From NCBI RefSeq assembly GCF_027257155.1, contig NZ_JAPWDU010000003.1, positions 62,001 to 126,000 on the forward strand: 64,000 nucleotides of DNA, written 5' to 3'. The DNA is from Cerasicoccus sp. TK19100 (GTDB lineage: Bacteria; Verrucomicrobiota; Verrucomicrobiia; Opitutales; Cerasicoccaceae). Both the position numbers and the translations under genes were made by a program. Under the pieces are notes generated by a model that saw nothing but the letters and a program-made list of their open reading frames with translations, made no database searches and was not told where the DNA came from. Below, piece by piece: positions 1 to 64,000 of the stretch; positions within the stretch are counted from its first letter, which is position 1, and each line of letters begins with the position of its first letter.

Positions 1-2496
1 CCCACTAGAGGAAATCGTCGTCTTCGAGCGAGCATCATCATATATAGTTTTCTCAATGGCGTTACTACGCTTCCACTCTCCGGAAGACACTTTCCATTGC
101 CCTGAATCAAGATACGGCACAAAGAAAAAATGATGCGTCTTTGAGTTCCAACCACTCTCCGAGCTTTCGTCAGGCCCCAGGAAAACTTCCAGATTCGTCC
201 CTTCCCAGAAACTGTGAGGATTACCAGGGTTCAGTTCCGAGCCAGGGATGCGAAAAGCAAGAAACAAACCCTCAGCATTCCATGCGATGCGAGCGTCCAG
301 ATCAGCAGCTGCTTCTTGATCACAAACGAAGTATTCACCGTCAAGGAGACCACCCTTGGGCCAAACCTCAGGGAACAGTCCAGCGCCTGAAACTTCTACC
401 TTCGGAGCAAGAATCGCTGAGGGTATTAGTTGAATATCCTGTGAATAGCCATTCTTCGATTGTGCACGAATAATGACAGGTTCATATAAATCACCATTCA
501 CCGAGACCTCGATTTTCCTTTTTTCACCAGGTTTCAGAACAAACGAATCAGGCTGCAACACGACTTTACCGTTAGATGGATGAAGCTCCCACTGCTCTTT
601 GTTCTTTGAAACGGAAGTAATCTCAACATTAGATGAAGCATTCGGCACGTATGGCTCACTGCTTACCTTTAGCAACGACTTCACTTTTAGGGTGATGGCA
701 AAAGTTTTATCATAATCACTAGATCCAACCTTGAGTAACAGAGGATGCTTACCCGGCGGTACACTTTCATCAACATGCAGAGTCAAGTTATCCGCTTTCA
801 CACCCTCCGGCAAATCTTGCCATTCAAATTGCGCGCCATCGGGTGCCTCTAATTGAACCGTTATTGAATTACCAGGGATTACCGGCAGCACAGACGTGCT
901 GATCAGCTTGGTCTCGAGCATTTCCTTCCACGACTGAGGCAAACTTTCTACGTGGTAATAGTGCACCTCCGGGCCCAACGATTCAGGCGAAACTTCATTG
1001 CCAAACATATCATACGTCGTGGTTGCCATTTGCTTCAACTGTTGCGGAACAGGAATCTTCTGCTCGACCGTCCAAGCGGCGACAATATATCCGCCCTCGC
1101 ATTTCTCTAAAACAACAGCCCACGCATCGGTGTCTTGCAAATCCACACGCCCCAGCATGCGAGAGGTCGCGGTTTCCCGAGAAATCATAGCGAGAGCCGC
1201 GCCCGCCGGACGGACATTTCCCTTCAGGTCAATCAGCCCACAGGAACCAAACTTCTGCTTAAAGTTGGGCACATCACGGTCAAAGTACCAAAACACTTTG
1301 TCGGACCCCGCCCAACGCGCAGTCAAATAAAGACGTGGCAACAGAATCGTCTGGTTATAAATACCTACCGCCGGGCCATAGAAGACATCGTAGCCTCCTT
1401 CAGTCAGCCATGCCTCTTTACCATGTTCTTTAGCGAGCGCATTAACCAATCGTAATTGATCCAGATAGCTAAAGTCCTCATAGCCGGGATCGACCCCGTT
1501 GTTCATGTTTGAGCTGGATACCTCCGGCGGCACGGTACCAGTATAGTAGTGGTAGTTAACGACCGTAAAGTAATCAGCATATTTCGACTCCAGCAGTTCG
1601 CGGGTAAAATCAAGATGAATGCCAGCGCGGCCATTCATTAACAGATGCGCTTTAGACTTACTTTGCGCCACCCCTTCATAAGCGGCTTCAATGTATTTGC
1701 CCCAGCGCTCCGGCGAATCTGCGTCTACTTTTCTTAGCTGGATATCGAATTCGTTTTCAACTTCCCAGTAGGGCAATTCCGGAAAGGCGTCCGCCAACGC
1801 TTTGAACCCAGCTTCTACTTCTTTGAGCGGTATGAAATCAGTCTCGTCTTCTAATCGAAAGGCGTGCTCAAGACTGGGCAGTACAATAACATTAGCACTT
1901 CTGGCCTGCTGCACGGTTTTGTTAAAATCCAACCCATTTCTCGCAATCGGAGGCTTTGCCCCCTTTCCCAGCCAACCGAAAGAATAATCGCGCACCCAAT
2001 GGACGCCTAAGCGCTGGAATAAATCCCAATTCGCATTCGCATGGGCATTGAGCCCAATGGATGATGCCATACGTTGTTGCTCTGTTAGCTCAATCGGCTC
2101 CACAAGGCGTATCAACGTCAATTCCTGGCTGGCGACTTCCTTGCCCGTCGCCTTGTCGAGTAACTTCGCCTCGATCGTTTGTGGACCGTAATGTGATGTC
2201 TCAACATTCCATTTCGTTACGGTGTTACCGCCTTCATAATTAACGGTAATCTCCTTCGACTCAAGAAGCTCTCCATGCCACCCTCGCAACGAAGCCTTGA
2301 TGAGATAGTCTCGCTTCTCAGCTTCCCAGCTTGAAAGTTTGATGTAGGCAGTGACTTGCCCGTCGTCAGGAACGAGATTCGAATTGGTGTCCGCAAATAC
2401 GCTCAAATCGGGATGTACCGATGCCGCTCCAGCTTGCGCTCCAAAAACTAGCATGAAGGCAAATATGTGGGTTAAGAGATAAAGCTTTCTGACCAT
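1..2496 (-). CDS. Secreted glycoside hydrolase (clan GH-A-like) with CBM9-like C-terminus, cut by window edge
   Basis: The frame is open from an ATG at 2496 to base 1, 832 codons with no stop, so the C-terminus lies outside the window. Residues 1-23 look like a signal peptide (MVRKLYLLTHIFAFMLVFGA). After a beta-rich N-terminal region comes a TIM-barrel-like part with WEVENEFD, an Asn-Glu pair typical of the acid/base in clan GH-A, and later WLTEGGYD, a plausible nucleophile Glu. The last 100 or so residues (LDARIAWNAEGLFLAFRIPG and FWEGTNLEVFLG) resemble family 9 carbohydrate-binding domains. An exported polysaccharide-degrading enzyme is likely. The GH family cannot be assigned by eye. It lies 50 bases downstream of a co-directional secreted-protein gene and probably shares its transcript. 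Confidence 0.72.
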   Translation of the reverse strand, partial: MVRKLYLLTHIFAFMLVFGAQAGAASVHPDLSVFADTNSNLVPDDGQVTAYIKLSSWEAEKRDYLIKASLRGWHGELLESKEITVNYEGGNTVTKWNVETSHYGPQTIEAKLLDKATGKEVASQELTLIRLVEPIELTEQQRMASSIGLNAHANANWDLFQRLGVHWVRDYSFGWLGKGAKPPIARNGLDFNKTVQQARSANVIVLPSLEHAFRLEDETDFIPLKEVEAGFKALADAFPELPYWEVENEFDIQLRKVDADSPERWGKYIEAAYEGVAQSKSKAHLLMNGRAGIHLDFTRELLESKYADYFTVVNYHYYTGTVPPEVSSSNMNNGVDPGYEDFSYLDQLRLVNALAKEHGKEAWLTEGGYDVFYGPAVGIYNQTILLPRLYLTARWAGSDKVFWYFDRDVPNFKQKFGSCGLIDLKGNVRPAGAALAMISRETATSRMLGRVDLQDTDAWAVVLEKCEGGYIVAAWTVEQKIPVPQQLKQMATTTYDMFGNEVSPESLGPEVHYYHVESLPQSWKEMLETKLISTSVLPVIPGNSITVQLEAPDGAQFEWQDLPEGVKADNLTLHVDESVPPGKHPLLLKVGSSDYDKTFAITLKVKSLLKVSSEPYVPNASSNVEITSVSKNKEQWELHPSNGKVVLQPDSFVLKPGEKRKIEVSVNGDLYEPVIIRAQSKNGYSQDIQLIPSAILAPKVEVSGAGLFPEVWPKGGLLDGEYFVCDQEAAADLDARIAWNAEGLFLAFRIPGSELNPGNPHSFWEGTNLEVFLGPDESSESGWNSKTHHFFFVPYLDSGQWKVSSGEWKRSNAIEKTIYDDARSKTTISSSG

Positions 2497-2546
2497 GGGA
2501 TTACTTCTTTTTGACTCCTACAACTTCGCTTCCAATTCAAAGCCTA

Positions 2547-3164
2547 CTACCAAGAATCGTTGGTGTCGGTAGCCGCTGAATTCTTGGCTGCCGTCATTTT
2601 CGCCTCCGGATCGATTGTCACATCAAACCGGCTCAAATATAAAGTGGTTTCACCCGGCTGTGGGTTATTCCAATCATGAAAAGTGATTCCAGTAATAGTA
2701 ACCGGCTGCATAATGTTAGGCGGCATTTTCTTCGTAATATTCTTCCATCCTTGAAAGTTAACCTTACCTAAGCCAATTTTTTGCCTTTGCCCGGACGCAT
2801 CATCGACAATGATTTCACAGAAATGCTCCGTGCCGCTGCCGTTAACCCAAAGGCTAAGCTCCTTAAGCACAAAAGGAATTTTGATGTCGCTTGCAGGCGT
2901 TAATGCAAAGAGCCGCATACCTTCGCCACCAGGCCAATCAATTTTAATACCAAGCGACTCTTCCAAAGATGGGTCTTCTTTCTTCAATGCCGGCGGGACC
3001 TCCGGTCGCACCGCGATTCGGCCCTCGGCAGTGCTCCATTTTGAAGGTTTCCACTCTCCAGGGATACTGAAATCGGTGATTGTGCGGGTATTGTTAGCGT
3101 CCGCTCCCAGCGCGTTTAGACTTACTGCCAACAGGCAAAACAAACTTAAACAAAGGTGTTTCAT
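2547..3164 (-). CDS. Secreted beta-rich protein, FlaA-like/carbohydrate-binding-like
   Basis: About 205 residues with a signal peptide (MKHLCLSLFCLLAVSLNALG). No enzyme motif is visible. The stretch with FQGWKNITKKMPPNI followed by VTITGITFHDWN resembles the pattern in spirochaetal FlaA outer-layer proteins, which have a jelly-roll fold related to carbohydrate-binding modules. That similarity is from memory and weak. The start at 3164 is chosen because GGAG lies 6 bases upstream; an in-frame ATG at 3170 and a TTG at 3176 are alternatives. It precedes the edge-cut glycosidase, and a palindromic operator candidate lies about 100 bases upstream, so it probably belongs to the induced glycan regulon. 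A binding role for the partner enzyme is inference. Confidence 0.6.
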   Translation of the reverse strand: MKHLCLSLFCLLAVSLNALGADANNTRTITDFSIPGEWKPSKWSTAEGRIAVRPEVPPALKKEDPSLEESLGIKIDWPGGEGMRLFALTPASDIKIPFVLKELSLWVNGSGTEHFCEIIVDDASGQRQKIGLGKVNFQGWKNITKKMPPNIMQPVTITGITFHDWNNPQPGETTLYLSRFDVTIDPEAKMTAAKNSAATDTNDSW

Positions 3165-3170
3165 AATCAT

Positions 3171-3174
3171 CTCC
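3171..3174 (-). promoter_or_regulatory. Ribosome binding site GGAG that decides the start of the 205-aa secreted protein
   Basis: GGAG sits 6 bases before the ATG at 3164 and favours MKHLCL as the N-terminus over the upstream TTG and ATG. Most genes around it lack a clear Shine-Dalgarno sequence, so this one stands out. Confidence 0.5.
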
Positions 3175-3263
3175 AATCGGATGCGTTTAAAGGGTTAATC
3201 GGCCAAGTCGCCGTGTAGATATAAAGACAACGTTCAAAACAATTTCGTCGCAATTGCAGGCAT

Positions 3264-3281
3264 GGTTCAATCAATTGAACC
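3264..3281. promoter_or_regulatory. Palindromic operator candidate (LacI-type), site 1
   Basis: GGTTCAATCAATTGAACC has perfect 8-base arms around a 2-base centre. It lies between the sulfatase stop (3298) and the next minus-strand start (3164), where a promoter for the 205-aa gene and the edge-cut glycosidase would be. It is the best copy of the TTCAA-N4-TTGAA motif found across this cluster. Confidence 0.55.
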
Positions 3282-3297
3282 AACCAGAAAGGCGGCA

Positions 3298-4770
3298 TTA
3301 TGATGGAGATTGCAATGCTCCCTGCCACCACGGTGGATCTTGATAAATCAATCCACTGTCAGGGTCTGATGGGATAGATCGCTTTGGGTATTGTCGCCAC
3401 GTGCCGCTGCCGTCAGTAGCCTCATGCTCACCGACTTCATGCAACCAATTCAAGCAGTCCTTTCTCAGTCGCAACAACGTTTCTCGATGAGATGGAGACT
3501 GCGCTAGATTATGATGCTCACCAGGGTCATTCAAACAGTCGAAAAGATACTCCCGCTGATCAGGCGCGCTGAAAATGTATTTCCAGTTCTTACTCACCAT
3601 AAGGTAAAGGCCGTTTTCAGCCCGATTATACTGGCTGTAGACATACTCCCGGTTTGCCTTGCCAGCGACAACATTACGCAAGCTGCACCCATCAAAATCT
3701 TCGGGTGAAAATGGAATCTCTGCCGCCTCAAGGATGGTCGGGGCAAGATCGACCAGAGATGCCACCTCACTGCAAGTCCGCCCGGCATACTCACCACCAG
3801 GCCAACGCACTAGCATCGGAACGCGGGCCGACACCTCGTGCATTCCGCGCTTACCAAAACAACCATAATCTCCAAGGTACTCCCCATGATCGCTGGAAAG
3901 CATGATCAGCGTATTATCCCATTGCCCGCTCTCTTCCAGCGCTTTGAAGATCCGCCCTAGCTGCCAATCGATAAAAGATACACAGGCATAGTAGTAAGCC
4001 CGTATGCAGCGCACGAGATTCAAATCGATCCCGCGGTCACGATACTTGTATCGATTTTGAAAACGATTAACAAAGCACAACAAGTCATCAAGGCTCTGGG
4101 GCATATCCGGCAGTGGCATATTTGGAGCCCGATAGCTTTTATGCCAAGGAACTGGTGGGGCAAACGGAGGGTGCGGGTGGACAAAACTACAGAAGGCATA
4201 CCACGGCTCTTCAGCCTTACCTTGGCATTCGATATATTGGATAGTGTGATCAGCGACCCAGGTAACCGGATGCGCCCTTTCGGGAAGCACACTGACCTGC
4301 GGCACATAATACATTTCCCCACGTACACCATGCGGCTCCAATACCCAGTCGTATCCTTCTTCGACCAACCAACGGGCGTAATCGTCAGCATCCCGGTCTT
4401 CTACAATCTCTTCCTGGCTAAACCGTTTCTGAAATCCCCTTAAAGCATGAGGGTCTTTAGTGAAATGGCATTTCCCAATACCAACGGTGTTGTAGCCGTT
4501 AGACGACAAATGATGCATATAGGTTGGCGTGTCCTCCGCTGGCATTGCCTGCTCATTGCAGTAGCAGTTCGTGCGAGGCGGATACCAACCAGTGATCATG
4601 GAGGCGCGCGCAGGAACACATTCGGGCGATGGAGAATAAGCGCGGGTGAACGCCGTGCCTTCATGGACGAGGCGATCAAAGTTAGGCGTATGAATATGAG
4701 GATTACCCAACGCACTGATCGTATCGAAACGCTGTTGGTCCGTGAAGAGGTGAAGTATGTTGGGCCGCAT
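3298..4770 (-). CDS. Sulfatase (S1 family, C-type)
   Basis: A 490-aa alkaline-phosphatase-superfamily sulfatase. The N-terminus MRPNILHLFTDQQ carries the metal-binding Asp. Cys51 lies in CVPAR, the C-x-P-x-R signature in which Cys becomes formylglycine. LSSDHGEYLGDYG supplies the later metal-site residues. It would hydrolyse sulfate esters, probably on a glycan. No signal peptide is present, so it should act in the cytoplasm. It lies 36 bases after the alpha/beta hydrolase gene and follows GH42, giving a probable GH42-esterase-sulfatase operon. The sulfatase subfamily and the sulfate position attacked cannot be read from the sequence. Confidence 0.9.
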   Translation of the reverse strand: MRPNILHLFTDQQRFDTISALGNPHIHTPNFDRLVHEGTAFTRAYSPSPECVPARASMITGWYPPRTNCYCNEQAMPAEDTPTYMHHLSSNGYNTVGIGKCHFTKDPHALRGFQKRFSQEEIVEDRDADDYARWLVEEGYDWVLEPHGVRGEMYYVPQVSVLPERAHPVTWVADHTIQYIECQGKAEEPWYAFCSFVHPHPPFAPPVPWHKSYRAPNMPLPDMPQSLDDLLCFVNRFQNRYKYRDRGIDLNLVRCIRAYYYACVSFIDWQLGRIFKALEESGQWDNTLIMLSSDHGEYLGDYGCFGKRGMHEVSARVPMLVRWPGGEYAGRTCSEVASLVDLAPTILEAAEIPFSPEDFDGCSLRNVVAGKANREYVYSQYNRAENGLYLMVSKNWKYIFSAPDQREYLFDCLNDPGEHHNLAQSPSHRETLLRLRKDCLNWLHEVGEHEATDGSGTWRQYPKRSIPSDPDSGLIYQDPPWWQGALQSPS

Positions 4771-4806
4771 TGTTTAATGGGTTTCGCCATACTGGCGGGC
4801 CTAAGT

Positions 4807-5739
4807 TTAGAGATGCTGCTGCAGGAAATCCAGCGCCTGGCGACGCATGGTCGGCGTTTCTTGGTGAGCGACATCTTCTACAACCAGTTTCCAACGATCC
4901 TCTGCTCCGAGGCTGGCATATAGCGCCTTCATCGCTTTATCGATTTTCTCTAAACCGGAAATCGGCGTCAGCGGATCGCGGGCGCCGGCTAATGCCAATC
5001 GCGCCCGAGGTGCAGCCATGGCACAGATATCGATGGTGTTGAAATGCTTTAGCAGACCCGGCACAAAATAATAAATACTATGCCCTGTGAGGCCAGACTG
5101 CTGCTCAAATGCTTCAAAGTCAGTCAGGCAGCAAAGATCGACTCCGACTTTGATGCGTTCATCTAATGCGGCAAGCCACCAGGTCATCGTGCTGCCCATT
5201 GATAAGCCCAAAGAACCGATTCGCCCCGCATCCAATTCATTGCGCGTTTCAATGTAATCGAGCGCCTTCAGACTATCATACACCATCATGCCCCAGACAA
5301 CTCGCCCACGCCAAATCGACGCTTTAAAAAATTCCAATTCCGACCGCCCATGGCGCTCACCGAACAACCAGTGATCGATGCACAAGACGGCAAATCCAAG
5401 ATTGATTAAGTCGCTTAAGTAAGGGCGCTCAATGAGCTCTGGCCGCGAACGCCTCAATTCTTCTTTACCCAACGCGTAATCACCTCCGTGCGCGTGATTA
5501 TAGAGCACGACTGGACAAGGCTTCGTTGCCCGCTTGGGAATCGCAAGGTATGCCGGCGTTGGTTCCATGCCATTGAGGTCCAGCACTAGATGCTCTAACC
5601 GGTATTCGTCAGTGTCTTCGATGATACGGCGATCTGCCGACACCTTTCGATCAAGCGGCGGCAGATCACCGAGTAGCGTATAGAGCTTTGAGCGACGCAC
5701 CGTGGTCGCATCCTTGTCCGATGTTTGATGAAGCGCCAT
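4807..5739 (-). CDS. Alpha/beta hydrolase, acetyl-esterase/dienelactone-hydrolase-like
   Basis: About 310 residues of alpha/beta-hydrolase fold. YNHAHGGDY resembles the oxyanion-hole region, LGLSMGS is the nucleophile elbow G-x-S-x-G, and AGARDPLTP and VEDVAHQETP near the end fit the catalytic Asp and His. It may remove acetyl or other acyl groups from sugars. No signal peptide is present. The ATG at 5739 is preferred because it leaves a 5-base gap after the GH42 stop; an in-frame ATG at 5763 would overlap GH42 by 19 bases. Its position between GH42 and a sulfatase supports a role in stripping substituents from oligosaccharides. The exact substrate is unknown. Confidence 0.8.
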   Translation of the reverse strand: MALHQTSDKDATTVRRSKLYTLLGDLPPLDRKVSADRRIIEDTDEYRLEHLVLDLNGMEPTPAYLAIPKRATKPCPVVLYNHAHGGDYALGKEELRRSRPELIERPYLSDLINLGFAVLCIDHWLFGERHGRSELEFFKASIWRGRVVWGMMVYDSLKALDYIETRNELDAGRIGSLGLSMGSTMTWWLAALDERIKVGVDLCCLTDFEAFEQQSGLTGHSIYYFVPGLLKHFNTIDICAMAAPRARLALAGARDPLTPISGLEKIDKAMKALYASLGAEDRWKLVVEDVAHQETPTMRRQALDFLQQHL

Positions 5740-5744
5740 TTGAA

Positions 5745-7712
5745 TCAGCGGGCTACAGCCCATGAGAATGAAGAGAGTGACACGGAATCCGCGGTTTGTT
5801 GCACGCCGTCACTCGCTGCAAATATCGTTTTGTCACCAATAGAAACCTGACGGCTTTCGGTCCCGTAATTGCAAAGCCCCCAAGCTTCGTCCCCATCATT
5901 TCCCACCAGTGGAATGCAGGAAAAATCCGGAGCTGCGGGGTAGCGCTTAACATTCTCACGTTCAAAAATGCCATCCAAGAACGAGCATCGACTTTGCTCA
6001 TCCAACTCGGAACCAGGGATGTATATAATGCCTTTGCCATGGGTTCGCCGAAGCCCCCAAGCAATGCCAGCAAATCGCTTGCTGGTGTAAACGCCAAGCA
6101 CTTCATCCGCTTCGCTGGGCTCAAACATGATCGCGAATTGATTCGTACGGCCTGGTCGACCACCGATCTCCACATCGAGCTCACCTGCCTGCAAAATATA
6201 ACGAGTGCGGAAGCCGATACGCTTTTCCAGTTGCCCCAATAAATGCTCCTGCTGAGCACCATGGTCTTGAGTGCGGAATCCTGTATAAGGCCCGGCAATC
6301 CAAACGGCACCTTCCTCCACCAGCGTCAGCGCGCGTTCAATAAACTCATCGCTAGCGTATGGCAAATAAGGCGACACAATCACGCGGCAATCAGGCAACT
6401 CAGCTTCATCAAAAACAACGTCACGCCAAATGCCCAAATTGAGCAAAGTTTGGTAATGCTCACGCACACGCTTGTTGTAGTTGTAGTTCTGCTCCAGCCC
6501 TCCGGCCCAATCGGCGAAGAAATAACAACCGTTCACTTCCGATCGCACAAACACAACCTCTGCCTTGGCCGGTCGATATGCTTTGCGAATCGGCTCCAGC
6601 TTCGTGCGTGTTTCAGACGACTCTGCAGCATTCATCCAGCCCGTAGCCGGTTGGCCGTTGGCGTAGACAATCGAATTGTTGATAATCTCTGCGCCACCAG
6701 GTTGTTGCTTCCAAGGCCAGTAGAAGAAACCAGTTCCGCCCATCATGTAGTTGATAAAGCTGTAACAGCCCATCCAACCTTCGGCATACAATTCGCCCCT
6801 CATGAAATCTTCGCTTGCGGTTTCCAGCGTCCAAAACGGTTTGCCCTTTAGAATGTTTCGCAAGGAATCAAAACGGAACTGAATAGCTGTGGTCGACTGG
6901 TTATGGGTATACAAGTCTGACGACGCAAAATCCAGCACACGGCTTAGCCGCCAATCATCGGTTAGCGCTGTGCTGTTATGCGTGACGGGGGCATCACTGT
7001 GCTGTCGGATAATCTCAGCTTGCTCCCGCTGAAATGATGCGATCGCGTCGGCCATGAACCGGCGATAGTTTAGTGTCAGCGCAAAATTCTGCGTGTAATA
7101 GCAAAGCCGGTAAGGCGGCGGCACTTGATCGAAACTAGCATAGCGCTGACTCCAAACAACCGTGCACCATTCTCGGTTTAGTGTTTCAATGTCGCCATAG
7201 CGATTCTCCAGCCAGCGATGCCAGGCCCGAACCGAATCCTGGCCGAGACATCTTTGTTGATGCGAACCCAGCTCATTGTCAGTTTGCCAGGCCAATAATG
7301 CTGGGTGCCCCGCAATGGCAGGGACGATCGCCTGAGTAATCTTACGCGCATACTCACGAAATACGGTGCTATTGTAGGATGCATGCTGGCGAGCACCATG
7401 CTTATGCTGATAGCCATCGGGCTCCACATATCCCACTTCCGGATGTTTCTCCAATAGCCAGACTGGCGGTGTCGCAGTCGGCGTGCAGACTACGCATTCA
7501 ATGTCGTTGGCATGCGCCAAGTCCATCGCGTCAAGTAGCCAATCGGTTTCGTAGCGACCTTCTTCGGGCTCGAAGCAGGCCCAGCCAAACTCTGCAATTC
7601 TGACTGTGTTCAGCCCAAGCCGTCGCATAGCGTGCAAGTCTTCCTCCCAAGTATTGCGCGGATATTGCTCTGGATACCAAGCCGCACCTAAATAAAGTTT
7701 ATTCGAATCCAT
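5745..7712 (-). CDS. Beta-galactosidase, GH42 family
   Basis: About 655 residues, the usual GH42 size. The N-terminus MDSNKLYLGAAWYPEQYP is the standard family opening. WQTDNELG has the acid/base Glu147 and FWTLETASED the nucleophile Glu297. A trimerisation-like domain (around 380-590) and a short beta-sandwich tail follow. The ATG at 7712 is chosen over one at 7745 because the extra residues (MGSVLFLTKNR) do not fit the family. No signal peptide is present, so it should act on imported galactosides in the cytoplasm. It heads a tight minus-strand run with an esterase and a sulfatase. GH42 enzymes can also cleave other beta-linked sugars, so galactose specificity is probable, not proven. Confidence 0.92.
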   Translation of the reverse strand: MDSNKLYLGAAWYPEQYPRNTWEEDLHAMRRLGLNTVRIAEFGWACFEPEEGRYETDWLLDAMDLAHANDIECVVCTPTATPPVWLLEKHPEVGYVEPDGYQHKHGARQHASYNSTVFREYARKITQAIVPAIAGHPALLAWQTDNELGSHQQRCLGQDSVRAWHRWLENRYGDIETLNREWCTVVWSQRYASFDQVPPPYRLCYYTQNFALTLNYRRFMADAIASFQREQAEIIRQHSDAPVTHNSTALTDDWRLSRVLDFASSDLYTHNQSTTAIQFRFDSLRNILKGKPFWTLETASEDFMRGELYAEGWMGCYSFINYMMGGTGFFYWPWKQQPGGAEIINNSIVYANGQPATGWMNAAESSETRTKLEPIRKAYRPAKAEVVFVRSEVNGCYFFADWAGGLEQNYNYNKRVREHYQTLLNLGIWRDVVFDEAELPDCRVIVSPYLPYASDEFIERALTLVEEGAVWIAGPYTGFRTQDHGAQQEHLLGQLEKRIGFRTRYILQAGELDVEIGGRPGRTNQFAIMFEPSEADEVLGVYTSKRFAGIAWGLRRTHGKGIIYIPGSELDEQSRCSFLDGIFERENVKRYPAAPDFSCIPLVGNDGDEAWGLCNYGTESRQVSIGDKTIFAASDGVQQTADSVSLSSFSWAVAR

Positions 7713-7790
7713 TCTATTCTTCGTTAAAAATAATACGCTACCCAATCATGAGCACGACTTTGCGCGAACCAGACCGATGCGCGCCGTTCG

Positions 7791-8501
7791 TTAGCTATCC
7801 GATGCCACGCGTTGGGTTACTGCCTGCATTCTTACTTTGCCGTTCTTTGCATCAGGCAAGAAGAGCACGATTAGCCGAACATTCTCCCGATATTGCCAAC
7901 GGGAGCTAAAGAACGGCTCCCACTGCTTTTCCAAATACGCAGCCAACTTAATCCCAAAGTTCTGCTCTTTGGCGTTTGGCTTTATCGTTTCATAGCCGCC
8001 TGGTGCCAAGCGGATCGTTTCATTGTCGAGCACGCCAGCGATGCTCTTGTCCGTTAAGTTCACGAAGCGAATCTCGCCAACATTCAATGAATGCAAGCTA
8101 TCATCCATCGCGTAGACTTGCCACGGTAATTGCCCGTTAGCGACCGGCATGGGAGAAAAGCACAGCAGGGCTTCATTCACATCATTAGGGATATCTACCT
8201 GCGCTTGAGGAACGCGTTTTTGGCCGCCTTTTCCATCAGGCTCCAAGCGAAAGAAGGTCAACGGATTTGGCCCGTTGTAAGTCTGCCTTGGCCCACGCAC
8301 TGATCCGCCGGGCTGCAATTTCATTGGCTGCCCATTATCTTCATACCAGAGATCACTGGGCATTGACTCAAAAGCAATCGTTGAAAACGCAATCTGACGT
8401 GGTGCCTCCTTTTGAGCAGCCACCGTATGAACTGAAGCCATGATAGCGGCACAACAGACGATGCGGAAACAGCAAGATAATGATTTGAAAAAGGGCCTCA
8501 T
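7791..8501 (-). CDS. Secreted protein of unknown function, translationally coupled to the prepilin-like giant
   Basis: About 236 residues with a signal peptide ending near VHTVAAQ. The mature part looks beta-rich, with no enzyme motif I recognise. FVNLTDKSIAGVLDN and ETIRLAPGGYETI are patterns seen in small secreted Verrucomicrobia proteins. The ATG at 8501 overlaps the TGA of the upstream 1201-aa gene as ATGA, so the two are coupled and probably work together at the cell surface. An in-frame upstream start at 8522 would overlap more. Function unknown. Confidence 0.7.
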   Translation of the reverse strand: MRPFFKSLSCCFRIVCCAAIMASVHTVAAQKEAPRQIAFSTIAFESMPSDLWYEDNGQPMKLQPGGSVRGPRQTYNGPNPLTFFRLEPDGKGGQKRVPQAQVDIPNDVNEALLCFSPMPVANGQLPWQVYAMDDSLHSLNVGEIRFVNLTDKSIAGVLDNETIRLAPGGYETIKPNAKEQNFGIKLAAYLEKQWEPFFSSRWQYRENVRLIVLFLPDAKNGKVRMQAVTQRVASDS

Positions 8502-11500
8502 AATTCCTCTTTGCTTAACCAACGGAAAGCAATGATACGGTACTCCCGTCCGAATGTTTGATTTTCGACGCTATTCAAATTTGCCACGCCCTCTTCATTC
8601 CAGGGTGGGGTGGTTGCGGCATCTGCAAGCGGATCCACGTATTGTGGCAGTCGCTGCACGATCGCCTCACACCATGCTTGGGCTACGACCTCCCCAGTTA
8701 ATGGATCAGTCGCGCCACCATAGGAACGAATAGTGAAAGTATCTCCTCTCACGGTAAGAAAGGCACCAAAAGCGGAAAGCAAATCTGCCTGAGTCAAGAA
8801 ACCGGCGACGCCTGTATCAACCGGAACCTTCGCATGGTCATTGGTTATGTAGCCAAGCATCTCATCTTCCAAAATAGTCGGGCTTTCGGTATTTACTTCG
8901 GCATTGTTGATGGCTGTTTGCAACGCCCCCGCTTTCGCTATTTCCGGATCGTTGCTGACTGACCGATTCACAAACTCGGACATTGAAAGAAAAGGTCCAC
9001 GCAACTTTACCTGCTCAACGATTTCTTGGGCCAGACGTTCAATCGCCGCTTGTGATAATGTAGAGTAACCGGACCATTTATTATCCGGATCGCCCAGAGG
9101 TGTGGAAAAACGGCTAAATCGGTATTCTTCAGTTTCATCCCCAGCAACCAGTGCACCGTTCTCATTCAGTCTGGTAAGACTGCCACTGCCAATACTGGAC
9201 AAGACGGACTTCCATGCCTCCTCAGAAGTCGAGTTGACATTGAACAGGCCCTCCACCCCTAAGTATGCCGCGCTCTCCCGGTGAGCGTTTTCTCGAATTT
9301 TGTCATCCTCGTCGATCAATGCATTCTGAAAACCTTCGCTTGAATCTCCGATGAATTTGATTCGAGCATTCGGCAGCGAGAAAGTTTCGGTATTTGAAAA
9401 ATCTTCCAACACCGTTTGGATCGAACGCTCAGACCCATTGAAGATAGCGGCGTTCTGCGGGGTTATGGATGAAAAATAGTAGCCATCCCAAAGGGCATCA
9501 TTCGTCAGCCAAGCGATATCGATGCTAGCCCGATCCGGTTCTTCTATGACATCAGGCGCGACCCATGGCGGGGCAAAGGAATTGCCAATAGCGTGCGAAG
9601 ATTCGTAACCATAAATCGCAATGTCTACATGCTGCAATTGCCCCAGGGACAGCAGAGGCGCTTTCGGTATGTCGGTGCCAGCAACGAAACTGCGGGAGTC
9701 CGAAGCAAATTCTCGCGTAGGGCCCCAATAGGCCCGGTTGGTATCACCATCGAAATGCACCGCAAAGTATAAATCACTCACCGGAGCGCGGACCGCGGCA
9801 AACGGTGGATTGATGACTCCGTAATCACCCGATGACGCCGACTGCTTATTGGTTTGGAAAGCGTTCATCGAAGATAAGCCAAACATTGGATACGGCCGTA
9901 ATGTGTCATCTTCCGTTTTCAGTCGCAGATCAATCTGGCCCAGCGATTGTTTCTCATCAGCTAGTTGTTGAAAAACTATGTATTCGCCGAGTTCAGGACG
10001 TCTGCCGATATTGCCCATCAAATCTGAATCACCAAAGTTGATGTCAGCCCTGAGTGATGTGTAATGCTGAACGGCTTCCGCGTCCTGATAAATTTGATCG
10101 CGCTTATCGTATTCGCCATTGGAGACGAGATAAGCATCAATCACCATCTGGTTCTTCGCGAATGCTTTGTCCAGACGGCTCACCCAGATAACTCTCTCAC
10201 TCGGCAAGACTTTTTCAAAGTTAACTGCAATTTGATCACTTGCCCGACAAAAGATCATGCCGGTTTCCGCTGAGTCTTCGTCGTCTCCGTATTTATGCCC
10301 GTAGTAGGTGCCGTCGCCCGATCCAGGAACGGGTTCCGGGTCTAATTTATCCAGGAAGAATCCGCCATCCGGGACCCACCCTTCCACTGCGTCGATAGGC
10401 ACATTTTGAACATAAGGTGCCGGCTGTGTATTTCCAGGGGAGTAAATTTTCACCTCTCCAGGTGCCAAGGTAATACCTTCGGGATCACCGATCGTGATGA
10501 TGCCGAAATTACGGTTAGGAATCGCGTCCTTACCCAGTGCCGAGAAGCCAACGATCTCCTCCAAGCTCAACGTATTTGAAACCTGGCCATTCAATTCCCA
10601 CTGCAACGAGTTAACCAAGGCAGGCACCTTTACGGTGATTCCCTGAAACCACAGATTCGTGCTGTAGGGATTATACAACGTAATGATTGGGTCTACGATC
10701 AGACGCAGTTGATATATACCTGACTCGCCTTTGTATTCCGCCGGCTCAATAATTTTACTGGTGTCGGCGACGGGCTCCGCGTTCAGGCTAAGCAACAATT
10801 GAACACGCGCCACGACAGGCGCGACCTTTAACGTTCGCGGACGAATGAGTGGGTCGGACCCACTGAAACCTTTGTTATAACGGTTCTGACCATTGTCATA
10901 CAGATTACTGATGCTCTTACCATTCTTGTTTTCTAATGGGACGGGTAAGGCATGCCTCGCCTCCAATCTGGGTGCCGTAGTCGTGTTATCCAACTCGCGG
11001 TAAAGGCGGTAATAATCGCGCAGTAAATGCCAAGTAGGGCCTTTGTAGTGACCGTTGGTGACATCATCATTGCTAGGCAAATTCCATAAATGCTTTACCG
11101 GCAATCCATCTGGATTGTTCGTCGTGTATAAGCTCAATGGGCCACCTTCGCCAAAAGCAAAGTCCGCGTGCGCATCAAATGTCTCTTGGTCCATTTCAAA
11201 TGCCAAGCTGAGATCCTGCTTCAAACCACCATCCCTAACATTCGTTAAGAGACCAACTGAGTTTAACGACAAATCATGGTAATGCTTACCGAATGCGGTG
11301 CTTAGCGCAATGACGCCCGTTTCCGTGTCAGCGGTTAATCCAACTTCCGCCCCAAAGACGATATCGCCCAGCTGAGAGTTATGCGAGTCGAAGTATTCAG
11401 CAAATGCTCCTTGTGAGTCCGCGTCACGCCCGATGGAATTGATTCCCCATTGGGATGGCGCGGCCAAGTCGAAAGACTGTTGCAGCAAGTCCGCATATGC

Positions 11501-12103
11501 CGATGTGGGCTCGACCAAATTATACCGCGCCTTCACACTCTCGTCCCCAATCCAATAGGCGAAGCGCCCAGTACGTATTTCCTCCAAGCCCGCGTAGACC
11601 ATCTCTGTATCCGTCGCTCCTGCGCCCAGAGTTCCTTCGGCGACCATTGGCACCCAATCGTCTGAACGAACAAAACTCCTAGGCAACGTCAGCTCGGTCA
11701 CATCGAAATCCTCCGGCACCGACACCAGCCATCGTCGAAATAGCGACTCCTTGTCCAAAGGTTGCGCCGGGGCAGTGATGCTCGCCGAATCAGAATCCCA
11801 AACCCCAATCCAATTTGGCTGCGCCGGCGATCCACCAAAGCTTTCTTCAAGAATAGAAGCCGTTGCCGTAACTCTTTGGTCTGGACCGGTGTGCTTCTGC
11901 AATTCGCCTAAGGCAATCAATAAGCCAAACTGAGCATTCTCACGGGCCGTCAACAAATCCTTCTCCAGTCGAGTCCCTGCCATATCCACTCGAACAGTGA
12001 GTACCATCGACAGCAGCAAAAGTACAATGAACCCCATCAACATAAGCGCCAGCACGAGTGCGAAGCCTCTGCTCTGATTTGATTGTTGGGGTTTAGTTTC
12101 CAT
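8498..12103 (-). CDS. Giant prepilin-like protein, Verru_Chthon cassette protein A-like
   Basis: 1201 residues. The N-terminus has a short polar leader, then RGFALVLALMLMGFIVLLLL, a type IV prepilin-like cleavage site (G before F) and hydrophobic helix. The Glu at +5 of ordinary pilins is absent, as in GspK- and PilX-type minor pseudopilins. The rest is a very long exported, mostly beta-like region. The C-terminus (DTFTIRSYGGATDPLTGEV, then AQAWCEAIVQRLPQYVD) recalls the large A protein of the Verru_Chthon cassettes. It probably sits in or outside the inner membrane as part of a pseudopilus-like assembly. The other usual cassette members and a prepilin peptidase are not in this window. Its position beside GH42, sulfatases and GH78 suggests a part in glycan handling, which is inference. 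Confidence 0.72.
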   Translation of the reverse strand: METKPQQSNQSRGFALVLALMLMGFIVLLLLSMVLTVRVDMAGTRLEKDLLTARENAQFGLLIALGELQKHTGPDQRVTATASILEESFGGSPAQPNWIGVWDSDSASITAPAQPLDKESLFRRWLVSVPEDFDVTELTLPRSFVRSDDWVPMVAEGTLGAGATDTEMVYAGLEEIRTGRFAYWIGDESVKARYNLVEPTSAYADLLQQSFDLAAPSQWGINSIGRDADSQGAFAEYFDSHNSQLGDIVFGAEVGLTADTETGVIALSTAFGKHYHDLSLNSVGLLTNVRDGGLKQDLSLAFEMDQETFDAHADFAFGEGGPLSLYTTNNPDGLPVKHLWNLPSNDDVTNGHYKGPTWHLLRDYYRLYRELDNTTTAPRLEARHALPVPLENKNGKSISNLYDNGQNRYNKGFSGSDPLIRPRTLKVAPVVARVQLLLSLNAEPVADTSKIIEPAEYKGESGIYQLRLIVDPIITLYNPYSTNLWFQGITVKVPALVNSLQWELNGQVSNTLSLEEIVGFSALGKDAIPNRNFGIITIGDPEGITLAPGEVKIYSPGNTQPAPYVQNVPIDAVEGWVPDGGFFLDKLDPEPVPGSGDGTYYGHKYGDDEDSAETGMIFCRASDQIAVNFEKVLPSERVIWVSRLDKAFAKNQMVIDAYLVSNGEYDKRDQIYQDAEAVQHYTSLRADINFGDSDLMGNIGRRPELGEYIVFQQLADEKQSLGQIDLRLKTEDDTLRPYPMFGLSSMNAFQTNKQSASSGDYGVINPPFAAVRAPVSDLYFAVHFDGDTNRAYWGPTREFASDSRSFVAGTDIPKAPLLSLGQLQHVDIAIYGYESSHAIGNSFAPPWVAPDVIEEPDRASIDIAWLTNDALWDGYYFSSITPQNAAIFNGSERSIQTVLEDFSNTETFSLPNARIKFIGDSSEGFQNALIDEDDKIRENAHRESAAYLGVEGLFNVNSTSEEAWKSVLSSIGSGSLTRLNENGALVAGDETEEYRFSRFSTPLGDPDNKWSGYSTLSQAAIERLAQEIVEQVKLRGPFLSMSEFVNRSVSNDPEIAKAGALQTAINNAEVNTESPTILEDEMLGYITNDHAKVPVDTGVAGFLTQADLLSAFGAFLTVRGDTFTIRSYGGATDPLTGEVVAQAWCEAIVQRLPQYVDPLADAATTPPWNEEGVANLNSVENQTFGREYRIIAFRWLSKEEL

Positions 12104-12422
12104 AGAAGATTTTGTTTAGAAACCCTGCAGTTCAAATATATGGGCAGGACCGTAAACGAACTTCCAAGCTAGAGAATTTCAGCATTACGCTCAATCAGTT
12201 CTCCCATTCAAGCAATCGAACAAAGTCGGTTATTAACATTTGCGCGCAAGAAAACGGCTCCCGGCCCATCAATAACTCCAGGATGCGTGGAATATACCGG
12301 CACTTGATTCGCCAAAAAGCATACGACTTGAACAATTCAAAAGGTTGAATGAGCGACAAGGCCCCCCTCACACCCATTTACATTGCCGCAGAGGATCCGC
12401 TTTGACTTGAGTGATCGTCATC
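12104..12422. other. Divergent intergenic region between the prepilin-like gene and the GH78 gene
   Basis: About 320 bases that must hold promoters for both directions. It contains the operator candidate at 12336-12349 and an overlapping TTGAACAATTCAA palindrome at 12328-12340. No convincing small gene is seen; the short reading frames here lack family features. Confidence 0.5.
12336..12349. promoter_or_regulatory. Operator candidate, site 2
   Basis: TTCAAAAGGTTGAA has the same TTCAA and TTGAA arms and the same 4-base spacing as site 1. It lies 73 bases before the chosen GH78 start and between two divergent genes, so it could control either or both. Confidence 0.45.
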
Positions 12423-14591
12423 ATGGCAAATGAGCGCACGATCGAACCACTCCCCCAAGAGCAATGCAGTCAGTGGCTTTGGGCAACCGAAGAATACCCC
12501 AATCAAACCCTACTCGTTCGTTGTCTAGTCGACCTGGATAAAGCGGATGATATTCGGATAAACATCTCATCATGTACACGCTACATCCTGTGGATCGGCA
12601 GCAAATACATCGGCCAAGGCCCGTGCCCAGCGCCGTGGCCAGAGTGCGCGGTAGATACCTATAAAGTTCCGCAAGGCGAGATCCGGCATGGCATTCTTCC
12701 CATTTCATTCATCGTTCACTGGTATGGTGTTTCCACCGTAAGCCACCCACTTGGGAAGCCTGGCTGGATGATAAATCTCGATGTCCTAAGCAACGGCTCC
12801 TGGCGCAAAGTTGAGGTAAAGCCCGAGTTCTTCCGGGTATATCAACAAGGCGGATGGATCGCGCAAGCAGCGCGCCGCAGTTGGGCAACCGGATGGATGG
12901 AAAACTTTGACGCCAATCAACACCCGCACGGCTGGCATAAGCCAGAATTCGATGATTCAGATTGGGATATTCCAGCCGTCGTGAATCGAGATGAGATTAA
13001 TCACTTTCCGCGCCCGACGCCCTATTTGAAAGAATGGATGCAATCGCCTGGTAAGCTGGTTATCGCTGCGAGAACATCAGCAGATACGTCGATTGGCCAC
13101 GAGGGCGCGGGACTCACCAAACTATTGGATGAAGAGCCATGGGATCCGCTTTCAGAACAAGAGCTAGGGGCGCTCGCTAACCAATGGCAGTCAAAGAACA
13201 CGATTTCAGTCGAAGGTGGTGAACGCGGGCTTGCCCTTTGCTTCGACTTAGGCGCGGCATGCTCAGGCCATCCGGAGTTCCAGTTGGAATGCTCAGACGG
13301 TGTGGTGGATTGCTATGGGGCTGAATCACTGCGCGACGGTCGCCCGTGGGCATTTAAAGGAAACGCAGAGTATGCCAATCGCTGGTTTGGTGCACCCAAT
13401 GCAGACGCATTTCGCCCCATCAACTACAATGGCTTTCGCTACCTGCTTGTCGTCTTACGTCCCGGCTCATCGACAATGACCCTTCGCCATCTGGGCGTAT
13501 GGCGACGTCAGGCGGATTTGCCAGACTTACCGAAATTCTCAGGAGGCGACGACAATCAAAAACGATTATGGGAAATCAGCCTGCAAACACTTCGCATCTC
13601 CACCCAAGAGACTCTGGTCGATTGCCCAACGCGCGAACAAGGGCTCTACATTGGCGACGGAATTTGGAACGGATTGTGGCTGGCGAAACTATGGAATGAG
13701 CCAAGCTATCTCGCCTACACCTTGGAGGCCATTGCGAAGAGCCAACACAGCAATGGCTTATTCACATCGGCCATCTTTGCCAGCATGGACCCACCGCAGT
13801 ATCTGCTGGATTATTGCCTGGCCTTCATTTGGGGCATCGACATCTATCGAAACATCTCAGGTGATCACACACTGGTTAAGCGACTACTACCTGCGGTCGA
13901 AAAAGCCTTAAGCTGGTTCAATGAGCACACCAACGAACAGCAACTGATCAGCGTCGATCCCATCAGGATCGATCAAAAACCCGGCGGCGAATTTCAAGTC
14001 GTATTCCTCGACCACCCTGGGGTCGGCTGGCATCATTTTCCACATCCAGATATCGAGCGCGACAAGCTACAACTCGGTTTGCAGGCCTTTTGGATCATCG
14101 CCATCGACGCCTTTCAAAAATCATCCAACGCAGTGGCCTATAAGCCGACCACAAGCTTTAAGACGTTTGACATCGATCAACTCCGCCAGTCTTGCCGAGA
14201 GACATTCTTCGATGAGCAAAACCTCCACATCGCAGACTGCGTTAACACCAATGGCGATCGCCGCGGCCAAAGCGAATTATCCGCGGCATTGGCCATACTA
14301 TCCGGCATCGTCTCGCCCGAAGAAGGGCGTGTGATGCTGCAGCAAATGTTGGCTGAGCGCCATGATGGAACCATTAGCCCAAGCACGCCCTACTCCTGGA
14401 TTTACCTGTCTCAGGCCATGGAGCGCTGCGGCATGCAAAGTGAAATACTCCCGCTCGTAGCCAAAGATTGGGGAGCGATGACTCGCTATCCATGGACCAG
14501 CACTTGCTGGGAAACATTTGAATATCGGGAAGAGACCAGCCTCTGTCACCCCTGGTCCGCCCTACCCGCCTGGCTACTCAGTGAGCGATAG
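12423..14591 (+). CDS. Alpha-L-rhamnosidase-like protein, GH78 type
   Basis: About 722 residues. An N-terminal beta-sandwich region (WMENFDANQHPHGWHKPEFDDSDWD is cut here to its start, WMENFDANQHPHGW, and end, DDSDWD) precedes an alpha/alpha six-hairpin catalytic domain. DCPTREQGLYIGD keeps the Asp, Arg, Glu and Asp at the spacing of the catalytic region of bacterial GH78 enzymes (DxxxRExxxxxxD). It would release terminal alpha-L-rhamnose or a related sugar. No signal peptide is visible, so a cytoplasmic role is likely. ATG 12423 is preferred over an upstream GTG at 12411. It is the only plus-strand gene of the large cluster and converges with the sulfatase at 14606, only 14 bases away. Confidence 0.82.
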   Translation: MANERTIEPLPQEQCSQWLWATEEYPNQTLLVRCLVDLDKADDIRINISSCTRYILWIGSKYIGQGPCPAPWPECAVDTYKVPQGEIRHGILPISFIVHWYGVSTVSHPLGKPGWMINLDVLSNGSWRKVEVKPEFFRVYQQGGWIAQAARRSWATGWMENFDANQHPHGWHKPEFDDSDWDIPAVVNRDEINHFPRPTPYLKEWMQSPGKLVIAARTSADTSIGHEGAGLTKLLDEEPWDPLSEQELGALANQWQSKNTISVEGGERGLALCFDLGAACSGHPEFQLECSDGVVDCYGAESLRDGRPWAFKGNAEYANRWFGAPNADAFRPINYNGFRYLLVVLRPGSSTMTLRHLGVWRRQADLPDLPKFSGGDDNQKRLWEISLQTLRISTQETLVDCPTREQGLYIGDGIWNGLWLAKLWNEPSYLAYTLEAIAKSQHSNGLFTSAIFASMDPPQYLLDYCLAFIWGIDIYRNISGDHTLVKRLLPAVEKALSWFNEHTNEQQLISVDPIRIDQKPGGEFQVVFLDHPGVGWHHFPHPDIERDKLQLGLQAFWIIAIDAFQKSSNAVAYKPTTSFKTFDIDQLRQSCRETFFDEQNLHIADCVNTNGDRRGQSELSAALAILSGIVSPEEGRVMLQQMLAERHDGTISPSTPYSWIYLSQAMERCGMQSEILPLVAKDWGAMTRYPWTSTCWETFEYREETSLCHPWSALPAWLLSER

Positions 14592-14605
14592 TGAAACTCA
14601 CCAGA

Positions 14606-15979
14606 TCAACTTAGCGATATGTTTTCAGCGACCGTTTCGTCCACGCCAAACCCTCTAGCGACTCGCTCATTGCGGAAAAATGTAATCGCTTCCTGATATT
14701 GCGGTTCGCCGATACAATTCGTCATTTCGCCAGGATCCGATTTCAAATCAAAAAGCACTTCTGGCACATCCGGACCATACCACTGATACTTCAAGTGGTC
14801 GCGCTTAATCATCAAGTGCGTGCCCCAGTATTCGGCGCTTACCATGTTATCCCAGCTCGTGGCATCGCCATCCATCAGCGGGACCAAACTACGGCTATCC
14901 AGCCCTTCTGGAACGGGCAGATCACACATATCGCAAAGTGTCGCGAAGAGATCGCAGAGGCTGACATTCTCCGTTACGCGGCCGCCTCCTGCAAATCGCT
15001 TCGGCCACCGGATCACGAATGGCGTCCGCACACTGCCTTCAAAAAATTTGAATTTCTCCCACACACAATGCTCACCGAGCATTTCACCGTGGTCAGATAA
15101 ATAGACAATGATCCAGTCATCCAAATTTTGACCGGCGAACTCCAAGGCGCTAAAGATTTTTTGGAAATCATCGTCCATCGACTCAATCATCCCATAGTAG
15201 GCGGCCACCGCACGGCGGATGTCTCGCTCGCAAACATCTACTCCAGGAGTAAGGGTTTTTTGAGCCAATATTGGATGTTCAAAAATCTCCTGACCTGTGA
15301 AAGGTTGAACCCGATTCAAGTAGTATTCAAAACGTTCCTGATCGGTGAAGTAGGGATAATGCGGCCGGGCAAAACTAACCTTCAGCATTAAGGGCTCGTC
15401 TGGTGTCGCGTTATCGTATTCCGAATCGATGAAGTAACGTCGAATAAAATTGAGTGCTGCATTCAAGGTAAACTGGTCGTCATCCTGATGCGGCCCGCGC
15501 CCGACACCCGCTCGCGCCAGCTCTTTGGCATCGGTCCACTTTAAGGAATAATCAGAATGTTTCTTCGTTTTCACCAATCGCTCGGCGAATTCGTTATTGA
15601 GCTTCGTATCGCCAGCAATGCGGCATGTCCACCCCTGTAATTGATCGGGTCCACGATGATGCAGCTTACCGGCGCAAACCGCGTTGTAGCCATATTGGCT
15701 AAATCGACGCGCATAAGTCATGTGCCCCGGCTGCAAATCCTGATGAAAGCATTCGCAGCCCGTTGTGTGCGGATATTGGCCCGCCATGATACTTTGTCGA
15801 GCCGGCACACAGACCGGCGATGGCGTGTAGGCGTTGTCAAAAGTAACACCAGTGCTGGATAACCAATCAAGAGACGGAGTACGAATAACGGCATCACCAG
15901 CATAACCAGAGACATCTGCGCGATGCTCATCACTCATCAAGATTAGCACATTGGGACGCTGCTCTAAAGATTTCCGCAT
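14606..15979 (-). CDS. Sulfatase (S1 family, C-type)
   Basis: 457 residues. RPNVLILMSDEHRAD is the N-terminal metal site, and Cys57 in CVPARQS is the formylglycine precursor. YLSDHGEMLGEH gives the later metal and substrate residues. No signal peptide is present, so it is predicted cytoplasmic. It differs clearly from the sulfatase at 3298 outside the motifs, so the two likely attack different sulfate positions. It lies 112 bases downstream of the LacI-family gene in the same direction, with an operator candidate in that gap, so it may be both co-transcribed with and controlled by the regulator. Confidence 0.9.
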   Translation of the reverse strand: MRKSLEQRPNVLILMSDEHRADVSGYAGDAVIRTPSLDWLSSTGVTFDNAYTPSPVCVPARQSIMAGQYPHTTGCECFHQDLQPGHMTYARRFSQYGYNAVCAGKLHHRGPDQLQGWTCRIAGDTKLNNEFAERLVKTKKHSDYSLKWTDAKELARAGVGRGPHQDDDQFTLNAALNFIRRYFIDSEYDNATPDEPLMLKVSFARPHYPYFTDQERFEYYLNRVQPFTGQEIFEHPILAQKTLTPGVDVCERDIRRAVAAYYGMIESMDDDFQKIFSALEFAGQNLDDWIIVYLSDHGEMLGEHCVWEKFKFFEGSVRTPFVIRWPKRFAGGGRVTENVSLCDLFATLCDMCDLPVPEGLDSRSLVPLMDGDATSWDNMVSAEYWGTHLMIKRDHLKYQWYGPDVPEVLFDLKSDPGEMTNCIGEPQYQEAITFFRNERVARGFGVDETVAENISLS

Positions 15980-16032
15980 GGTATGCGACTGACTTCAACC
16001 ATCATTCCGCGGCATCGCAAACCGCCAGCGCA

Positions 16033-16046
16033 TTCAATCATTTGAA
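16033..16046. promoter_or_regulatory. Operator candidate, site 3
   Basis: TTCAATCATTTGAA matches site 1 except for one central base. It lies 54 bases before the sulfatase start at 15979, in the gap after the LacI-family gene. Confidence 0.5.
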
Positions 16047-16091
16047 CGACGAGCTTGTGGCCAACTTTGGCACCAACACTAAGGGTATGCC

Positions 16092-17132
16092 CTACGTCAA
16101 AGCCCGCACATTCCGGTTGTTAACCTTGACCGTATTACCTTCGCGCCAAGTGCCTTCAATCACTTGCGTCATCGGATCTTCGGGGCAACCATGCTGTCGG
16201 TTCATCATCTCCATGTGCAACAGGCTGATCGCTTGTGCGCCTGCAATCTCCGACTTCATTTGAATCCCGGAAACCTCACCAGCGCCTTCCAAGCAAAGAC
16301 AGCTGTAGCCAACCTCATCCGGAACTTTAATACCGGCATCCAGCATGAACTGATAAGGAGCTAATTCGTTGCTGATGACAACGTCCGGTTGATTATCCAC
16401 CAACCATTCCAGAAAAGACTTCCTATCCATCTGGTCTGGAATAAAAACCGGAAGCTTCGCCATGCTACGTGGGAATTCAAATTGCTTGGCCAAATACGAT
16501 GCAAGCCAGCGACAACGGTGGAGTTTATTCTCTTTTTCAGACACCGCTAAACCAATGCGCCGGTAACCCATAGTCCGAAGAAAATAGACGGTGAGCTGCA
16601 TTGCCTCGTAATGATTGTGCGTGACCGTATTCACGATTGGCCAATGTAGCGTTCTGCCGACTTGAACAACCGAGAACTTTGAAAAATCAAACTCCATTTC
16701 GTGAACATCCGGTGGCAGCGGCATCAGTAATATGCCCTTGATACCCCGATTGTAGAGAATTGATGCGGTTCTAGCTTCGCCGCCGTGCTCAGATATCCAG
16801 AACTCCTCAAGTTTGTAGCCAAGCTTTTCGCTCATCCGTTGTGCGCCAGCCCAATAGTTGGCGATCGTTGGATTCTTTTTCCAGGCATCCTTCGTATCCC
16901 AATTCGTTAACACCGCAATTGTCGCATTGCGCGAACTTTGCTCATCAACGCGTCGATAAGAGGACAGCGATGACAACCAGGGGTCTGGCGCATACCCGAG
17001 CTCCTCTGCCAATTTTTTAACGCGCTCAATCGTCTCTTTGGGCAGTCGTGGATCATTCCTTAAAGCGAGCGAAACCGTGGAAATCGACACTCCAGCTTTC
17101 TTGCCGATATCCTTAAAAGTTACTCGCTTCAT
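16092..17132 (-). CDS. LacI-family transcriptional regulator
   Basis: 346 residues. The N-terminus (VTFKDIGKKAGVSISTVSLALR) is the LacI helix-turn-helix, followed by a periplasmic-binding-protein-like sugar-sensing domain (IAVLTNWDTKD to the end). The segment after the DNA-binding domain reads GYAPDPWLSSLSSYRR and lacks the usual hinge helix (N-x-A-A-R-x-L) that inserts into a central CG step of classical operators. This agrees with the CG-free centre of the palindromes found in the cluster. It is the only regulator in the 1-29 kb region, so it probably senses a released sugar and controls these genes. No clear operator is visible in the 59 bases before its own start. Confidence 0.92.
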   Translation of the reverse strand: MKRVTFKDIGKKAGVSISTVSLALRNDPRLPKETIERVKKLAEELGYAPDPWLSSLSSYRRVDEQSSRNATIAVLTNWDTKDAWKKNPTIANYWAGAQRMSEKLGYKLEEFWISEHGGEARTASILYNRGIKGILLMPLPPDVHEMEFDFSKFSVVQVGRTLHWPIVNTVTHNHYEAMQLTVYFLRTMGYRRIGLAVSEKENKLHRCRWLASYLAKQFEFPRSMAKLPVFIPDQMDRKSFLEWLVDNQPDVVISNELAPYQFMLDAGIKVPDEVGYSCLCLEGAGEVSGIQMKSEIAGAQAISLLHMEMMNRQHGCPEDPMTQVIEGTWREGNTVKVNNRNVRALT

Positions 17133-17191
17133 GAGCCACTAGATTAAGTTATTGAGCCCTTTACTCAAGAAAGATTCACCAAGTGGAAAGA

Positions 17192-18280
17192 TCAATCGAC
17201 GCTCAAAGCATCGCGATCCGGCAATGCCGGATATACTGGCGTTTCACCATCTTGATACCAAAAAGCAACGGACGAAATATCATCGCTTAAACAGCGATAA
17301 CGGGCGCGCTGATTCTCCCACCCCAAAGCCTGGATCGTGACACGAATGCGATTACGGAAACGAATTGGGTCGGTGATGTGCCAACGGTAGAGCCCAAAAC
17401 GTTGCTGCGACTGATAGAGCCCGTCCGGACTCCACACATGGGGCATACCAGCATAGGCCGTAGTGAACGGCACGTAGCACTTTAGTTTCTGGTTCTCGAA
17501 ATTATATGAGCCGAGGAAATAATCTTCGGTGCCAGTCCCACAAATCGTCGGGTATGCGTCGTCATCATCCAGGTAGAATTTCACTTCTCCCTCGCCCCAC
17601 CAGCCGTTGGTATTGGACCCCCAGCCGATCACCGTTCCTACGTAATGCCCCCGTCCATGCACGCCATCGAGGATAGTATGTGTCTCCATGCGCGGCAGCG
17701 GATTCACCCTGCGAAACTGGGCATGCAGATAGGCAGCATCTGACGCGACTTCGGCCAGAGCATAGTTGATTTGATAGAACAATACGCGATCTTCGTCGTC
17801 CAGGTTTTCAATCGTCATCCGCAAACGACGCTTGAATGGCATCGTCCAAAAGCAATTCATCGCAGACCCGGGATTAACACATACCGGTTGCGAGCTTACT
17901 TGAGCAAAACGATCCACGGCACCAAACGGCGATGCAAAGAAATCTCCGAGGGGGCACTCAATGGCGGGGTTGGGGCAATCATCGTAATACACCCGCAAGA
18001 TCAGCATACGCCATGGCCCAGTGGGCGTCATCCAGATTTGTTGAATCGCGCCCGGGCCTTCAACGTCCGCAAGCACGACAGTGCTACCAGCGGGCAGCGG
18101 AACATTCGGGCGACATTTCCAGCCCTTACCCAAATGAGCGGACCACTGCTGCGGCTCAGACATACCGCCTTTGCCGGGCTCCCCAGTGGGATTTTCCGGG
18201 GTAATTGAGCGACTGAGCGCATCTGAAAGGGTTGGCAGGGTCGCCAAGTTGTTACTCAAACCATTAAAAGGTAAATTCAT
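17192..18280 (-). CDS. GH172 (DUF2961) family protein
   Basis: About 362 residues. The core (LADVEGPGAIQQIWMTPTG, LRVYYDDCPNPAIECPLGDF, and GTGEDYFLGSY) is typical of DUF2961, now GH172, whose known members act on fructofuranose- or arabinofuranose-containing substrates. GVHGRGHYVGTVIGWGSN and GEGEVKFYLDDD fit the second jelly-roll half of the family. The ATG at 18280 is chosen because the family starts near MNLPFNGLSNNL; the frame extends upstream to 18370 but that part is not conserved-looking. No signal peptide is present. Two operator candidates lie just upstream. Specificity cannot be read from the sequence. Confidence 0.85.
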   Translation of the reverse strand: MNLPFNGLSNNLATLPTLSDALSRSITPENPTGEPGKGGMSEPQQWSAHLGKGWKCRPNVPLPAGSTVVLADVEGPGAIQQIWMTPTGPWRMLILRVYYDDCPNPAIECPLGDFFASPFGAVDRFAQVSSQPVCVNPGSAMNCFWTMPFKRRLRMTIENLDDEDRVLFYQINYALAEVASDAAYLHAQFRRVNPLPRMETHTILDGVHGRGHYVGTVIGWGSNTNGWWGEGEVKFYLDDDDAYPTICGTGTEDYFLGSYNFENQKLKCYVPFTTAYAGMPHVWSPDGLYQSQQRFGLYRWHITDPIRFRNRIRVTIQALGWENQRARYRCLSDDISSVAFWYQDGETPVYPALPDRDALSVD

Positions 18281-18312
18281 CGCTTCAATCAGTTGGTATT
18301 TAAACTGTCGTG

Positions 18313-18334
18313 TGTATTCAAACAGATGAATACA
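18313..18334. promoter_or_regulatory. Operator candidate, site 4
   Basis: TGTATTCA and TGAATACA form perfect 8-base arms around 6 bases. The core TTCAAACAGATGAA has one mismatch to the TTCAA-N4-TTGAA form. It is 33 bases before the GH172 start at 18280. Confidence 0.42.
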
Positions 18335-18387
18335 GGGTTGCCGCTGAGCTAATCCCGCAAGATTAACCACATCAACGGCAACCCTTA

Positions 18388-18401
18388 TTCAACCAATTGA
18401 G
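18388..18401. promoter_or_regulatory. Operator candidate, site 5
   Basis: TTCAACCAATTGAG has one mismatch to the TTCAA-N4-TTGAA form. It lies between the stop of the large GH gene (18441) and the GH172 start, and with site 4 makes a pair about 71 bases apart. Confidence 0.38.
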
Positions 18402-18440
18402 CACCCTGCCCAAACAACCAATAAATAAAGTGGCTACGGC

Positions 18441-21400
18441 TTAAGGAGCTGGCTGCACAAACCCATCGCTAACCGTGTTGATTACAGTCATCTCTGCGGG
18501 AATCGCGCTTAGATCGACTTCGGGGTGATCATCGCCATACCAGAGCACCGGGGTGGCACCACCAACAAACCGCATTTCATCAATGCCCAAAGAATAGAAT
18601 GGCCCCGCGTTTGCCGAGATCAAGGTGACCTTCAACAACTGGCTTAAGTCAACAGCACCAAAGTCACTCAGCGGTATCGTTACTTTCACCCACTGTCCGT
18701 CGATAGTAGTTTCATAATTCGACACCGGAACGGCAATCTTTACCGCAGAGGCATCTGCCAGCTCAATTTTTAGGCGCGTCCAATCAATCGGATAAGTAAG
18801 ATCGAAGCACTTTAAATAGAACTCAATGTCGGTATTGGAAGGCGATGCGCCAAGGACGTCCTTCGGCAACCTCTCCACATCATAAAGGATGGAGAAGGTG
18901 CGCCAATTGGCCGCATTGTGGTCAATAGAAAGATACCCACCGGTATCCTCATAGATTAGTGTTACATCGTCCTCACATGTTTTTCCACTATCATCTGTGG
19001 CAGTGAGGCGGAACTCATACGTGCCAAAGGTATCCAGCTCTACCGACAAGTCCGGACCATAAATTCCCGTTGCTTGCACGAGATTCGGACCACTTAACTG
19101 AGTCCATTCGTAGCTAGTCACATAACCATCAATATCGTAGACGTTGCTAACGAAAGTATAGCTGTCTGCCAATGGTCTGATTATCACGTCGACACCCGCA
19201 TCGACAAAGGGCGGCTCATTGTAAGGCGGCAACCAGCCAACGCCACCAGTCGTCTCAAAGGTATGCGAGATGTTACTGTTTGACACCGGATTGATCGGAT
19301 GAGTCTCACCCATCCAAACGAAGGGATCACTGCCACCGCTGAAAATGATTTCGTCCACTCCAATGTCGAACGCATTGGCACCGGCTGAGTTAATGGCAAC
19401 GAAACGTATGTGATTCAAATCCACTCCCAAAGCCGCAAAGTCAGTCAGCGGAATTTGCACCAGCGTCCAGTTAACGCCAATGTTCGTTTCGTAATTGCCA
19501 ATGGTTAGTTCTGCGAGCGTTTGACTGGTGTCTTCCAGCGCAACTTTCAGCTTGGTCCAATCCGCGGTGAGACCAGACGACTCATCAGTCAAGTAAAGCT
19601 CCAGAAACTGATTACCACCGGCGAGCACATCCACATCATCCAACCAATTATTTTCATAAAAGATCCGCAGTGTTTGCCAGCCAGAAGCCGTATTGGACAG
19701 GCTCAGGTAACCGTCGACTGAGGAGCCATCATCATACGGTTGTATATCGATGGAGTCCAGAACAACGCCGCTTGTGTCAAAATAAACACGCATCACGTGG
19801 TCGCCGGCGGTTAGGTTTACCGGCGCGGCGACGTTATCGGCGAACACATCCCAATCCCCGGTTTGAATGACCTGCATCATTCCGGAGACGGTGACACCAT
19901 CCATCAGGACTTTTACTCGTCGATCGTCATTGTAAGCAGCGATTCGAAGATTCATGGAATATAATCCGCTCTCGACAACGGTCACCGAATAGTCCACCCA
20001 TTCACCAGCCACTACGTCAGTAATGTAGTGCCCACCACTGGAGAATTTGTTGATGTCGACGTCGTCGTCCAGTCGATACTCGCCCTTACTATTTCCCGTC
20101 GTTGTATCGTGGTAGGTAATGCCTTCACCACCGTCATCGTAGTCTTCCGCTTCAATCAGGCCAGGAACCGCAAAACGACTGGATAAGTAAGTCGTTCGAT
20201 TCGTGACCGAGAAAGCCACGACATCACGCACCGTGGCACCGTCATTGTCAGTAGCTTCAACCTGAAAAACATAGTCACCTGCTGATAGATTACTCAGCTG
20301 TGTCGCAGCACTCGCAGGCTGCTGAATCGTTGCCGAAGGCCCGGATAATTGAGTCCATTGGTATGCCGCGATGCTTCCATCCGCGTCGCTCGCCTCACAA
20401 GTAACCGTGCAAGCTGTCGCTGGTAGCTGCATTTCGAAATCCTTCCCAGCACTGACTTCAGGTGCCAGGTTGGGGCGGATGTTTTGCGTTCCGCTCAGTT
20501 TTAGGAATACTGGCGTTTCACTCAACAATGGGATCGTTACGGAAGCTCCCGACTGCCCAGCTTGGGACACATTTAATACCGACGCGACACCGCCAATGAT
20601 GTCATCTGTAGGCGTGATGAGCTCGCAATCTTCAACGTAGGGAACCGCCAGTGTATAATTAGTGGTCGTGGTTCCGTTATCAAAAAGCGTATCACGCTCA
20701 CGGCACCAGATCATCAACACGACGTCTGTGTCTGACTTGGAAAACAAGTAAGCGTAAATCTCTGGATCGCCCTGACCAAAAAAGTGGGCACCATCATAAG
20801 CATACTCACCAATGGCCTGCGACATAGCAGTCATATAAAAATACGAGGGCTTCGATTCATGCCCAAGCGTTTTGTCTTTAAAAATCCCTGAGCTGGAAAA
20901 CATCTTGGGACTCGTCGAATTCGGATCAAAGTCATAGAAGAGAAACGCCTTATCGACACCGATCTTCTTGAACAGCGGAAATGTCCGCATGATGTAATTC
21001 GCCTGAGACACCTCCGGCGCATAATTCGTGGAATGCGTACCATCCGGTTTTTCGAAAGTATCCCAACCAAATTCAGTTACCCAAACGGGTGTTCCCGGCA
21101 GGTTTGCGTCACGCCACTCTATCGTCTGCTGAATCTCTTCCAGTCCACTTTCGATAATATAGTATTCGGGCGAAGTTCCTTTGGCTTCTGGAGGCCAGGG
21201 CCACGTATTTGCCGGGTAGAGGTGAGTATTGCGGCAATAAGTGTGGATGTTAATAATGTCGAATGCTTGGCGACCAGCCGAGAGAAACATCATCTCCAGA
21301 AAAGTATCGTCGATACCATTATTGTTTAGTCCACCGGCCACGTGAAACGCATTCGGGTCCCCCTGCTTGACGCCCGCGATCGGCATGGACCCATCGCGAA

Positions 21401-22049
21401 TTACGCCCCGTCCGTCATGAAAAGCATTTAGATACTGTCCGTAGTAATCAGCCGGCCAGATATCCTCTCGCCAGTCCTGATTGGGCTCATTGTGATCCTC
21501 AAAATAACGGACATAGTCCAGTCCTTGAACCTTGTCCGATGTCTCAAGACGAGACGCAGAAAGTCCGCCGGTTGGGCCATAACGCGCCGCCATCTGAGCA
21601 ACATACTCAGCGCGCTCACGGTAATGATTAGGTTCTTCGCCCGTGCCATTATCAATTGGCAACTGAATGCTACTACCGACCCATAATGGAGGATCCATTG
21701 GGACCACGACTAAGTTGACGCCGTCTTCGTTCAGTAAGCGGTAGTACTCGTCGAAGTAAAAAATACGACCGCCATCTTTACTCATCCATTGATAGTCGTC
21801 ATTCTCCGGCTCAAACTGATCCCAACGCTGATAGTTACGCGCCCATTTGAATGCCTGGCTGATATCGGTGTGAGAAAACCCGATGCTGGGATCGTCGATG
21901 TCTTTATAATAATCCTTCCACAGCACGGAGTGGATATTAATTCCCATGAAGTCATTCATGGTTCCAGAGTACTCCGTGTAAGCTAACACGGAGGAGGCCC
22001 CGCAGGCCAGCGACATACAAGTCGTAATGGTTTTGAGGATCGAATTCAT
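18441..22049 (-). CDS. Large secreted glycoside hydrolase (clan GH-A-like) with PKD, CBM6 and repeated CBM-like modules
   Basis: About 1202 residues from the ATG at 22049, with a signal peptide ending near SSVLA. Residues about 25-430 look like a TIM barrel: Glu188 in EDHNEPNQDW fits the acid/base and Glu326 in VWVTEFGWD the nucleophile of clan GH-A. A beta-sandwich, a PKD-like domain (about 550-620), a CBM6 (IEAEDYDDGGEGITYHD to VVLDSIDIQ, about 645-760), a CBM-like module (about 775-900), a second PKD-like domain (about 960-1050) and a second copy of the CBM-like module (about 1065-1180) follow. It likely cuts an extracellular polysaccharide while anchored by several binding domains. The GH family is unassigned; agarase/porphyranase-like families are a guess. 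A TTG start at 22091 is possible but less likely. Confidence 0.78.
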   Translation of the reverse strand: MNSILKTITTCMSLACGASSVLAYTEYSGTMNDFMGINIHSVLWKDYYKDIDDPSIGFSHTDISQAFKWARNYQRWDQFEPENDDYQWMSKDGGRIFYFDEYYRLLNEDGVNLVVVPMDPPLWVGSSIQLPIDNGTGEEPNHYRERAEYVAQMAARYGPTGGLSASRLETSDKVQGLDYVRYFEDHNEPNQDWREDIWPADYYGQYLNAFHDGRGVIRDGSMPIAGVKQGDPNAFHVAGGLNNNGIDDTFLEMMFLSAGRQAFDIINIHTYCRNTHLYPANTWPWPPEAKGTSPEYYIIESGLEEIQQTIEWRDANLPGTPVWVTEFGWDTFEKPDGTHSTNYAPEVSQANYIMRTFPLFKKIGVDKAFLFYDFDPNSTSPKMFSSSGIFKDKTLGHESKPSYFYMTAMSQAIGEYAYDGAHFFGQGDPEIYAYLFSKSDTDVVLMIWCRERDTLFDNGTTTTNYTLAVPYVEDCELITPTDDIIGGVASVLNVSQAGQSGASVTIPLLSETPVFLKLSGTQNIRPNLAPEVSAGKDFEMQLPATACTVTCEASDADGSIAAYQWTQLSGPSATIQQPASAATQLSNLSAGDYVFQVEATDNDGATVRDVVAFSVTNRTTYLSSRFAVPGLIEAEDYDDGGEGITYHDTTTGNSKGEYRLDDDVDINKFSSGGHYITDVVAGEWVDYSVTVVESGLYSMNLRIAAYNDDRRVKVLMDGVTVSGMMQVIQTGDWDVFADNVAAPVNLTAGDHVMRVYFDTSGVVLDSIDIQPYDDGSSVDGYLSLSNTASGWQTLRIFYENNWLDDVDVLAGGNQFLELYLTDESSGLTADWTKLKVALEDTSQTLAELTIGNYETNIGVNWTLVQIPLTDFAALGVDLNHIRFVAINSAGANAFDIGVDEIIFSGGSDPFVWMGETHPINPVSNSNISHTFETTGGVGWLPPYNEPPFVDAGVDVIIRPLADSYTFVSNVYDIDGYVTSYEWTQLSGPNLVQATGIYGPDLSVELDTFGTYEFRLTATDDSGKTCEDDVTLIYEDTGGYLSIDHNAANWRTFSILYDVERLPKDVLGASPSNTDIEFYLKCFDLTYPIDWTRLKIELADASAVKIAVPVSNYETTIDGQWVKVTIPLSDFGAVDLSQLLKVTLISANAGPFYSLGIDEMRFVGGATPVLWYGDDHPEVDLSAIPAEMTVINTVSDGFVQPAP

Positions 22050-22050
22050 A

Positions 22051-22073
22051 GTGGGGTATCGGGTTGTGGGGTT
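22051..22073 (-). promoter_or_regulatory. C-rich leader motif before the large GH gene
   Basis: On the coding strand AACCCCAC (22066-22073) and ACCCCAC (22051-22057) precede the ATG at 22049; there is no Shine-Dalgarno sequence. Similar motifs precede the PEP-CTERM and tandem-esterase genes. Confidence 0.3.
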
Positions 22074-22087
22074 AGTTAAAATAAAGC

Positions 22088-25000
22088 TCAAGGTCCGTCA
22101 TTGCGAATGATCCGTAGCCGCATAAAACGGCCACTGGGCGATATGCTGATTGGCGTGGCGTCGACGACCGAAACGCTAATTACCTCGGAGCCAGTTTCGG
22201 CAATCGATTCCGTTCCGCCATCGACATCCAAAAACGGAGCGCCTCCCACGCTACGGGCAATAACCGTCCAGGGCCCGCTAAGGCCATCAGCGGCAATTAC
22301 CTCGTAAATCAGATCTGTGCGCGCGGGTATTCGCTTAAAAAGAAAACTGAGATGAGCCCCATCGAATGCCGCCGCAGGACGGCTTACTGCTGAAGGTTCC
22401 TTGGGGTCGTGCCCCAACGCATATTCAATCAGGTTGGATAGGCCATCGCTATCGGGATCTGCCTCATCACTGCTTATTGCAGGATCGCCCAGTTCTTGTT
22501 CAGTAAAGTGCTCTCCTTGCCAATCGTTGTATGGATCATTGTTCTCAACGATGATCGTCACCGAATCACTGCCACTCAGCTCGCCATCGTTCGCCAGCAA
22601 TCTCAATTCATACTCACCGGTCTCGGAGAAAGTAGCCGTCGTCACTGCGGCTGCAGGATCTGCAAAAACAACACTTCCCGGACCGCTAACTTTGCTCCAC
22701 AAAGTCTCGGGCACGGAATACAAAGGCAGACCATCATCATCCACGGTTCCAGTCAGCGAAACGCCAACCCCGAATGCGACAGTTTGAGCCGCTCCCGCAT
22801 CCACCACCGGAGCCAAGTTATCCGGTAGCGATTCGACGTGACTGATCGTGAAGTTATCAAGCAACATGGTAAAATCGCCGCCCACCGCGACACGCAATCG
22901 CATGTCCACCGGAGAGGTGTTGGGATAACGTCGGCTCACATTTTCGATCAATGGCTCGACGCCCACGAACAAGCTTTGAGAACCCGCATCGATCGTACGC
23001 ACAACGCCATTGGGGTCGATGAAAGGCGCAGCCTCGGAGGTGGTATTTACGTACCAGGAAACCGTTTGCAGAGAGCCGTCCGATGGATAGTCCCCCCGGC
23101 GGTCTCCCTCGATGCCAAAGCGAAAACGCCCCGTCGTGTTACCCGCAATTTCCAGGCGGGCCGATCGTTGATAGGATGGCGTGTCCGCATTGTAGCCCAC
23201 TATTTCATCGCCGAAGCTACCGATATCGATGTGGGCCAGCGTATTCTTTACGTTGGGCGTATTGAGGAAGCCAACGTCAAACGTCATCCGTATGACTTGC
23301 GGCGTAGGGCTAAGATCTGTCCAACGCATTAGCCCTGCCCCATTCGCACTGGATGTGCTGTTTGCGCGCACCAGCTTAAGAACGCCGTTATCAATGCTCC
23401 AGTTGCCTCCATCAGCATTAGCGCCAATATTATTCCACTGACCACCATTGGGAGCTGACGCATCGTAGTAGTCGCCAAGCAGCGATGAGGCGTCAAAGTC
23501 TTGGGCGAATAAAGCTGTTTGAGGTGCGGGATAAGCATCGCCGACAATCACCGACACTGCCGCCGTCGCGTTTTCGAATCCGTCCGTCACGGTGTAAGTG
23601 AAGGAGTCCTCACCGCTAAAGCCAGGATCCGGGCGGTAACGAATGACGCCATCATAAAGGCGCGCCTGCCCATGCTGCGGCGCATCCACTGAAAGCAAAC
23701 GAACGATAGTAGGACTCTCGTCCGGATCACTGTCATTGAGCAAAACCGGTAAATCTACCGCCACATCTTGGTAAGTGGCCAATGTATCATCCTGCGGCGC
23801 AGGTGGCTCATTTTGCCAAACCCGCAGAAAAGCCTGCGCATAGTTGCCTGCATTATCAAAAACAGTGATCGTGATGAAATTCACGCCGCTTAGGAGCGGT
23901 ATATCATTGGCCGTCCATGAGGAGGTTCCGACTCCCGAACCGGAAAAGCCACGATCAGACGACCACACGACATTCGTCACGCCGACATTATCTGACGCGG
24001 TTCCACTGATTGTAATACTGTCCAAGGTAGTTAAATAACCGCCATCGGTGGCTACCGGCGTAGCGATGGTCAGCATAGGCGGTGTTTCATCGCCTGACGG
24101 CACCGAGAAATCATTGACCACAATCGGCGCATTGAAGGTAGTGCTACCACCCGCCAAACCAGGCGCGAAATCAGTACCGGACGCGATGATATTGATTAGA
24201 TTGTCCCCACTTCGCAGTGGCACATCACTCACAGTCCAGGTATCGGTTCCCGTCGCAATGCCACTGCTTTCCGCATCGCTCTCCCAGCTAACCTGCGTAG
24301 TCTGCAGGCTGCTGTCGCGGATAAAACCTTCCGCACTCAACGTGGCACCGACGCGAACCAACGTCATCTCCACAAAAGGAAGCGTCATCGACTGCTGTCC
24401 GCGCCGCTGTGAAAACATCCAGTCGACCAAGGGCGGCGTCGCGTAAGCTTCACTCCATATTGCGTGACCACCTTCGTCATAACGCGTGTAAATCGCGCGG
24501 TCTCCATTGTTTCGCGTTTCCTGAATGTTGGCATCTGTGCCATTGCCTGCCGTTGGGTCGATCACTCGATCATTACCGGCATGCAACGCCCAAACCGGAA
24601 TGCCTTGAATATTGTGATTGGGACCCCACCCGCACACTGGCACCATGGCTGCGATTTGACCTGAGTTTCGGTTTACGAAGTCCCAAGTGGAATTGCCGCC
24701 CAGCGAAATGCCCGTTACGTAGATGCGATCCGGGTCGATGTTATACTCACTCAGTATTTGCTGAAGCAGCTCCTCTTTCTGTTCACGTCTCAGTGCGTCC
24801 ACCCATGTCTTTACCGGAGTCTGCGGGGCCAGCATGAATGCTGGGTGTTTTTCACGATTCTCCGCCGTGACAAACACCAGCGGATCTGGAATCCCGTCTA
24901 GCTGCGATTGATTATTCGTGCCATACTCGCCTTGTCCGTGGAAGAAATACACTAACGGATATTTCTTAGCCGGGTCATAATGCGTTGGGACGAATAATCG

Positions 25001-25216
25001 GTAAGGCAGGTCATCGGTGTTACTGTTCGGGTCACTCCCCTGAATGATGCCCGTTATAAAATCTTTCGTCGTCGCATCAGCGTCCGCCGAAATGCCCGTT
25101 GTAACGGCCTCGGTTCTGGTTATCCCAAGCAGAAGCGAACCGTAAAGCAACACTCGAGCAGTCGCACGAATCGGAGAGAACAATGACCGAGGAAGATTTT
25201 TTAGGGGGGTATCCAT
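22088..25216 (-). CDS. Secreted esterase (PHB-depolymerase/feruloyl-esterase-like) with Ig-like and jelly-roll modules
   Basis: 1042 residues with an N-terminal signal-like segment (VLLYGSLLLGITRTEA). Residues about 55-270 form an alpha/beta-hydrolase of the CE1/PHB-depolymerase type: FFHGQGEYG for the oxyanion region, Ser171 in GISLGG, HAGNDRVID for Asp and GGHAIWSEAY for His. Two Ig-like repeats follow (about 290-470, each with ISGTASD- or VSWESD-type strands), then a cadherin/Big_9-like domain (PQDDTLATYQDVAVDLPVLL), a lectin-like jelly roll with a stretch on AQDFDASSLLGDYYDASAPN, a PKD-like domain, and a C-terminal segment with DPDSDGLSNLIEYALGHDP, common in Verrucomicrobia exoproteins. 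It probably removes acyl groups from an extracellular polysaccharide. Its stop is 38 bases before the large GH start. Confidence 0.78.
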   Translation of the reverse strand: MDTPLKNLPRSLFSPIRATARVLLYGSLLLGITRTEAVTTGISADADATTKDFITGIIQGSDPNSNTDDLPYRLFVPTHYDPAKKYPLVYFFHGQGEYGTNNQSQLDGIPDPLVFVTAENREKHPAFMLAPQTPVKTWVDALRREQKEELLQQILSEYNIDPDRIYVTGISLGGNSTWDFVNRNSGQIAAMVPVCGWGPNHNIQGIPVWALHAGNDRVIDPTAGNGTDANIQETRNNGDRAIYTRYDEGGHAIWSEAYATPPLVDWMFSQRRGQQSMTLPFVEMTLVRVGATLSAEGFIRDSSLQTTQVSWESDAESSGIATGTDTWTVSDVPLRSGDNLINIIASGTDFAPGLAGGSTTFNAPIVVNDFSVPSGDETPPMLTIATPVATDGGYLTTLDSITISGTASDNVGVTNVVWSSDRGFSGSGVGTSSWTANDIPLLSGVNFITITVFDNAGNYAQAFLRVWQNEPPAPQDDTLATYQDVAVDLPVLLNDSDPDESPTIVRLLSVDAPQHGQARLYDGVIRYRPDPGFSGEDSFTYTVTDGFENATAAVSVIVGDAYPAPQTALFAQDFDASSLLGDYYDASAPNGGQWNNIGANADGGNWSIDNGVLKLVRANSTSSANGAGLMRWTDLSPTPQVIRMTFDVGFLNTPNVKNTLAHIDIGSFGDEIVGYNADTPSYQRSARLEIAGNTTGRFRFGIEGDRRGDYPSDGSLQTVSWYVNTTSEAAPFIDPNGVVRTIDAGSQSLFVGVEPLIENVSRRYPNTSPVDMRLRVAVGGDFTMLLDNFTISHVESLPDNLAPVVDAGAAQTVAFGVGVSLTGTVDDDGLPLYSVPETLWSKVSGPGSVVFADPAAAVTTATFSETGEYELRLLANDGELSGSDSVTIIVENNDPYNDWQGEHFTEQELGDPAISSDEADPDSDGLSNLIEYALGHDPKEPSAVSRPAAAFDGAHLSFLFKRIPARTDLIYEVIAADGLSGPWTVIARSVGGAPFLDVDGGTESIAETGSEVISVSVVDATPISISPSGRFMRLRIIRNDGP

Positions 25217-25260
25217 ATCGCAGCAGGAACACGCCGATTAATTTATTTAGACAAGGCTCC

Positions 25261-25374
25261 GCCCTGCTGTAGGGCAAACGCGCCTCAACGCCTGATCCAT
25301 TTAACGCCGCCCAACCATAAGGCGGTTAAAGCCTGATCAGCAGAGCCGGACCATGGCGTCTACCAAGGTCCGGC
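25261..25374 (-). terminator. Cluster of stem-loops after the PEP-CTERM gene
   Basis: Three hairpins follow the PEP-CTERM stop (25388): GCCGGACC...GGTCCGGC at 25345-25374, TTTAAC(GC)CGCC-type arms at 25300-25330, and GCCCT...AGGGC at 25261-25275. None has a strong T-run, so they may end or process the transcript without being classical terminators. Confidence 0.4.
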
Positions 25375-25387
25375 ACTCAAGCTAAAG

Positions 25388-26260
25388 TTATCCGCGACGA
25401 TGGCGAATGACCAAGGCACCAGTCAGCATGAACATGCCGGTAATGAGTGCAAAAGTAGTCGGCTCAGGAACAGTGGTAAACGGTGTCACTGAATCGAAAG
25501 TCGAGCCCATGCGGAACTCGTCGATATTCAAGGAGTCATTGTTTCGGCTCTGTATAATGGAGCGACTAATGGCGGCTTCCGTGAGGTTAAAGTTCTGCTC
25601 ACGGCTAAGGTCGCCCGAAGCGATTGGAGCAATCGCCAAATCAGGGTTCACCCAGATATCCAAAACATCGTCACCATTTGTGCCAACACCTTGCTGCAGA
25701 CGCCCCAGGATAAAATAGGTTTCCCCTTGGGTCAGCGATACCGAGCCAGTGCTTGTGCCACTATTGAAGACTGCCTGAAGACTGCCATCGGTCACACTGA
25801 AGCCAGGGCCATTAATGACCGTGTCTCTACTAACCGCACGGAAAAATACATCGGTAGTAGCTTCCATTGCAAAGACTACGCTAAACCACAATTCCGTGCT
25901 GGAATTGCTGAACGTTGAATCGTAAATGGTCTTATCAAAATCACGTCCGATGATACGGTTTGCCCCCGGTGCCTTGTAAAGAGACCCTGGAGTAGTAACC
26001 AACGAGTTGCCACCACTTGAGTAGTTCAGCGAAGAAGTTACGGTATTAAATTTAGGATCCGACGTTCCCGTGCTGCCGGTCACAAGAGTCCAACTTGAGC
26101 CGCCCCAATCGCCTGAGCCACCACCAGTCTGGGTGGTCACGTTTGTGTCCGCCGTGTAGTCGCCAGGGGTCTCAAAGCCGTCATAAATGGCAAATTGAGC
26201 GTTCGCTGCCGTAGCAAACACAGTGAGTGATATACCGAGTGCGTAATTAGATATTTTCAT
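25388..26260 (-). CDS. PEP-CTERM sorting-signal protein
   Basis: 290 residues. A signal peptide (MKISNYALGISLTVFATAANA) is followed by a beta-rich, Ser/Thr/Gly-rich domain (FAIYDGFETPGDYTADTN onward) with no recognised enzyme motif. The C-terminus has VPEPTTFALI, a hydrophobic segment and the basic end RHRRG, the three-part PEP-CTERM signal cut by an exosortase in bacteria with extracellular polysaccharide. It is therefore probably handed to the cell surface or matrix. It lies between two secreted esterase genes, which suggests a binding or structural role in glycan handling. Its start is preceded by AACCCCTC 10 bases upstream. No exosortase gene is in this window. Confidence 0.82.
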   Translation of the reverse strand: MKISNYALGISLTVFATAANAQFAIYDGFETPGDYTADTNVTTQTGGGSGDWGGSSWTLVTGSTGTSDPKFNTVTSSLNYSSGGNSLVTTPGSLYKAPGANRIIGRDFDKTIYDSTFSNSSTELWFSVVFAMEATTDVFFRAVSRDTVINGPGFSVTDGSLQAVFNSGTSTGSVSLTQGETYFILGRLQQGVGTNGDDVLDIWVNPDLAIAPIASGDLSREQNFNLTEAAISRSIIQSRNNDSLNIDEFRMGSTFDSVTPFTTVPEPTTFALITGMFMLTGALVIRHRRG

Positions 26261-26270
26261 TAGTAATGTG

Positions 26271-26280
26271 TTGAGGGGTT
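26271..26280 (-). promoter_or_regulatory. C-rich leader motif before the PEP-CTERM gene
   Basis: AACCCCTCAA on the coding strand lies 10 bases before the ATG at 26260, in place of a Shine-Dalgarno sequence. Confidence 0.28.
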
Positions 26281-26361
26281 AAGCGTTTCAAATTGATCAT
26301 TTTAAGGCTCTAAAATATAAGTGGTTTTTGCAATCAGGAGCCCAATTCGAGCTGTTGAATA

Positions 26362-26386
26362 AGGCTGGCGCATTGGCATCCAGCCT
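26362..26386 (-). terminator. Stem-loop after the tandem-esterase gene
   Basis: AGGCTGG and CCAGCCT make a perfect 7-base stem 15 bases past the stop at 26401. The T-run is poor, so the terminator call is tentative. Confidence 0.38.
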
Positions 26387-26400
26387 CTGATTTTCGAGCG

Positions 26401-29199
26401 CTATGGCAGCGAAACAGCCGAAAGCTCCAGAACATTAATTTGGCCGAAACGGGAAGTCGTACCTGGCGTCGGATAGACTTTGATGCGGACCTCTCCAAAC
26501 GCGTCAGCGACGCAATTGTTGAGCACTGCGGTACCAGTAGAGTTATTGTAGACCTCAAGGTCAGCCGTTGCCGATCCGACCTCATAGCGGCTCATGCGCC
26601 CGCGATTATTATCACTGCTCGGATTGGTCGCAAAGATCTCTAAGCGATACACGCCGCCTGGAACTAACCCAGACACTGCCAGCTCACCGAAGCCTGCCGT
26701 TTGAGTGGCGTTTACCGCAGTCAGCCAACCGTCCGACGCAATGTTGTTATCATACGGCGTTCCGCTGGCTACGCCATTAGTCATATGTGATTCGAATAAA
26801 CCATCGACGTTTACAGAAACAGCAGTGTGGCGGCCAGTAATCGTCCCGGCAAATGGCAGAGCCGTGCCGTAGGTTTCGTAGTAGTGCTTGTCCGTGCTAT
26901 TCCAGTAGCGGCCTTGACTGTCATTAGATAACACCTGCGCGTTACCAAAATCGAACAGCATCAACTCCGTCGGCAAAAGGTCCTGATCCGCAGTAGATTG
27001 CGACAAGAGCCATGCATAGGTGTTCGCGTCGGCATAAACCTGCGTCCAAATATCATGCGCATTGGAATTAAACTCCGAGTAACGCAAACCATCCTCTTCG
27101 TAGTAAGTGGAACCATCGGAATAGTAAGGCGAGCCATCACTGTAGTAAGGATCGTTAGGATCACTATCCAGAGGGAACGAAAGCGAACTTTTACCTGCCT
27201 CCGCACGAATCCAATTTACAGCGCTGCGTGGATTCCAAACGGGCACGACGGAATCGCCTTCTGAATGGAATGCCCAAATCGACAGGCCAACGATATCAGC
27301 ATATACAGTGGCCCCGCTGGTATCGCCACACACTGGCATCGCCGCAGCAAAGGCTTCTGCATATCTTGAGAATGCGTTCCAAACGCCGCCACCGCCGATT
27401 TCTACACCGGTTAAAGAGATTTTGCTAAAATCAATAGTGTAGTAGCGGGTGATATCTGCAGCGACCCGAACAACCTTGTCAATTTCGCTTGAGTTCCAGC
27501 TGCCTAATGAATCTGACAACTGCGGAGCATAGATAAAGAAGCCTTCGCTATCGGCATTCGCAATCAGGCCATCAAGTTTGGCATTGATCTGGGCAACATT
27601 GTCTACTCCGCGTTCATTATCACCATGAAGGTAAATCACCATGGGCCAAAGTGTGTTTTCGTCGTAACCCGAGGGGACATACAACTGTCCGGGCAAATCA
27701 ATGTTTCCATCGTTGCGGTGATCAAAACTGTAAACTTCGAAATGTCCTGGAGTCGGTCCCGTTGGCAACGAAACCAGAGCCATCTCCAGCGTGTTAATCT
27801 GCCCATAGCGTGAGCCACTGCCCGGTGTTGGATAGACCTTGATTGAGATTTCTCCGTCAGCATCAGCCGTCACCGACGCAAAGGTAGCGATGTTGGCTAC
27901 ATTCTGATGCACTTGAAGGTCGCGCGTATCCGTGCCAACCTCATAACGAGACATGCGCCCGCGACCACCATCGCCATTGGGATTCGTCGCGAAGATGTCC
28001 AAAGAATACTCGGCACCAGGGATCAATCCGCTCAGGGTAAGCTGCCCGAAATCAGTCGTGTCGGTTGCATCGATTTCGGTAATCCAGCCGTCCGTACCGA
28101 TCTTGTTATCGTAGGGAATGCCCGTCGCTGAACCATTGGTCATGTGAGTGGGAAAAATGGCGGACACTTCGATACAAACATGGCTGCTATCGCCATTGGT
28201 CTTTTTCGCAAATGGCAAAGCCACGCCTTCTACTTTAAACAAATTTTTGTAGGTGCTATTCCATGTATTTCCGTTCGTATCCGGCACGCTCACTTGAACG
28301 TTACCAAAATCGAAAAGGAATGTATCGCCAACGGTCACATCTGGCGAAGAGACTTGCGCCAACAGCCAATCATAAAGGTGCGGTTCATTGTAAGCAGCTC
28401 CCCATCCGCCATGATAATTGCCCTCGTACTCACTGTAGTGTAAACTGTCTTCCTCGTAGTAAGTGGACCCATCGCTGTAGTAGGGCGATCCGTCAGAATA
28501 ATATGGATCGTTGGGATCAGCATTGAGCGGGAAATTCAAAGCACTTTTTCCGTCAGCGTTACGAATGTCATTGATGTGCCCACGGGTAAAGCCCGTCCAG
28601 ACTTGTGGATCGTTCTCCACATGATACGCCCAAATTGGCTTACCGACCAGCCGTGCGTTATCCATCTGCTTGCCTTGTATGCCTGCGATCGGCACCGCAC
28701 CTGCCAATCCTTCAGTGTAGCGCGAAATCGCAGTCCAGGCAGCTCCCCCGCCAAGCGACAAGCCGGTTACATAAATTTGCTTGCGGTCGATATTGTATTC
28801 ACGAGCAGCATTCATCGCCATGATCATTGAATAATCAATGTTCGGGATGCTCCATGAGCTTACATTTGCGGGCCCTTGCGGCGCATAAAGAAAGAAGTCA
28901 CGCGATTTGGCATTAGCGACAAGGTTGTCGATATTTGGTTTCTGCACGTGTATGACGTTGTCCGTTCCTCCTTCTTGTTGGCCATGGTAGAAAACCACCA
29001 ATGGATAGGACTGATTCGGGTCGTAGTTTGTCGGCACAAGAAGGCGACCAGGAAGATCGACGACACCGTCGGCATTGTAATCGAGGCTGTGCACTTCAAA
29101 ATCAAGCGGGTTGGCCGCATAGCCATGATGGTGCAATAAAGCGATGCTGGCAGCCACTGGCAGCCAACGAATGCTATTCGTCAAAGATGAGAGTTTCAT
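26401..29199 (-). CDS. Secreted tandem esterase-like protein; second catalytic copy lacks the nucleophile serine
   Basis: 932 residues with a signal peptide ending near HHHGYAA. Two copies of an about 445-residue unit (about 34-480 and 486-932) each hold a CE1/PHB-depolymerase-like alpha/beta-hydrolase and a C-terminal beta-sandwich opening with LFDFGN. Copy 1 has Ser148 in TGLSLGG, Asp197 and His263. In copy 2 the same elbow reads TGVEIGG, so Glu600 replaces the serine, while Asp649 and His715 remain. Copy 2 should therefore be inactive as a serine esterase and may bind substrate. Both copies carry an unusual Tyr/Ser/Asp-rich insertion (YYSDGS repeats, about 231-253 and 683-705) between Asp and His. 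It probably acts on acylated extracellular glycans. AACCCCAC lies 6 bases before the start. Confidence 0.8.
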   Translation of the reverse strand: MKLSSLTNSIRWLPVAASIALLHHHGYAANPLDFEVHSLDYNADGVVDLPGRLLVPTNYDPNQSYPLVVFYHGQQEGGTDNVIHVQKPNIDNLVANAKSRDFFLYAPQGPANVSSWSIPNIDYSMIMAMNAAREYNIDRKQIYVTGLSLGGGAAWTAISRYTEGLAGAVPIAGIQGKQMDNARLVGKPIWAYHVENDPQVWTGFTRGHINDIRNADGKSALNFPLNADPNDPYYSDGSPYYSDGSTYYEEDSLHYSEYEGNYHGGWGAAYNEPHLYDWLLAQVSSPDVTVGDTFLFDFGNVQVSVPDTNGNTWNSTYKNLFKVEGVALPFAKKTNGDSSHVCIEVSAIFPTHMTNGSATGIPYDNKIGTDGWITEIDATDTTDFGQLTLSGLIPGAEYSLDIFATNPNGDGGRGRMSRYEVGTDTRDLQVHQNVANIATFASVTADADGEISIKVYPTPGSGSRYGQINTLEMALVSLPTGPTPGHFEVYSFDHRNDGNIDLPGQLYVPSGYDENTLWPMVIYLHGDNERGVDNVAQINAKLDGLIANADSEGFFIYAPQLSDSLGSWNSSEIDKVVRVAADITRYYTIDFSKISLTGVEIGGGGVWNAFSRYAEAFAAAMPVCGDTSGATVYADIVGLSIWAFHSEGDSVVPVWNPRSAVNWIRAEAGKSSLSFPLDSDPNDPYYSDGSPYYSDGSTYYEEDGLRYSEFNSNAHDIWTQVYADANTYAWLLSQSTADQDLLPTELMLFDFGNAQVLSNDSQGRYWNSTDKHYYETYGTALPFAGTITGRHTAVSVNVDGLFESHMTNGVASGTPYDNNIASDGWLTAVNATQTAGFGELAVSGLVPGGVYRLEIFATNPSSDNNRGRMSRYEVGSATADLEVYNNSTGTAVLNNCVADAFGEVRIKVYPTPGTTSRFGQINVLELSAVSLP
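27085..27153 (-). repeat. YYSDGS-coding short repeats, copy in unit 2
   Basis: Codes for PNDPYYSDGSPYYSDGSTYY, followed by EEDGL. The same peptide occurs in unit 1 at about 28441-28509, followed by EEDSL. These in-frame repeats form an insertion in the hydrolase domain. Confidence 0.7.
28441..28509 (-). repeat. YYSDGS-coding short repeats, copy in unit 1
   Basis: Same 20-residue peptide as in unit 2, conserved while much of the surrounding domain has diverged. Confidence 0.7.
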
Positions 29200-29205
29200 A
29201 CGAGA

Positions 29206-29213
29206 GTGGGGTT
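29206..29213 (-). promoter_or_regulatory. C-rich leader motif before the tandem-esterase gene
   Basis: AACCCCAC on the coding strand, 6 bases before the ATG at 29199, where a Shine-Dalgarno sequence would normally be. Confidence 0.3.
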
Positions 29214-29318
29214 GAGGTTGTAAGCGCAGTTAGCCGAAAGAATGAATTTCCAATGCCTGTCCACGCTATGCTCAACCGAATAGCTCGACTCCTCGCCCTA
29301 CGGCAACCCCACCTTGCA

Positions 29319-29332
29319 TTCGATCATTTGAA
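29319..29332. promoter_or_regulatory. Operator candidate, site 6
   Basis: TTCGATCATTTGAA differs by one arm base from TTCAATCATTTGAA (site 3). It is 119 bases before the tandem-esterase start and marks the right-hand end of the motif's distribution. Confidence 0.42.
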
Positions 29333-29520
29333 CAATCAAAATGACTGCCAATCCCCATAGCGCAATCAAGGCCGCCCTTGAACAATGCCAGTACCGGCTA
29401 AGCCATCTATTAAATTGCTCGAACAAGAATACTTCAGCTAAGACTTGATCAGGAATTTTATTACATCAAAAAGACGACCTCCATCGCACCTTTAACATCC
29501 TACCATTAACAGTATTTAAG

Positions 29521-30048
29521 ATGAGATCCGCGCTACTCATTATCGATCTACAAAACGACTTCACGAGAAAGGACGGCAAGCTACCCGCCTGCATCGAACA
29601 AATGGAGCAAGTCATAGAATCGATAAACCGCGCCGTAGCTCGTCGCAACGCTCAGCAGGAACTGAGCGCAGCAGTCATTACTCAATGGTCGAATCCAATC
29701 ATACGAATTTTGACCAAAAACAGTGTAAAGCCCGGCACCCACGGAGCCGAGCTAGACGCCAGATTAAATCCGGGAATTACAAACTGCTTCACCAAAAGCA
29801 ACAAAGACATCTTTTCGAGTAAGGACCTCACTGAATGGCTTCAAGCAAACCACGTTGAGGAAATCATCTTAAGCGGACTTGCCTTGGAATACTGCATAAA
29901 AACTTCTGCGATCGCAGCGATCAACCGTGGATATTCTGTGTCCGTACTTCGGGATGGAGTCGCCTCATACCAGTGTAAAAACCGGGAGAAACGATTAGAA
30001 GAATTGCTCACAGCTGGCGCTAAGATCCACGCAGGATCGGAAGGCTAG
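29521..30048 (+). CDS. Isochorismatase-family cysteine hydrolase
   Basis: 175 residues, the usual size of this family. ALLIIDLQNDF holds the catalytic Asp9, FTKSNKD probably the Lys (Lys92), and LALEYCIKTSA the nucleophile Cys125. Members hydrolyse C-N or ether bonds in small molecules, such as nicotinamide, N-carbamoyl compounds or isochorismate. The substrate cannot be told from the sequence. No signal peptide is present. It is followed 42 bases later by the aspartyl protease gene in the same direction, with no obvious functional link. Its neighbours upstream belong to the glycan cluster on the opposite strand. Confidence 0.85.
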   Translation: MRSALLIIDLQNDFTRKDGKLPACIEQMEQVIESINRAVARRNAQQELSAAVITQWSNPIIRILTKNSVKPGTHGAELDARLNPGITNCFTKSNKDIFSSKDLTEWLQANHVEEIILSGLALEYCIKTSAIAAINRGYSVSVLRDGVASYQCKNREKRLEELLTAGAKIHAGSEG

Positions 30049-30090
30049 TAATTTAGTAACACGATCTGCCTTAGCCCAGTTCTTTAAAAA

Positions 30091-31278
30091 ATGAAAGCAT
30101 CGCTGGCAACCATTGTGATGTTATCCCTTGCTAGCCACCTATTCGGGCAAACGTCCCCGCCAAGTTGGGTCACAGAAGGCCCATCCATCCGCGAAGATCC
30201 AGCTGCATTTTCAATACCATACTCAGAGCTTGGTACAAAGATATATGTTGTTGTCGAAATCGGCGGCCAGCCGAGGAAACTGGTGTTCGACACCGGCTCC
30301 CCTTCGATGATCGACTCAACGATCGTAGATGAAACAGGCATGAGCCTCGTTGGAAAATCCAGCGGGATCGATGCTCACGGAGCCGTCATCGAAAGTAAAA
30401 TATCTCAGGGCAACCTAAAGATTGGCGATATGGAGATTAACAAATTGCCAATGTTTGTGGCCGACTTTTCCGCGTCACACGCAACTCAGTCGTTAATAGG
30501 CGATGGAGTTCTTGGCTCGGACATACTACCTCTGGGCGCTTGGCAAATAGATCCCACCAGCCGCACCATCCGCTTCGCCGCGAAAGCTTCAGACCTGCCG
30601 CACGTCTCAAAATCCCACCGCGTCCAACTCCATCATTTTGGCTACCCATACACACCGATCCTGGACGTACACTTTTCCGAAAACGCAAGAAGCAAGGCGA
30701 TGCTAGACACAGGCTCCCCAACCTACTTCTCGATTTCACCAGCTGATTTCCAAGGAGCAAAGGCATCAAAAGCAATCGGTCGAACTATCAGCGGCTTCGG
30801 ATCTCCCGGAGCTTCACTTGGCGGTCAAGCAACGGCACAGAATCTACTCATGCTTGAGCTGTCTTCGTTCTCTATTGCTGACCTTGATCTTGGTCGCGTT
30901 GAGGCAATACGCAGAGAGATTTCTCCCAGTCTAATCGGTGCCCGAATCCTGGATAACTATGTCATAACTTTAGACATAAATAATGGTGATGCATTTTTCT
31001 ATAAATTCTCCAATGCACCATTCTCGCACTCGACATTTGGATTTACCTTATCATTCGACGAATCAGTGAATGTAGCTGCGGTATGGGACGATTCTCCGGC
31101 TCAACAGGCAGGCTTACGCGCGGGAGACAAGCTAACTAGCCTCAATGGAGAAGCATGCATCACCACCAGCGACTCGATAAAAAGATTCATCAAAATGATG
31201 GGAGAAGATAAGATTCGTGTTAGTTGGCAAGGCCAAAGCACCACACTAGACGAAAAGCTAAACTTGCTCTCTAATTGA
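30091..31278 (+). CDS. Secreted retropepsin-like aspartyl protease with two DTGS lobes and a PDZ domain
   Basis: 395 residues. A signal peptide (MKASLATIVMLSLASHLFGQ) is followed by two aspartyl-protease lobes, each with its own motif: Asp67 in VFDTGSPSMID and Asp206 in MLDTGSPTYFS. This gives a single-chain, two-lobed enzyme, unlike retroviral homodimers. Residues about 315-390 are a PDZ domain (AVWDDSPAQQAGLRAGDKLT), which would bind a peptide or C-terminus. Similar aspartyl protease-PDZ proteins are known from Bacteroidota and Verrucomicrobiota but are little studied. It probably acts in the periplasm. The function is unknown. Confidence 0.8.
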   Translation: MKASLATIVMLSLASHLFGQTSPPSWVTEGPSIREDPAAFSIPYSELGTKIYVVVEIGGQPRKLVFDTGSPSMIDSTIVDETGMSLVGKSSGIDAHGAVIESKISQGNLKIGDMEINKLPMFVADFSASHATQSLIGDGVLGSDILPLGAWQIDPTSRTIRFAAKASDLPHVSKSHRVQLHHFGYPYTPILDVHFSENARSKAMLDTGSPTYFSISPADFQGAKASKAIGRTISGFGSPGASLGGQATAQNLLMLELSSFSIADLDLGRVEAIRREISPSLIGARILDNYVITLDINNGDAFFYKFSNAPFSHSTFGFTLSFDESVNVAAVWDDSPAQQAGLRAGDKLTSLNGEACITTSDSIKRFIKMMGEDKIRVSWQGQSTTLDEKLNLLSN

Positions 31279-31343
31279 TGAACCCAGCTTAGAGCGTCCA
31301 TCTTCATAACGACTCAGCATGGGTAAAATCCCGCTTCATTACT

Positions 31344-31420
<77 letters not shown>

Positions 31421-31493
31421 CAAGCAAAGTTGCAGACAATGATAAGTCAGATTGTGATGGCAAGCCTAGATCGCGGCCTTGTAGCAAACGTGA

Positions 31494-32519
31494 CTATGAA
31501 GCGATGCCCGGAATGCGCTCGGCGACCTCGGCCAAGTGGCGCTCAGCGATGACGGGCAGCTCATCGACGTGCGTCATGCCGTCGATGATCGGGCGCAGCT
31601 TTCGGCCCAGTGGCATGTCTTTGGTCAGCGCTTTTACTTTGGCGCGCAACCAGCCAACATCCCCGCGATCCTTGTCCGCATAAGGACCGGCGTAGAGCAG
31701 CTCCACGAAGCGGAAAATAGTCTGCCAACGCTCTTCGGCCGGTGGTGGTGGCGGGATTTCACCGGTTTCCAGGTAGTGCTTGATCTCGGCGAACAGCCAG
31801 GGGTAGCCCAAGGCGGCACGGCCGATCATAATGCCACTCACCGGCGAATCCTTGCTCAGCGCCGCGACATCGGCGCAGGTCTGCACGCCGCCGTTGCCCA
31901 CTACGGGTATGTCAATTGCGGCGGCCACTTCGTTAATCAGCGCCCAGTCCGCATTACCACGATAGCCTTGTTCTTTGGTGCGGCCATGGATCGCCAACAG
32001 CGCTCCACCGGCATCCTGCACGCGCTGCCCGACCTCCAACGCCACGATTTGCTCGTGGTCCCAGCCCGCGCGAATCTTCACCGTTATGGGTAGCTCTGGC
32101 ACAGCATTGACGCAGGCGCGGGTGATTTTTTCCAGCATCGGCGGGTCCTTGAGCAGCGAGGAGCCGGCGTTTATATCCGTCACCCGACTGGCCGGACAAC
32201 CGCAGTTAATATCAATAAAGTCCGGCTTCACGCGATCGGCAATCGCGCGGGCGGCGGCGGCCATCCGATCCGGCATCGAGCCGAAAATCTGCACGCCCAT
32301 TGGCCGCTGCTCTTCGGTAAAGTCTACGTTGCGCCACGCCTTTTCCGTCCGCAGCAGGCTCTCGGCCATCACGAACTCCGTGGTCATCACATCGGCCCCC
32401 TGCTCTTTGCACAGTTGTCGAAACGCGCTGTCGGTAAAGCGCGCCATCGGTGCCAGAAATAACGGCATTTTCCCCGGGCCCACCCAAGGTAACGTGTGAC
32501 TGGATTTTTCCGTGCTCAA
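31494..32519 (-). CDS. dus: tRNA-dihydrouridine synthase (DusB-like)
   Basis: 341 residues, the family's usual length. FLAPMARFTDSAFRQLC opens the FMN-binding TIM barrel. DINCGCPASRV has the catalytic Cys, VKIRAGWDH and AIHGRTKEQGYRG bind FMN and substrate, and VVGNGGVQT lies in the phosphate-binding loop. It reduces uridine to dihydrouridine in the D loop of tRNAs. The downstream, co-directional gene is a tRNA, so they might share a transcript. The Dus subgroup is judged DusB-like only by general resemblance. Confidence 0.92.
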   Translation of the reverse strand: MSTEKSSHTLPWVGPGKMPLFLAPMARFTDSAFRQLCKEQGADVMTTEFVMAESLLRTEKAWRNVDFTEEQRPMGVQIFGSMPDRMAAAARAIADRVKPDFIDINCGCPASRVTDINAGSSLLKDPPMLEKITRACVNAVPELPITVKIRAGWDHEQIVALEVGQRVQDAGGALLAIHGRTKEQGYRGNADWALINEVAAAIDIPVVGNGGVQTCADVAALSKDSPVSGIMIGRAALGYPWLFAEIKHYLETGEIPPPPPAEERWQTIFRFVELLYAGPYADKDRGDVGWLRAKVKALTKDMPLGRKLRPIIDGMTHVDELPVIAERHLAEVAERIPGIAS

Positions 32520-32592
32520 TGGTCAGTAATCAATATTCAAACAGGTTTAGCCCGCATTGAAAATTGATCACCCAAGTCCGCCAATGAAAATC

Positions 32593-33276
32593 TTACTGGC
32601 GTTCCGGTGCGCGGCGCACGAGATCGGAGTGGCGAATGTCCTTGGCCTTGATCAGGTAGGCAACTTCCTCGCCGAGATTCACGGCGTGGTCACCAATGCG
32701 CTCCAAGCTCTTGGAGATGAAAATCAGCTCCACGCCAATGGACACATAGTTCCCGTCGTCGGCGGAACGGCTCATCAGCATGTCGAAATTCGCGCGATTG
32801 AGGTCATCCACCTTGCGGTCAAGTTCGGGCAAGCTGAGCGCCAAATCGTAGTCTTCGTTTACGAAGCAATCGATGCTCTTGCGGAGTAGCTCCACCACCA
32901 TGTCAGTCATCTGCGGAATACCGGCCAAGTCGCCAATCGGCCTACCTTGCCGGGCCAGACGACGCACGCGCTTGGCAATGGACGATGCCTCGTCCCCCAC
33001 GCGCTCCAAGTCGTGGCAGCCCTTCATACAAATGGTCAGCATGCGGACATCGGTAGCCACCGGCGCGCGCAGGCTCAGGTAGCGCACAGCCTCGGCGTCG
33101 ATTTGTAGCTCCAACTCGTCAATCTCGTCATCCATCCCCAAAACGCGCTGAGCGATGCTCAGGTCGTTGTCCTCCAATGACTTAAGCGCCAAGCGCGAGA
33201 TATCCATACACTTTTCGCCCATCAGGACGAGTTTGCGGCGGATGTCTTCGAGTTCGCTTTCGTAAAAATGTTGCAT
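32593..33276 (-). CDS. phoU: Phosphate-signalling protein PhoU
   Basis: 227 residues forming two three-helix PhoU repeats (about 1-110 and 120-215). Each repeat holds acidic metal-binding patterns such as RVGDEASSIAKRV and RIGDHAVNLGEEV. It links Pst transporter state to PhoR/PhoB signalling and limits phosphate uptake. It is the last gene of pstSCAB-phoU, 140 bases after pstB, with a 16-base perfect palindrome just upstream. The sensor PhoR and regulator PhoB are not in this window. Confidence 0.95.
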   Translation of the reverse strand: MQHFYESELEDIRRKLVLMGEKCMDISRLALKSLEDNDLSIAQRVLGMDDEIDELELQIDAEAVRYLSLRAPVATDVRMLTICMKGCHDLERVGDEASSIAKRVRRLARQGRPIGDLAGIPQMTDMVVELLRKSIDCFVNEDYDLALSLPELDRKVDDLNRANFDMLMSRSADDGNYVSIGVELIFISKSLERIGDHAVNLGEEVAYLIKAKDIRHSDLVRRAPERQ

Positions 33277-33308
33277 GCTGAAGGGGGAGTTAAAAGGAGT
33301 GGATATTT

Positions 33309-33324
33309 TGTAGCTTAAGCTACA
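33309..33324. promoter_or_regulatory. 16-base perfect palindrome before phoU
   Basis: TGTAGCTTAAGCTACA lies 32 bases before the phoU start. It may be a protein-binding site or a short mRNA hairpin. It does not match the Pho box near pstS. Confidence 0.35.
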
Positions 33325-33367
33325 TCGGATAACTTCACAACAATAATCCGATAATCTACCTCAATTG

Positions 33368-33387
33368 TTCCGTATTCCTATACGGAA
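33368..33387. other. Hairpin between pstB and phoU
   Basis: TTCCGTAT-TCCT-ATACGGAA forms an 8-base stem with a 4-base loop. On the minus (coding) strand it is preceded, not followed, by Ts, so it is more likely a processing or stability element than a terminator. Confidence 0.4.
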
Positions 33388-33416
33388 AAAAGACGGTGAG
33401 CACCAAGAATCGCTGA

Positions 33417-34229
33417 TTAACCGAAACGACCGGACACATAATCCTCGGTCTGCGGATTCTCAGGGTTCATGAAGATTTTTTGTGTCTCATCGTATTCGAT
33501 CAGCTTGCCCAGATAGAAGAAGGCCGTGCGATCGCTCACGCGGGCGGCCTGCTGCATGTTGTGCGTAACGATGACGATCGTAAACTGACGCTTGAGCTGG
33601 TGGATCAGCTCCTCGATCTTACCGGTGGCGACAGGGTCCAGCGCCGAGCAGGGCTCGTCCATCAGCAAAATTTCCGGCTGGTTGGCAATCGCGCGGGCGA
33701 TGCACAGGCGCTGCATCTGACCACCGGAGAGGCCGAGCGCGCTGTCCTGCAGGCGGTCTTTCACCTCTTCCCACAGGGCCGCATTGCGTAAGCTGCGCTC
33801 CACGACTTCGTCCAGCTCGCTCTTCTTGTTGCGGCCAGCAACGCGGAGGCTGTAGACGATGTTTTCGTAAATCGACTTTGGGAACGGATTGTATTTTTGG
33901 AAGACCATGCCCACCCGCTTGCGCAGGGAGATCACCTCCAGCATCGGGTCAAAAATGCTTTCGCCGCCCACGGTGATGTCCCCATCGTGCTTAATGCCGT
34001 CGATGAGGTCGTTCATGCGGTTGAAGCAGCGCAGGAGCGTGGATTTACCACAACCCGATGGCCCGATAAACGCCGTGACCTTCTGCTTCGGCATGGCGAA
34101 CGACTGGTCGAAAATCACTTGCGACGAGCCATACCAGAACGAAAAGTTTTTCACCTCGATGTATTTCTCATCGGGCGAAGGCGCGCCATGTTCGGTGGTG
34201 GTTTGTTCGGATGGTGTGACGTTGGCCAT
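33417..34229 (-). CDS. pstB: Phosphate ABC transporter ATPase PstB
   Basis: 270 residues. The Walker [12 protein letters not shown], signature [14 protein letters not shown], Walker [14 protein letters not shown] and switch [13 protein letters not shown] are all intact. FNRMNDLI after Walker A is typical of PstB. It powers high-affinity phosphate import with PstC and PstA. An extra 20-residue polar tail precedes the usual start; the Met is retained because no better one is seen. It begins 6 bases after the pstA stop. Confidence 0.97.
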
Positions 34230-34235
34230 GGCGAA

Positions 34236-36218
34236 TTAGAAAGTTCCGGTAGCGTATTTTTTGCGGAGATGGTCGCGAATCAAAATCGCGCCCAGGTTGA
34301 GAACGACGACCAGCAGGATCAGCAGGAACGTCGTTGCGAACACCATTGGCTTGGCCGCCTCGGAGTCAGGAGACTGGAAGCCCAGGTGGTAAATGTGGAA
34401 ACCCATGTGCTCGAACTTGCGCTCGAAATGGAAGAAGGGATACGTGCCATCGATGGGTAGCTCGTCCACGGCGTTAATGACGCCCACCAGCATCAGCGGG
34501 GCCACCTCGCCCGCGCCACGCGCCATGGCCAGGATCAAGCCCGTCAGGATACCCGAGGCCGAAGCCGGCATAACGATGCGCTGAATGGTCTGCCACTTCG
34601 AGGCACCGCAAGCCAGGGAGGCTTCGCGCACGCCGCGCGGCACGGCAGCCAGCGCTTCTTCGGTTGCCACGACGACCACCGGCACCGTCATCAGCGCCAG
34701 AGTCAGCGAGGCCCAAAGCACGCCACCGGAGCCGAAGGTAGGCTCGTTGAGCATCGCGCGGTCAGCAAAGAATCCGTGGAAGAACGGACTGTAATAAATC
34801 AGGCAACCCAGAATGATGATGAAGATGATGGACAAGAACGACACCGCTTGTTGGCGCGGCTTATCGGGCATCCACGAAACCGTTCTCCAAATATGCTCCT
34901 GTGCGAGAACGATCACGAAGCCCAGGATCACCAGCGCCACGACCAGCCATACGATCCACAAGGCCACAGCCATCGGGTCTTCGGCACCGCTATCGATCCA
35001 GCTACCCATACCGTAGATAAAGAAGCCCAGGCCAAACACCCCGTAAACAATCGACGGCACGCCAGCCAAGTTGTTCACCGCGATGCGAACGGCCTGCGTA
35101 AAGAGGCCCTGGGCCGCGTATTCGCGCAGGTAAATCGCCGCCAGCACGCCAAACGGCATCACCGCAGCAGACATCAAAACCGTCATCACGAAAGTGCCGA
35201 AAATCGCCGGGAAGATACCGCCTTCGGTCGCCCCTTCACGCGGCTCTTCACTGACAAACAGCCAAAAGTGCGTGATGAAAAACAGCACCTTGTCGATCGC
35301 ACTGAATTCATTGGGCTGGTAAACCTTCAGCATTTGACCGGAGACGTATTCACGCTCCGGACCGCCGACTACCTGGTAGCGCAGCGTGCCGTTGTTAATC
35401 GATGCCTTGAGCGCGTCACTCTCGTCGAAGTAGTGCTGGTATTCTGCGCGCAGAGCCGTGGATCGCGCATGGATGTCCTTCAACTCGGCAAAGGGCCCAC
35501 CGCGCGCGGCAAACTCATCATACTGTGTCTGAAAATCCTGACGCGCGTCAGCCGCCGAATCATCGAGCATGATCATGCGTGAGTAAATTTCGTCCATCGC
35601 CTGGAGCTCTTTACGTTGCTCCAGATTATTGTTCTGCAGCAGGCGGATTTCGAAGGTCAGCTTTTTATTCTTCGCGGCGTAATCACGAATCGGGCCGCGG
35701 TCGATTTCCTCTGCCTCGTGGCGCGCTTTCTCGGCCTCGTCGATGAGGCGCTGCATCTCCGGCATAAAGTCCGGGCTGTCGGCGCTGATCGTGGTGCCAT
35801 CAGTCAGCACCAGCTCAATCGGGTAAAAGACCGCCTTACCGCTACCTTCGCGGTCGGCCATCCAAATGCCATCCGCGACTTCCATGGACTCGATGGAGTC
35901 GTGGTCCACGTAGCGGAACTGCGCGCTCACGTCCTTATTGCCGGTAAACAGCTTATACTCGTGCTTAATTTCGCCGCCTTCTTCCGCGACTTTCTTTTCG
36001 CGGTCTTCGACGATGGAGGCCGCGACCACCGAACCGTCTTTAAACTTAATTTCGTAAACCGTGCGCGGCCAGAAAACCTCGACGCCATTGGCAATGATGA
36101 TCCACAGCAGCCCGAGAACCATGATAATACCCGCGGCCAAGCCCATGCCGCACAACCAGACATACATCTCGCCAGCGGGGCGCATCTTTTTATCAAAACC
36201 TGGATTCGTGCTGCTCAT
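34236..36218 (-). CDS. pstA: Phosphate ABC transporter permease PstA, enlarged form
   Basis: 660 residues, about twice the E. coli protein. The C-terminal half (from about residue 325) is the ordinary permease with five or six membrane segments and the EAA loop ALAAVPRGVREASLACGAS. The N-terminal part has one membrane helix (about 25-50), then an about 270-residue extracytoplasmic region with a coiled-coil-like stretch (EAEEIDRGPIRDYAAKNKKL). Enlarged PstA is known in several marine bacteria. The insert may meet PstS or PstC outside the membrane. Its ATG overlaps the pstC TAA as TAATG. Confidence 0.92.
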   Translation of the reverse strand: MSSTNPGFDKKMRPAGEMYVWLCGMGLAAGIIMVLGLLWIIIANGVEVFWPRTVYEIKFKDGSVVAASIVEDREKKVAEEGGEIKHEYKLFTGNKDVSAQFRYVDHDSIESMEVADGIWMADREGSGKAVFYPIELVLTDGTTISADSPDFMPEMQRLIDEAEKARHEAEEIDRGPIRDYAAKNKKLTFEIRLLQNNNLEQRKELQAMDEIYSRMIMLDDSAADARQDFQTQYDEFAARGGPFAELKDIHARSTALRAEYQHYFDESDALKASINNGTLRYQVVGGPEREYVSGQMLKVYQPNEFSAIDKVLFFITHFWLFVSEEPREGATEGGIFPAIFGTFVMTVLMSAAVMPFGVLAAIYLREYAAQGLFTQAVRIAVNNLAGVPSIVYGVFGLGFFIYGMGSWIDSGAEDPMAVALWIVWLVVALVILGFVIVLAQEHIWRTVSWMPDKPRQQAVSFLSIIFIIILGCLIYYSPFFHGFFADRAMLNEPTFGSGGVLWASLTLALMTVPVVVVATEEALAAVPRGVREASLACGASKWQTIQRIVMPASASGILTGLILAMARGAGEVAPLMLVGVINAVDELPIDGTYPFFHFERKFEHMGFHIYHLGFQSPDSEAAKPMVFATTFLLILLVVVLNLGAILIRDHLRKKYATGTF

Positions 36219-38551
36219 TATCCGACGGTTTTATAGCGGTTGCGGAGGCGGACGCGGGCCACTTCGGCCACGGTGTTCACGAGGAAAGTCATCAGGAAAA
36301 GCAGCAACGCACCGAAGAACAGGATGCGGAAGTGCGTGGACTCCTTGGGCGCTTCGGGCAGCTCCACCGCGATGTTGGCCGAGAGCGTGCGCATGCCGTT
36401 GAAGATGTTCCACTCCATGATCGGCGTGTTGCCGGTAGCCATCACGACGATCATCGTCTCGCCCACGGCGCGGCCAAAGCCAATCATCATCGCCGAGAAC
36501 ATCCCCGGAGACGCAGTAGGCAGCACGACGCGTGCGGCAGTCTGCCAGCGGCTGGCACCCAGGGCGAGCGAGGCAGAGGTGAGGAACTGCGGCACGTTGG
36601 ACATCGCATCCTCGGCAATCGTGAAGATGATCGGAATCACTGCAAAGCCCATCATGAAACCGATCACGACCGAATTGCGCTGGTCGTAAGGCACATCAAA
36701 CGCCTGCGGCCACCAGAGGCGGAAATCCGCGATTTCCTGGCCCGTCGCGGCGTCCCGGTAAACGAAGATCGCGTTTTCCACAATCGGCCCAAGCGTCCAG
36801 CCCGTGTAGGCGACGATCAGCAGTAGCGGGATAAATACCAGGAACTCCTGCCCCGGCTTCAAATAGATGCGGTAGCGCTGCGGCAGCGCGCCAAAGGCGT
36901 AGCCAATGATGAGCGCCGTCGCCGGAACCATGAGCAGGATCATCAGCACCGACGGGTAGCGCGTATCCAAGATCGGAGCCAGCCAGAGCGCGCCCAGGAA
37001 GCCCAATACCACCGACGGCAGCGAGGCCATGATTTCCATGGTCGGCTTGACGACTTTCTTGTATTCCGGCTTAAGAAATTGCGAGGTGTAAAGCGCCGCC
37101 AGAATCGCGATCGGCACGGCAAAAATCATGGCATACAGCGTGCCTTTGAACGTCCCGAAAATCAGCGGAACCATCGAAAACTTCGGCTCCGTAGAGGCGT
37201 CCGCCGCCGAGGACTGGTAAATATACTTTGGCTCGTCCTGGCCCTCATACCAGATCTTGCCGAAGAACGCGCTCATGCTCGCCTCGGGGTGCGGGTCATG
37301 GATTGAGTAAAAATGCAGGCTACCGGCGTCGTCAGCCAGGAGCATGGTTTCGTAACGCGAACCGAGGATGCCCGCCTTGGGCGTGAAATCGAGCGACTTC
37401 TGCCAGCGGATGGAGCCCGTGGTGCCGTAGCGAATAGACGCCTCGCTCCCGCTGGCGAGCAGGAAGGCGCGGTTACGCATGCTGTGCGAGTAGATATCGG
37501 CTGCGCCCTGAAGCTTCGGGAAGCTGTTGATTTCCGCAAACTGGCGCTCCGGGCGTTCATCGGCGGCCAGTTGTTCCTCGGTCGCCTCGGGCAGGTATTG
37601 CGCGTAGATCACGTTGTCTCCGTCGTCCGAGGTAAAGACCAGCGACTCGTTGCCCAGCAGCCAGTCCATCGATCCAATCCCCTCTTCACCAAAGGGTTGG
37701 AAAACCTGACGCAGGCTGACTTCGCCGCGCGAGAAATTGAAGAAATACACGCTGCCTTCACGGGTCGAAACGAGGACGCCATTGCCCTGCCCTGTCACGA
37801 GCACCTTGCGCGGCACTCCCTGCACCTGCTCGGTGAGGTTGAATTCGTCGGCCAGCTTCCACGGCCCGACGCCAAACGGAGTCTTTTTGCGATTAAAAGA
37901 GGTCACGCGGACTTCCAACCCGCCATCGCCCTCGACCAGGGCCGCGACCAGGCGGTCTTTGTCCGCTGCGTAGGAGTCGATGCTGCGCACGGCACCAAGC
38001 CCCTTACCGAGCGAGAATATCTTATCCGCGTTGAGCTTAGCGTTGATCGTGCGGTTGCTGTAGTCGTCAAATTCCGGCGTATATTCGACCTGCACCAGCG
38101 TGTAGCGCCCATCGCTCGTGCCAAAGATCACCTCTTCGGTCTGGTGGTGATAAAGCGCGGAGGTAAAGGTGATGTCTTCGCCGTAGTTGGGCTTTTCGTT
38201 GTAAATGCCACGCGGGCCGATGACCGGCTCCAGCCCTTCTTTGCGCTCAATGTCGATGAACGTGAACGAGCCGTCGGCCAGATTGACCACAAAAGGCAGC
38301 TCACCCCACTCATCGACGCCGATAATCTCGAAATCTGCCACGCCAGTATCGATCACGGCCTGCTGGTGGACCTCAGCCGACTGAAACAGCGGCATGACCT
38401 GGGCAGCGATAAAGATAAATATCGCAAACACCGCCAGGATAATGCCGACGCCCCCCACCTTGATGAAGTGCGTCATGAACGTATCCAGCCGCAGCGTGCC
38501 CTTCGATACTTCGAAGCGCTCAGGATCGGGTGCTGCAGATTTGTTGGGCAT
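36218..38551 (-). CDS. pstC: Phosphate ABC transporter permease PstC, enlarged form
   Basis: 777 residues, more than twice E. coli PstC. After one membrane helix near residues 33-55 comes an about 400-residue beta-rich region, possibly propeller-like (VSTREGSVYFFNF, LVFTSDDGDNVIYAQY, MLLADDAGSLHFYSIHD). The C-terminal about 300 residues are the permease with its EAA loop (NVPQFLTSASLALGASRWQT). Enlarged PstC proteins accompany enlarged PstA in other marine bacteria. The large extracytoplasmic domain's role is unknown. It lies 159 bases after pstS, separated by a strong stem-loop that may reduce its expression relative to pstS. Confidence 0.92.
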   Translation of the reverse strand: MPNKSAAPDPERFEVSKGTLRLDTFMTHFIKVGGVGIILAVFAIFIFIAAQVMPLFQSAEVHQQAVIDTGVADFEIIGVDEWGELPFVVNLADGSFTFIDIERKEGLEPVIGPRGIYNEKPNYGEDITFTSALYHHQTEEVIFGTSDGRYTLVQVEYTPEFDDYSNRTINAKLNADKIFSLGKGLGAVRSIDSYAADKDRLVAALVEGDGGLEVRVTSFNRKKTPFGVGPWKLADEFNLTEQVQGVPRKVLVTGQGNGVLVSTREGSVYFFNFSRGEVSLRQVFQPFGEEGIGSMDWLLGNESLVFTSDDGDNVIYAQYLPEATEEQLAADERPERQFAEINSFPKLQGAADIYSHSMRNRAFLLASGSEASIRYGTTGSIRWQKSLDFTPKAGILGSRYETMLLADDAGSLHFYSIHDPHPEASMSAFFGKIWYEGQDEPKYIYQSSAADASTEPKFSMVPLIFGTFKGTLYAMIFAVPIAILAALYTSQFLKPEYKKVVKPTMEIMASLPSVVLGFLGALWLAPILDTRYPSVLMILLMVPATALIIGYAFGALPQRYRIYLKPGQEFLVFIPLLLIVAYTGWTLGPIVENAIFVYRDAATGQEIADFRLWWPQAFDVPYDQRNSVVIGFMMGFAVIPIIFTIAEDAMSNVPQFLTSASLALGASRWQTAARVVLPTASPGMFSAMMIGFGRAVGETMIVVMATGNTPIMEWNIFNGMRTLSANIAVELPEAPKESTHFRILFFGALLLFLMTFLVNTVAEVARVRLRNRYKTVG

Positions 38552-38660
38552 CTTGTCTAATTAAAGAGCGAAGTCAGGCGTGTTAGGCTGTATTGCGTTT
38601 GGCTCAACCCTTAAGTGACTTTCGTAACACAACTGTTTCAATTCGGCCTATGTCGATAAG

Positions 38661-38688
38661 AAAGGCGAAGTATCGAAACTTCGCCTTT
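38661..38688 (-). terminator. Stem-loop between pstS and pstC
   Basis: AAAGGCGAAGT and ACTTCGCCTTT form a perfect 11-base stem with a 6-base loop, 23 bases past the pstS stop. The Us after it on the coding strand are few, so it may be a partial terminator or an mRNA-protecting hairpin that keeps pstS expression high. Confidence 0.65.
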
Positions 38689-38710
38689 CCGCAATTGACC
38701 CGCTCTCCAA

Positions 38711-39682
38711 TTAGTTGGTGAGCTCCGCAATGGTCGACTCAACCGCCATGGCTGGCAGCGGATAGTAGCCATCCTTCACGACCACTTCCTGCCCCTGCTT
38801 GGAAAGGATAAACTTAACAAATTCCAGCGTCAACGGGTCCAGCGGCTGGTTGGGAGCCTTATTAACGTAGACGTAGAGCAGACGCGCCAGCGGGTAATCG
38901 CCCGTGAGGCAGTTTTCCGCGGTCGGCTCGTAGAGCTTGCCGTCCACTTCTGAATCAGCCAGAGACAGGGCCTTCACGCCGGAGGTCTTGTAGCCGATGC
39001 CGGAGTAGCCGATGCTGTAAAGATCGCTGGCCACACCCTGCACCACGGCGGATGAGCCGGGCTGTTCCTTGACAGTCGAGCGGTAGTCACCGCCGCCGAG
39101 GGCCACCTTCTTGAAGAAGCCGTAGGTGCCGGAGGCGCTGTTACGGCCATAAAGGCTGATCGGGCGGCTGGCCCAGTCACCCGTTAAGCCCAGGTCACCC
39201 CAGTTATTGATCGGGCCGCCACCACGCTTGTAGGTGCTGGAGAAAATGTCGTCGACTTCCGTCAGGTCGAGGCCGTCGATGGGGTTGTCTTTGTTGACGA
39301 AAACCGCCAGGGCGTCGAGCGCGACGGGCACCGCCGTGGGCTTATAGCCGAACTTGGCCTCAAACTTGTCGATTTCCTCAGCCTTCATCATGCGGCTCAT
39401 CGGGCCGAGCTGGGAGGCACCCTCGATCAGTGCGGGCGGCGCGGTGGAGGAGCCCTTGCTCTCCACCTGCGTGTTGACGTTCGGGTAGAGCGTATTGAAC
39501 TGCTCGGTCCACAAAGTCATCATGTTGGCCAGGGTGTCCGAGCCAACGGAGTTCAAGGTGCCGGACACGCCGCTGACCTTCTGATAGGAGGGCAAATCGG
39601 GATCAATCAGATCCGAGGCGTTAGCCAAAGGGGCCACAACAGCGGTCAGTCCAATCGCGAGTGAAGATAGAAATCGGTTCAT
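38711..39682 (-). CDS. pstS: Phosphate-binding protein PstS
   Basis: 323 residues. A signal peptide ([22 protein letters not shown]) is followed by the PstS fold: [18 protein letters not shown] near the N-terminus, [24 protein letters not shown] cut here as [12 protein letters not shown], and [14 protein letters not shown], the phosphate-binding S-G-T loop. It captures phosphate in the periplasm for PstCAB. No lipobox Cys is present, so it is soluble. It is the first gene of pstSCAB-phoU and has a Pho-box-like sequence 79 bases upstream. Confidence 0.95.
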
Positions 39683-39760
39683 GAGGCAAAGATTCCCTAG
39701 TGATTATAGCTCAGGGGCAAGGCAAATGCCCAAAAAAGGCGTAACAATTTAGCGATCAAG

Positions 39761-39778
39761 ATTACAGTTTGATGACGT
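39761..39778 (-). promoter_or_regulatory. Pho box candidate before pstS
   Basis: On the coding strand ACGTCAT-CAAA-CTGTAAT gives two 7-base direct repeats 11 bases apart, the layout of PhoB sites (CTGTCAT-N4-CTGTCAT). It lies 79 bases before the pstS ATG. Confidence 0.5.
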
Positions 39779-39826
39779 CTGGGGCCTATCGGCTCCAATT
39801 ACTCCAAGGTTCTAATGAGAACTTGA

Positions 39827-41101
39827 TTAGAGCGGCCCGAGGCGATCCGAGCCGAACCACTTCTGCAGGCAATCCGGCACGAGGACCGAGCCGTCTTCCT
39901 GTAAGTTGTTCTCCAACAACGACGCAAGCACCCGCGGAACCGCCAGGCCCGAGCCGTTGAGCGTGTGCACGATCTCGGCCTTGCCCCCGCCCGATGGACG
40001 GTAGCGGATGCCCGCGCGGCGCGCCTGGAAGTCGGTAAAGTTCGAGCAGGACGAGACCTCCAGCCAGCGCTTTTGGCCGCCGGCCCAGACTTCGAGGTCA
40101 TACTGCTTGGCGTGCGGGAAGCCGATATCCCCCGAGCACATGAGCAGCACACGGTAAGGCAGGCCGAGCTTCTTGAGGATGCCCTCGGCGTCACCACGGA
40201 GCTTTTCCAGCTCGTCAAAAGAATTGTCCGGGTGGACCCACTTGACCAGCTCCACCTTGTCAAACTGATGCAGGCGGTTGAGACCGCGCACGTGCGCGCC
40301 CCAGCTACCGGCCTCACGGCGGAAGCAAGGCGTGTAGCCGCAGCGGTAGACCGGCAGATCCTTCTCCTCGAAGGTTTCCTCACGGAAGAAATTCGTGACG
40401 GGCACTTCGGCGGTCGGGATCAGGTAAAGATCGTCCTTCACCGCGTGATACATCTGCCCCTCCTTGTCCGGCAGCTGGCCGGTGGCGGTGGCGCTGGCCG
40501 AGTTGACCAGCAGCGGCGGCAGCACCTCGGTGTAGCCGTTGGCGTGCGCCTCATCCAGGAAGAACGAGATCAGCGCGCGAACGAAACGCGCCATGTCGCC
40601 CACGTAAAAGGGGAAACCTGCACCGGTCGCCTTGACGCCGCGCTCGAAGTCAATCGCCTGGCTGAACCACGGGATGTCCCAGTGCGGCTGGGCGTGCGGG
40701 GAAACGTCAGCTGGGCTGCCGACCTCGGCGGCGACAACGTTGTCCTCCTCCGTCTTGCCCACCGGCACGCTGTCGTGCGGGACATTCGGGATCTGCAAAA
40801 AGAGCGCCTTCCACTGACCTTCGACTTCGGCGGCGTCGGCCTCCAGCGTCTTCACTTCCTCGGCCATGGCCTTCATGTCCTTGAGCGCGGCCTGGGCTTC
40901 GTCGGACTTCTTGTCCTTGATCTGGCCGAACTTCTTACTGGCGGCCTTTTGCTCGGCGCGGCGAGTTTCAGCCTTGGCAATCGCGGCGCGGCGCTTGTCG
41001 TCGAGCGCGTAGAGCTCGTCCCAGTTTACGTCGAATTTCTTCTTGGCGATGGCTTCGCGAAGAGCTTCGGGTTGGTCGCGGAGGAGTTTTAGATCGATCA
41101 T
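39827..41101 (-). CDS. serS: Seryl-tRNA synthetase
   Basis: 424 residues. Residues about 1-105 form the long helical hairpin that grips the tRNA-Ser arm. The class II core has motif 2 (CFRREAGSWGAHVRGLNRLH) and motif 3 (NGSGLAVPRVLASLLEN), with TAEVPVTNF in the active site. It charges tRNA-Ser (and tRNA-Sec, where present) with serine. The gene stands alone, with the phosphate operon downstream on the same strand. It is a core housekeeping gene. Confidence 0.97.
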   Translation of the reverse strand: MIDLKLLRDQPEALREAIAKKKFDVNWDELYALDDKRRAAIAKAETRRAEQKAASKKFGQIKDKKSDEAQAALKDMKAMAEEVKTLEADAAEVEGQWKALFLQIPNVPHDSVPVGKTEEDNVVAAEVGSPADVSPHAQPHWDIPWFSQAIDFERGVKATGAGFPFYVGDMARFVRALISFFLDEAHANGYTEVLPPLLVNSASATATGQLPDKEGQMYHAVKDDLYLIPTAEVPVTNFFREETFEEKDLPVYRCGYTPCFRREAGSWGAHVRGLNRLHQFDKVELVKWVHPDNSFDELEKLRGDAEGILKKLGLPYRVLLMCSGDIGFPHAKQYDLEVWAGGQKRWLEVSSCSNFTDFQARRAGIRYRPSGGGKAEIVHTLNGSGLAVPRVLASLLENNLQEDGSVLVPDCLQKWFGSDRLGPL

Positions 41102-41252
41102 GGGATTTTCCGGTCAGTGTTTAGGACCAGCAACCGTTCATAGGGAGCTTCTCGCAAATGAACAGAGAATTTTTTAGGAAACCTTGAGCAACGCCGTCCG
41201 CAAGCGGGCAAAATTTCCCACCCAAAACATCCGCCATAGAGCGGAAAGTGCT

Positions 41253-41570
41253 CTAGCTGTTGGTCTTGGACATGCCAAGCGCGTCCCACAGACCAGCCAT
41301 TTTGAAGACTTTCTTCACCTCTGGCTGGACGTTGATAATCGTGAAGCCATCCTTCGCCTTGGTGCGGTTAACCGTCAGCACCGTGCGCAAAAAAGAAGAC
41401 GCGACAAAGGTCACCGCGCCGAGATCGAACACCACGGGACCGTCGTTTTCCTCGACTGCCGCCATGAGGTCGTCGTTCATGGCACCACACGCCGCGGCGT
41501 GCAACTGGCCGGTGAAGGTAAACAGCAAACCGGAATCGGTTGCTTCGACAGAAAAGTTCTCCGTGGACAT
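41253..41570 (-). CDS. STAS-domain protein (anti-sigma-factor antagonist-like)
   Basis: 105 residues, a single STAS domain. GPVVFDLGAVTFVASSFLRT contains the usual phospho-acceptor serine region (D-x-x-x-V-x-x-x-S-S). Such proteins bind an anti-sigma kinase and are switched by serine phosphorylation. No partner kinase or sigma factor is nearby. It may take part in stress or developmental signalling. A short TAGAGC/GCTCTA hairpin overlaps its stop. It follows the ctp-like gene by 60 bases on the same strand, but a link is not evident. Confidence 0.85.
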   Translation of the reverse strand: MSTENFSVEATDSGLLFTFTGQLHAAACGAMNDDLMAAVEENDGPVVFDLGAVTFVASSFLRTVLTVNRTKAKDGFTIINVQPEVKKVFKMAGLWDALGMSKTNS

Positions 41571-41630
41571 AGTAGTGGGTGAGAGTTAGCGGCAGCCTGC
41601 CTGCGTTGGCAATCGAAAATCTGGCCTTCT

Positions 41631-43985
41631 CTAGCTGCGCGGCTCACCGGCGGGCGTGGAAGCCAGCGCCTGCGAGCTGCCATCCTTGCTGATCGCGATC
41701 CAGTCCGCCATGATGCGGAGGCTCTCGCGGAGCTGGATGTCAAATGTGGCCTTCGCGGCTTCTTCCTCTTCGGCCTCGGCCACGACGTCGTCGCCAAACT
41801 CCTCAGCTTGTGCGGCCATCAGCTCGTCGTGCTCGCGGTTCTGCTCTTCGGTAACGCTGAGCAGGACTTCGTTTGAGCTGAAATTCAGGCTCTCGGCCAG
41901 TGCGTCATACATGGCCTCCATTTTGTCGCGGAAATCGTTGTCCGAGGCGCGGCGTTCGCGGCGCTCGTTCAGGTTGAGCGAGAATTCCTTCTGCTCCTGG
42001 CGGTTTTTCACCCAGTCAATGTTCTCCTGCAGGTAGGTAAACTCTTCCAGTGACGACTGGCGCGACTGGCTGCGGTCGGTGAGCTGATCGACAATGGCTT
42101 GGTTGACCATGAAGCCCTCGACGTGCGAGTTGTCGTAATCCCACTCCAGCGAGTTGATCGAATCCCACTCCATCGCGTGGTCGAACTCTCCCTCGCCAAT
42201 CGCAAGGTAGCGGTTTACGGACGGCAGAACGATGTCCGACTTGACACCCTCAATCTGCGTGGAGGAACCGTCGGGCAGGTAGTATTTCTGCACGGTTACC
42301 TTGGCCGCGCCCTTGCGGGGGCGGAGCGAAGTGAACCAGTTACCGCCGCGATTCATGTCGAACACGGCCTGCACGGTGCCTTTGCCGTGAGTCAATTCGT
42401 CACCAACGATCAATGCGCGCTGGTGATTCTTCAACGCACCGGCAGTAATCTCTGAAGCCGAGGCACTGAAGCGGGAAACGAGCACCATCAGCGGGCCGTT
42501 CCAGGCGACTTTGGGGTCGTCGTCCAAAAATTCCTGCACCTTTCCGACGTAATCACGCACCTGCACCACGGGGCCAACCGGGATGAACAGGCCGGTCAGG
42601 CGAATCGCCTCGGAGAGGAGACCGCCGCCATTGGCGCGCAAGTCGAGCACGATGCCTTCGACACCCATGTCCTTGAGTTTGCCGATCAACTCTTCCACGT
42701 CTTCGGTGGTGCTGTTGTAGCCGGAACCGGGCTCGCCGGAGCCATAAAACGCGGGCAAATCGATCACGCCAATGGTGACCGTGCGGTCGCCGGCGGGTAC
42801 TTCAAAAACTTCGGCCTTGGCCAGCTTGGCGGTGAGCTTGATTTCGTCGCGGACCAAAATGATCTCCTTGCGGACGGATGGGTCGCCATCGCCGGGGCGG
42901 ATACGCAGGCGCACCTCGGTGCCCTTCTTACCGCGGATCATTTTAACGATTTTGCTGAGCTTCATGCCGATGGTGTCGACCATCTCGCCATCTTTGCCTT
43001 GGGCGACGCCCACAATCTGATCTTCGGGCTGTAGCTTGCCGCTGCGCTCGGCCGGCCCCCCGGGCAGGAGCTCACGGATCGTGCAGTAGCCGTCGTCATC
43101 GGACAGCACCGCGCCAATACCCACCAGGGAATTGCGCATGGCGATGGAAAATTCTTCCAGTGTGTCCGCGGACATAAACGTCGAGTGCGGATCGTACTGG
43201 TGAGTCAGCGCGGTAAGGAAAGTTTCCTGGACGTCGCTGGCTTCGATCTCCTGCACCCACTTCAGCAGGCGATCATAGCGCTTGTTGAGGTTTTCACGGG
43301 CCTCAGCCATGGCTTCTTCGACCGACTTGGGCGCATCGCTGTTGTCAATGCCCTGGTCTTCGAGACCTTCGGGGGCAACCTTGTCGAGCTCCGGGCTGAT
43401 TTCGCGCAAATCGTCCAAATCAGTTCCCGGCTCCAGCAGGGCCAGGAGCTCGTTGAGCATTTCAAACTGCAGACGGCGCTCCCAAAGCTGGTTAGCCTCG
43501 GTGAGGCTTGCGGGCCACTCTGCCTCGGAGCGATCCGGCGCATAGGTAGCGGCGCTGGCGAAGTCAAAGGGCTCATTGATCCGATTTTGGATCCACACGA
43601 TGCGGCTCTCCACGTTGGTGCGGAACTTGAGGAAAATCTCGAACGCCGGCATCAGGCGGCCGTTGCTGAGGAGCTTGTCCAGGCTAGGTGCAAAGCGGCG
43701 CTGGAAGTCAGCCAAGTCGGTCTGCAGGTAGAACATGCGCTGGCTGTCCCAGTCGGTCATGTAGTCCGCAATGAACTCTGCCTGATCAATCTCAGAAATA
43801 TCCTGGCCGAGATAATGGCTGTTTTCGAGGCGGCTCACGACTTCCTTGGTCTCGTCGCGCATGGTCGACGTGGTCTGGAAGCTATTGACGTCCACGGCCT
43901 CGGCGTGGAGCGAAGTGATCAGTAGAATGGTCGCGCTGAAGAGCATCAGCGCCCGGCGGAGGGTGGTTTGGTTGAAGTGACTCAC
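41631..43985 (-). CDS. Tail-specific protease (S41A, Prc/CtpA-like)
   Basis: 784 residues with an N-terminal signal segment (ALMLFSATILLITSLHAEA). The order is an N-terminal tail-specific-protease helical domain (about 40-250), a PDZ domain (GIGAVLSDDDGYCTIRELLPG, about 285-370), the S41 peptidase core, and a C-terminal domain with long helices. VSRFSASASEITAGAL holds the catalytic Ser and GDELTHGKGTVQ the Lys. It cuts proteins from their C-termini in the periplasm and helps in envelope maintenance. The start is a GTG. A fragment of unusual acid-rich sequence (EEFGDDVVAEAEEEEAAK) lies near the C-terminus. Confidence 0.92.
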   Translation of the reverse strand: MSHFNQTTLRRALMLFSATILLITSLHAEAVDVNSFQTTSTMRDETKEVVSRLENSHYLGQDISEIDQAEFIADYMTDWDSQRMFYLQTDLADFQRRFAPSLDKLLSNGRLMPAFEIFLKFRTNVESRIVWIQNRINEPFDFASAATYAPDRSEAEWPASLTEANQLWERRLQFEMLNELLALLEPGTDLDDLREISPELDKVAPEGLEDQGIDNSDAPKSVEEAMAEARENLNKRYDRLLKWVQEIEASDVQETFLTALTHQYDPHSTFMSADTLEEFSIAMRNSLVGIGAVLSDDDGYCTIRELLPGGPAERSGKLQPEDQIVGVAQGKDGEMVDTIGMKLSKIVKMIRGKKGTEVRLRIRPGDGDPSVRKEIILVRDEIKLTAKLAKAEVFEVPAGDRTVTIGVIDLPAFYGSGEPGSGYNSTTEDVEELIGKLKDMGVEGIVLDLRANGGGLLSEAIRLTGLFIPVGPVVQVRDYVGKVQEFLDDDPKVAWNGPLMVLVSRFSASASEITAGALKNHQRALIVGDELTHGKGTVQAVFDMNRGGNWFTSLRPRKGAAKVTVQKYYLPDGSSTQIEGVKSDIVLPSVNRYLAIGEGEFDHAMEWDSINSLEWDYDNSHVEGFMVNQAIVDQLTDRSQSRQSSLEEFTYLQENIDWVKNRQEQKEFSLNLNERRERRASDNDFRDKMEAMYDALAESLNFSSNEVLLSVTEEQNREHDELMAAQAEEFGDDVVAEAEEEEAAKATFDIQLRESLRIMADWIAISKDGSSQALASTPAGEPRS

Positions 43986-44069
43986 GGGAAAAAAGTGACT
44001 AAGAATGCGACCGGTGACGTGTTGGAAGGTTTCACTATAATCGAATCATTTAGTCTGTCGAATAAGAAC

Positions 44070-46829
44070 TTATATAACTTCGGTAGCGGGCGGAGCACTG
44101 GCTGGTTCTGGCGGCAGGCTTTCGCGGAGCCAGTCCTCCAGCGCACGTCGGTTCGTGGCGAGCATTTGGGAAAACTCACGCCAGAAGGCCTCGATGTCGC
44201 AGAAGTCGTGCCAACGCGCCAAGGTTCGCCGAATCGTTAAATCATCGGGAAGTTCAATAATCGGCTGGAATGACTGCCGCCTAAGCGAGAACTCGATCTG
44301 GCGGAGTTTATTCCAGTTCTCGTTGAGCTCGTCAGCAAGTTTTTGCGGAAAAAGCCCCTTGGTGCCCGCCGCCAGCAGGCAAGTCCGCGCGTGGGGCTGC
44401 CGCAGTTCCATATTCGACGGACCGTGCGTCATCGCGAGCGCCTCGGTGAGAAATTCCAGGTCGAGCAGGCCGCCGGCCCCGGTTTTAAAAGCCCGCTGCG
44501 CCGGGGGTTGGCTGGCGGGCTTTTCCTGCTCAATTTTTTGCCGCATGCGCCACAGCTCGCCCACCTCGGCCGCCGTCATCGGTTTTTGGTAAAGCATTTC
44601 GTCGCGCCAGGCCACAAATGCCGCCTGCACTGCCTCCGGGCCAGCAATCGGCCGCGAGCGTACGAGAATCTGCTTTTCCCAGGCCTTCGCGGTGCTGGCA
44701 TGGTAGTCCCGCAGCGCGGGCAACGTGACCGCCAGCGGACCGGCCTCACCGTGGGGCCGCAGCCGCAGGTCGACGACAAACATCGGGCCCAGCCCGCCGT
44801 TGTGCATCAGCAGGGCGCACCAGTCCCGCAGACGCGCAGATGAATCGTCGTCGAGCGGCTCGGGCGCGATCAGCATCAGGTCCAGGTCGGAGCCCAGCGT
44901 CAGCTCTTCCGCGCCGAGCTTGCCCAGGGCGACGACGGTAAATGCCTCCACCTGCGCCAACGCCATGGTCTCGCAGACCACCGCTTCGGCCAGCTGGCTA
45001 AGCGCCCAGCCCACGGCCTCCAACGAAAGCCCGTGGAGCAGCTCACCGATGGCCATACGGACTTGCTCCGCCTTCACGTAAAGCCACAGCCGCTGGGCGA
45101 AACCGTCTTCCCCCGGGGCGAGCAGCTGGATTTCGTCGCGGCAGTCGCGGCGAGTTTTCAGCCGTTTGGGTGCCTCGTGCAGCAGCTCCTCCATAATGCC
45201 CGGATGGCGGCACAGCAGCTCGTGGATGAACTGACTGCGGTCAAACAAGAGGCTCAGAATCTCGAATAAAGTCGGGTTGGCCGAATCGCGGAAAAAGTGA
45301 CGCCGGGCACCGTAGTGCTCCGCAAAACGCCCGATGCGCTCCAGGGTCAACATCGGCCGCGCCAGCCGCGGCAGCGTGCGGTCAAAGTGATGCGCCAGAT
45401 CGAGAAAACGCAGCACGGCATCGCGCGTAATTAATCCCGGTGAGTCGCCCAGGACAAATTTGCGCAGCCGCGCCTCGACCTCGTCTGAATCCGGGAACCA
45501 ACGCTCCAGATCGGCGCGCAAGCTGGGCTCTGGTGCCTGCCCAGCCAAAAAAGTGGTCCATGCCTGAATACGCTCCTCCTGCGGATCCGCCGGGAAGCGG
45601 GCCACGTAGCGCGCACGGATGCCCGCTCGCCAGTGCTCCATGTCTGCGGCAAACGTATCCCAGTCCTCGTAGTCCATCGCACCGAACAGCCAGCGCTGCT
45701 CCTCGGCGTTGGATGGCAGGCAGTGCCTCGGCGTCTCGCCCCGCATTTGCAGGCGGTTTTCCAATTTGCGCAGCCAGCGGTAGGCGTGGTCGAGGAAGCA
45801 GGCGTCATCCAAGGGCAGTACCTCGTAGCGCGCGAGCTTCTGGATCGCCTTGACCGTCGAGTTGGTCTGCAAAAACGGATTTTTCCCGCCGTGGATCAAC
45901 TGCAGCGCCTGCACGATGAACTCGACCTCGCGGATGCCCCCCGGGCCGGACTTGATATCCCGCGCGAGCTCGTCAGCGGGGACTTCTTTCTCGGTCCGCA
46001 GCTTCACCCCGGCCACTTCGTTCATTAGGTTATTCGGGGGAAAGCGCGGGTAGCGAAACGGGTTAATCTCCTCCATCACGCCATGCCCCAGCGCCAGGTC
46101 TCCCGCGATCGGGCGCGCCCGCAGCCACGCCAGCCGCTCCCAGGTCTGACCCGCCGTCCAGTAGTAGTTGACGAGGCTCGACGCCGTGCGCACCACCGGC
46201 CCGCTATCGCCCTCGGGCCGCAACCGCAGGTCGATGTGGTAGAGTACGCCATCCTCGTTCGGTGCGGTCATGTCCGCCGCAATCTGGCGGAAAAACGACG
46301 CGTAAAACTCCCGCGTGGTCACGCCCGTAGGGCGACCGTTTTTGCGGCAGTGCCCGCTACCGGCCTTGCAGAATATCAGATCGAGATCGGAGCAGAAATT
46401 CAGCTCGCCCGCCCCCAACTTACCTAGAGCAAAAATGCAGTAACCCGCGCGCTGGTCTTCCGCGTCGCACCAGGGCTCACCGAAGCGGTGCAGCCACTCC
46501 GCGAAGCGCCACTCGCACAGGCGGCGGACCACGAACTCGGCCAGCATGGAGAGCTCGCGCCAACTGGTCTCCACGTCCGCCAACCCGTTGAGCTCCCGGT
46601 AGGCGATCCGCAGTGACATCCGGCGCCGGAACTGCCGCAGCGCCGCCAAGCTGAACCCATCCGGGCAAAATCGCCGGCGCCAGAGGTCCTCCAGCGAAGC
46701 GTAGCGATACGGATAATCGCGGTTCTTCGGCTTGTCGAGCCAGTCAATCCAGTCCGGGTGCAGGCGCAGTTGCTGGGCGTAAAACGGGGACGCATCGCCC
46801 AATCGCCTGACTCGATTTTCCACGGACAT
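44070..46829 (-). CDS. glnE: Bifunctional glutamine synthetase adenylyltransferase/deadenylase
   Basis: 919 residues, close to the 946 of E. coli GlnE. The N-terminal half carries the deadenylase nucleotidyltransferase core with FCSDLDLIFCKAG, and the C-terminal half the adenylyltransferase with LGSDLDLMLIAPE; both keep the Asp-x-Asp metal pair. Each is followed by the family's helical domain. It adds AMP to, or removes it from, glutamine synthetase according to nitrogen state. The glnA and PII genes are not in the window. Confidence 0.95.
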   Translation of the reverse strand: MSVENRVRRLGDASPFYAQQLRLHPDWIDWLDKPKNRDYPYRYASLEDLWRRRFCPDGFSLAALRQFRRRMSLRIAYRELNGLADVETSWRELSMLAEFVVRRLCEWRFAEWLHRFGEPWCDAEDQRAGYCIFALGKLGAGELNFCSDLDLIFCKAGSGHCRKNGRPTGVTTREFYASFFRQIAADMTAPNEDGVLYHIDLRLRPEGDSGPVVRTASSLVNYYWTAGQTWERLAWLRARPIAGDLALGHGVMEEINPFRYPRFPPNNLMNEVAGVKLRTEKEVPADELARDIKSGPGGIREVEFIVQALQLIHGGKNPFLQTNSTVKAIQKLARYEVLPLDDACFLDHAYRWLRKLENRLQMRGETPRHCLPSNAEEQRWLFGAMDYEDWDTFAADMEHWRAGIRARYVARFPADPQEERIQAWTTFLAGQAPEPSLRADLERWFPDSDEVEARLRKFVLGDSPGLITRDAVLRFLDLAHHFDRTLPRLARPMLTLERIGRFAEHYGARRHFFRDSANPTLFEILSLLFDRSQFIHELLCRHPGIMEELLHEAPKRLKTRRDCRDEIQLLAPGEDGFAQRLWLYVKAEQVRMAIGELLHGLSLEAVGWALSQLAEAVVCETMALAQVEAFTVVALGKLGAEELTLGSDLDLMLIAPEPLDDDSSARLRDWCALLMHNGGLGPMFVVDLRLRPHGEAGPLAVTLPALRDYHASTAKAWEKQILVRSRPIAGPEAVQAAFVAWRDEMLYQKPMTAAEVGELWRMRQKIEQEKPASQPPAQRAFKTGAGGLLDLEFLTEALAMTHGPSNMELRQPHARTCLLAAGTKGLFPQKLADELNENWNKLRQIEFSLRRQSFQPIIELPDDLTIRRTLARWHDFCDIEAFWREFSQMLATNRRALEDWLRESLPPEPASAPPATEVI

Positions 46830-46890
46830 AAGCCGCCCAGTTTACCCGCGCATCCCCTTAGTAAAAGGATAAACAATGATTGTGGATAAC

Positions 46891-47709
46891 TTATTGACCG
46901 CGCCCGCGCTCCACCGTTTCCAGCTCTTCGGCACGGTCGGGCGTCAGGTCGACTTCGGCGAAACCGGCGTCATCGGGCAGCTTGAGCACCAGCTCGTCGA
47001 GCAATTGCCAGGCAACTTGCACATCCCCCGCTTTGGCGATGGAAAAATCCAGCACGTGCCCGCCAAGCTGACGATCTTCACTGATAAAGTGAAAATGCCA
47101 ACCAGGCACATTCACGCCACGCGCAAAGGGCGGGCAATAAAAGCCGACCATGGTTCCCTCGATTTCAGCGAAGTTAAACACATTCTGCTCCGCGACCACA
47201 TCGGCTAGTGCGACATAGGGCGGCGTCTGTTTCGGCACGCTGCGCGCCTTAATCGCCGCGAACGTGCCGGTTAACCGCACGGCGTAGAATTTGTTTTCGC
47301 TGAGAGGATCAGGCTGCCGAAAATACATGACGCCAGGCACCGTAGACAAGGTCTGCCAGCGGTGGTCAAAATCACTAAACGAGCTCACTGGCCAAAGCGG
47401 AAAAGACATCTCCGGCTCAAACCGGCACACCGTTGCAAACGGCGTTTTCTCGCGGGGGTGCTTCACTCGAACCCGACCGCTGTGCGCCACCTGGTAGACC
47501 ACGCCATCGAGCATGAGCAGCTCGCCGTCGAGCGCGTTGAAGGTGCCGATGCCAAAATCGCCGGCCTCTTGGAGGTCGGCGATTGTCGTGGGGCCGTTGT
47601 AAACTCCGGCCAATAGCGCATCGATGACGGAGAACTGCGTGATTTCGCCCCGCGCCAACAGACTGGCTGGCAGCGCGAGGCAAAGCAGGATCCGCAATAG
47701 AGCGCGCAT
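46891..47709 (-). CDS. budA: Alpha-acetolactate decarboxylase, exported form
   Basis: 272 residues. A signal peptide (MRALLRILLCLALPASLLARG) precedes the ALDC domain. LLAGVYNGPTTIADLQ, FGIGTFNALDGELLMLDG and the zinc ligands in PGWHFHFI with a later Gly-Gly-His (LGGHVLDF) are the family marks. It converts acetolactate to acetoin. The signal peptide is unusual for the pathway, since acetolactate is made in the cytoplasm, although exported ALDCs are known in Brevibacillus. No budB or acetolactate synthase gene is nearby. It is 4 bases after the unknown secreted-protein gene on the same strand, so they probably form one transcript. Confidence 0.9.
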   Translation of the reverse strand: MRALLRILLCLALPASLLARGEITQFSVIDALLAGVYNGPTTIADLQEAGDFGIGTFNALDGELLMLDGVVYQVAHSGRVRVKHPREKTPFATVCRFEPEMSFPLWPVSSFSDFDHRWQTLSTVPGVMYFRQPDPLSENKFYAVRLTGTFAAIKARSVPKQTPPYVALADVVAEQNVFNFAEIEGTMVGFYCPPFARGVNVPGWHFHFISEDRQLGGHVLDFSIAKAGDVQVAWQLLDELVLKLPDDAGFAEVDLTPDRAEELETVERGRGQ

Positions 47710-47713
47710 GGTA

Positions 47714-48796
47714 TTACATGCCGCCGCCAGCCGGAGCCGGGCCTTGCATATTCTGCATCTGCGACAAGATCAGCATCGGCAGCATCATCAGCATTTGCTG
47801 AGATTCACCGGCGTTCATGCCAGTGCTGAAGGTAACGGCTTCACCGTCTTCCGTCACCGACATGCGGTTGACCAACGGTACAAAGAGTGACGTCATCGGG
47901 CCGGGCTCCATCGGCTCGGACTGAAAGTCGGCCACGGCCTCGCTGAGTGCGTTGAAAGCTTCGTTGGCAGTTTCCTGATTCGCAAACTTGATGCCGCTGA
48001 GGATGTTCAGGCTGTCGGTGATGTTGATGCCAAAGAGGAATTGCTCGGCTTCTTCCACGAACACCGTGTCGTCTTCGCCGTCCATGTTTTCCTTGGCCGA
48101 GGCAACGAGCTGTTCCTTCCAGTCCGCGGAGGGCGAGGCCATGATCGCGATGTTTGGCAGGCTGGAGGACAGGCTGGCTGCGGTGGCCAGCTTGGCCGGG
48201 AGCTCGCCCTTACCAGTTTTGAGCCCTGAGGTAACGCCGGTATCCGAGCCAATCATGATCAGCGTTTCGGACTCACCCGGCAGGAAGCCCATGGCCAGGC
48301 CGGAGTCATCCGTGGAGGAATACATGACACCCTTGCCCACATCACTCTTGGTGGTCTTGTCCTTCTCGGCAGGCGGCGTTTGCATCTCGACCCACTCGTT
48401 AAACTTGGCTGCGTCGATCGCCTTGTTAATTTGAACGGTAATCATCACGCCGGTCTTTTCCATCTGCTCCTTGGTGACCTGCGATGGGTCGTTAATTTCC
48501 TGAAGCAGCAGCACATCACTGGCGGAGAGGACGATCTTGCCCACGTCCTGGCTGGTTGCGCCGGTGTAGGTCGTCAGCTCCATCGGCAGCGAGTTGGGGT
48601 CGCTCTCCGGGTCAAACTGCTGAACCATGGCCTGAATCTGCTGGACCAGCGGCGAGGCTAGCAGCGACTCCAGATTGGCCACGAGGACCATTTCGGCGTC
48701 CGGGTTGATCCCGGCGTAATAGGACTCCGACTCGGCGCGGGCCACACCAGCCAGCGCGAGGGGAAACAAGAACATCGACAATAAACGTTTACGCAT
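47714..48796 (-). CDS. Secreted protein of unknown function
   Basis: About 360 residues with a signal peptide (MRKRLLSMFLFPLALAGVARA). The mature part has a repeated layout of acidic, Ser/Thr-rich segments, and ends in a Met/Gln-rich, then Ala/Gly-rich tail (SQMQNMQGPAPAGGGM). No enzyme motif was recognised. Similar proteins with a YYAGINPDAEMVLVANLES-type opening seem to occur in Planctomycetota and Verrucomicrobiota (memory only). The ATG at 48796 is chosen because an in-frame start at 48811 would only lengthen the signal peptide. The next gene is the exported acetolactate decarboxylase, 4 bases away. Confidence 0.7.
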   Translation of the reverse strand: MRKRLLSMFLFPLALAGVARAESESYYAGINPDAEMVLVANLESLLASPLVQQIQAMVQQFDPESDPNSLPMELTTYTGATSQDVGKIVLSASDVLLLQEINDPSQVTKEQMEKTGVMITVQINKAIDAAKFNEWVEMQTPPAEKDKTTKSDVGKGVMYSSTDDSGLAMGFLPGESETLIMIGSDTGVTSGLKTGKGELPAKLATAASLSSSLPNIAIMASPSADWKEQLVASAKENMDGEDDTVFVEEAEQFLFGINITDSLNILSGIKFANQETANEAFNALSEAVADFQSEPMEPGPMTSLFVPLVNRMSVTEDGEAVTFSTGMNAGESQQMLMMLPMLILSQMQNMQGPAPAGGGM

Positions 48797-48906
48797 AAGT
48801 TCGCGCAACATAGCAGAATTGATTAATCCTACCAGATTAATTTATTGGCGTCTCAGAGACAAAAGTCGTGCTCGCCGCGCCCGCCGATCCCCCTTATGCA
48901 ACCTCT

Positions 48907-49521
48907 ATGATGAAACGCTTGCCCGCCATTTGCCTTTTGGCCCTGTGCCAGTTCACGTTCGCCAAGGACTACACTTTGAACATCAACGGCCAGACTTATG
49001 ATATTGGTCTGGATCAGCCAGAGACAATCACCCTGCCCGACGGTGCCGAGCTGGTCCTCGATCTCAAGCTAAAGGACCAAATCGAATATACCCGCCCCTA
49101 CTACTCGTTTTCCCACACCAACAAGCTTCGCCCGGCCTTCTCGGAAATCAACGAGATCGTCAGCCAGACGAATATGGCCACGGCACTCGGCGTCATGGTG
49201 CTCGTGCAAGAATACCAGGGTGCCGACCCGGCAACACTCGTCGACCGCATGGCCGAGCAATTGACCAAGGAGGAGGTCAACTACGGCTACACTTATCAAG
49301 AGGAAGAAATGACCCGCAAAATCGGCGACTACACCCTCGTCGGCAAAAAGGTCGTAACCGAGCTCAAGGAAGATGACGACCAGTGGGTTCGCGAAGTGTT
49401 GACCGTTTACAATGGCGAAATGGGACTGCTGATCATCACCATGATTGACGAGACAACCAACGCTGGCGAAAAACAGATCATCACGGATTTCTGGGACACG
49501 CTGAAAATCACCCTCGACTAG
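48907..49521 (+). CDS. Secreted protein of unknown function
   Basis: About 204 residues, with MMKRLPAICLLALCQFTFA as signal peptide. The mature protein starts KDYTLNINGQTYDIGLDQPE and appears beta-rich at first, with a longer helical stretch later (LVDRMAEQLTKEEV). No family is recognised. Two ATGs (48907 and 48910) are adjacent. It is divergent from the unknown secreted-protein gene at 47714, so they share a short promoter region of about 110 bases. Confidence 0.65.
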   Translation: MMKRLPAICLLALCQFTFAKDYTLNINGQTYDIGLDQPETITLPDGAELVLDLKLKDQIEYTRPYYSFSHTNKLRPAFSEINEIVSQTNMATALGVMVLVQEYQGADPATLVDRMAEQLTKEEVNYGYTYQEEEMTRKIGDYTLVGKKVVTELKEDDDQWVREVLTVYNGEMGLLIITMIDETTNAGEKQIITDFWDTLKITLD

Positions 49522-49643
49522 CCACAACAGCGACCCTCTAAAATTCATTTAAGGCAATGCAAACCAGTGCCTCGATGTCTTTAATTAATCGTTGAATCTG
49601 CCGGTGTTTGCGGAAAATATTCTTCCCGTAACAACCTCCCCCA

Positions 49644-51560
49644 ATGCGACTGCATACCTCAAGATTCACCGTAGAAGATATCGAGCACGCGCGCCAACGC
49701 GCTACCCTACCGCGCTGGTCGGCCAGCCGCGAACAACTCGCCGCCAAGGCTCAGGCCTTTCACTCTGAGGGCATTGCGATCCCGGAGTTTGACGCCTCCT
49801 GGTATGATCCAGACGTCCCCTACAGCGAGACCTACCAGCAGTTTCATGGCTACATTTTCGGGCACCGCCCGCTGTTCGCCAACATCAGCACCCAACTGCT
49901 CGCAGGGCTGATCCTCAACAATGACGCCTACCGCCGCCAGGCCATGCAATTCGCGCTGAGCCTGGCCGAAGCGATTGATTTTCGCGTCATGCATTACGAC
50001 TCCGGCATGGAGTTTGGCAACGTCGGCTGGATGCTTTGTGACGCCCTGCTAGCCGCGCGCGACTTACTACAGGACGACGAGGAATCACGCCTGCTCGCGC
50101 AGATACGGAACGCCGCCGACGCCGTCACCCGCTGCAACGAATACTGGCGCGAACACCTGGCCCAAATGGCCTTCAGCAACCACCTGATCTGCCACCTCGG
50201 TGCCAGGCTCGCCATGGGGGCGGTGCTGGGCGATGACTCGCTCATCGCGCCAGCCTTCGACCCCACCGACGATCGCTGTTTTCTGAACTACCTTGATGGC
50301 GCGGTTTACGATGACGGCCTGTGCTACGAGTCGAGTCTGCATTATCACTACGCGACGACCAGCTTTCTGGTAAAAGTCGCCAGTGCCCAGCGCGCGCTGT
50401 TGCCGGATCGGCCGGACCTCTTTCACCTGCGCGGAGCCAACGGCCGCTCGCTGGAGAGCTACTTAAGCGGCCCGCTGGCAACGGCGTTCCCCGACCTCGA
50501 CATGCCTCGCGTCGGTGATAACTACGGTGCCTCAACCACCGTGCGCTGGCCGATCTATTTCATCGGTTACGCCATTTACAACAACCCAATCTACGGCAGG
50601 CTTGCGCAGGAGCAAGCGGACCAGCATCCCGCGCTCGCGCTCGCCTTCGCGCCCGACGAACCAATCAACGAACCCTACCCCGCCCCAACTTCGCGCCTTT
50701 TCCCGGAGCACGGCTACGCCTTACTTTGCGATGCAAAGCCAGTTTACCGTCAGGCCTTTCTGGCTGGCGACCGCTCCGGCATCCACCATCAGCACGATGG
50801 GCTCCAACTTCAGGTAATGATCGGCGACGAGATCGTACTCTACTGCACCGACATTAAGCCGAAGTCGCTCCACGGATTTTCCGACAGCATCCACAAGGAA
50901 TACAACCACTGGGCCCAGGCGCACAGCCAGCTGACCGTCGATGAGCTCGACCAAAAGACCTACGCCTCGCCCATCCCGATTCACGAATGGAGCCCGGACG
51001 CGCGCATCAAGCGCATGGCCATGGTCGATGAGTTTGCCATGCTGCAGGACGGCGTTCACCAAGGCCGCTTCGTCAGCATGGCCGACGACTGGGTCTGCGA
51101 CTGCGTCATCGCCGCCGCCACCGAAGAGCGCACCTGGCGTTTGTTCTACCACTTGCCCCAAGGCGCACCAGAAGTCGACGCACCGGACTCTGCGTTGCAA
51201 AGTAACTTTGCCCTGCAGAGTCCCAACCAGCCCCCTTGGCACCTCATGCAAATCGAGGGCGGCAGCGCCCCGGCCAGTGCGCACACCTGGCCCAGCGGCA
51301 AAGCAAATTTCCAACTCGCGACCAACGATGAATCCGTCCTGCAACGCTTCAGCGTGCCGGCATACGAGGGCGGCCGCGTGGGCCTATTCGCCCAGCAGCG
51401 CGGCCAGCACGCCGTTTACATTACGCTGATGTCCCCCAGCGCTGGGCACCGCATCAGCGGCCTGGATGTCCGGGTGTTGGGTAATGAACTGGTGGCCCGT
51501 TGGTTCGTGGATCACCACGGCGAACGCACGCGTTTACAGGCGCGGATTAATCTGCCATAG
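49644..51560 (+). CDS. Heparinase II/III-like polysaccharide lyase
   Basis: 638 residues. The N-terminal two thirds form an alpha/alpha toroid and the rest a beta-sandwich, as in the PL12/PL15/PL17/PL21 lyase group. FSNHLICHLGARLAMG carries the Asn-His pair that neutralises the uronate carboxyl, LCYESSLHYHYATTSF the likely catalytic Tyr/His, and SGIHHQHDGLQLQV the conserved His-rich metal region. It should cleave uronic-acid-containing glycans by beta-elimination. No signal peptide is seen, so it may act on imported oligosaccharides. It is followed by a 27-base inverted repeat and then a sulfatase on the same strand. Confidence 0.82.
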   Translation: MRLHTSRFTVEDIEHARQRATLPRWSASREQLAAKAQAFHSEGIAIPEFDASWYDPDVPYSETYQQFHGYIFGHRPLFANISTQLLAGLILNNDAYRRQAMQFALSLAEAIDFRVMHYDSGMEFGNVGWMLCDALLAARDLLQDDEESRLLAQIRNAADAVTRCNEYWREHLAQMAFSNHLICHLGARLAMGAVLGDDSLIAPAFDPTDDRCFLNYLDGAVYDDGLCYESSLHYHYATTSFLVKVASAQRALLPDRPDLFHLRGANGRSLESYLSGPLATAFPDLDMPRVGDNYGASTTVRWPIYFIGYAIYNNPIYGRLAQEQADQHPALALAFAPDEPINEPYPAPTSRLFPEHGYALLCDAKPVYRQAFLAGDRSGIHHQHDGLQLQVMIGDEIVLYCTDIKPKSLHGFSDSIHKEYNHWAQAHSQLTVDELDQKTYASPIPIHEWSPDARIKRMAMVDEFAMLQDGVHQGRFVSMADDWVCDCVIAAATEERTWRLFYHLPQGAPEVDAPDSALQSNFALQSPNQPPWHLMQIEGGSAPASAHTWPSGKANFQLATNDESVLQRFSVPAYEGGRVGLFAQQRGQHAVYITLMSPSAGHRISGLDVRVLGNELVARWFVDHHGERTRLQARINLP

Positions 51561-51571
51561 GAACGCGCTGA

Positions 51572-51672
51572 TGGCGGAACGCGAACCTCTGTGTTCGCCT
51601 ATATTCTACGACTTATCAACCCAGTAGAATTCAGTTGGGTAGTATGCGAACACAGAGGTTCGCGTTCCGCCA
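51572..51672. repeat. Long inverted repeat with perfect 27-base arms
   Basis: Left arm 51572-51598 starts TGGCGGAACGCGAACC and right arm 51646-51672 is its exact reverse complement. The 47-base loop carries a smaller hairpin (ATTCTAC...GTAGAAT). It starts 12 bases after the lyase stop. It could be a REP/MITE-like mobile element, or a strong hairpin that ends or stabilises the lyase message before the sulfatase gene. Confidence 0.75.
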
Positions 51673-51752
51673 CTCCGCCGCCTCTCCACCACTCCACCGC
51701 CCATGAAATCCGCCTTGCCACACAACTGCACCGACACATAGCATTACCTAAC

Positions 51753-53012
51753 ATGAAAGATTCGCGCCCCAACATCCTGCTGTTGCTCACCGATCAACAA
51801 CGCGTGGACACTATTTCCGCCCTCGGCAGCGCCTTTAGCGTGGAGACGCCCAACATCGACTCGCTCGTTCGCGAAGGCATTACGTTTACCAACTGCCACT
51901 GCACCGCGCCGATATGTTCGCCCTCCCGCGCGACACTCATGACCGGGCGCTATCCGACGGAGGCCGGCATGCCGGGGAATCTATATGCGCCGGCCCCACC
52001 GCTGGACCCCAGCAATGTCGGCATTGGCAAGCTGATGCGCGCGGCGGGTTACGAGACGGCCTACCACGGCAAGTGGCACCTGGGCGGCAGCATCGAGGCG
52101 CACGGGTTCGACATCGCCGCCGAGTGCTCGCACGACGAAACCACCCGCCAGCTCGCGAGCCGCTATTGGCGCGACCGCGACTGGGTCGAGCACGAGCGCC
52201 CGTTCTTCCACGTGGTGTCGTTTCTCGATCCGCATGACCTGTATTTCTACGATCCGGAGAAGACCGTCGACGGCTTTGAACGTCCGTGGGAAAACTGCGA
52301 CCGCCCCGCCGAGGAATACCCCGCCATCGCCGCCAAGAAGCGCGCCGACTGGCCCGAGGAACGCTGGGGTGCCTACCATGAGTTTTACGCCGAACGCGTC
52401 GCCAAGGTCGACCGCGACATCGGCCTGCTTCTCGACGAGCTGCGCTGCAGTGGTTTCTTTAACAACACATGGATTATCTTTGCCGCCGACCATGGCGACA
52501 TGGCGGGCGAGCAGAATATTCCGTTCAAGGGTTCATTTATGTATGAAGGCGTGACCCGAGTGCCACTGGTCGTCGTGCCGCCGCGCAAACGCTTCCTGGG
52601 CGACGTCACCCGACCCGTGCTCAACGACCCCATCCCCGCCAAGCAAACCGACTCACTTTGCAGCCTGATCGACATCGTGCCAACCATCCTCGAACTCGCA
52701 GGCCAGCAATCGACGCCCGAAATGTCGGGCACGAGCCTGCTGCCCTGGATTCGCGAAGACCGCGCCGACGCACCGCACGACTACGTGTTCGCCGAATGGC
52801 ACAACCCCAGAGTATTTATGGCCCGCCGTCAGGACTGGAAATACGTCCGCTACCAAGACGGCGGCGAGGAACTTTTCTGCCTCACCGATGACCCACATGA
52901 GACCCGCAACCGCGCCAGCGATCCGGCGGTTGCCACCGTCAAAGCCGAGCTCAGCGAAGCCCTCGATGGCCACATCGCTCAACTGGAGCGCAATGCCGTG
53001 CGTCTGTTTTAA
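51753..53012 (+). CDS. Sulfatase (S1 family, C-type)
   Basis: About 420 residues from the ATG at 51753. The earlier reading frame from 51591 crosses the inverted repeat and is not part of the protein. RPNILLLLTDQQRVD opens the metal site, Cys55 in CSPSRATLMTG becomes formylglycine, and FAADHGDMAGEQ completes the site. No signal peptide is present, so it is cytoplasmic. With the adjacent lyase it makes a small two-enzyme unit for a sulfated uronic-acid glycan. Confidence 0.9.
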   Translation: MKDSRPNILLLLTDQQRVDTISALGSAFSVETPNIDSLVREGITFTNCHCTAPICSPSRATLMTGRYPTEAGMPGNLYAPAPPLDPSNVGIGKLMRAAGYETAYHGKWHLGGSIEAHGFDIAAECSHDETTRQLASRYWRDRDWVEHERPFFHVVSFLDPHDLYFYDPEKTVDGFERPWENCDRPAEEYPAIAAKKRADWPEERWGAYHEFYAERVAKVDRDIGLLLDELRCSGFFNNTWIIFAADHGDMAGEQNIPFKGSFMYEGVTRVPLVVVPPRKRFLGDVTRPVLNDPIPAKQTDSLCSLIDIVPTILELAGQQSTPEMSGTSLLPWIREDRADAPHDYVFAEWHNPRVFMARRQDWKYVRYQDGGEELFCLTDDPHETRNRASDPAVATVKAELSEALDGHIAQLERNAVRLF

Positions 53013-53100
53013 GTTAACGAAAACCTAACGCCCGAGGTTGATTGCCAGGCACATCTGCCATAGGGTAAGGAAAGCCATCACAAAAATCACCACACTTATA

Positions 53101-53682
53101 ATGAGAAACTTACTTACCACTTCGTCACTCGCACTCATCACCGCCCTGGGCTTGGCGACCGCACCGCTCTCCGCCGCCCCGGAGATGAACCATGCCCACG
53201 ACCACGGGCATGCGCCTCAAGCCGTAACGCCCATCACTAAGGCAATCGCCGTGATGACCCCCACCAAGGGCAACACCGCCAGCGGCGTCGTCACCTTCGA
53301 GAAGCAAAAGGACGGCGTGAAAGTCTCCGGTAAAATCAGCGGTCTCACCCCCGGTGAGCACGGCTTCCACGTCCACCAATATGGCGACATTGACTCCGAC
53401 GACGGCACCGCCACCGGTGGCCACTACAACCCGTTGGACACCGAGCACGGCGGCCCGGAAATGCCGATGCACCACGTAGGCGACATGGGCAACATTACCG
53501 CCGATGAAAACGGCGTGGCAGAATTCAGCTTTGTCATGCCCAAGATGAAGCTCAACGGCCCGACTTCGATCATTGGCCGCGGCCTGATTGTCCACGGCGG
53601 CAAAGACGACCTGACCTCCCAGCCCTCCGGTGCCGCTGGCCCCCGCGTCGGCCAAGGCGTCATTGGCGTGGCCAAGGACTAA
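53101..53682 (+). CDS. sodC: Cu/Zn superoxide dismutase without cysteines
   Basis: About 193 residues with a signal peptide (MRNLLTTSSLALITALGLAT...) and a His-rich linker (MNHAHDHGHAPQ). HGFHVHQYGD, GGHYNP, EHGG, MHHVGD and VHGGKDD hold the seven expected copper and zinc ligands, and PRVGQGVIG keeps the active-site Arg. The two Cys of the conserved SOD disulfide are both missing; Gln stands where Cys is in ACGVIG, and no Cys occurs anywhere in the protein. It should remove superoxide in the periplasm. The start at 53101 is chosen to give the signal peptide. Confidence 0.93.
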   Translation: MRNLLTTSSLALITALGLATAPLSAAPEMNHAHDHGHAPQAVTPITKAIAVMTPTKGNTASGVVTFEKQKDGVKVSGKISGLTPGEHGFHVHQYGDIDSDDGTATGGHYNPLDTEHGGPEMPMHHVGDMGNITADENGVAEFSFVMPKMKLNGPTSIIGRGLIVHGGKDDLTSQPSGAAGPRVGQGVIGVAKD

Positions 53683-53705
53683 GCGTCCCAAGATTCCTTT
53701 TCAGC

Positions 53706-53742
53706 AAACTGCGGCCGGGCCTGTGCTCGCCGCAGTTTTTTT
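53706..53742 (+). terminator. Rho-independent terminator after sodC
   Basis: AAACTGCGG and CCGCAGTTT form a 9-base stem 24 bases past the sodC stop, followed by a run of T. Confidence 0.85.
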
Positions 53743-53828
53743 GTGAATTGAGGTAGCGGGGATTCTGGTAGCGCGCGAACGTCCTGACGAGACCTCCATC
53801 CAAATTTGCGCATTCCGCCAATGGCCAA

Positions 53829-54518
53829 CTACGGATTGGGCAATTGCGCTTCGAAGTCTCTGAGTTTTTTGAGCAAGGAAGCCTCTTGTATTTCGGCATT
53901 CTCTGCTAGCTGCACCAAGTCTTCACCTATCTCTACAATCTCCAGACGAAGGCCTCCCTCGGGACTCCAGGTTTTTCCATAAATGAAGCCCATCGCCCAA
54001 ACCCACACCGAAAATTCATAATTACAACCATCGCTCCCCACAAGGACCTGACGCGGATAGCGTGTTTGTTGGACCATCCGCCCCCAGGAACGTTGAATAG
54101 CAACTGCGAGCTCGAAGCTGATCTCGCGATCCACCCGAATAACTTCCAGTGATTCGAGCTCACCCGGGTCGTCATTGCGAGGCATAGCACTCCAAATACT
54201 TTTGTTAGCTCTCGTCAGTGTTAAGTGATACAGGCGATCCTTATCCTTAACGAACCGATGATCCTTTCCAATGTCAGCAGGGGCAACCGCTGCATCCACC
54301 GAGACACTATACTCAGCCTGAAAGGATGGCTTCACTAGAAATCGCCCGTATTTTCCCTCTGTGACAACGAGCATGTCTCGAACCAGTTGGTCATATTGGG
54401 AAGCCGGATACCTCAACGGCGTCAGGTGGTCCGGAAATTCGCCCATCTGGCACCGGTAGAACTCCTGCGCTTGGGCATCTAGTGACAGCATTACCAATAG
54501 GAATAAGACATATTTCAT
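53829..54518 (-). CDS. Secreted protein of unknown function
   Basis: 229 residues with a signal peptide (MKYVLFLLVMLSLDAQA). The mature part starts QEFYRCQMGEFPDHLTPLRY and ends in a helical, charged tail. Two Cys (in YRCQMG and DGCNYEF) could form a disulfide. I recognise no family. Its GC is lower than that of the flanking genes, as is the intergenic region to its right, so this small block may be a recent insertion. It converges with sodC across the terminator. Confidence 0.6.
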   Translation of the reverse strand: MKYVLFLLVMLSLDAQAQEFYRCQMGEFPDHLTPLRYPASQYDQLVRDMLVVTEGKYGRFLVKPSFQAEYSVSVDAAVAPADIGKDHRFVKDKDRLYHLTLTRANKSIWSAMPRNDDPGELESLEVIRVDREISFELAVAIQRSWGRMVQQTRYPRQVLVGSDGCNYEFSVWVWAMGFIYGKTWSPEGGLRLEIVEIGEDLVQLAENAEIQEASLLKKLRDFEAQLPNP

Positions 54519-57064
<2,546 letters not shown>

Positions 57065-57090
57065 GCGCGTCACTGAAGTTCATTTAAACA

Positions 57091-57125
57091 AAAGGCCGTC
57101 CCGTTGCGGGGCGGCCTTTTTGTTT
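57091..57125 (+). terminator. Rho-independent terminator after icd
   Basis: GGCCGTCCCG-TTG-CGGGGCGGCC has a 10-base stem with one G-U pair, followed by TTTTTGTTTG. Confidence 0.9.
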
Positions 57126-57349
57126 GTCGTGCCCCGTGCCATCAGACTAATTGCCTATGGCTTAGTTGTTGGTGTTCGGAACCAAGCTAATCGAAGTAAA
57201 AGAACCATCGTAAAACGACGATCGAGACGGGCAAGCAGCGCTGGTCGCCAGGGCGCACTTTAGCGTGGCATTGAATAGGTTTAGGAAATTTGGCGGGCTT
57301 TTCATTTGCCTGGATTTCCACGGCGGCGAGATACTGATGGATGCTTGTT

Positions 57350-58519
57350 ATGCCAATCAATCAAATCATCCGCGACCCGAAGTCTCTGGAACTGGCCCAG
57401 AAAAACATCGACGCTGGCGACCCCGATACGCTGGCCCAATTGGAAAACCTGCGCGCCGCCGCCGAGGATACGTTGCGCAAGGAGCCGATGACGATCGTCA
57501 ACAAGGCGCTCACCCCGCCCAGTGGCGACAAGCATGACTACATGAGCGTCGGCCCCTACTGGTGGCCCAACCCCGACACCGCCGACGGCTTCCCCTATGT
57601 GGTCCGCGATGGCGAGAAAAACCCCGAGGCCGACCGGACTGATCGCCCGATTATGCGAGACGCGGTCGAGAGTGTAGAAATTCTTTCGACGGCGTGGCTG
57701 TTCCTGAAGGAGCCGCGCTATAGCGAACATGCAGGCTTGATCCTGCGCACGTTCTTCCTCGACGCCACCACCCGGATGAACCCCAACCTGAACTTCGGCC
57801 AGGCGATTCCGGGCAAATGCGACGGCCGCGACATCGGCATCATCGAAAGCCGCATCTTTGCGCTGTCGCTGGTCGACTCCCTCCTCCTGCTCAAAGGCGC
57901 GCCCGGCGTGAACGAAGACGACATCCACGGCATGAAAACGTGGATCGCCGACTTCCTTGACTGGCTGTTGACCAGCCCCAACGGCATCGGCGAATCCAGC
58001 AAACGCAACAACCACGGCACCGCTTACGATGTGCAAATCGCCGCGCTCGCGCTTTACGTGGGCGAGGTGGACCTTGCCCGCAAGACGCTCTGTGAAGCCC
58101 GCGAACGGCGCATTAAACCGCAGCTAGAACCGGACGGCAGCCAACCACACGAGCTGGGCCGCACCCGCGCCCTCAGCTACTCGACCATGAATTTGCGCCT
58201 CTACTGCGCCCTGGCCCAAATGGGGGACAAGCAAGGCATCGACCTTTGGAACTACCGCGATGAAGAAGGCCGCAACATACGGGCAGCGTTCGACTTCCTG
58301 ATCCCATTTTGGCTTCAGCAAAAAGAGCTGCCGTATGCGCAGATAACTCCCTTTGACTACACACATGCCGAACGCCTCCTGCGCATGGCGGCCGGCGCTT
58401 ACGCCGCCACCGAATATGAGGCGGCGGCGGAGCAGGTAAACCGGTTTACCGATTACCAAAACCCGGGTGAGCCGGAGCCCAGCTGGCCCCTGCTGCTGCA
58501 CCCGCGGCGGTATCGTTAG
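57350..58519 (+). CDS. Alginate-lyase-family protein (PF05426-like)
   Basis: About 390 residues of alpha/alpha toroid. MSVGPYWWPNPDTADG and RNNHGTAYDVQ are marks of the alginate_lyase family; the Asn-His pair and a nearby Tyr fit the lyase mechanism used by PL5- and PL38-type enzymes. It likely cleaves uronic-acid chains by beta-elimination. No signal peptide is seen. The ATG at 57350 is chosen; one at 57341 adds three residues. It converges with, and shares 4 bases with, the SGNH hydrolase gene (stop codons interlock as TTAG). Confidence 0.8.
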   Translation: MPINQIIRDPKSLELAQKNIDAGDPDTLAQLENLRAAAEDTLRKEPMTIVNKALTPPSGDKHDYMSVGPYWWPNPDTADGFPYVVRDGEKNPEADRTDRPIMRDAVESVEILSTAWLFLKEPRYSEHAGLILRTFFLDATTRMNPNLNFGQAIPGKCDGRDIGIIESRIFALSLVDSLLLLKGAPGVNEDDIHGMKTWIADFLDWLLTSPNGIGESSKRNNHGTAYDVQIAALALYVGEVDLARKTLCEARERRIKPQLEPDGSQPHELGRTRALSYSTMNLRLYCALAQMGDKQGIDLWNYRDEEGRNIRAAFDFLIPFWLQQKELPYAQITPFDYTHAERLLRMAAGAYAATEYEAAAEQVNRFTDYQNPGEPEPSWPLLLHPRRYR

Positions 58520-59466
58520 CTTTCGCTTTCGGCGACCAGCGTTTCGTGGGCGACTTCGCGCAACGAGGCGGCTTGGGCTTCGCTGAGTGATTTCGGCTTG
58601 TAGGTGACGCTGTTGGCGTCGTGCCCGGTAAAGAATTCAAACCAAACCAGTGCGCCGAGGTATTCGCCAGCGGTGTTGGCGTGGAAGCCGTCGCTGCCGA
58701 TGTACCATTCGCCGTCCTTCTTCTTCTTCCAGGAGTAATCACTGTTGAGGCTCTTAGGGCTGTTGGGCAGGTTGTCTTTGTCCTCCGGGTAAGTCAGGCT
58801 GTGGTTCTTCGGGTCAAAGCCGTCGGGCTGCAGATTCCACATTTCGGTGGCGCGGGCATTCTGAAAGCTGGTGCCCACCGGGATGATGCGCAGGCCATAC
58901 TCGGCACCGATCTTGGCGTAGTTGGCGTGGAGCTTGGTATACATTTCGTCGGGATCGAGCTTCCAGTCCTTGGCGCGGTAGCTGTTGACGCTGTGCGACC
59001 AGGTTTCGTGGATGACGATCTCTGCCTCCGGGCGATACTTGCGCACGTAGTCGATGAGTTCCTTGGCGTAGGGGTAGAAAGTTTCTTCCTTGTAGCTCTT
59101 GGTGCTGACCTGCTGGATCGTGATGTAGTCCCACTCTTCGGCGAGGAGGATTTCCTTGAGCGAGGCACCGCTTTTAACTTTCTTGGAATTGAGCTGGTAG
59201 TCGTATTTCTTGCCCTTCTCGGGGTCAGCTTCGTGCTCCTTGGCGAGGTTAACATGCTTATCCAGCGGGCAACCACCGATACCGGCCACGGCAACATCGG
59301 CATCGACGCCGGGCGTGCTCTCGCAGATGTCGTCCAGGTACTTGACGGCGTTAAACGTGAAGCTGTTGCCAATGCCGAGGATCTTAACCTTCTCGGTGTC
59401 GGCTGAAAGCCCCGTGGCAAACAGCAATACAAATGTGAGGATTTTAACGAGGGTAATCGCTTTCAT
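58516..59466 (-). CDS. Secreted SGNH/GDSL-like hydrolase (DUF4886-like)
   Basis: About 316 residues with a signal peptide (MKAITLVKILTFVLLFATGLSA). VKILGIGNSFTFNAVKYLDD carries the nucleophile Ser of the SGNH block I, IQQVSTKS is near block III, and GSDGFHANTAGEYLGALVW supplies the Asp-x-x-His of block V. Such enzymes remove acyl groups from glycans. It may de-esterify a polysaccharide outside the cell. It is tail-to-tail with the alginate-lyase-like gene, and both may belong to one glycan pathway although transcribed separately. Confidence 0.82.
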   Translation of the reverse strand: MKAITLVKILTFVLLFATGLSADTEKVKILGIGNSFTFNAVKYLDDICESTPGVDADVAVAGIGGCPLDKHVNLAKEHEADPEKGKKYDYQLNSKKVKSGASLKEILLAEEWDYITIQQVSTKSYKEETFYPYAKELIDYVRKYRPEAEIVIHETWSHSVNSYRAKDWKLDPDEMYTKLHANYAKIGAEYGLRIIPVGTSFQNARATEMWNLQPDGFDPKNHSLTYPEDKDNLPNSPKSLNSDYSWKKKKDGEWYIGSDGFHANTAGEYLGALVWFEFFTGHDANSVTYKPKSLSEAQAASLREVAHETLVAESES

Positions 59467-59583
59467 AACGAGCAAGTTTGCCAGCGATCAGCAGGCAAAG
59501 GCAAGTTTTGGCTGAGGTGAATCTGTATAGTTAAAAACCAAGCTTGCACGCTCGATAAGGTTTGGTGTTGCTAGAAGATCACT

Positions 59584-60873
59584 ATGCCGACCTATGCCGA
59601 GACCCAGGAGTATCTCTTTTCACTGCGCAATCGCGGGGCAAAGCTGGGCGTGGAGCGCATGGAGCGCTTTAACTACGCGCTGGGTCGGCCAGACAAGCAT
59701 TACCCGATCATCCACGTAGCCGGCACCAATGGCAAAGGCTCCGTGTGCGCCATGCTGGAGGCGATGTATCGCCGTGCGGGCTACAAAACGGGGCTCTTCA
59801 CCTCGCCGCACCTCGTCCGCCTGGGCGAGCGCGTGCAGGTAAACCGCCAGCCGCTGACCGACGCACAAATCGTCCACTACACGGAAAAACTCCGCGCCAC
59901 CGCCGAGCGCCTGGCCGAGTTTGACCCCGAGGCGCACCCGACGTTCTTCGAGTTCATGACGGCCATGGCATTCCTGCATTTTGCTGAAGAAAAAGTAGAC
60001 GTCGTAATCCTCGAAACCGGCCTGGGCGGACGCCTGGACTCGACCAATGTCATCATCCCGCGCGTGAGCGTGATCACCTCGGTCAGCTTCGACCACATGG
60101 ACCAGTTGGGCGACACGCTTACGAAAATCGCCGGGGAAAAGGCGGGCATTCTCAAACCCAATGGCAACCTCGTCCTCGGTCGCCTACCCGAAGAGGCCGA
60201 AGTGGAAATCCGCCGCAAGGCCGACTCCCTCCGCTGCGGCGTGACGACCGTCACCGATGTGTTCGAGGACGATATCGAGCGCTACCCGGAGACCAATCTC
60301 GTCGGCGAGCACCAACGGATCAATGCCGCCGTTGCCCTGCTGGCCATGTGCCACGCCGGGCAAGACCTGGCCGTCAGTGATGAGGTCGCCCGCGCTGCCC
60401 TAATGGACGTTGACTGGGCTGGCCGCTGGCAAAAGATCACCCTGCGCGACGGCCGCACACTCATCCTCGACGCCACCCACAACCCGGAAGGCTGCGAGGC
60501 GCTGGACAAAAATTTGGCCCGCCTGATCGACGAAACCGGCCGCAAGCCGGTCATCATCTGTGGCACATTGGGCGAGGCCCGTGCCCGCGCACTGATGGCC
60601 GTCGTCACCCAACGCGCGAAAGACATCTGGCTCGTCCAGCCCGATCAGCCCCGCGCATGCACCCAAAGCGAGCTCCGCGCACTGGCGGTGGGTAAGTTCA
60701 CCGGCGGTCTCGAGGACGCCAGCGTCTCCGCGCTTTTCCCCGAACCCGGTGTCTGCCGCGCCGGCAACGAGGGCGATGTCATCGTCGCCACGGGTTCGAT
60801 CTACCTCCTCGGCGAAATTCTCACCCGCCTGGAGGAACAAACCAGCGAAGCGGGCTTACAGGATAAGCTCTGA
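59584..60873 (+). CDS. folC: Folylpolyglutamate synthase/dihydrofolate synthase
   Basis: 429 residues, the usual length. HVAGTNGKGSVCAMLEAMYR is the ATP-binding P-loop, ILETGLGGRLDSTN the folate- and metal-binding region, and ILDATHNPEGCEAL the C-terminal glutamate-ligase motif. It adds glutamate to dihydropteroate or folates in the cytoplasm. The lpt operon begins about 110 bases downstream, separated by two hairpins, so it is probably transcribed on its own. Confidence 0.94.
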   Translation: MPTYAETQEYLFSLRNRGAKLGVERMERFNYALGRPDKHYPIIHVAGTNGKGSVCAMLEAMYRRAGYKTGLFTSPHLVRLGERVQVNRQPLTDAQIVHYTEKLRATAERLAEFDPEAHPTFFEFMTAMAFLHFAEEKVDVVILETGLGGRLDSTNVIIPRVSVITSVSFDHMDQLGDTLTKIAGEKAGILKPNGNLVLGRLPEEAEVEIRRKADSLRCGVTTVTDVFEDDIERYPETNLVGEHQRINAAVALLAMCHAGQDLAVSDEVARAALMDVDWAGRWQKITLRDGRTLILDATHNPEGCEALDKNLARLIDETGRKPVIICGTLGEARARALMAVVTQRAKDIWLVQPDQPRACTQSELRALAVGKFTGGLEDASVSALFPEPGVCRAGNEGDVIVATGSIYLLGEILTRLEEQTSEAGLQDKL

Positions 60874-60915
60874 GCAACGTGCCGTTGCATCCATAGATTT
60901 TTGCTAAGCAAAAAT
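60874..60915 (+). terminator. Two stem-loops after folC
   Basis: GCAACG-TGC-CGTTGC at 60874-60888 begins directly after the stop codon. An AT-rich hairpin, ATTTTTGC-TAA-GCAAAAAT, follows at 60897-60915. Confidence 0.55.
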
Positions 60916-60986
60916 AGCCGTGAGGCAATTTTCGGAGCTATGTTTTACCTCGACCCCATCGCACGTTCGTCACTTTAATTAGCACC

Positions 60987-61421
60987 GTGAAACACACATG
61001 GCTCATTTGGTTCCTCTTGCCCCTCCTGCTGGGCGGGCAATCGCGCACGCATATTGGCGCGCCAATTGAGAACTTCCGCCTGCCTTCGTTTGGCGAGGAC
61101 GGTAACCGCATTTGGGACCTGCGTGGCGACAAGGGCCTGTATCTCGAAAACGGGGAGATCGAAGTCGAGCGTATGATCCTGCGCACTTTCTCCCCCGGCA
61201 ACCCCAAGGACGCCGACCTGACCATTGAAAGCCCCAAGGCGCGCATTTATCCGGAAGAAAACCGTGCCGCCGGTCCGGGCTATCTTTTCCTGGAGGCCAG
61301 TGACGGCAGCTTCGCCATCGTCGGGCGCAACTGGCAGTGGTTCAACGATGAGCAGAAAATCGTGATTGGCGAAGAAGCCCGTGTAACCTTTAAACAAGCC
61401 ATTGGAAGCATTTTGGAATGA
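60987..61421 (+). CDS. LptC-like LPS export protein
   Basis: 144 residues with a GTG start. An N-terminal hydrophobic segment (WLIWFLLPLLLGG) is followed by beta-strands (NRIWDLRGDKGLYLENGEIE, ARIYPEENRAAGPGYLF) of the LptC/OstA beta-taco type. LptC links the LptB2FG transporter to the LptA bridge. Similarity is modest and rests mostly on position: it overlaps lptA as ATGA, and lptB follows. It is shorter than E. coli LptC (191 residues). Confidence 0.72.
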   Translation: MKHTWLIWFLLPLLLGGQSRTHIGAPIENFRLPSFGEDGNRIWDLRGDKGLYLENGEIEVERMILRTFSPGNPKDADLTIESPKARIYPEENRAAGPGYLFLEASDGSFAIVGRNWQWFNDEQKIVIGEEARVTFKQAIGSILE

Positions 61422-61999
61422 AGCACTTTATTCAAACCCTGGCCCTGCTGGCGCTCCTTGCCACCCAAGCCTTCGGACAACAGGCCACCACCGAGCTCCC
61501 CGCTCAAAACACCGTCATCACCAGTGACAATCTGGAGCTGGTCGGCGGCGATAGCGAGAACCGCTTTTTCTTCACCGGCAACGTGAAGATCACCGGCACC
61601 AACATGCTCGCCACGTGTGACGAGATGGAAGTCATCGCCGCGCGCTCCGGTTCCACGGAGAAGACGGTGGGCGAAATGGGCGCAATCGAATCCATCATCA
61701 TGATGGGCAATGTCGTCATCGAGCAGTCCGGGCGCAAAGCTACCGGCGGCCGGGCCGAAATCCTGCCCAACGACGACAAGGTGATCCTTTCCGAAGGCCC
61801 GCGCGTGGAAGACAGCCGCGGCGTCGTCAGCGGCTGGAAAATGATTCTCCACAAGGGCGAGCGCAAGGTGGAGGTCTTATCCGACCCGAATGCCACCGGC
61901 GAAAGCGGCCGCACCCGCGTGCAATTGCCCGGCTTTAAGGACCTCGGCTACGACGACCCGGAAACCAGTTTCCGCAACCCCGGGAGCAACAGCCAGTAA
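61418..61999 (+). CDS. lptA: LptA-like periplasmic LPS-transport protein (OstA domain)
   Basis: 193 residues with a signal peptide (MKHFIQTLALLALLATQAFG). The OstA-like beta-taco repeats (VITSDNLELVGGDSENRFFF, GNVKITGTNMLATCDEMEV, GNVVIEQSGRKATGGRAEIL) bind LPS and carry it across the periplasm. Overlap with both neighbours (ATGA with the lptC-like gene and TAATG with lptB) shows tight translational coupling. Confidence 0.85.
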   Translation: MKHFIQTLALLALLATQAFGQQATTELPAQNTVITSDNLELVGGDSENRFFFTGNVKITGTNMLATCDEMEVIAARSGSTEKTVGEMGAIESIIMMGNVVIEQSGRKATGGRAEILPNDDKVILSEGPRVEDSRGVVSGWKMILHKGERKVEVLSDPNATGESGRTRVQLPGFKDLGYDDPETSFRNPGSNSQ

Positions 62000-62763
62000 T
62001 GGACACCGTCGAAACCACGCCGGAAGTCGCCACCGAAGCGCAAACCATGATCCACAGCAAGGGCTTGGTGAAGGTTTACGGGAAGCGCGAGGTTGTTTCC
62101 GGCGTCGATCTAAACGTCAACTCCGGCGAGGTAGTCGGCCTGCTCGGGCCCAACGGCGCGGGTAAGACCACCACGTTTTACATGATCGTCGGCCTCGTCC
62201 CTGCCACACGCGGGCAGGTCTTTCTGGACGATCAAGACATCACCAAGCTGCCCATGTATCGCCGCGCGCGGCTGGGCTTGGGCTACCTGCCGCAGGAGGC
62301 CAGCGTCTTCCGCAAGCTTTCGGTGTATGACAACATTTTGGCCATCGTCCAGACGCTGAAAGTGCCCCGCAAGGAGCGCCACGACTACGTGATGGCTCAC
62401 CTGGAGGAGCTCGGTCTCGATCACCTGGCCAAGCAAAAGGCCTACACCCTTAGCGGCGGCGAGCGTCGCCGGTTGGAGATAACCCGCGCCATGGTTTCGC
62501 GCCCGCGCTTCATGCTGCTCGACGAGCCCTTTAGCGGCGTCGACCCCAAGAGCGTTGACGAGGTGCAGGACATCATCCTGGGCCTGAAGAGCAAAAACAT
62601 CGGCATCCTCATCACCGACCACAACGTCCGCGAAACCCTAAAGATCGTCGACCGTGCCTACCTCATCCACCAGGGCAAGGTTCTCTCCGAGGGCACCAGC
62701 GACTTCCTCGTCAACGACGAGAAAAGCCGCGAATACTACCTGGGCCGCGGGTTTACGCTGTAG
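61999..62763 (+). CDS. lptB: LPS export ABC transporter ATPase LptB
   Basis: 254 residues. The Walker A GPNGAGKTTTFYM, LPQEASVFRKLSV Q-loop, signature LSGGERRRLEITRAM, Walker B FMLLDEPFSGVDP and DHNVRETL switch are the marks of LptB. It powers LPS extraction with LptF and LptG, whose genes are not in the window. The gene presence implies an LPS-bearing outer membrane. It converges with the lipoprotein gene, only 4 bases apart. Confidence 0.95.
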   Translation: MDTVETTPEVATEAQTMIHSKGLVKVYGKREVVSGVDLNVNSGEVVGLLGPNGAGKTTTFYMIVGLVPATRGQVFLDDQDITKLPMYRRARLGLGYLPQEASVFRKLSVYDNILAIVQTLKVPRKERHDYVMAHLEELGLDHLAKQKAYTLSGGERRRLEITRAMVSRPRFMLLDEPFSGVDPKSVDEVQDIILGLKSKNIGILITDHNVRETLKIVDRAYLIHQGKVLSEGTSDFLVNDEKSREYYLGRGFTL

Positions 62764-62767
62764 TGCG

Positions 62768-63760
62768 TTAATATCCCGATGTATACATCGAGCGGCGCCG
62801 GTAGGTCCTTAATCCATCCGGCGAAGGCGCCGGGTAGTAGTAGTGTTGCCCATTGGCTATTCGCTGGTAGTGGTCCGGGGGCAATATTTCCAACTCAATC
62901 AACTTTTCGATGCCTTGCTTAAGCTTTTGCTCAGCCGCATCTTTATCCCCACGCTCATCGAGTATCTTGCTCCATCTTATATTGTAGTAGGCACCCCGCT
63001 TTTCGTCAGCCTGCGAGATGGCGGTTTCCATGGCTCGGTCTGATTCACCATAGCGTTGCATGGCATTGAGAATGCGCGCCTCGAAGTAATAATCGTAGTA
63101 CTGGAAATTTTCCGGTGCTATTTGCTGAACGGTAGCTAGGGCCTCCGGATATTGCTCCAGATCATAGTATTGGCCAGCGAGGTTACGGCGAATGATGTCC
63201 GGCCCAGGGTTCCAAAAATCAAGCAGCACCTTATACTGCTCCACCGAAGCCTTTTTGTATTTTGCCTCTTTGCCATCGGACGCCACCGTGGCAAAGGTCC
63301 ACACGACAAAAGGCTGGCTAGGATACTGTTTCGCCAATGCATAGAACTGCTCGAAGTCGGTATCGAAATCAGTGTTATTCATCATACGCACCGCGTACAG
63401 TGAGGAGCGCCCTTCAAGTGTATTTGGCAATGCTTTGCCAATAGTCAAGTAGAGCTTCTCGGCCTTCTCTTCCTTGCCATAAGCATTGTAGACCGTGGCC
63501 CGCAGGAAGATGGACCGGTAGTCAAAGTCGGTCAATTCTCCCTCCTCATGATCCTTGCTAAACTGGTTTAGCCAGCGGTTTACCGATTTTAGGTCGTTCG
63601 ACTGAATCGAAGACTCAAACCAAATATTATCATTCAGGTATCCCGGCGGTTCTTCGATCGGCTTGATCCCGCCCATCGGCTCCGCTTGGGGAATCGATGG
63701 CGAGTCGTCACAACCCCACATTAAACAAACCAGGAATATTAGGCTACATCTGATAATCAC
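62768..63760 (-). CDS. Lipoprotein with TPR-like helical repeats
   Basis: 330 residues. MIIRCSLIFLVCLMWGCDDS has a signal and lipobox ending in Cys17, so it is probably a lipid-anchored membrane protein. The rest is a series of helix pairs (such as NAYGKEEKAEKLYLTIGKAL and NLAGQYYDLEQYPEALATVQ) of TPR type, suited to protein binding. The C-terminus ends in YYYPAPSPDGLRTYRRRS. Lower GC than the lpt operon. The function is not known. Confidence 0.72.
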   Translation of the reverse strand: MIIRCSLIFLVCLMWGCDDSPSIPQAEPMGGIKPIEEPPGYLNDNIWFESSIQSNDLKSVNRWLNQFSKDHEEGELTDFDYRSIFLRATVYNAYGKEEKAEKLYLTIGKALPNTLEGRSSLYAVRMMNNTDFDTDFEQFYALAKQYPSQPFVVWTFATVASDGKEAKYKKASVEQYKVLLDFWNPGPDIIRRNLAGQYYDLEQYPEALATVQQIAPENFQYYDYYFEARILNAMQRYGESDRAMETAISQADEKRGAYYNIRWSKILDERGDKDAAEQKLKQGIEKLIELEILPPDHYQRIANGQHYYYPAPSPDGLRTYRRRSMYTSGY

Positions 63761-63829
63761 AAGGTTAGGAATCTACGACGCATGAAATCATGTCCAGAGA
63801 TAATCTCGTTTTCTGCTAAAACTTAATAA

Positions 63830-64000
63830 TCAGCGAGACTTCAATGACAACGTAGCGCATGGCTGACCTAACTTGGTTAGTTTTTTCTCCTTAACCATGC
63901 GGCCTAGCGGGCGACCTTCAGGATTTAGCCAACGCAGGTATTGCCAGCCTTGGACGAATGCGTCTAATCTTTTTGAAACCTGCCCGGGAAAGGCAGGTCT
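63830..64000 (-). CDS. Possible C-terminal end of a gene cut by the window edge
   Basis: A minus-strand frame is open from base 64000 for 56 codons to a TGA at 63830. The peptide includes RLDAFVQGWQYLRWLNPEGR and ends LGQPCATLSLKSR. It has ordinary coding character but no family is recognised. No upstream context is available, so it could also be chance. It would precede the lipoprotein gene by about 70 bases. Confidence 0.3.
   Translation of the reverse strand, partial: RPAFPGQVSKRLDAFVQGWQYLRWLNPEGRPLGRMVKEKKLTKLGQPCATLSLKSR

Follow-up and report, generated by a model that had tools for sequence, protein, structure and literature searches.

Organisation of the locus

The window (the whole 64,000-nucleotide stretch analysed, C3:62001-126000 of Cerasicoccus sp. 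TK19100) contains two adjoining genes, A and B, on its minus strand. Gene A (8498..12103), which starts with METKPQQSNQSRGFALVLALMLM and encodes 1201 aa, is predicted by its AlphaFold model and VIA comparison with GspK/XcpX to specify a giant GspK-fold minor pseudopilin. Gene B (7791..8501) encodes an exported-type protein of 236 aa from an ATG at 8501; the alternative start, as listed, is a TTG at 8522, 7 codons upstream. Read directly from the DNA, the two genes share an ATGA stop/start overlap (8498..8501, minus strand) preceded by an AGAGGA stretch, so that the description in an earlier note of a 1201-aa prepilin-like protein joined in this way to a small exported-type protein is borne out.

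Directly after B, on the same strand, come genes for a GH42 beta-galactosidase (5745..7745; Pfam PF02449, E 8e-98), an alpha/beta hydrolase with a weak DLH match (4807..5763; PF01738, E 1e-4) and a sulfatase (3298..4770; PF00884, E 3e-51). On the other side lie a rhamnosidase-type hairpin glycosidase gene divergent from A (12411..14591, plus strand; Bac_rhamnosid6H, PF17389, E 4e-13), whose domain we take to be of the GH78 type, and, on the minus strand, genes for a second sulfatase (14606..15979; PF00884, E 9e-40) and a LacI-family regulator (16092..17132; PF00356, E 7e-13). The placement of the pair between a GH78-type gene and a co-directional GH42 gene, also claimed earlier, thus holds on Pfam matches and coordinates. 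Promoter-like and terminator-like sites between 7600 and 12500 (1 vs 5.4 in shuffles and 6 vs 5.6, respectively) were not above shuffled sequence.

Protein A as a predicted GspK-type subunit

GspK is the tip subunit that caps the type II secretion pseudopilus, and it lacks the Glu at +5. The prepilin-type N-terminus of A (GFALVLALMLM, residues 13-23; 12035..12067, minus strand) also has no Glu at +5; this start pattern is matched by 71 of 78 rows of the A-family sets A1 and A3, with E at +5 in 0/71, and the prepilin-type start is invariant across 22 aligned A paralogues. Alignment with six short A proteins divides the rest of the protein (all minus strand) into (i) an N-terminal core common to the short proteins (residues 14-279; 11267..12064), (ii) an insertion outside their coverage (residues 280-942; 9278..11266) and (iii) a C-terminal core (residues 943-1201; 8501..9277), about two thirds of which they cover and which carries RGPF and DTFxIRxYG-type motifs. 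Within the insertion, variability peaks at residues 554-793 (9725..10444), where the mean pairwise identity is 0.12-0.16 per block, against 0.14-0.51 in the remaining blocks of the alignment.

The AlphaFold model of residues 14-1201 (pLDDT 79.7, pTM 0.84) gave GspK/XcpX chains as its top four VIA rows (Z 11.6, 11.2, 11.2 and 10.7), with 227-261 residues aligned to chains of 259-295; the best match of this predicted structure was 3ci0_K (Z 11.6, rmsd 3.2, 245/280 residues aligned), and the first unrelated row reached only Z 2.9. Among the observations that speak against reading A as a tip module are that parts of the insertion are modelled at pLDDT <50 and that Foldseek alone, which also ranked GspK first, did so only at E 0.33. 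VIA rows within residues 411-740 of the insertion (Z <=2.9) were uninformative.

Profile scans see little of this likeness. Pfam gave no family for A at E <=0.01, and NCBIfam (E <=1) returned two models, TIGR02600 (17.4 bits, over residues 13-75) and GspK (11.3 bits), the giant protein having no sequence match to GspK past its N-terminus in that scan, a further point against the tip-module reading. For one short A homologue, the GspK model gives two matching stretches (33.8 bits, E 2.5e-8), the best score among the short relatives; like that of A, it lies under the 130-bit cut-off of the NF037980 GspK equivalog. Pfam scans of the short proteins yielded weak scattered matches (best E 0.0055), with no GspK family among them. 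The predicted fold and the prepilin-like start support the proposal that A is a pseudopilus-type subunit, and the model points to a GspK fold with some 660 residues inserted.

The likeness to Verru_Chthon cassette protein A, also proposed earlier, fared differently. TIGR02600 is indeed the best NCBIfam match of A, and profile comparison with eight proteins from high-scoring TIGR02600 loci (943-1432 bits, some of the frames carrying extra N-terminal residues) aligned the N-termini over 67 columns with 95.7% probability. However, the score of 17.4 bits falls short of the 332.3-bit cut-off, it covers about 60 N-terminal residues, and there is no full-length similarity to those eight members, so that membership fails; none of the 8 TIGR02600 matches in the genome exceeds 332.3 bits. 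The statement that the usual B, C and D partners are absent stands for the surroundings of A, since N_methyl (PF07963) has no match across the window, but not for the genome, where contig C6 encodes a five-pseudopilin operon, two of whose members have weak N-terminal matches to cassette models (Verru_Chthon B, 25.7 bits for a cut-off of 51.4, and C, 28.0 for 256.5). That A is a true cassette protein A whose B, C and D partners were lost might rest on these N-terminal matches; yet at high-scoring TIGR02600 loci pseudopilin starts adjoin A in 8/9 cases (L152-L160) and profile search finds no protein of the window's B type there. We regard this origin as very improbable; A and the cassette proteins may share an origin within the GspK type. 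Our literature search found no paper under the name Verru_Chthon.

Protein B and its pairing with A

The AlphaFold model of B (pLDDT 93.2) comprises an N-terminal helix (residues 4-26) and two Ig-like beta-sandwiches (about residues 35-133 and 141-232). With no Pfam family at E <=0.01 and nothing in NCBIfam at E <=1, B is, as suggested, a coupled exported-type protein without a named family. Foldseek and VIA matched it to PDB entries including PepT extracellular domains (Z up to 12.7), cytolysin domains, HGSNAT and AlgF; because beta-sandwiches of this kind are widespread and the identity is about 10%, assigning a function to B from its fold was dropped.

With genes chosen by a simple ORF rule, the genome has 23 copies of A, and B lies behind A in all 23, as recognised with a profile in which the B of the window is the sole B from TK19100; the 14 genome matches of the window's B itself all adjoin an A. 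Distances among A proteins correlate with those among B proteins (r 0.747 over 21 pairs, a value reached in 0/2000 permutations). In other named genomes (78 loci), B directly follows 78 of 88 A reading frames. The A/B pairing, which is thus shown computationally, goes beyond chance because of its 23 recurrences in this genome and its recurrence elsewhere. The ten other frames, without B directly behind them, count against the tip-module reading, as do four A genes with no detected B in one genus (L170 and L171).

A pseudopilin operon without a tip gene

The contig C6 operon (L132) encodes five pseudopilins, of the G, G, H, I and J types, and has no A or tip gene. Unlike the A of the window, the A genes of nine relatives' loci (L161-L169) end an operon, behind five same-strand pseudopilin genes in 9/9 cases, with B following in 3/9. 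These loci, and the 15 multi-copy genomes below, were selected by hand, not at random, from a pool scored for no more than two candidates per genome, and pseudopilin genes beside A (here and at L152-L160) were counted over all frames. When 20 pseudopilins from six relatives' loci were compared by BLAST with eight prepilin-cluster stretches of TK19100, the best partner was in the C6 operon for 20/20. Each of the 15 chosen multi-copy genomes has a single J-type protein (E <=1e-8), with neither A nor B beside its gene in any of them (flanks of about 0.8-1.5 kb, in which three positive controls were found; ten of the 15 surroundings were re-examined over about 10 kb). A pseudopilin operon without A is thus a computed fact of synteny.

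These data also bear on a reading in which A and B are expanded, membrane-anchored surface adhesins outside any pseudopilus, the A-less C6 operon being coincidental. The size and divergence of the paralogue family, with its variable middle part, would suit adhesins, and so would pseudopilins without an adjoining A in 15/15 genomes; but the invariant prepilin-type start, the GspK fold that the window's A is predicted to keep and the placement of A within a pseudopilin operon in the chosen relatives make this reading improbable.

At a distance of 16.5 kb, the C6 operon is accompanied by a MUL2-like pilus locus, three of whose five genes match Amuc models, all under cut-off. The sole secretin match on C6 belongs to this pilus locus, and the contig yielded no T2SSE-family ATPase. 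The genome also carries a complete, separate type II secretion system with its own GspK, which is not A; A could therefore serve another machine, which counts against the tip-module reading.

Association with glycan genes

Ten of the 23 A copies have a LacI gene within 5 kb, where 2.8 are expected, and random placements reached 10 in a fraction of 0.0002 (0.0002-0.0036 across the six distances tried). The two nearest genes per side of the pairs (91 proteins) include 6 LacI, 4 AraC and 3 CBM96 matches and 2 each for GH1, GH5, GH16, GH28 and rhamnosidase, every one of which occurs at most once among 92 genes from control regions that exclude the surroundings of the pairs; both surveys refer to the 25 most frequent Pfam families, of 112 and 122. 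Five A copies have a best outside match more than 45% identical, all in Cerasicoccus, with 6, 5, 2, 5 and 1 shared neighbour genes, GH94, GH43 and LacI among those conserved; for nine listed A combinations above 45% identity, 6/9 share some neighbours and 3/9 share none. Two of the pairs, L054 and L077, have near counterparts in C. frondis. A sulfatase association was tested and is not significant (3/23 copies within 5 kb vs 1.6 expected, fraction 0.21), and several pairs, for example L031, L044, L046 and L052, have no recognisable adjoining glycan gene. On the strength of the LacI enrichment, the neighbour survey and the conserved neighbourhoods, the proposed link to glycan genes is partly supported: it is real, in that LacI sites are not random, but incomplete.

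The same neighbourhoods admit another role, in which exchangeable GspK-like tips would select their own locus's large exported enzymes for secretion instead of catching glycans outside. In P. aeruginosa, the recognition of secretion substrates is described as depending critically on the tip complex (in the portion available of PMC6211770). Genes beside the pairs are long (48,846 residues in the 91 proteins vs 31,810 in 92 control proteins), and one neighbour is a 1126-aa GH5/CBM9 protein, probably exported judging by its start. Against this stand the complete separate type II system with its own GspK and the lack on C6 of a detected T2SSE-family ATPase or of any secretin match outside the MUL2-like locus, and we hold the secretion role to be rather unlikely.

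A proposed model of interchangeable tips

We favour, as fairly probable, a reading in which the 23 pairs equip a single common pseudopilus with exchangeable tips, each specific to its locus, for either glycan capture or the export of matching enzymes. A would be a giant GspK-type minor pseudopilin, with about 660 residues inserted in the GspK fold, and B its dedicated exported partner with two Ig-like domains. All 23 pairs would plug into the one pseudopilin set (G, G, H, I and J) encoded once on C6, and since the pairs occupy separate loci, frequently alongside a sugar-type regulator, a given tip would be made in the presence of its substrate. The variable insertion of A and B would face the substrate and bind a glycan or surface, which the filament would then capture; a less likely role would be the selection of the locus's large enzymes for export. 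A candidate motor is the MUL2-like locus (Amuc_1098-1102 type) 16.5 kb away, PilB/PilT/PilC-type genes being present elsewhere. The 23 similar pairs, often near sugar-regulated genes, suggest, short of proof, a single filament that takes a different tip for each sugar; the joining of A to the C6 pseudopilus, the exchange of tips, the motor and the ligand are inferred.

More tentatively still, and with some doubt on our part, this could be a plug-in tip system of Verrucomicrobiota, in which a tip-less pseudopilus core, perhaps MUL2-driven, would be fitted with one from a set of giant GspK-like tips with Ig-like caps that may number in the dozens (23 here). Each tip would be encoded in, and controlled together with, a particular glycan locus, letting the cell pick its polysaccharide. 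If so, tip-type subunits with variable insertions, encoded near particular glycan genes, would supply the glycan discrimination of the filament, which, in a tip family sharing one pseudopilin operon, can be tested gene pair by gene pair.

Comparison with known systems

The texts available to our literature search, some of them as excerpts, contain no recognised description of the A/B pair and no pseudopilus whose tip gene is multiplied into a dispersed repertoire. The known proteins closest to A are GspK/XcpX, which it resembles in its predicted fold over 227-261 residues and in its prepilin-like start without E5; homologues of A in the nine chosen relatives' loci, though not the window's copy, also lie behind pseudopilin genes. 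A differs from GspK/XcpX in its approximately 660 inserted residues, its 23 dispersed copies and the Ig-like partner gene behind each; moreover, the A family has no match above the cut-off of the GspK model, and A is not the K of the genome's type II system. With Verru_Chthon A (TIGR02600), A shares a size of about 1200 aa, similarity over the first 60 residues and multiple copies per genome, but A fails the full-length profile, and the high-scoring members have adjoining pseudopilin starts (8/9) and no B by profile search.

The MUL2 system of Akkermansia (Amuc_1098-1102 type) is a type IV-like pilus system with a proposed role in glycan attachment (PMC13174399), and a similar locus lies near the C6 operon of TK19100, but a giant GspK-like protein and an Ig-like partner are absent from the published MUL2 text (PMC13174399). 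In Verruconatronum alginivorum, another member of the Opitutales, the available part of PMC13274419 describes 67 homologues of a pseudopilin from an alginate-induced gene cluster, which, in contrast to A, are named PulG-like, not GspK-like.

Should the model be true, plug-in tips would give Verrucomicrobiota, which degrade algal polysaccharides and mucin, a filament-based counterpart of the SusC/SusD pairs of Bacteroidota.

A two-gene unit with a GspK-like member

Both genes claimed by the earlier note are real. On the minus strand of the window, the giant prepilin-like protein A (12103-8498, 1201 aa) and its small exported-type partner B (8501-7791, 236 aa) overlap in an ATGA that was read in the DNA. 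Downstream on the same strand the next gene codes for a GH42, with those for an alpha/beta hydrolase and then a sulfatase behind it; upstream of A, the first gene codes for a divergent rhamnosidase-type glycosidase and is followed by those for a sulfatase and a LacI regulator. Elsewhere in the window (18441-25216) two giant proteins, 1216 and 1042 aa long, are encoded in tandem; they carry PKD, CBM6/35, Big_9 and esterase-type domains.

No Pfam family matches A or B at E <= 0.01. Modelled over residues 14-1201 from 56 sequences (pLDDT 79.7, pTM 0.84), A resembles E. coli GspK (structure comparison score Z 11.6 over 245 of 280 residues, rmsd 3.2) and XcpX (Z 11.2, 11.2 and 10.7), the next row standing at Z 2.9; Foldseek alone ranked GspK first, but at E 0.33. 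Short A proteins of 411-446 aa occur in six relatives from the same order; aligned with A, they account for residues 14-279 and roughly two thirds of 943-1201. The insertion of A, at about residues 280-942, lies outside this cover and has its lowest conservation at 554-793. One short A protein matches the GspK model in two stretches (E 2.5e-8, below the model's cut-off). The B model (pLDDT 93.2) has a signal-peptide-type N-terminal helix and two beta-sandwiches, and its structural matches are common folds, among them PepT domains, which we take to be Ig-like.

The earlier note had likened A to Verru_Chthon cassette protein A, which was not borne out: the TIGR02600 model gives A 17.4 bits (residues 13-75) against a cut-off of 332.3, which none of the eight N-terminal matches in the genome reached in a profile search. 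TIGR02600 matches occur in 62 of 115 genomes of the phylum, above cut-off in two, from which nine high-scoring loci were examined. Eight of these have two to four pseudopilin-type starts beside the cassette A gene on the same strand (at L158 one of four looks spurious), and L159 has none. The B profile finds no match in the nine loci, and the A1 profile, that of A, matches 4 of their 93 ORFs, all at <= 27 bits. In profile comparison, A aligns over 67 N-terminal columns (probability 95.7) with eight of their A proteins, the ninth (L153) having been omitted on account of the other sequence fused to its frame. The score and the N-terminus-only alignment therefore place A in another family with a common N-terminal type.

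Dispersal of the pair

With A as query, 59 matches in the TK19100 genome group into 23 loci, and phmmer on 20-kb stretches around them recovers A in 23/23. Each A is followed by a fitting same-strand ORF, and all 23 are recognised by a B profile whose sole member from TK19100 is the window's B, with no further matches in these stretches. A and B distances correlate (r 0.747, 21 pairs; reached in 0 of 2000 permutations), as duplication of whole pairs would predict. In one copy (L039:7929-11489; contig C2, about 350.4-354.0 kb) A is split by a stop codon and B is still open.

Among the matches listed, named genomes hold 88 A frames no shorter than 300 aa in 78 loci, accompanied by B by profile (78), another ORF only (5), a contig edge (3) or none of these (2); two of the ten frames without B each represent the first half of an A gene that is split. 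Organisms with A, among those matches, include Cerasicoccus, Coraliomargarita, Haloferula, Luteolibacter, Roseibacillus and two Kiritimatiellota, and A1 matches at E <= 1e-10 occur in 76 of 288 genomes drawn from the phylum, at most two candidates being scored per genome. Other arrangements are four tandem A-B pairs within a 17.5-kb stretch from an Akkermansiaceae MAG (L065; first A incomplete or cut at the locus end), a single A then two consecutive B genes (L086:10429-12078, L091:10216-11591, L122:5688-7152) and, in one genus (L170 and L171), four A genes in two divergent arrangements with no B by profile.

Glycan-related neighbours

The proposed link to glycan genes held for LacI regulators, found within 5 kb of 10/23 A copies against a mean of 2.8 in 5000 random placements on six contigs (fraction 0.0002; 0.0002-0.0036 across six distances), but not for sulfatases, which are not enriched within 5 kb (3/23 against 1.6, fraction 0.21). 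Counting, for each of the two gene sets, the 25 commonest Pfam families (of 112 and 122), the 91 genes nearest pairs include LacI (6), AraC (4), CBM96, SSF and sulfatase (3 each) and GH1, GH5, GH16, GH28 and rhamnosidase (2 each), of which only SSF (2) exceeds one among 92 control genes.

An A copy and its best outside match have a neighbour gene in common in 9/22 own copies, against 127/1716 of all combinations. The five copies with a best match over 45% identical, all Cerasicoccus, have 6, 5, 2, 5 and 1 common neighbours; of nine combinations over 45% identical with printed counts, six have a common neighbour and three none. LacI, GH94 and DUF2961 recur at L035 and in C. frondis, as do LacI, GH43 and GH5/CBM9 at L050 and in C. 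frondis. DUF2961 proteins lie close to two of the 23 pairs (window 17192-18370; L035:6693-7850).

Of 49 canonical prepilin-type genes in TK19100, 22 are solitary, with none other within 3 kb (e.g. C8:99134, C2:736152, C6:230998); of the 20 on contigs of known length, eight lie within 5 kb of LacI or sulfatase (expected 2.7, fraction 0.003).

A proposed pseudopilus with exchangeable tips

GspK is reported to sit at the pseudopilus tip (PMC6211770). At all nine loci from genomes of one family, chosen by hand from the 288-genome draw, exactly five pseudopilin-type starts precede A on the same strand within 4.2 kb; in six of them A is short and B absent, and in the other three A is long (975-1094 aa) and B comes next. 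Five such genes form one operon in TK19100, on contig C6 (L132). When eight stretches of the genome with prepilin clusters were searched with 20 pseudopilins taken from six of these loci, all 20 had their best match in that operon. Directly behind its J-type gene lies what, judged from sequence, is a MenA-like gene, and no A.

In 15 chosen genomes, all with two or more A loci, the J-type protein is single (E <= 1e-8) and its gene is flanked by A or B in none, open end-running frames counted too, in a search that detected all three positive controls; ten of them, re-read over about 10 kb, had no A or B flagged among printed ORFs (at L200 the J gene was also hidden by ORF choice). Ten multi-copy genomes scored in full have from 3 (G129) to 41 (G157) A candidates; G018, G272, G141 and G123 have 2-8 candidates and 2-4 matches (8 and 2 in G123), the printed matches falling in one locus per genome.

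The case is strong for the A-B pairing, the GspK fold and the operon logic. The operon is without a tip gene where dispersed tips abound, and the simplest reading of this is that A caps the C6-type pseudopilus with an exchange of tips, which we consider fairly probable; such tips would either catch glycans or pick enzymes for export.

Candidate machinery and known systems

A complete T2SS on contig C3 (L224:4661-15292) has a secretin, an ATPase, GspF and its own GspK (107.9 bits, cut-off 130), and contig C4 has a PilT-type gene above its cut-off, together with PilB/GspE- and PilC/GspF-type genes that narrowly miss their own. Contig C6, on which no T2SSE match was found, carries a five-gene locus (L229:824-8091; C6:324823-332090) on the same strand as the pseudopilin operon, which starts 16.5 kb from its end. 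Three of the five genes match models of MUL2, the Akkermansia pilus locus, in the order Amuc_1101 (363.9 bits of 650), Amuc_1100 (81.8 of 180) and Amuc_1098 (384.6 of 750), every score below cut-off. We infer that this locus, the C6 operon and A may form one machine.

In the proteome of an Opitutales strain, a pseudopilin is reported among genes over-expressed on alginate (one replicate per treatment), and the strain has 67 homologues of the PulG-like pseudopilin from the alginate cluster, which is of another class than A (PMC13274419). In Akkermansiaceae, MUL2 is described as a type IV-like pilus system that is conserved and serves attachment to glycans (PMC13174399), and it is this system that the C6 locus of TK19100 resembles through its three below-cut-off matches.
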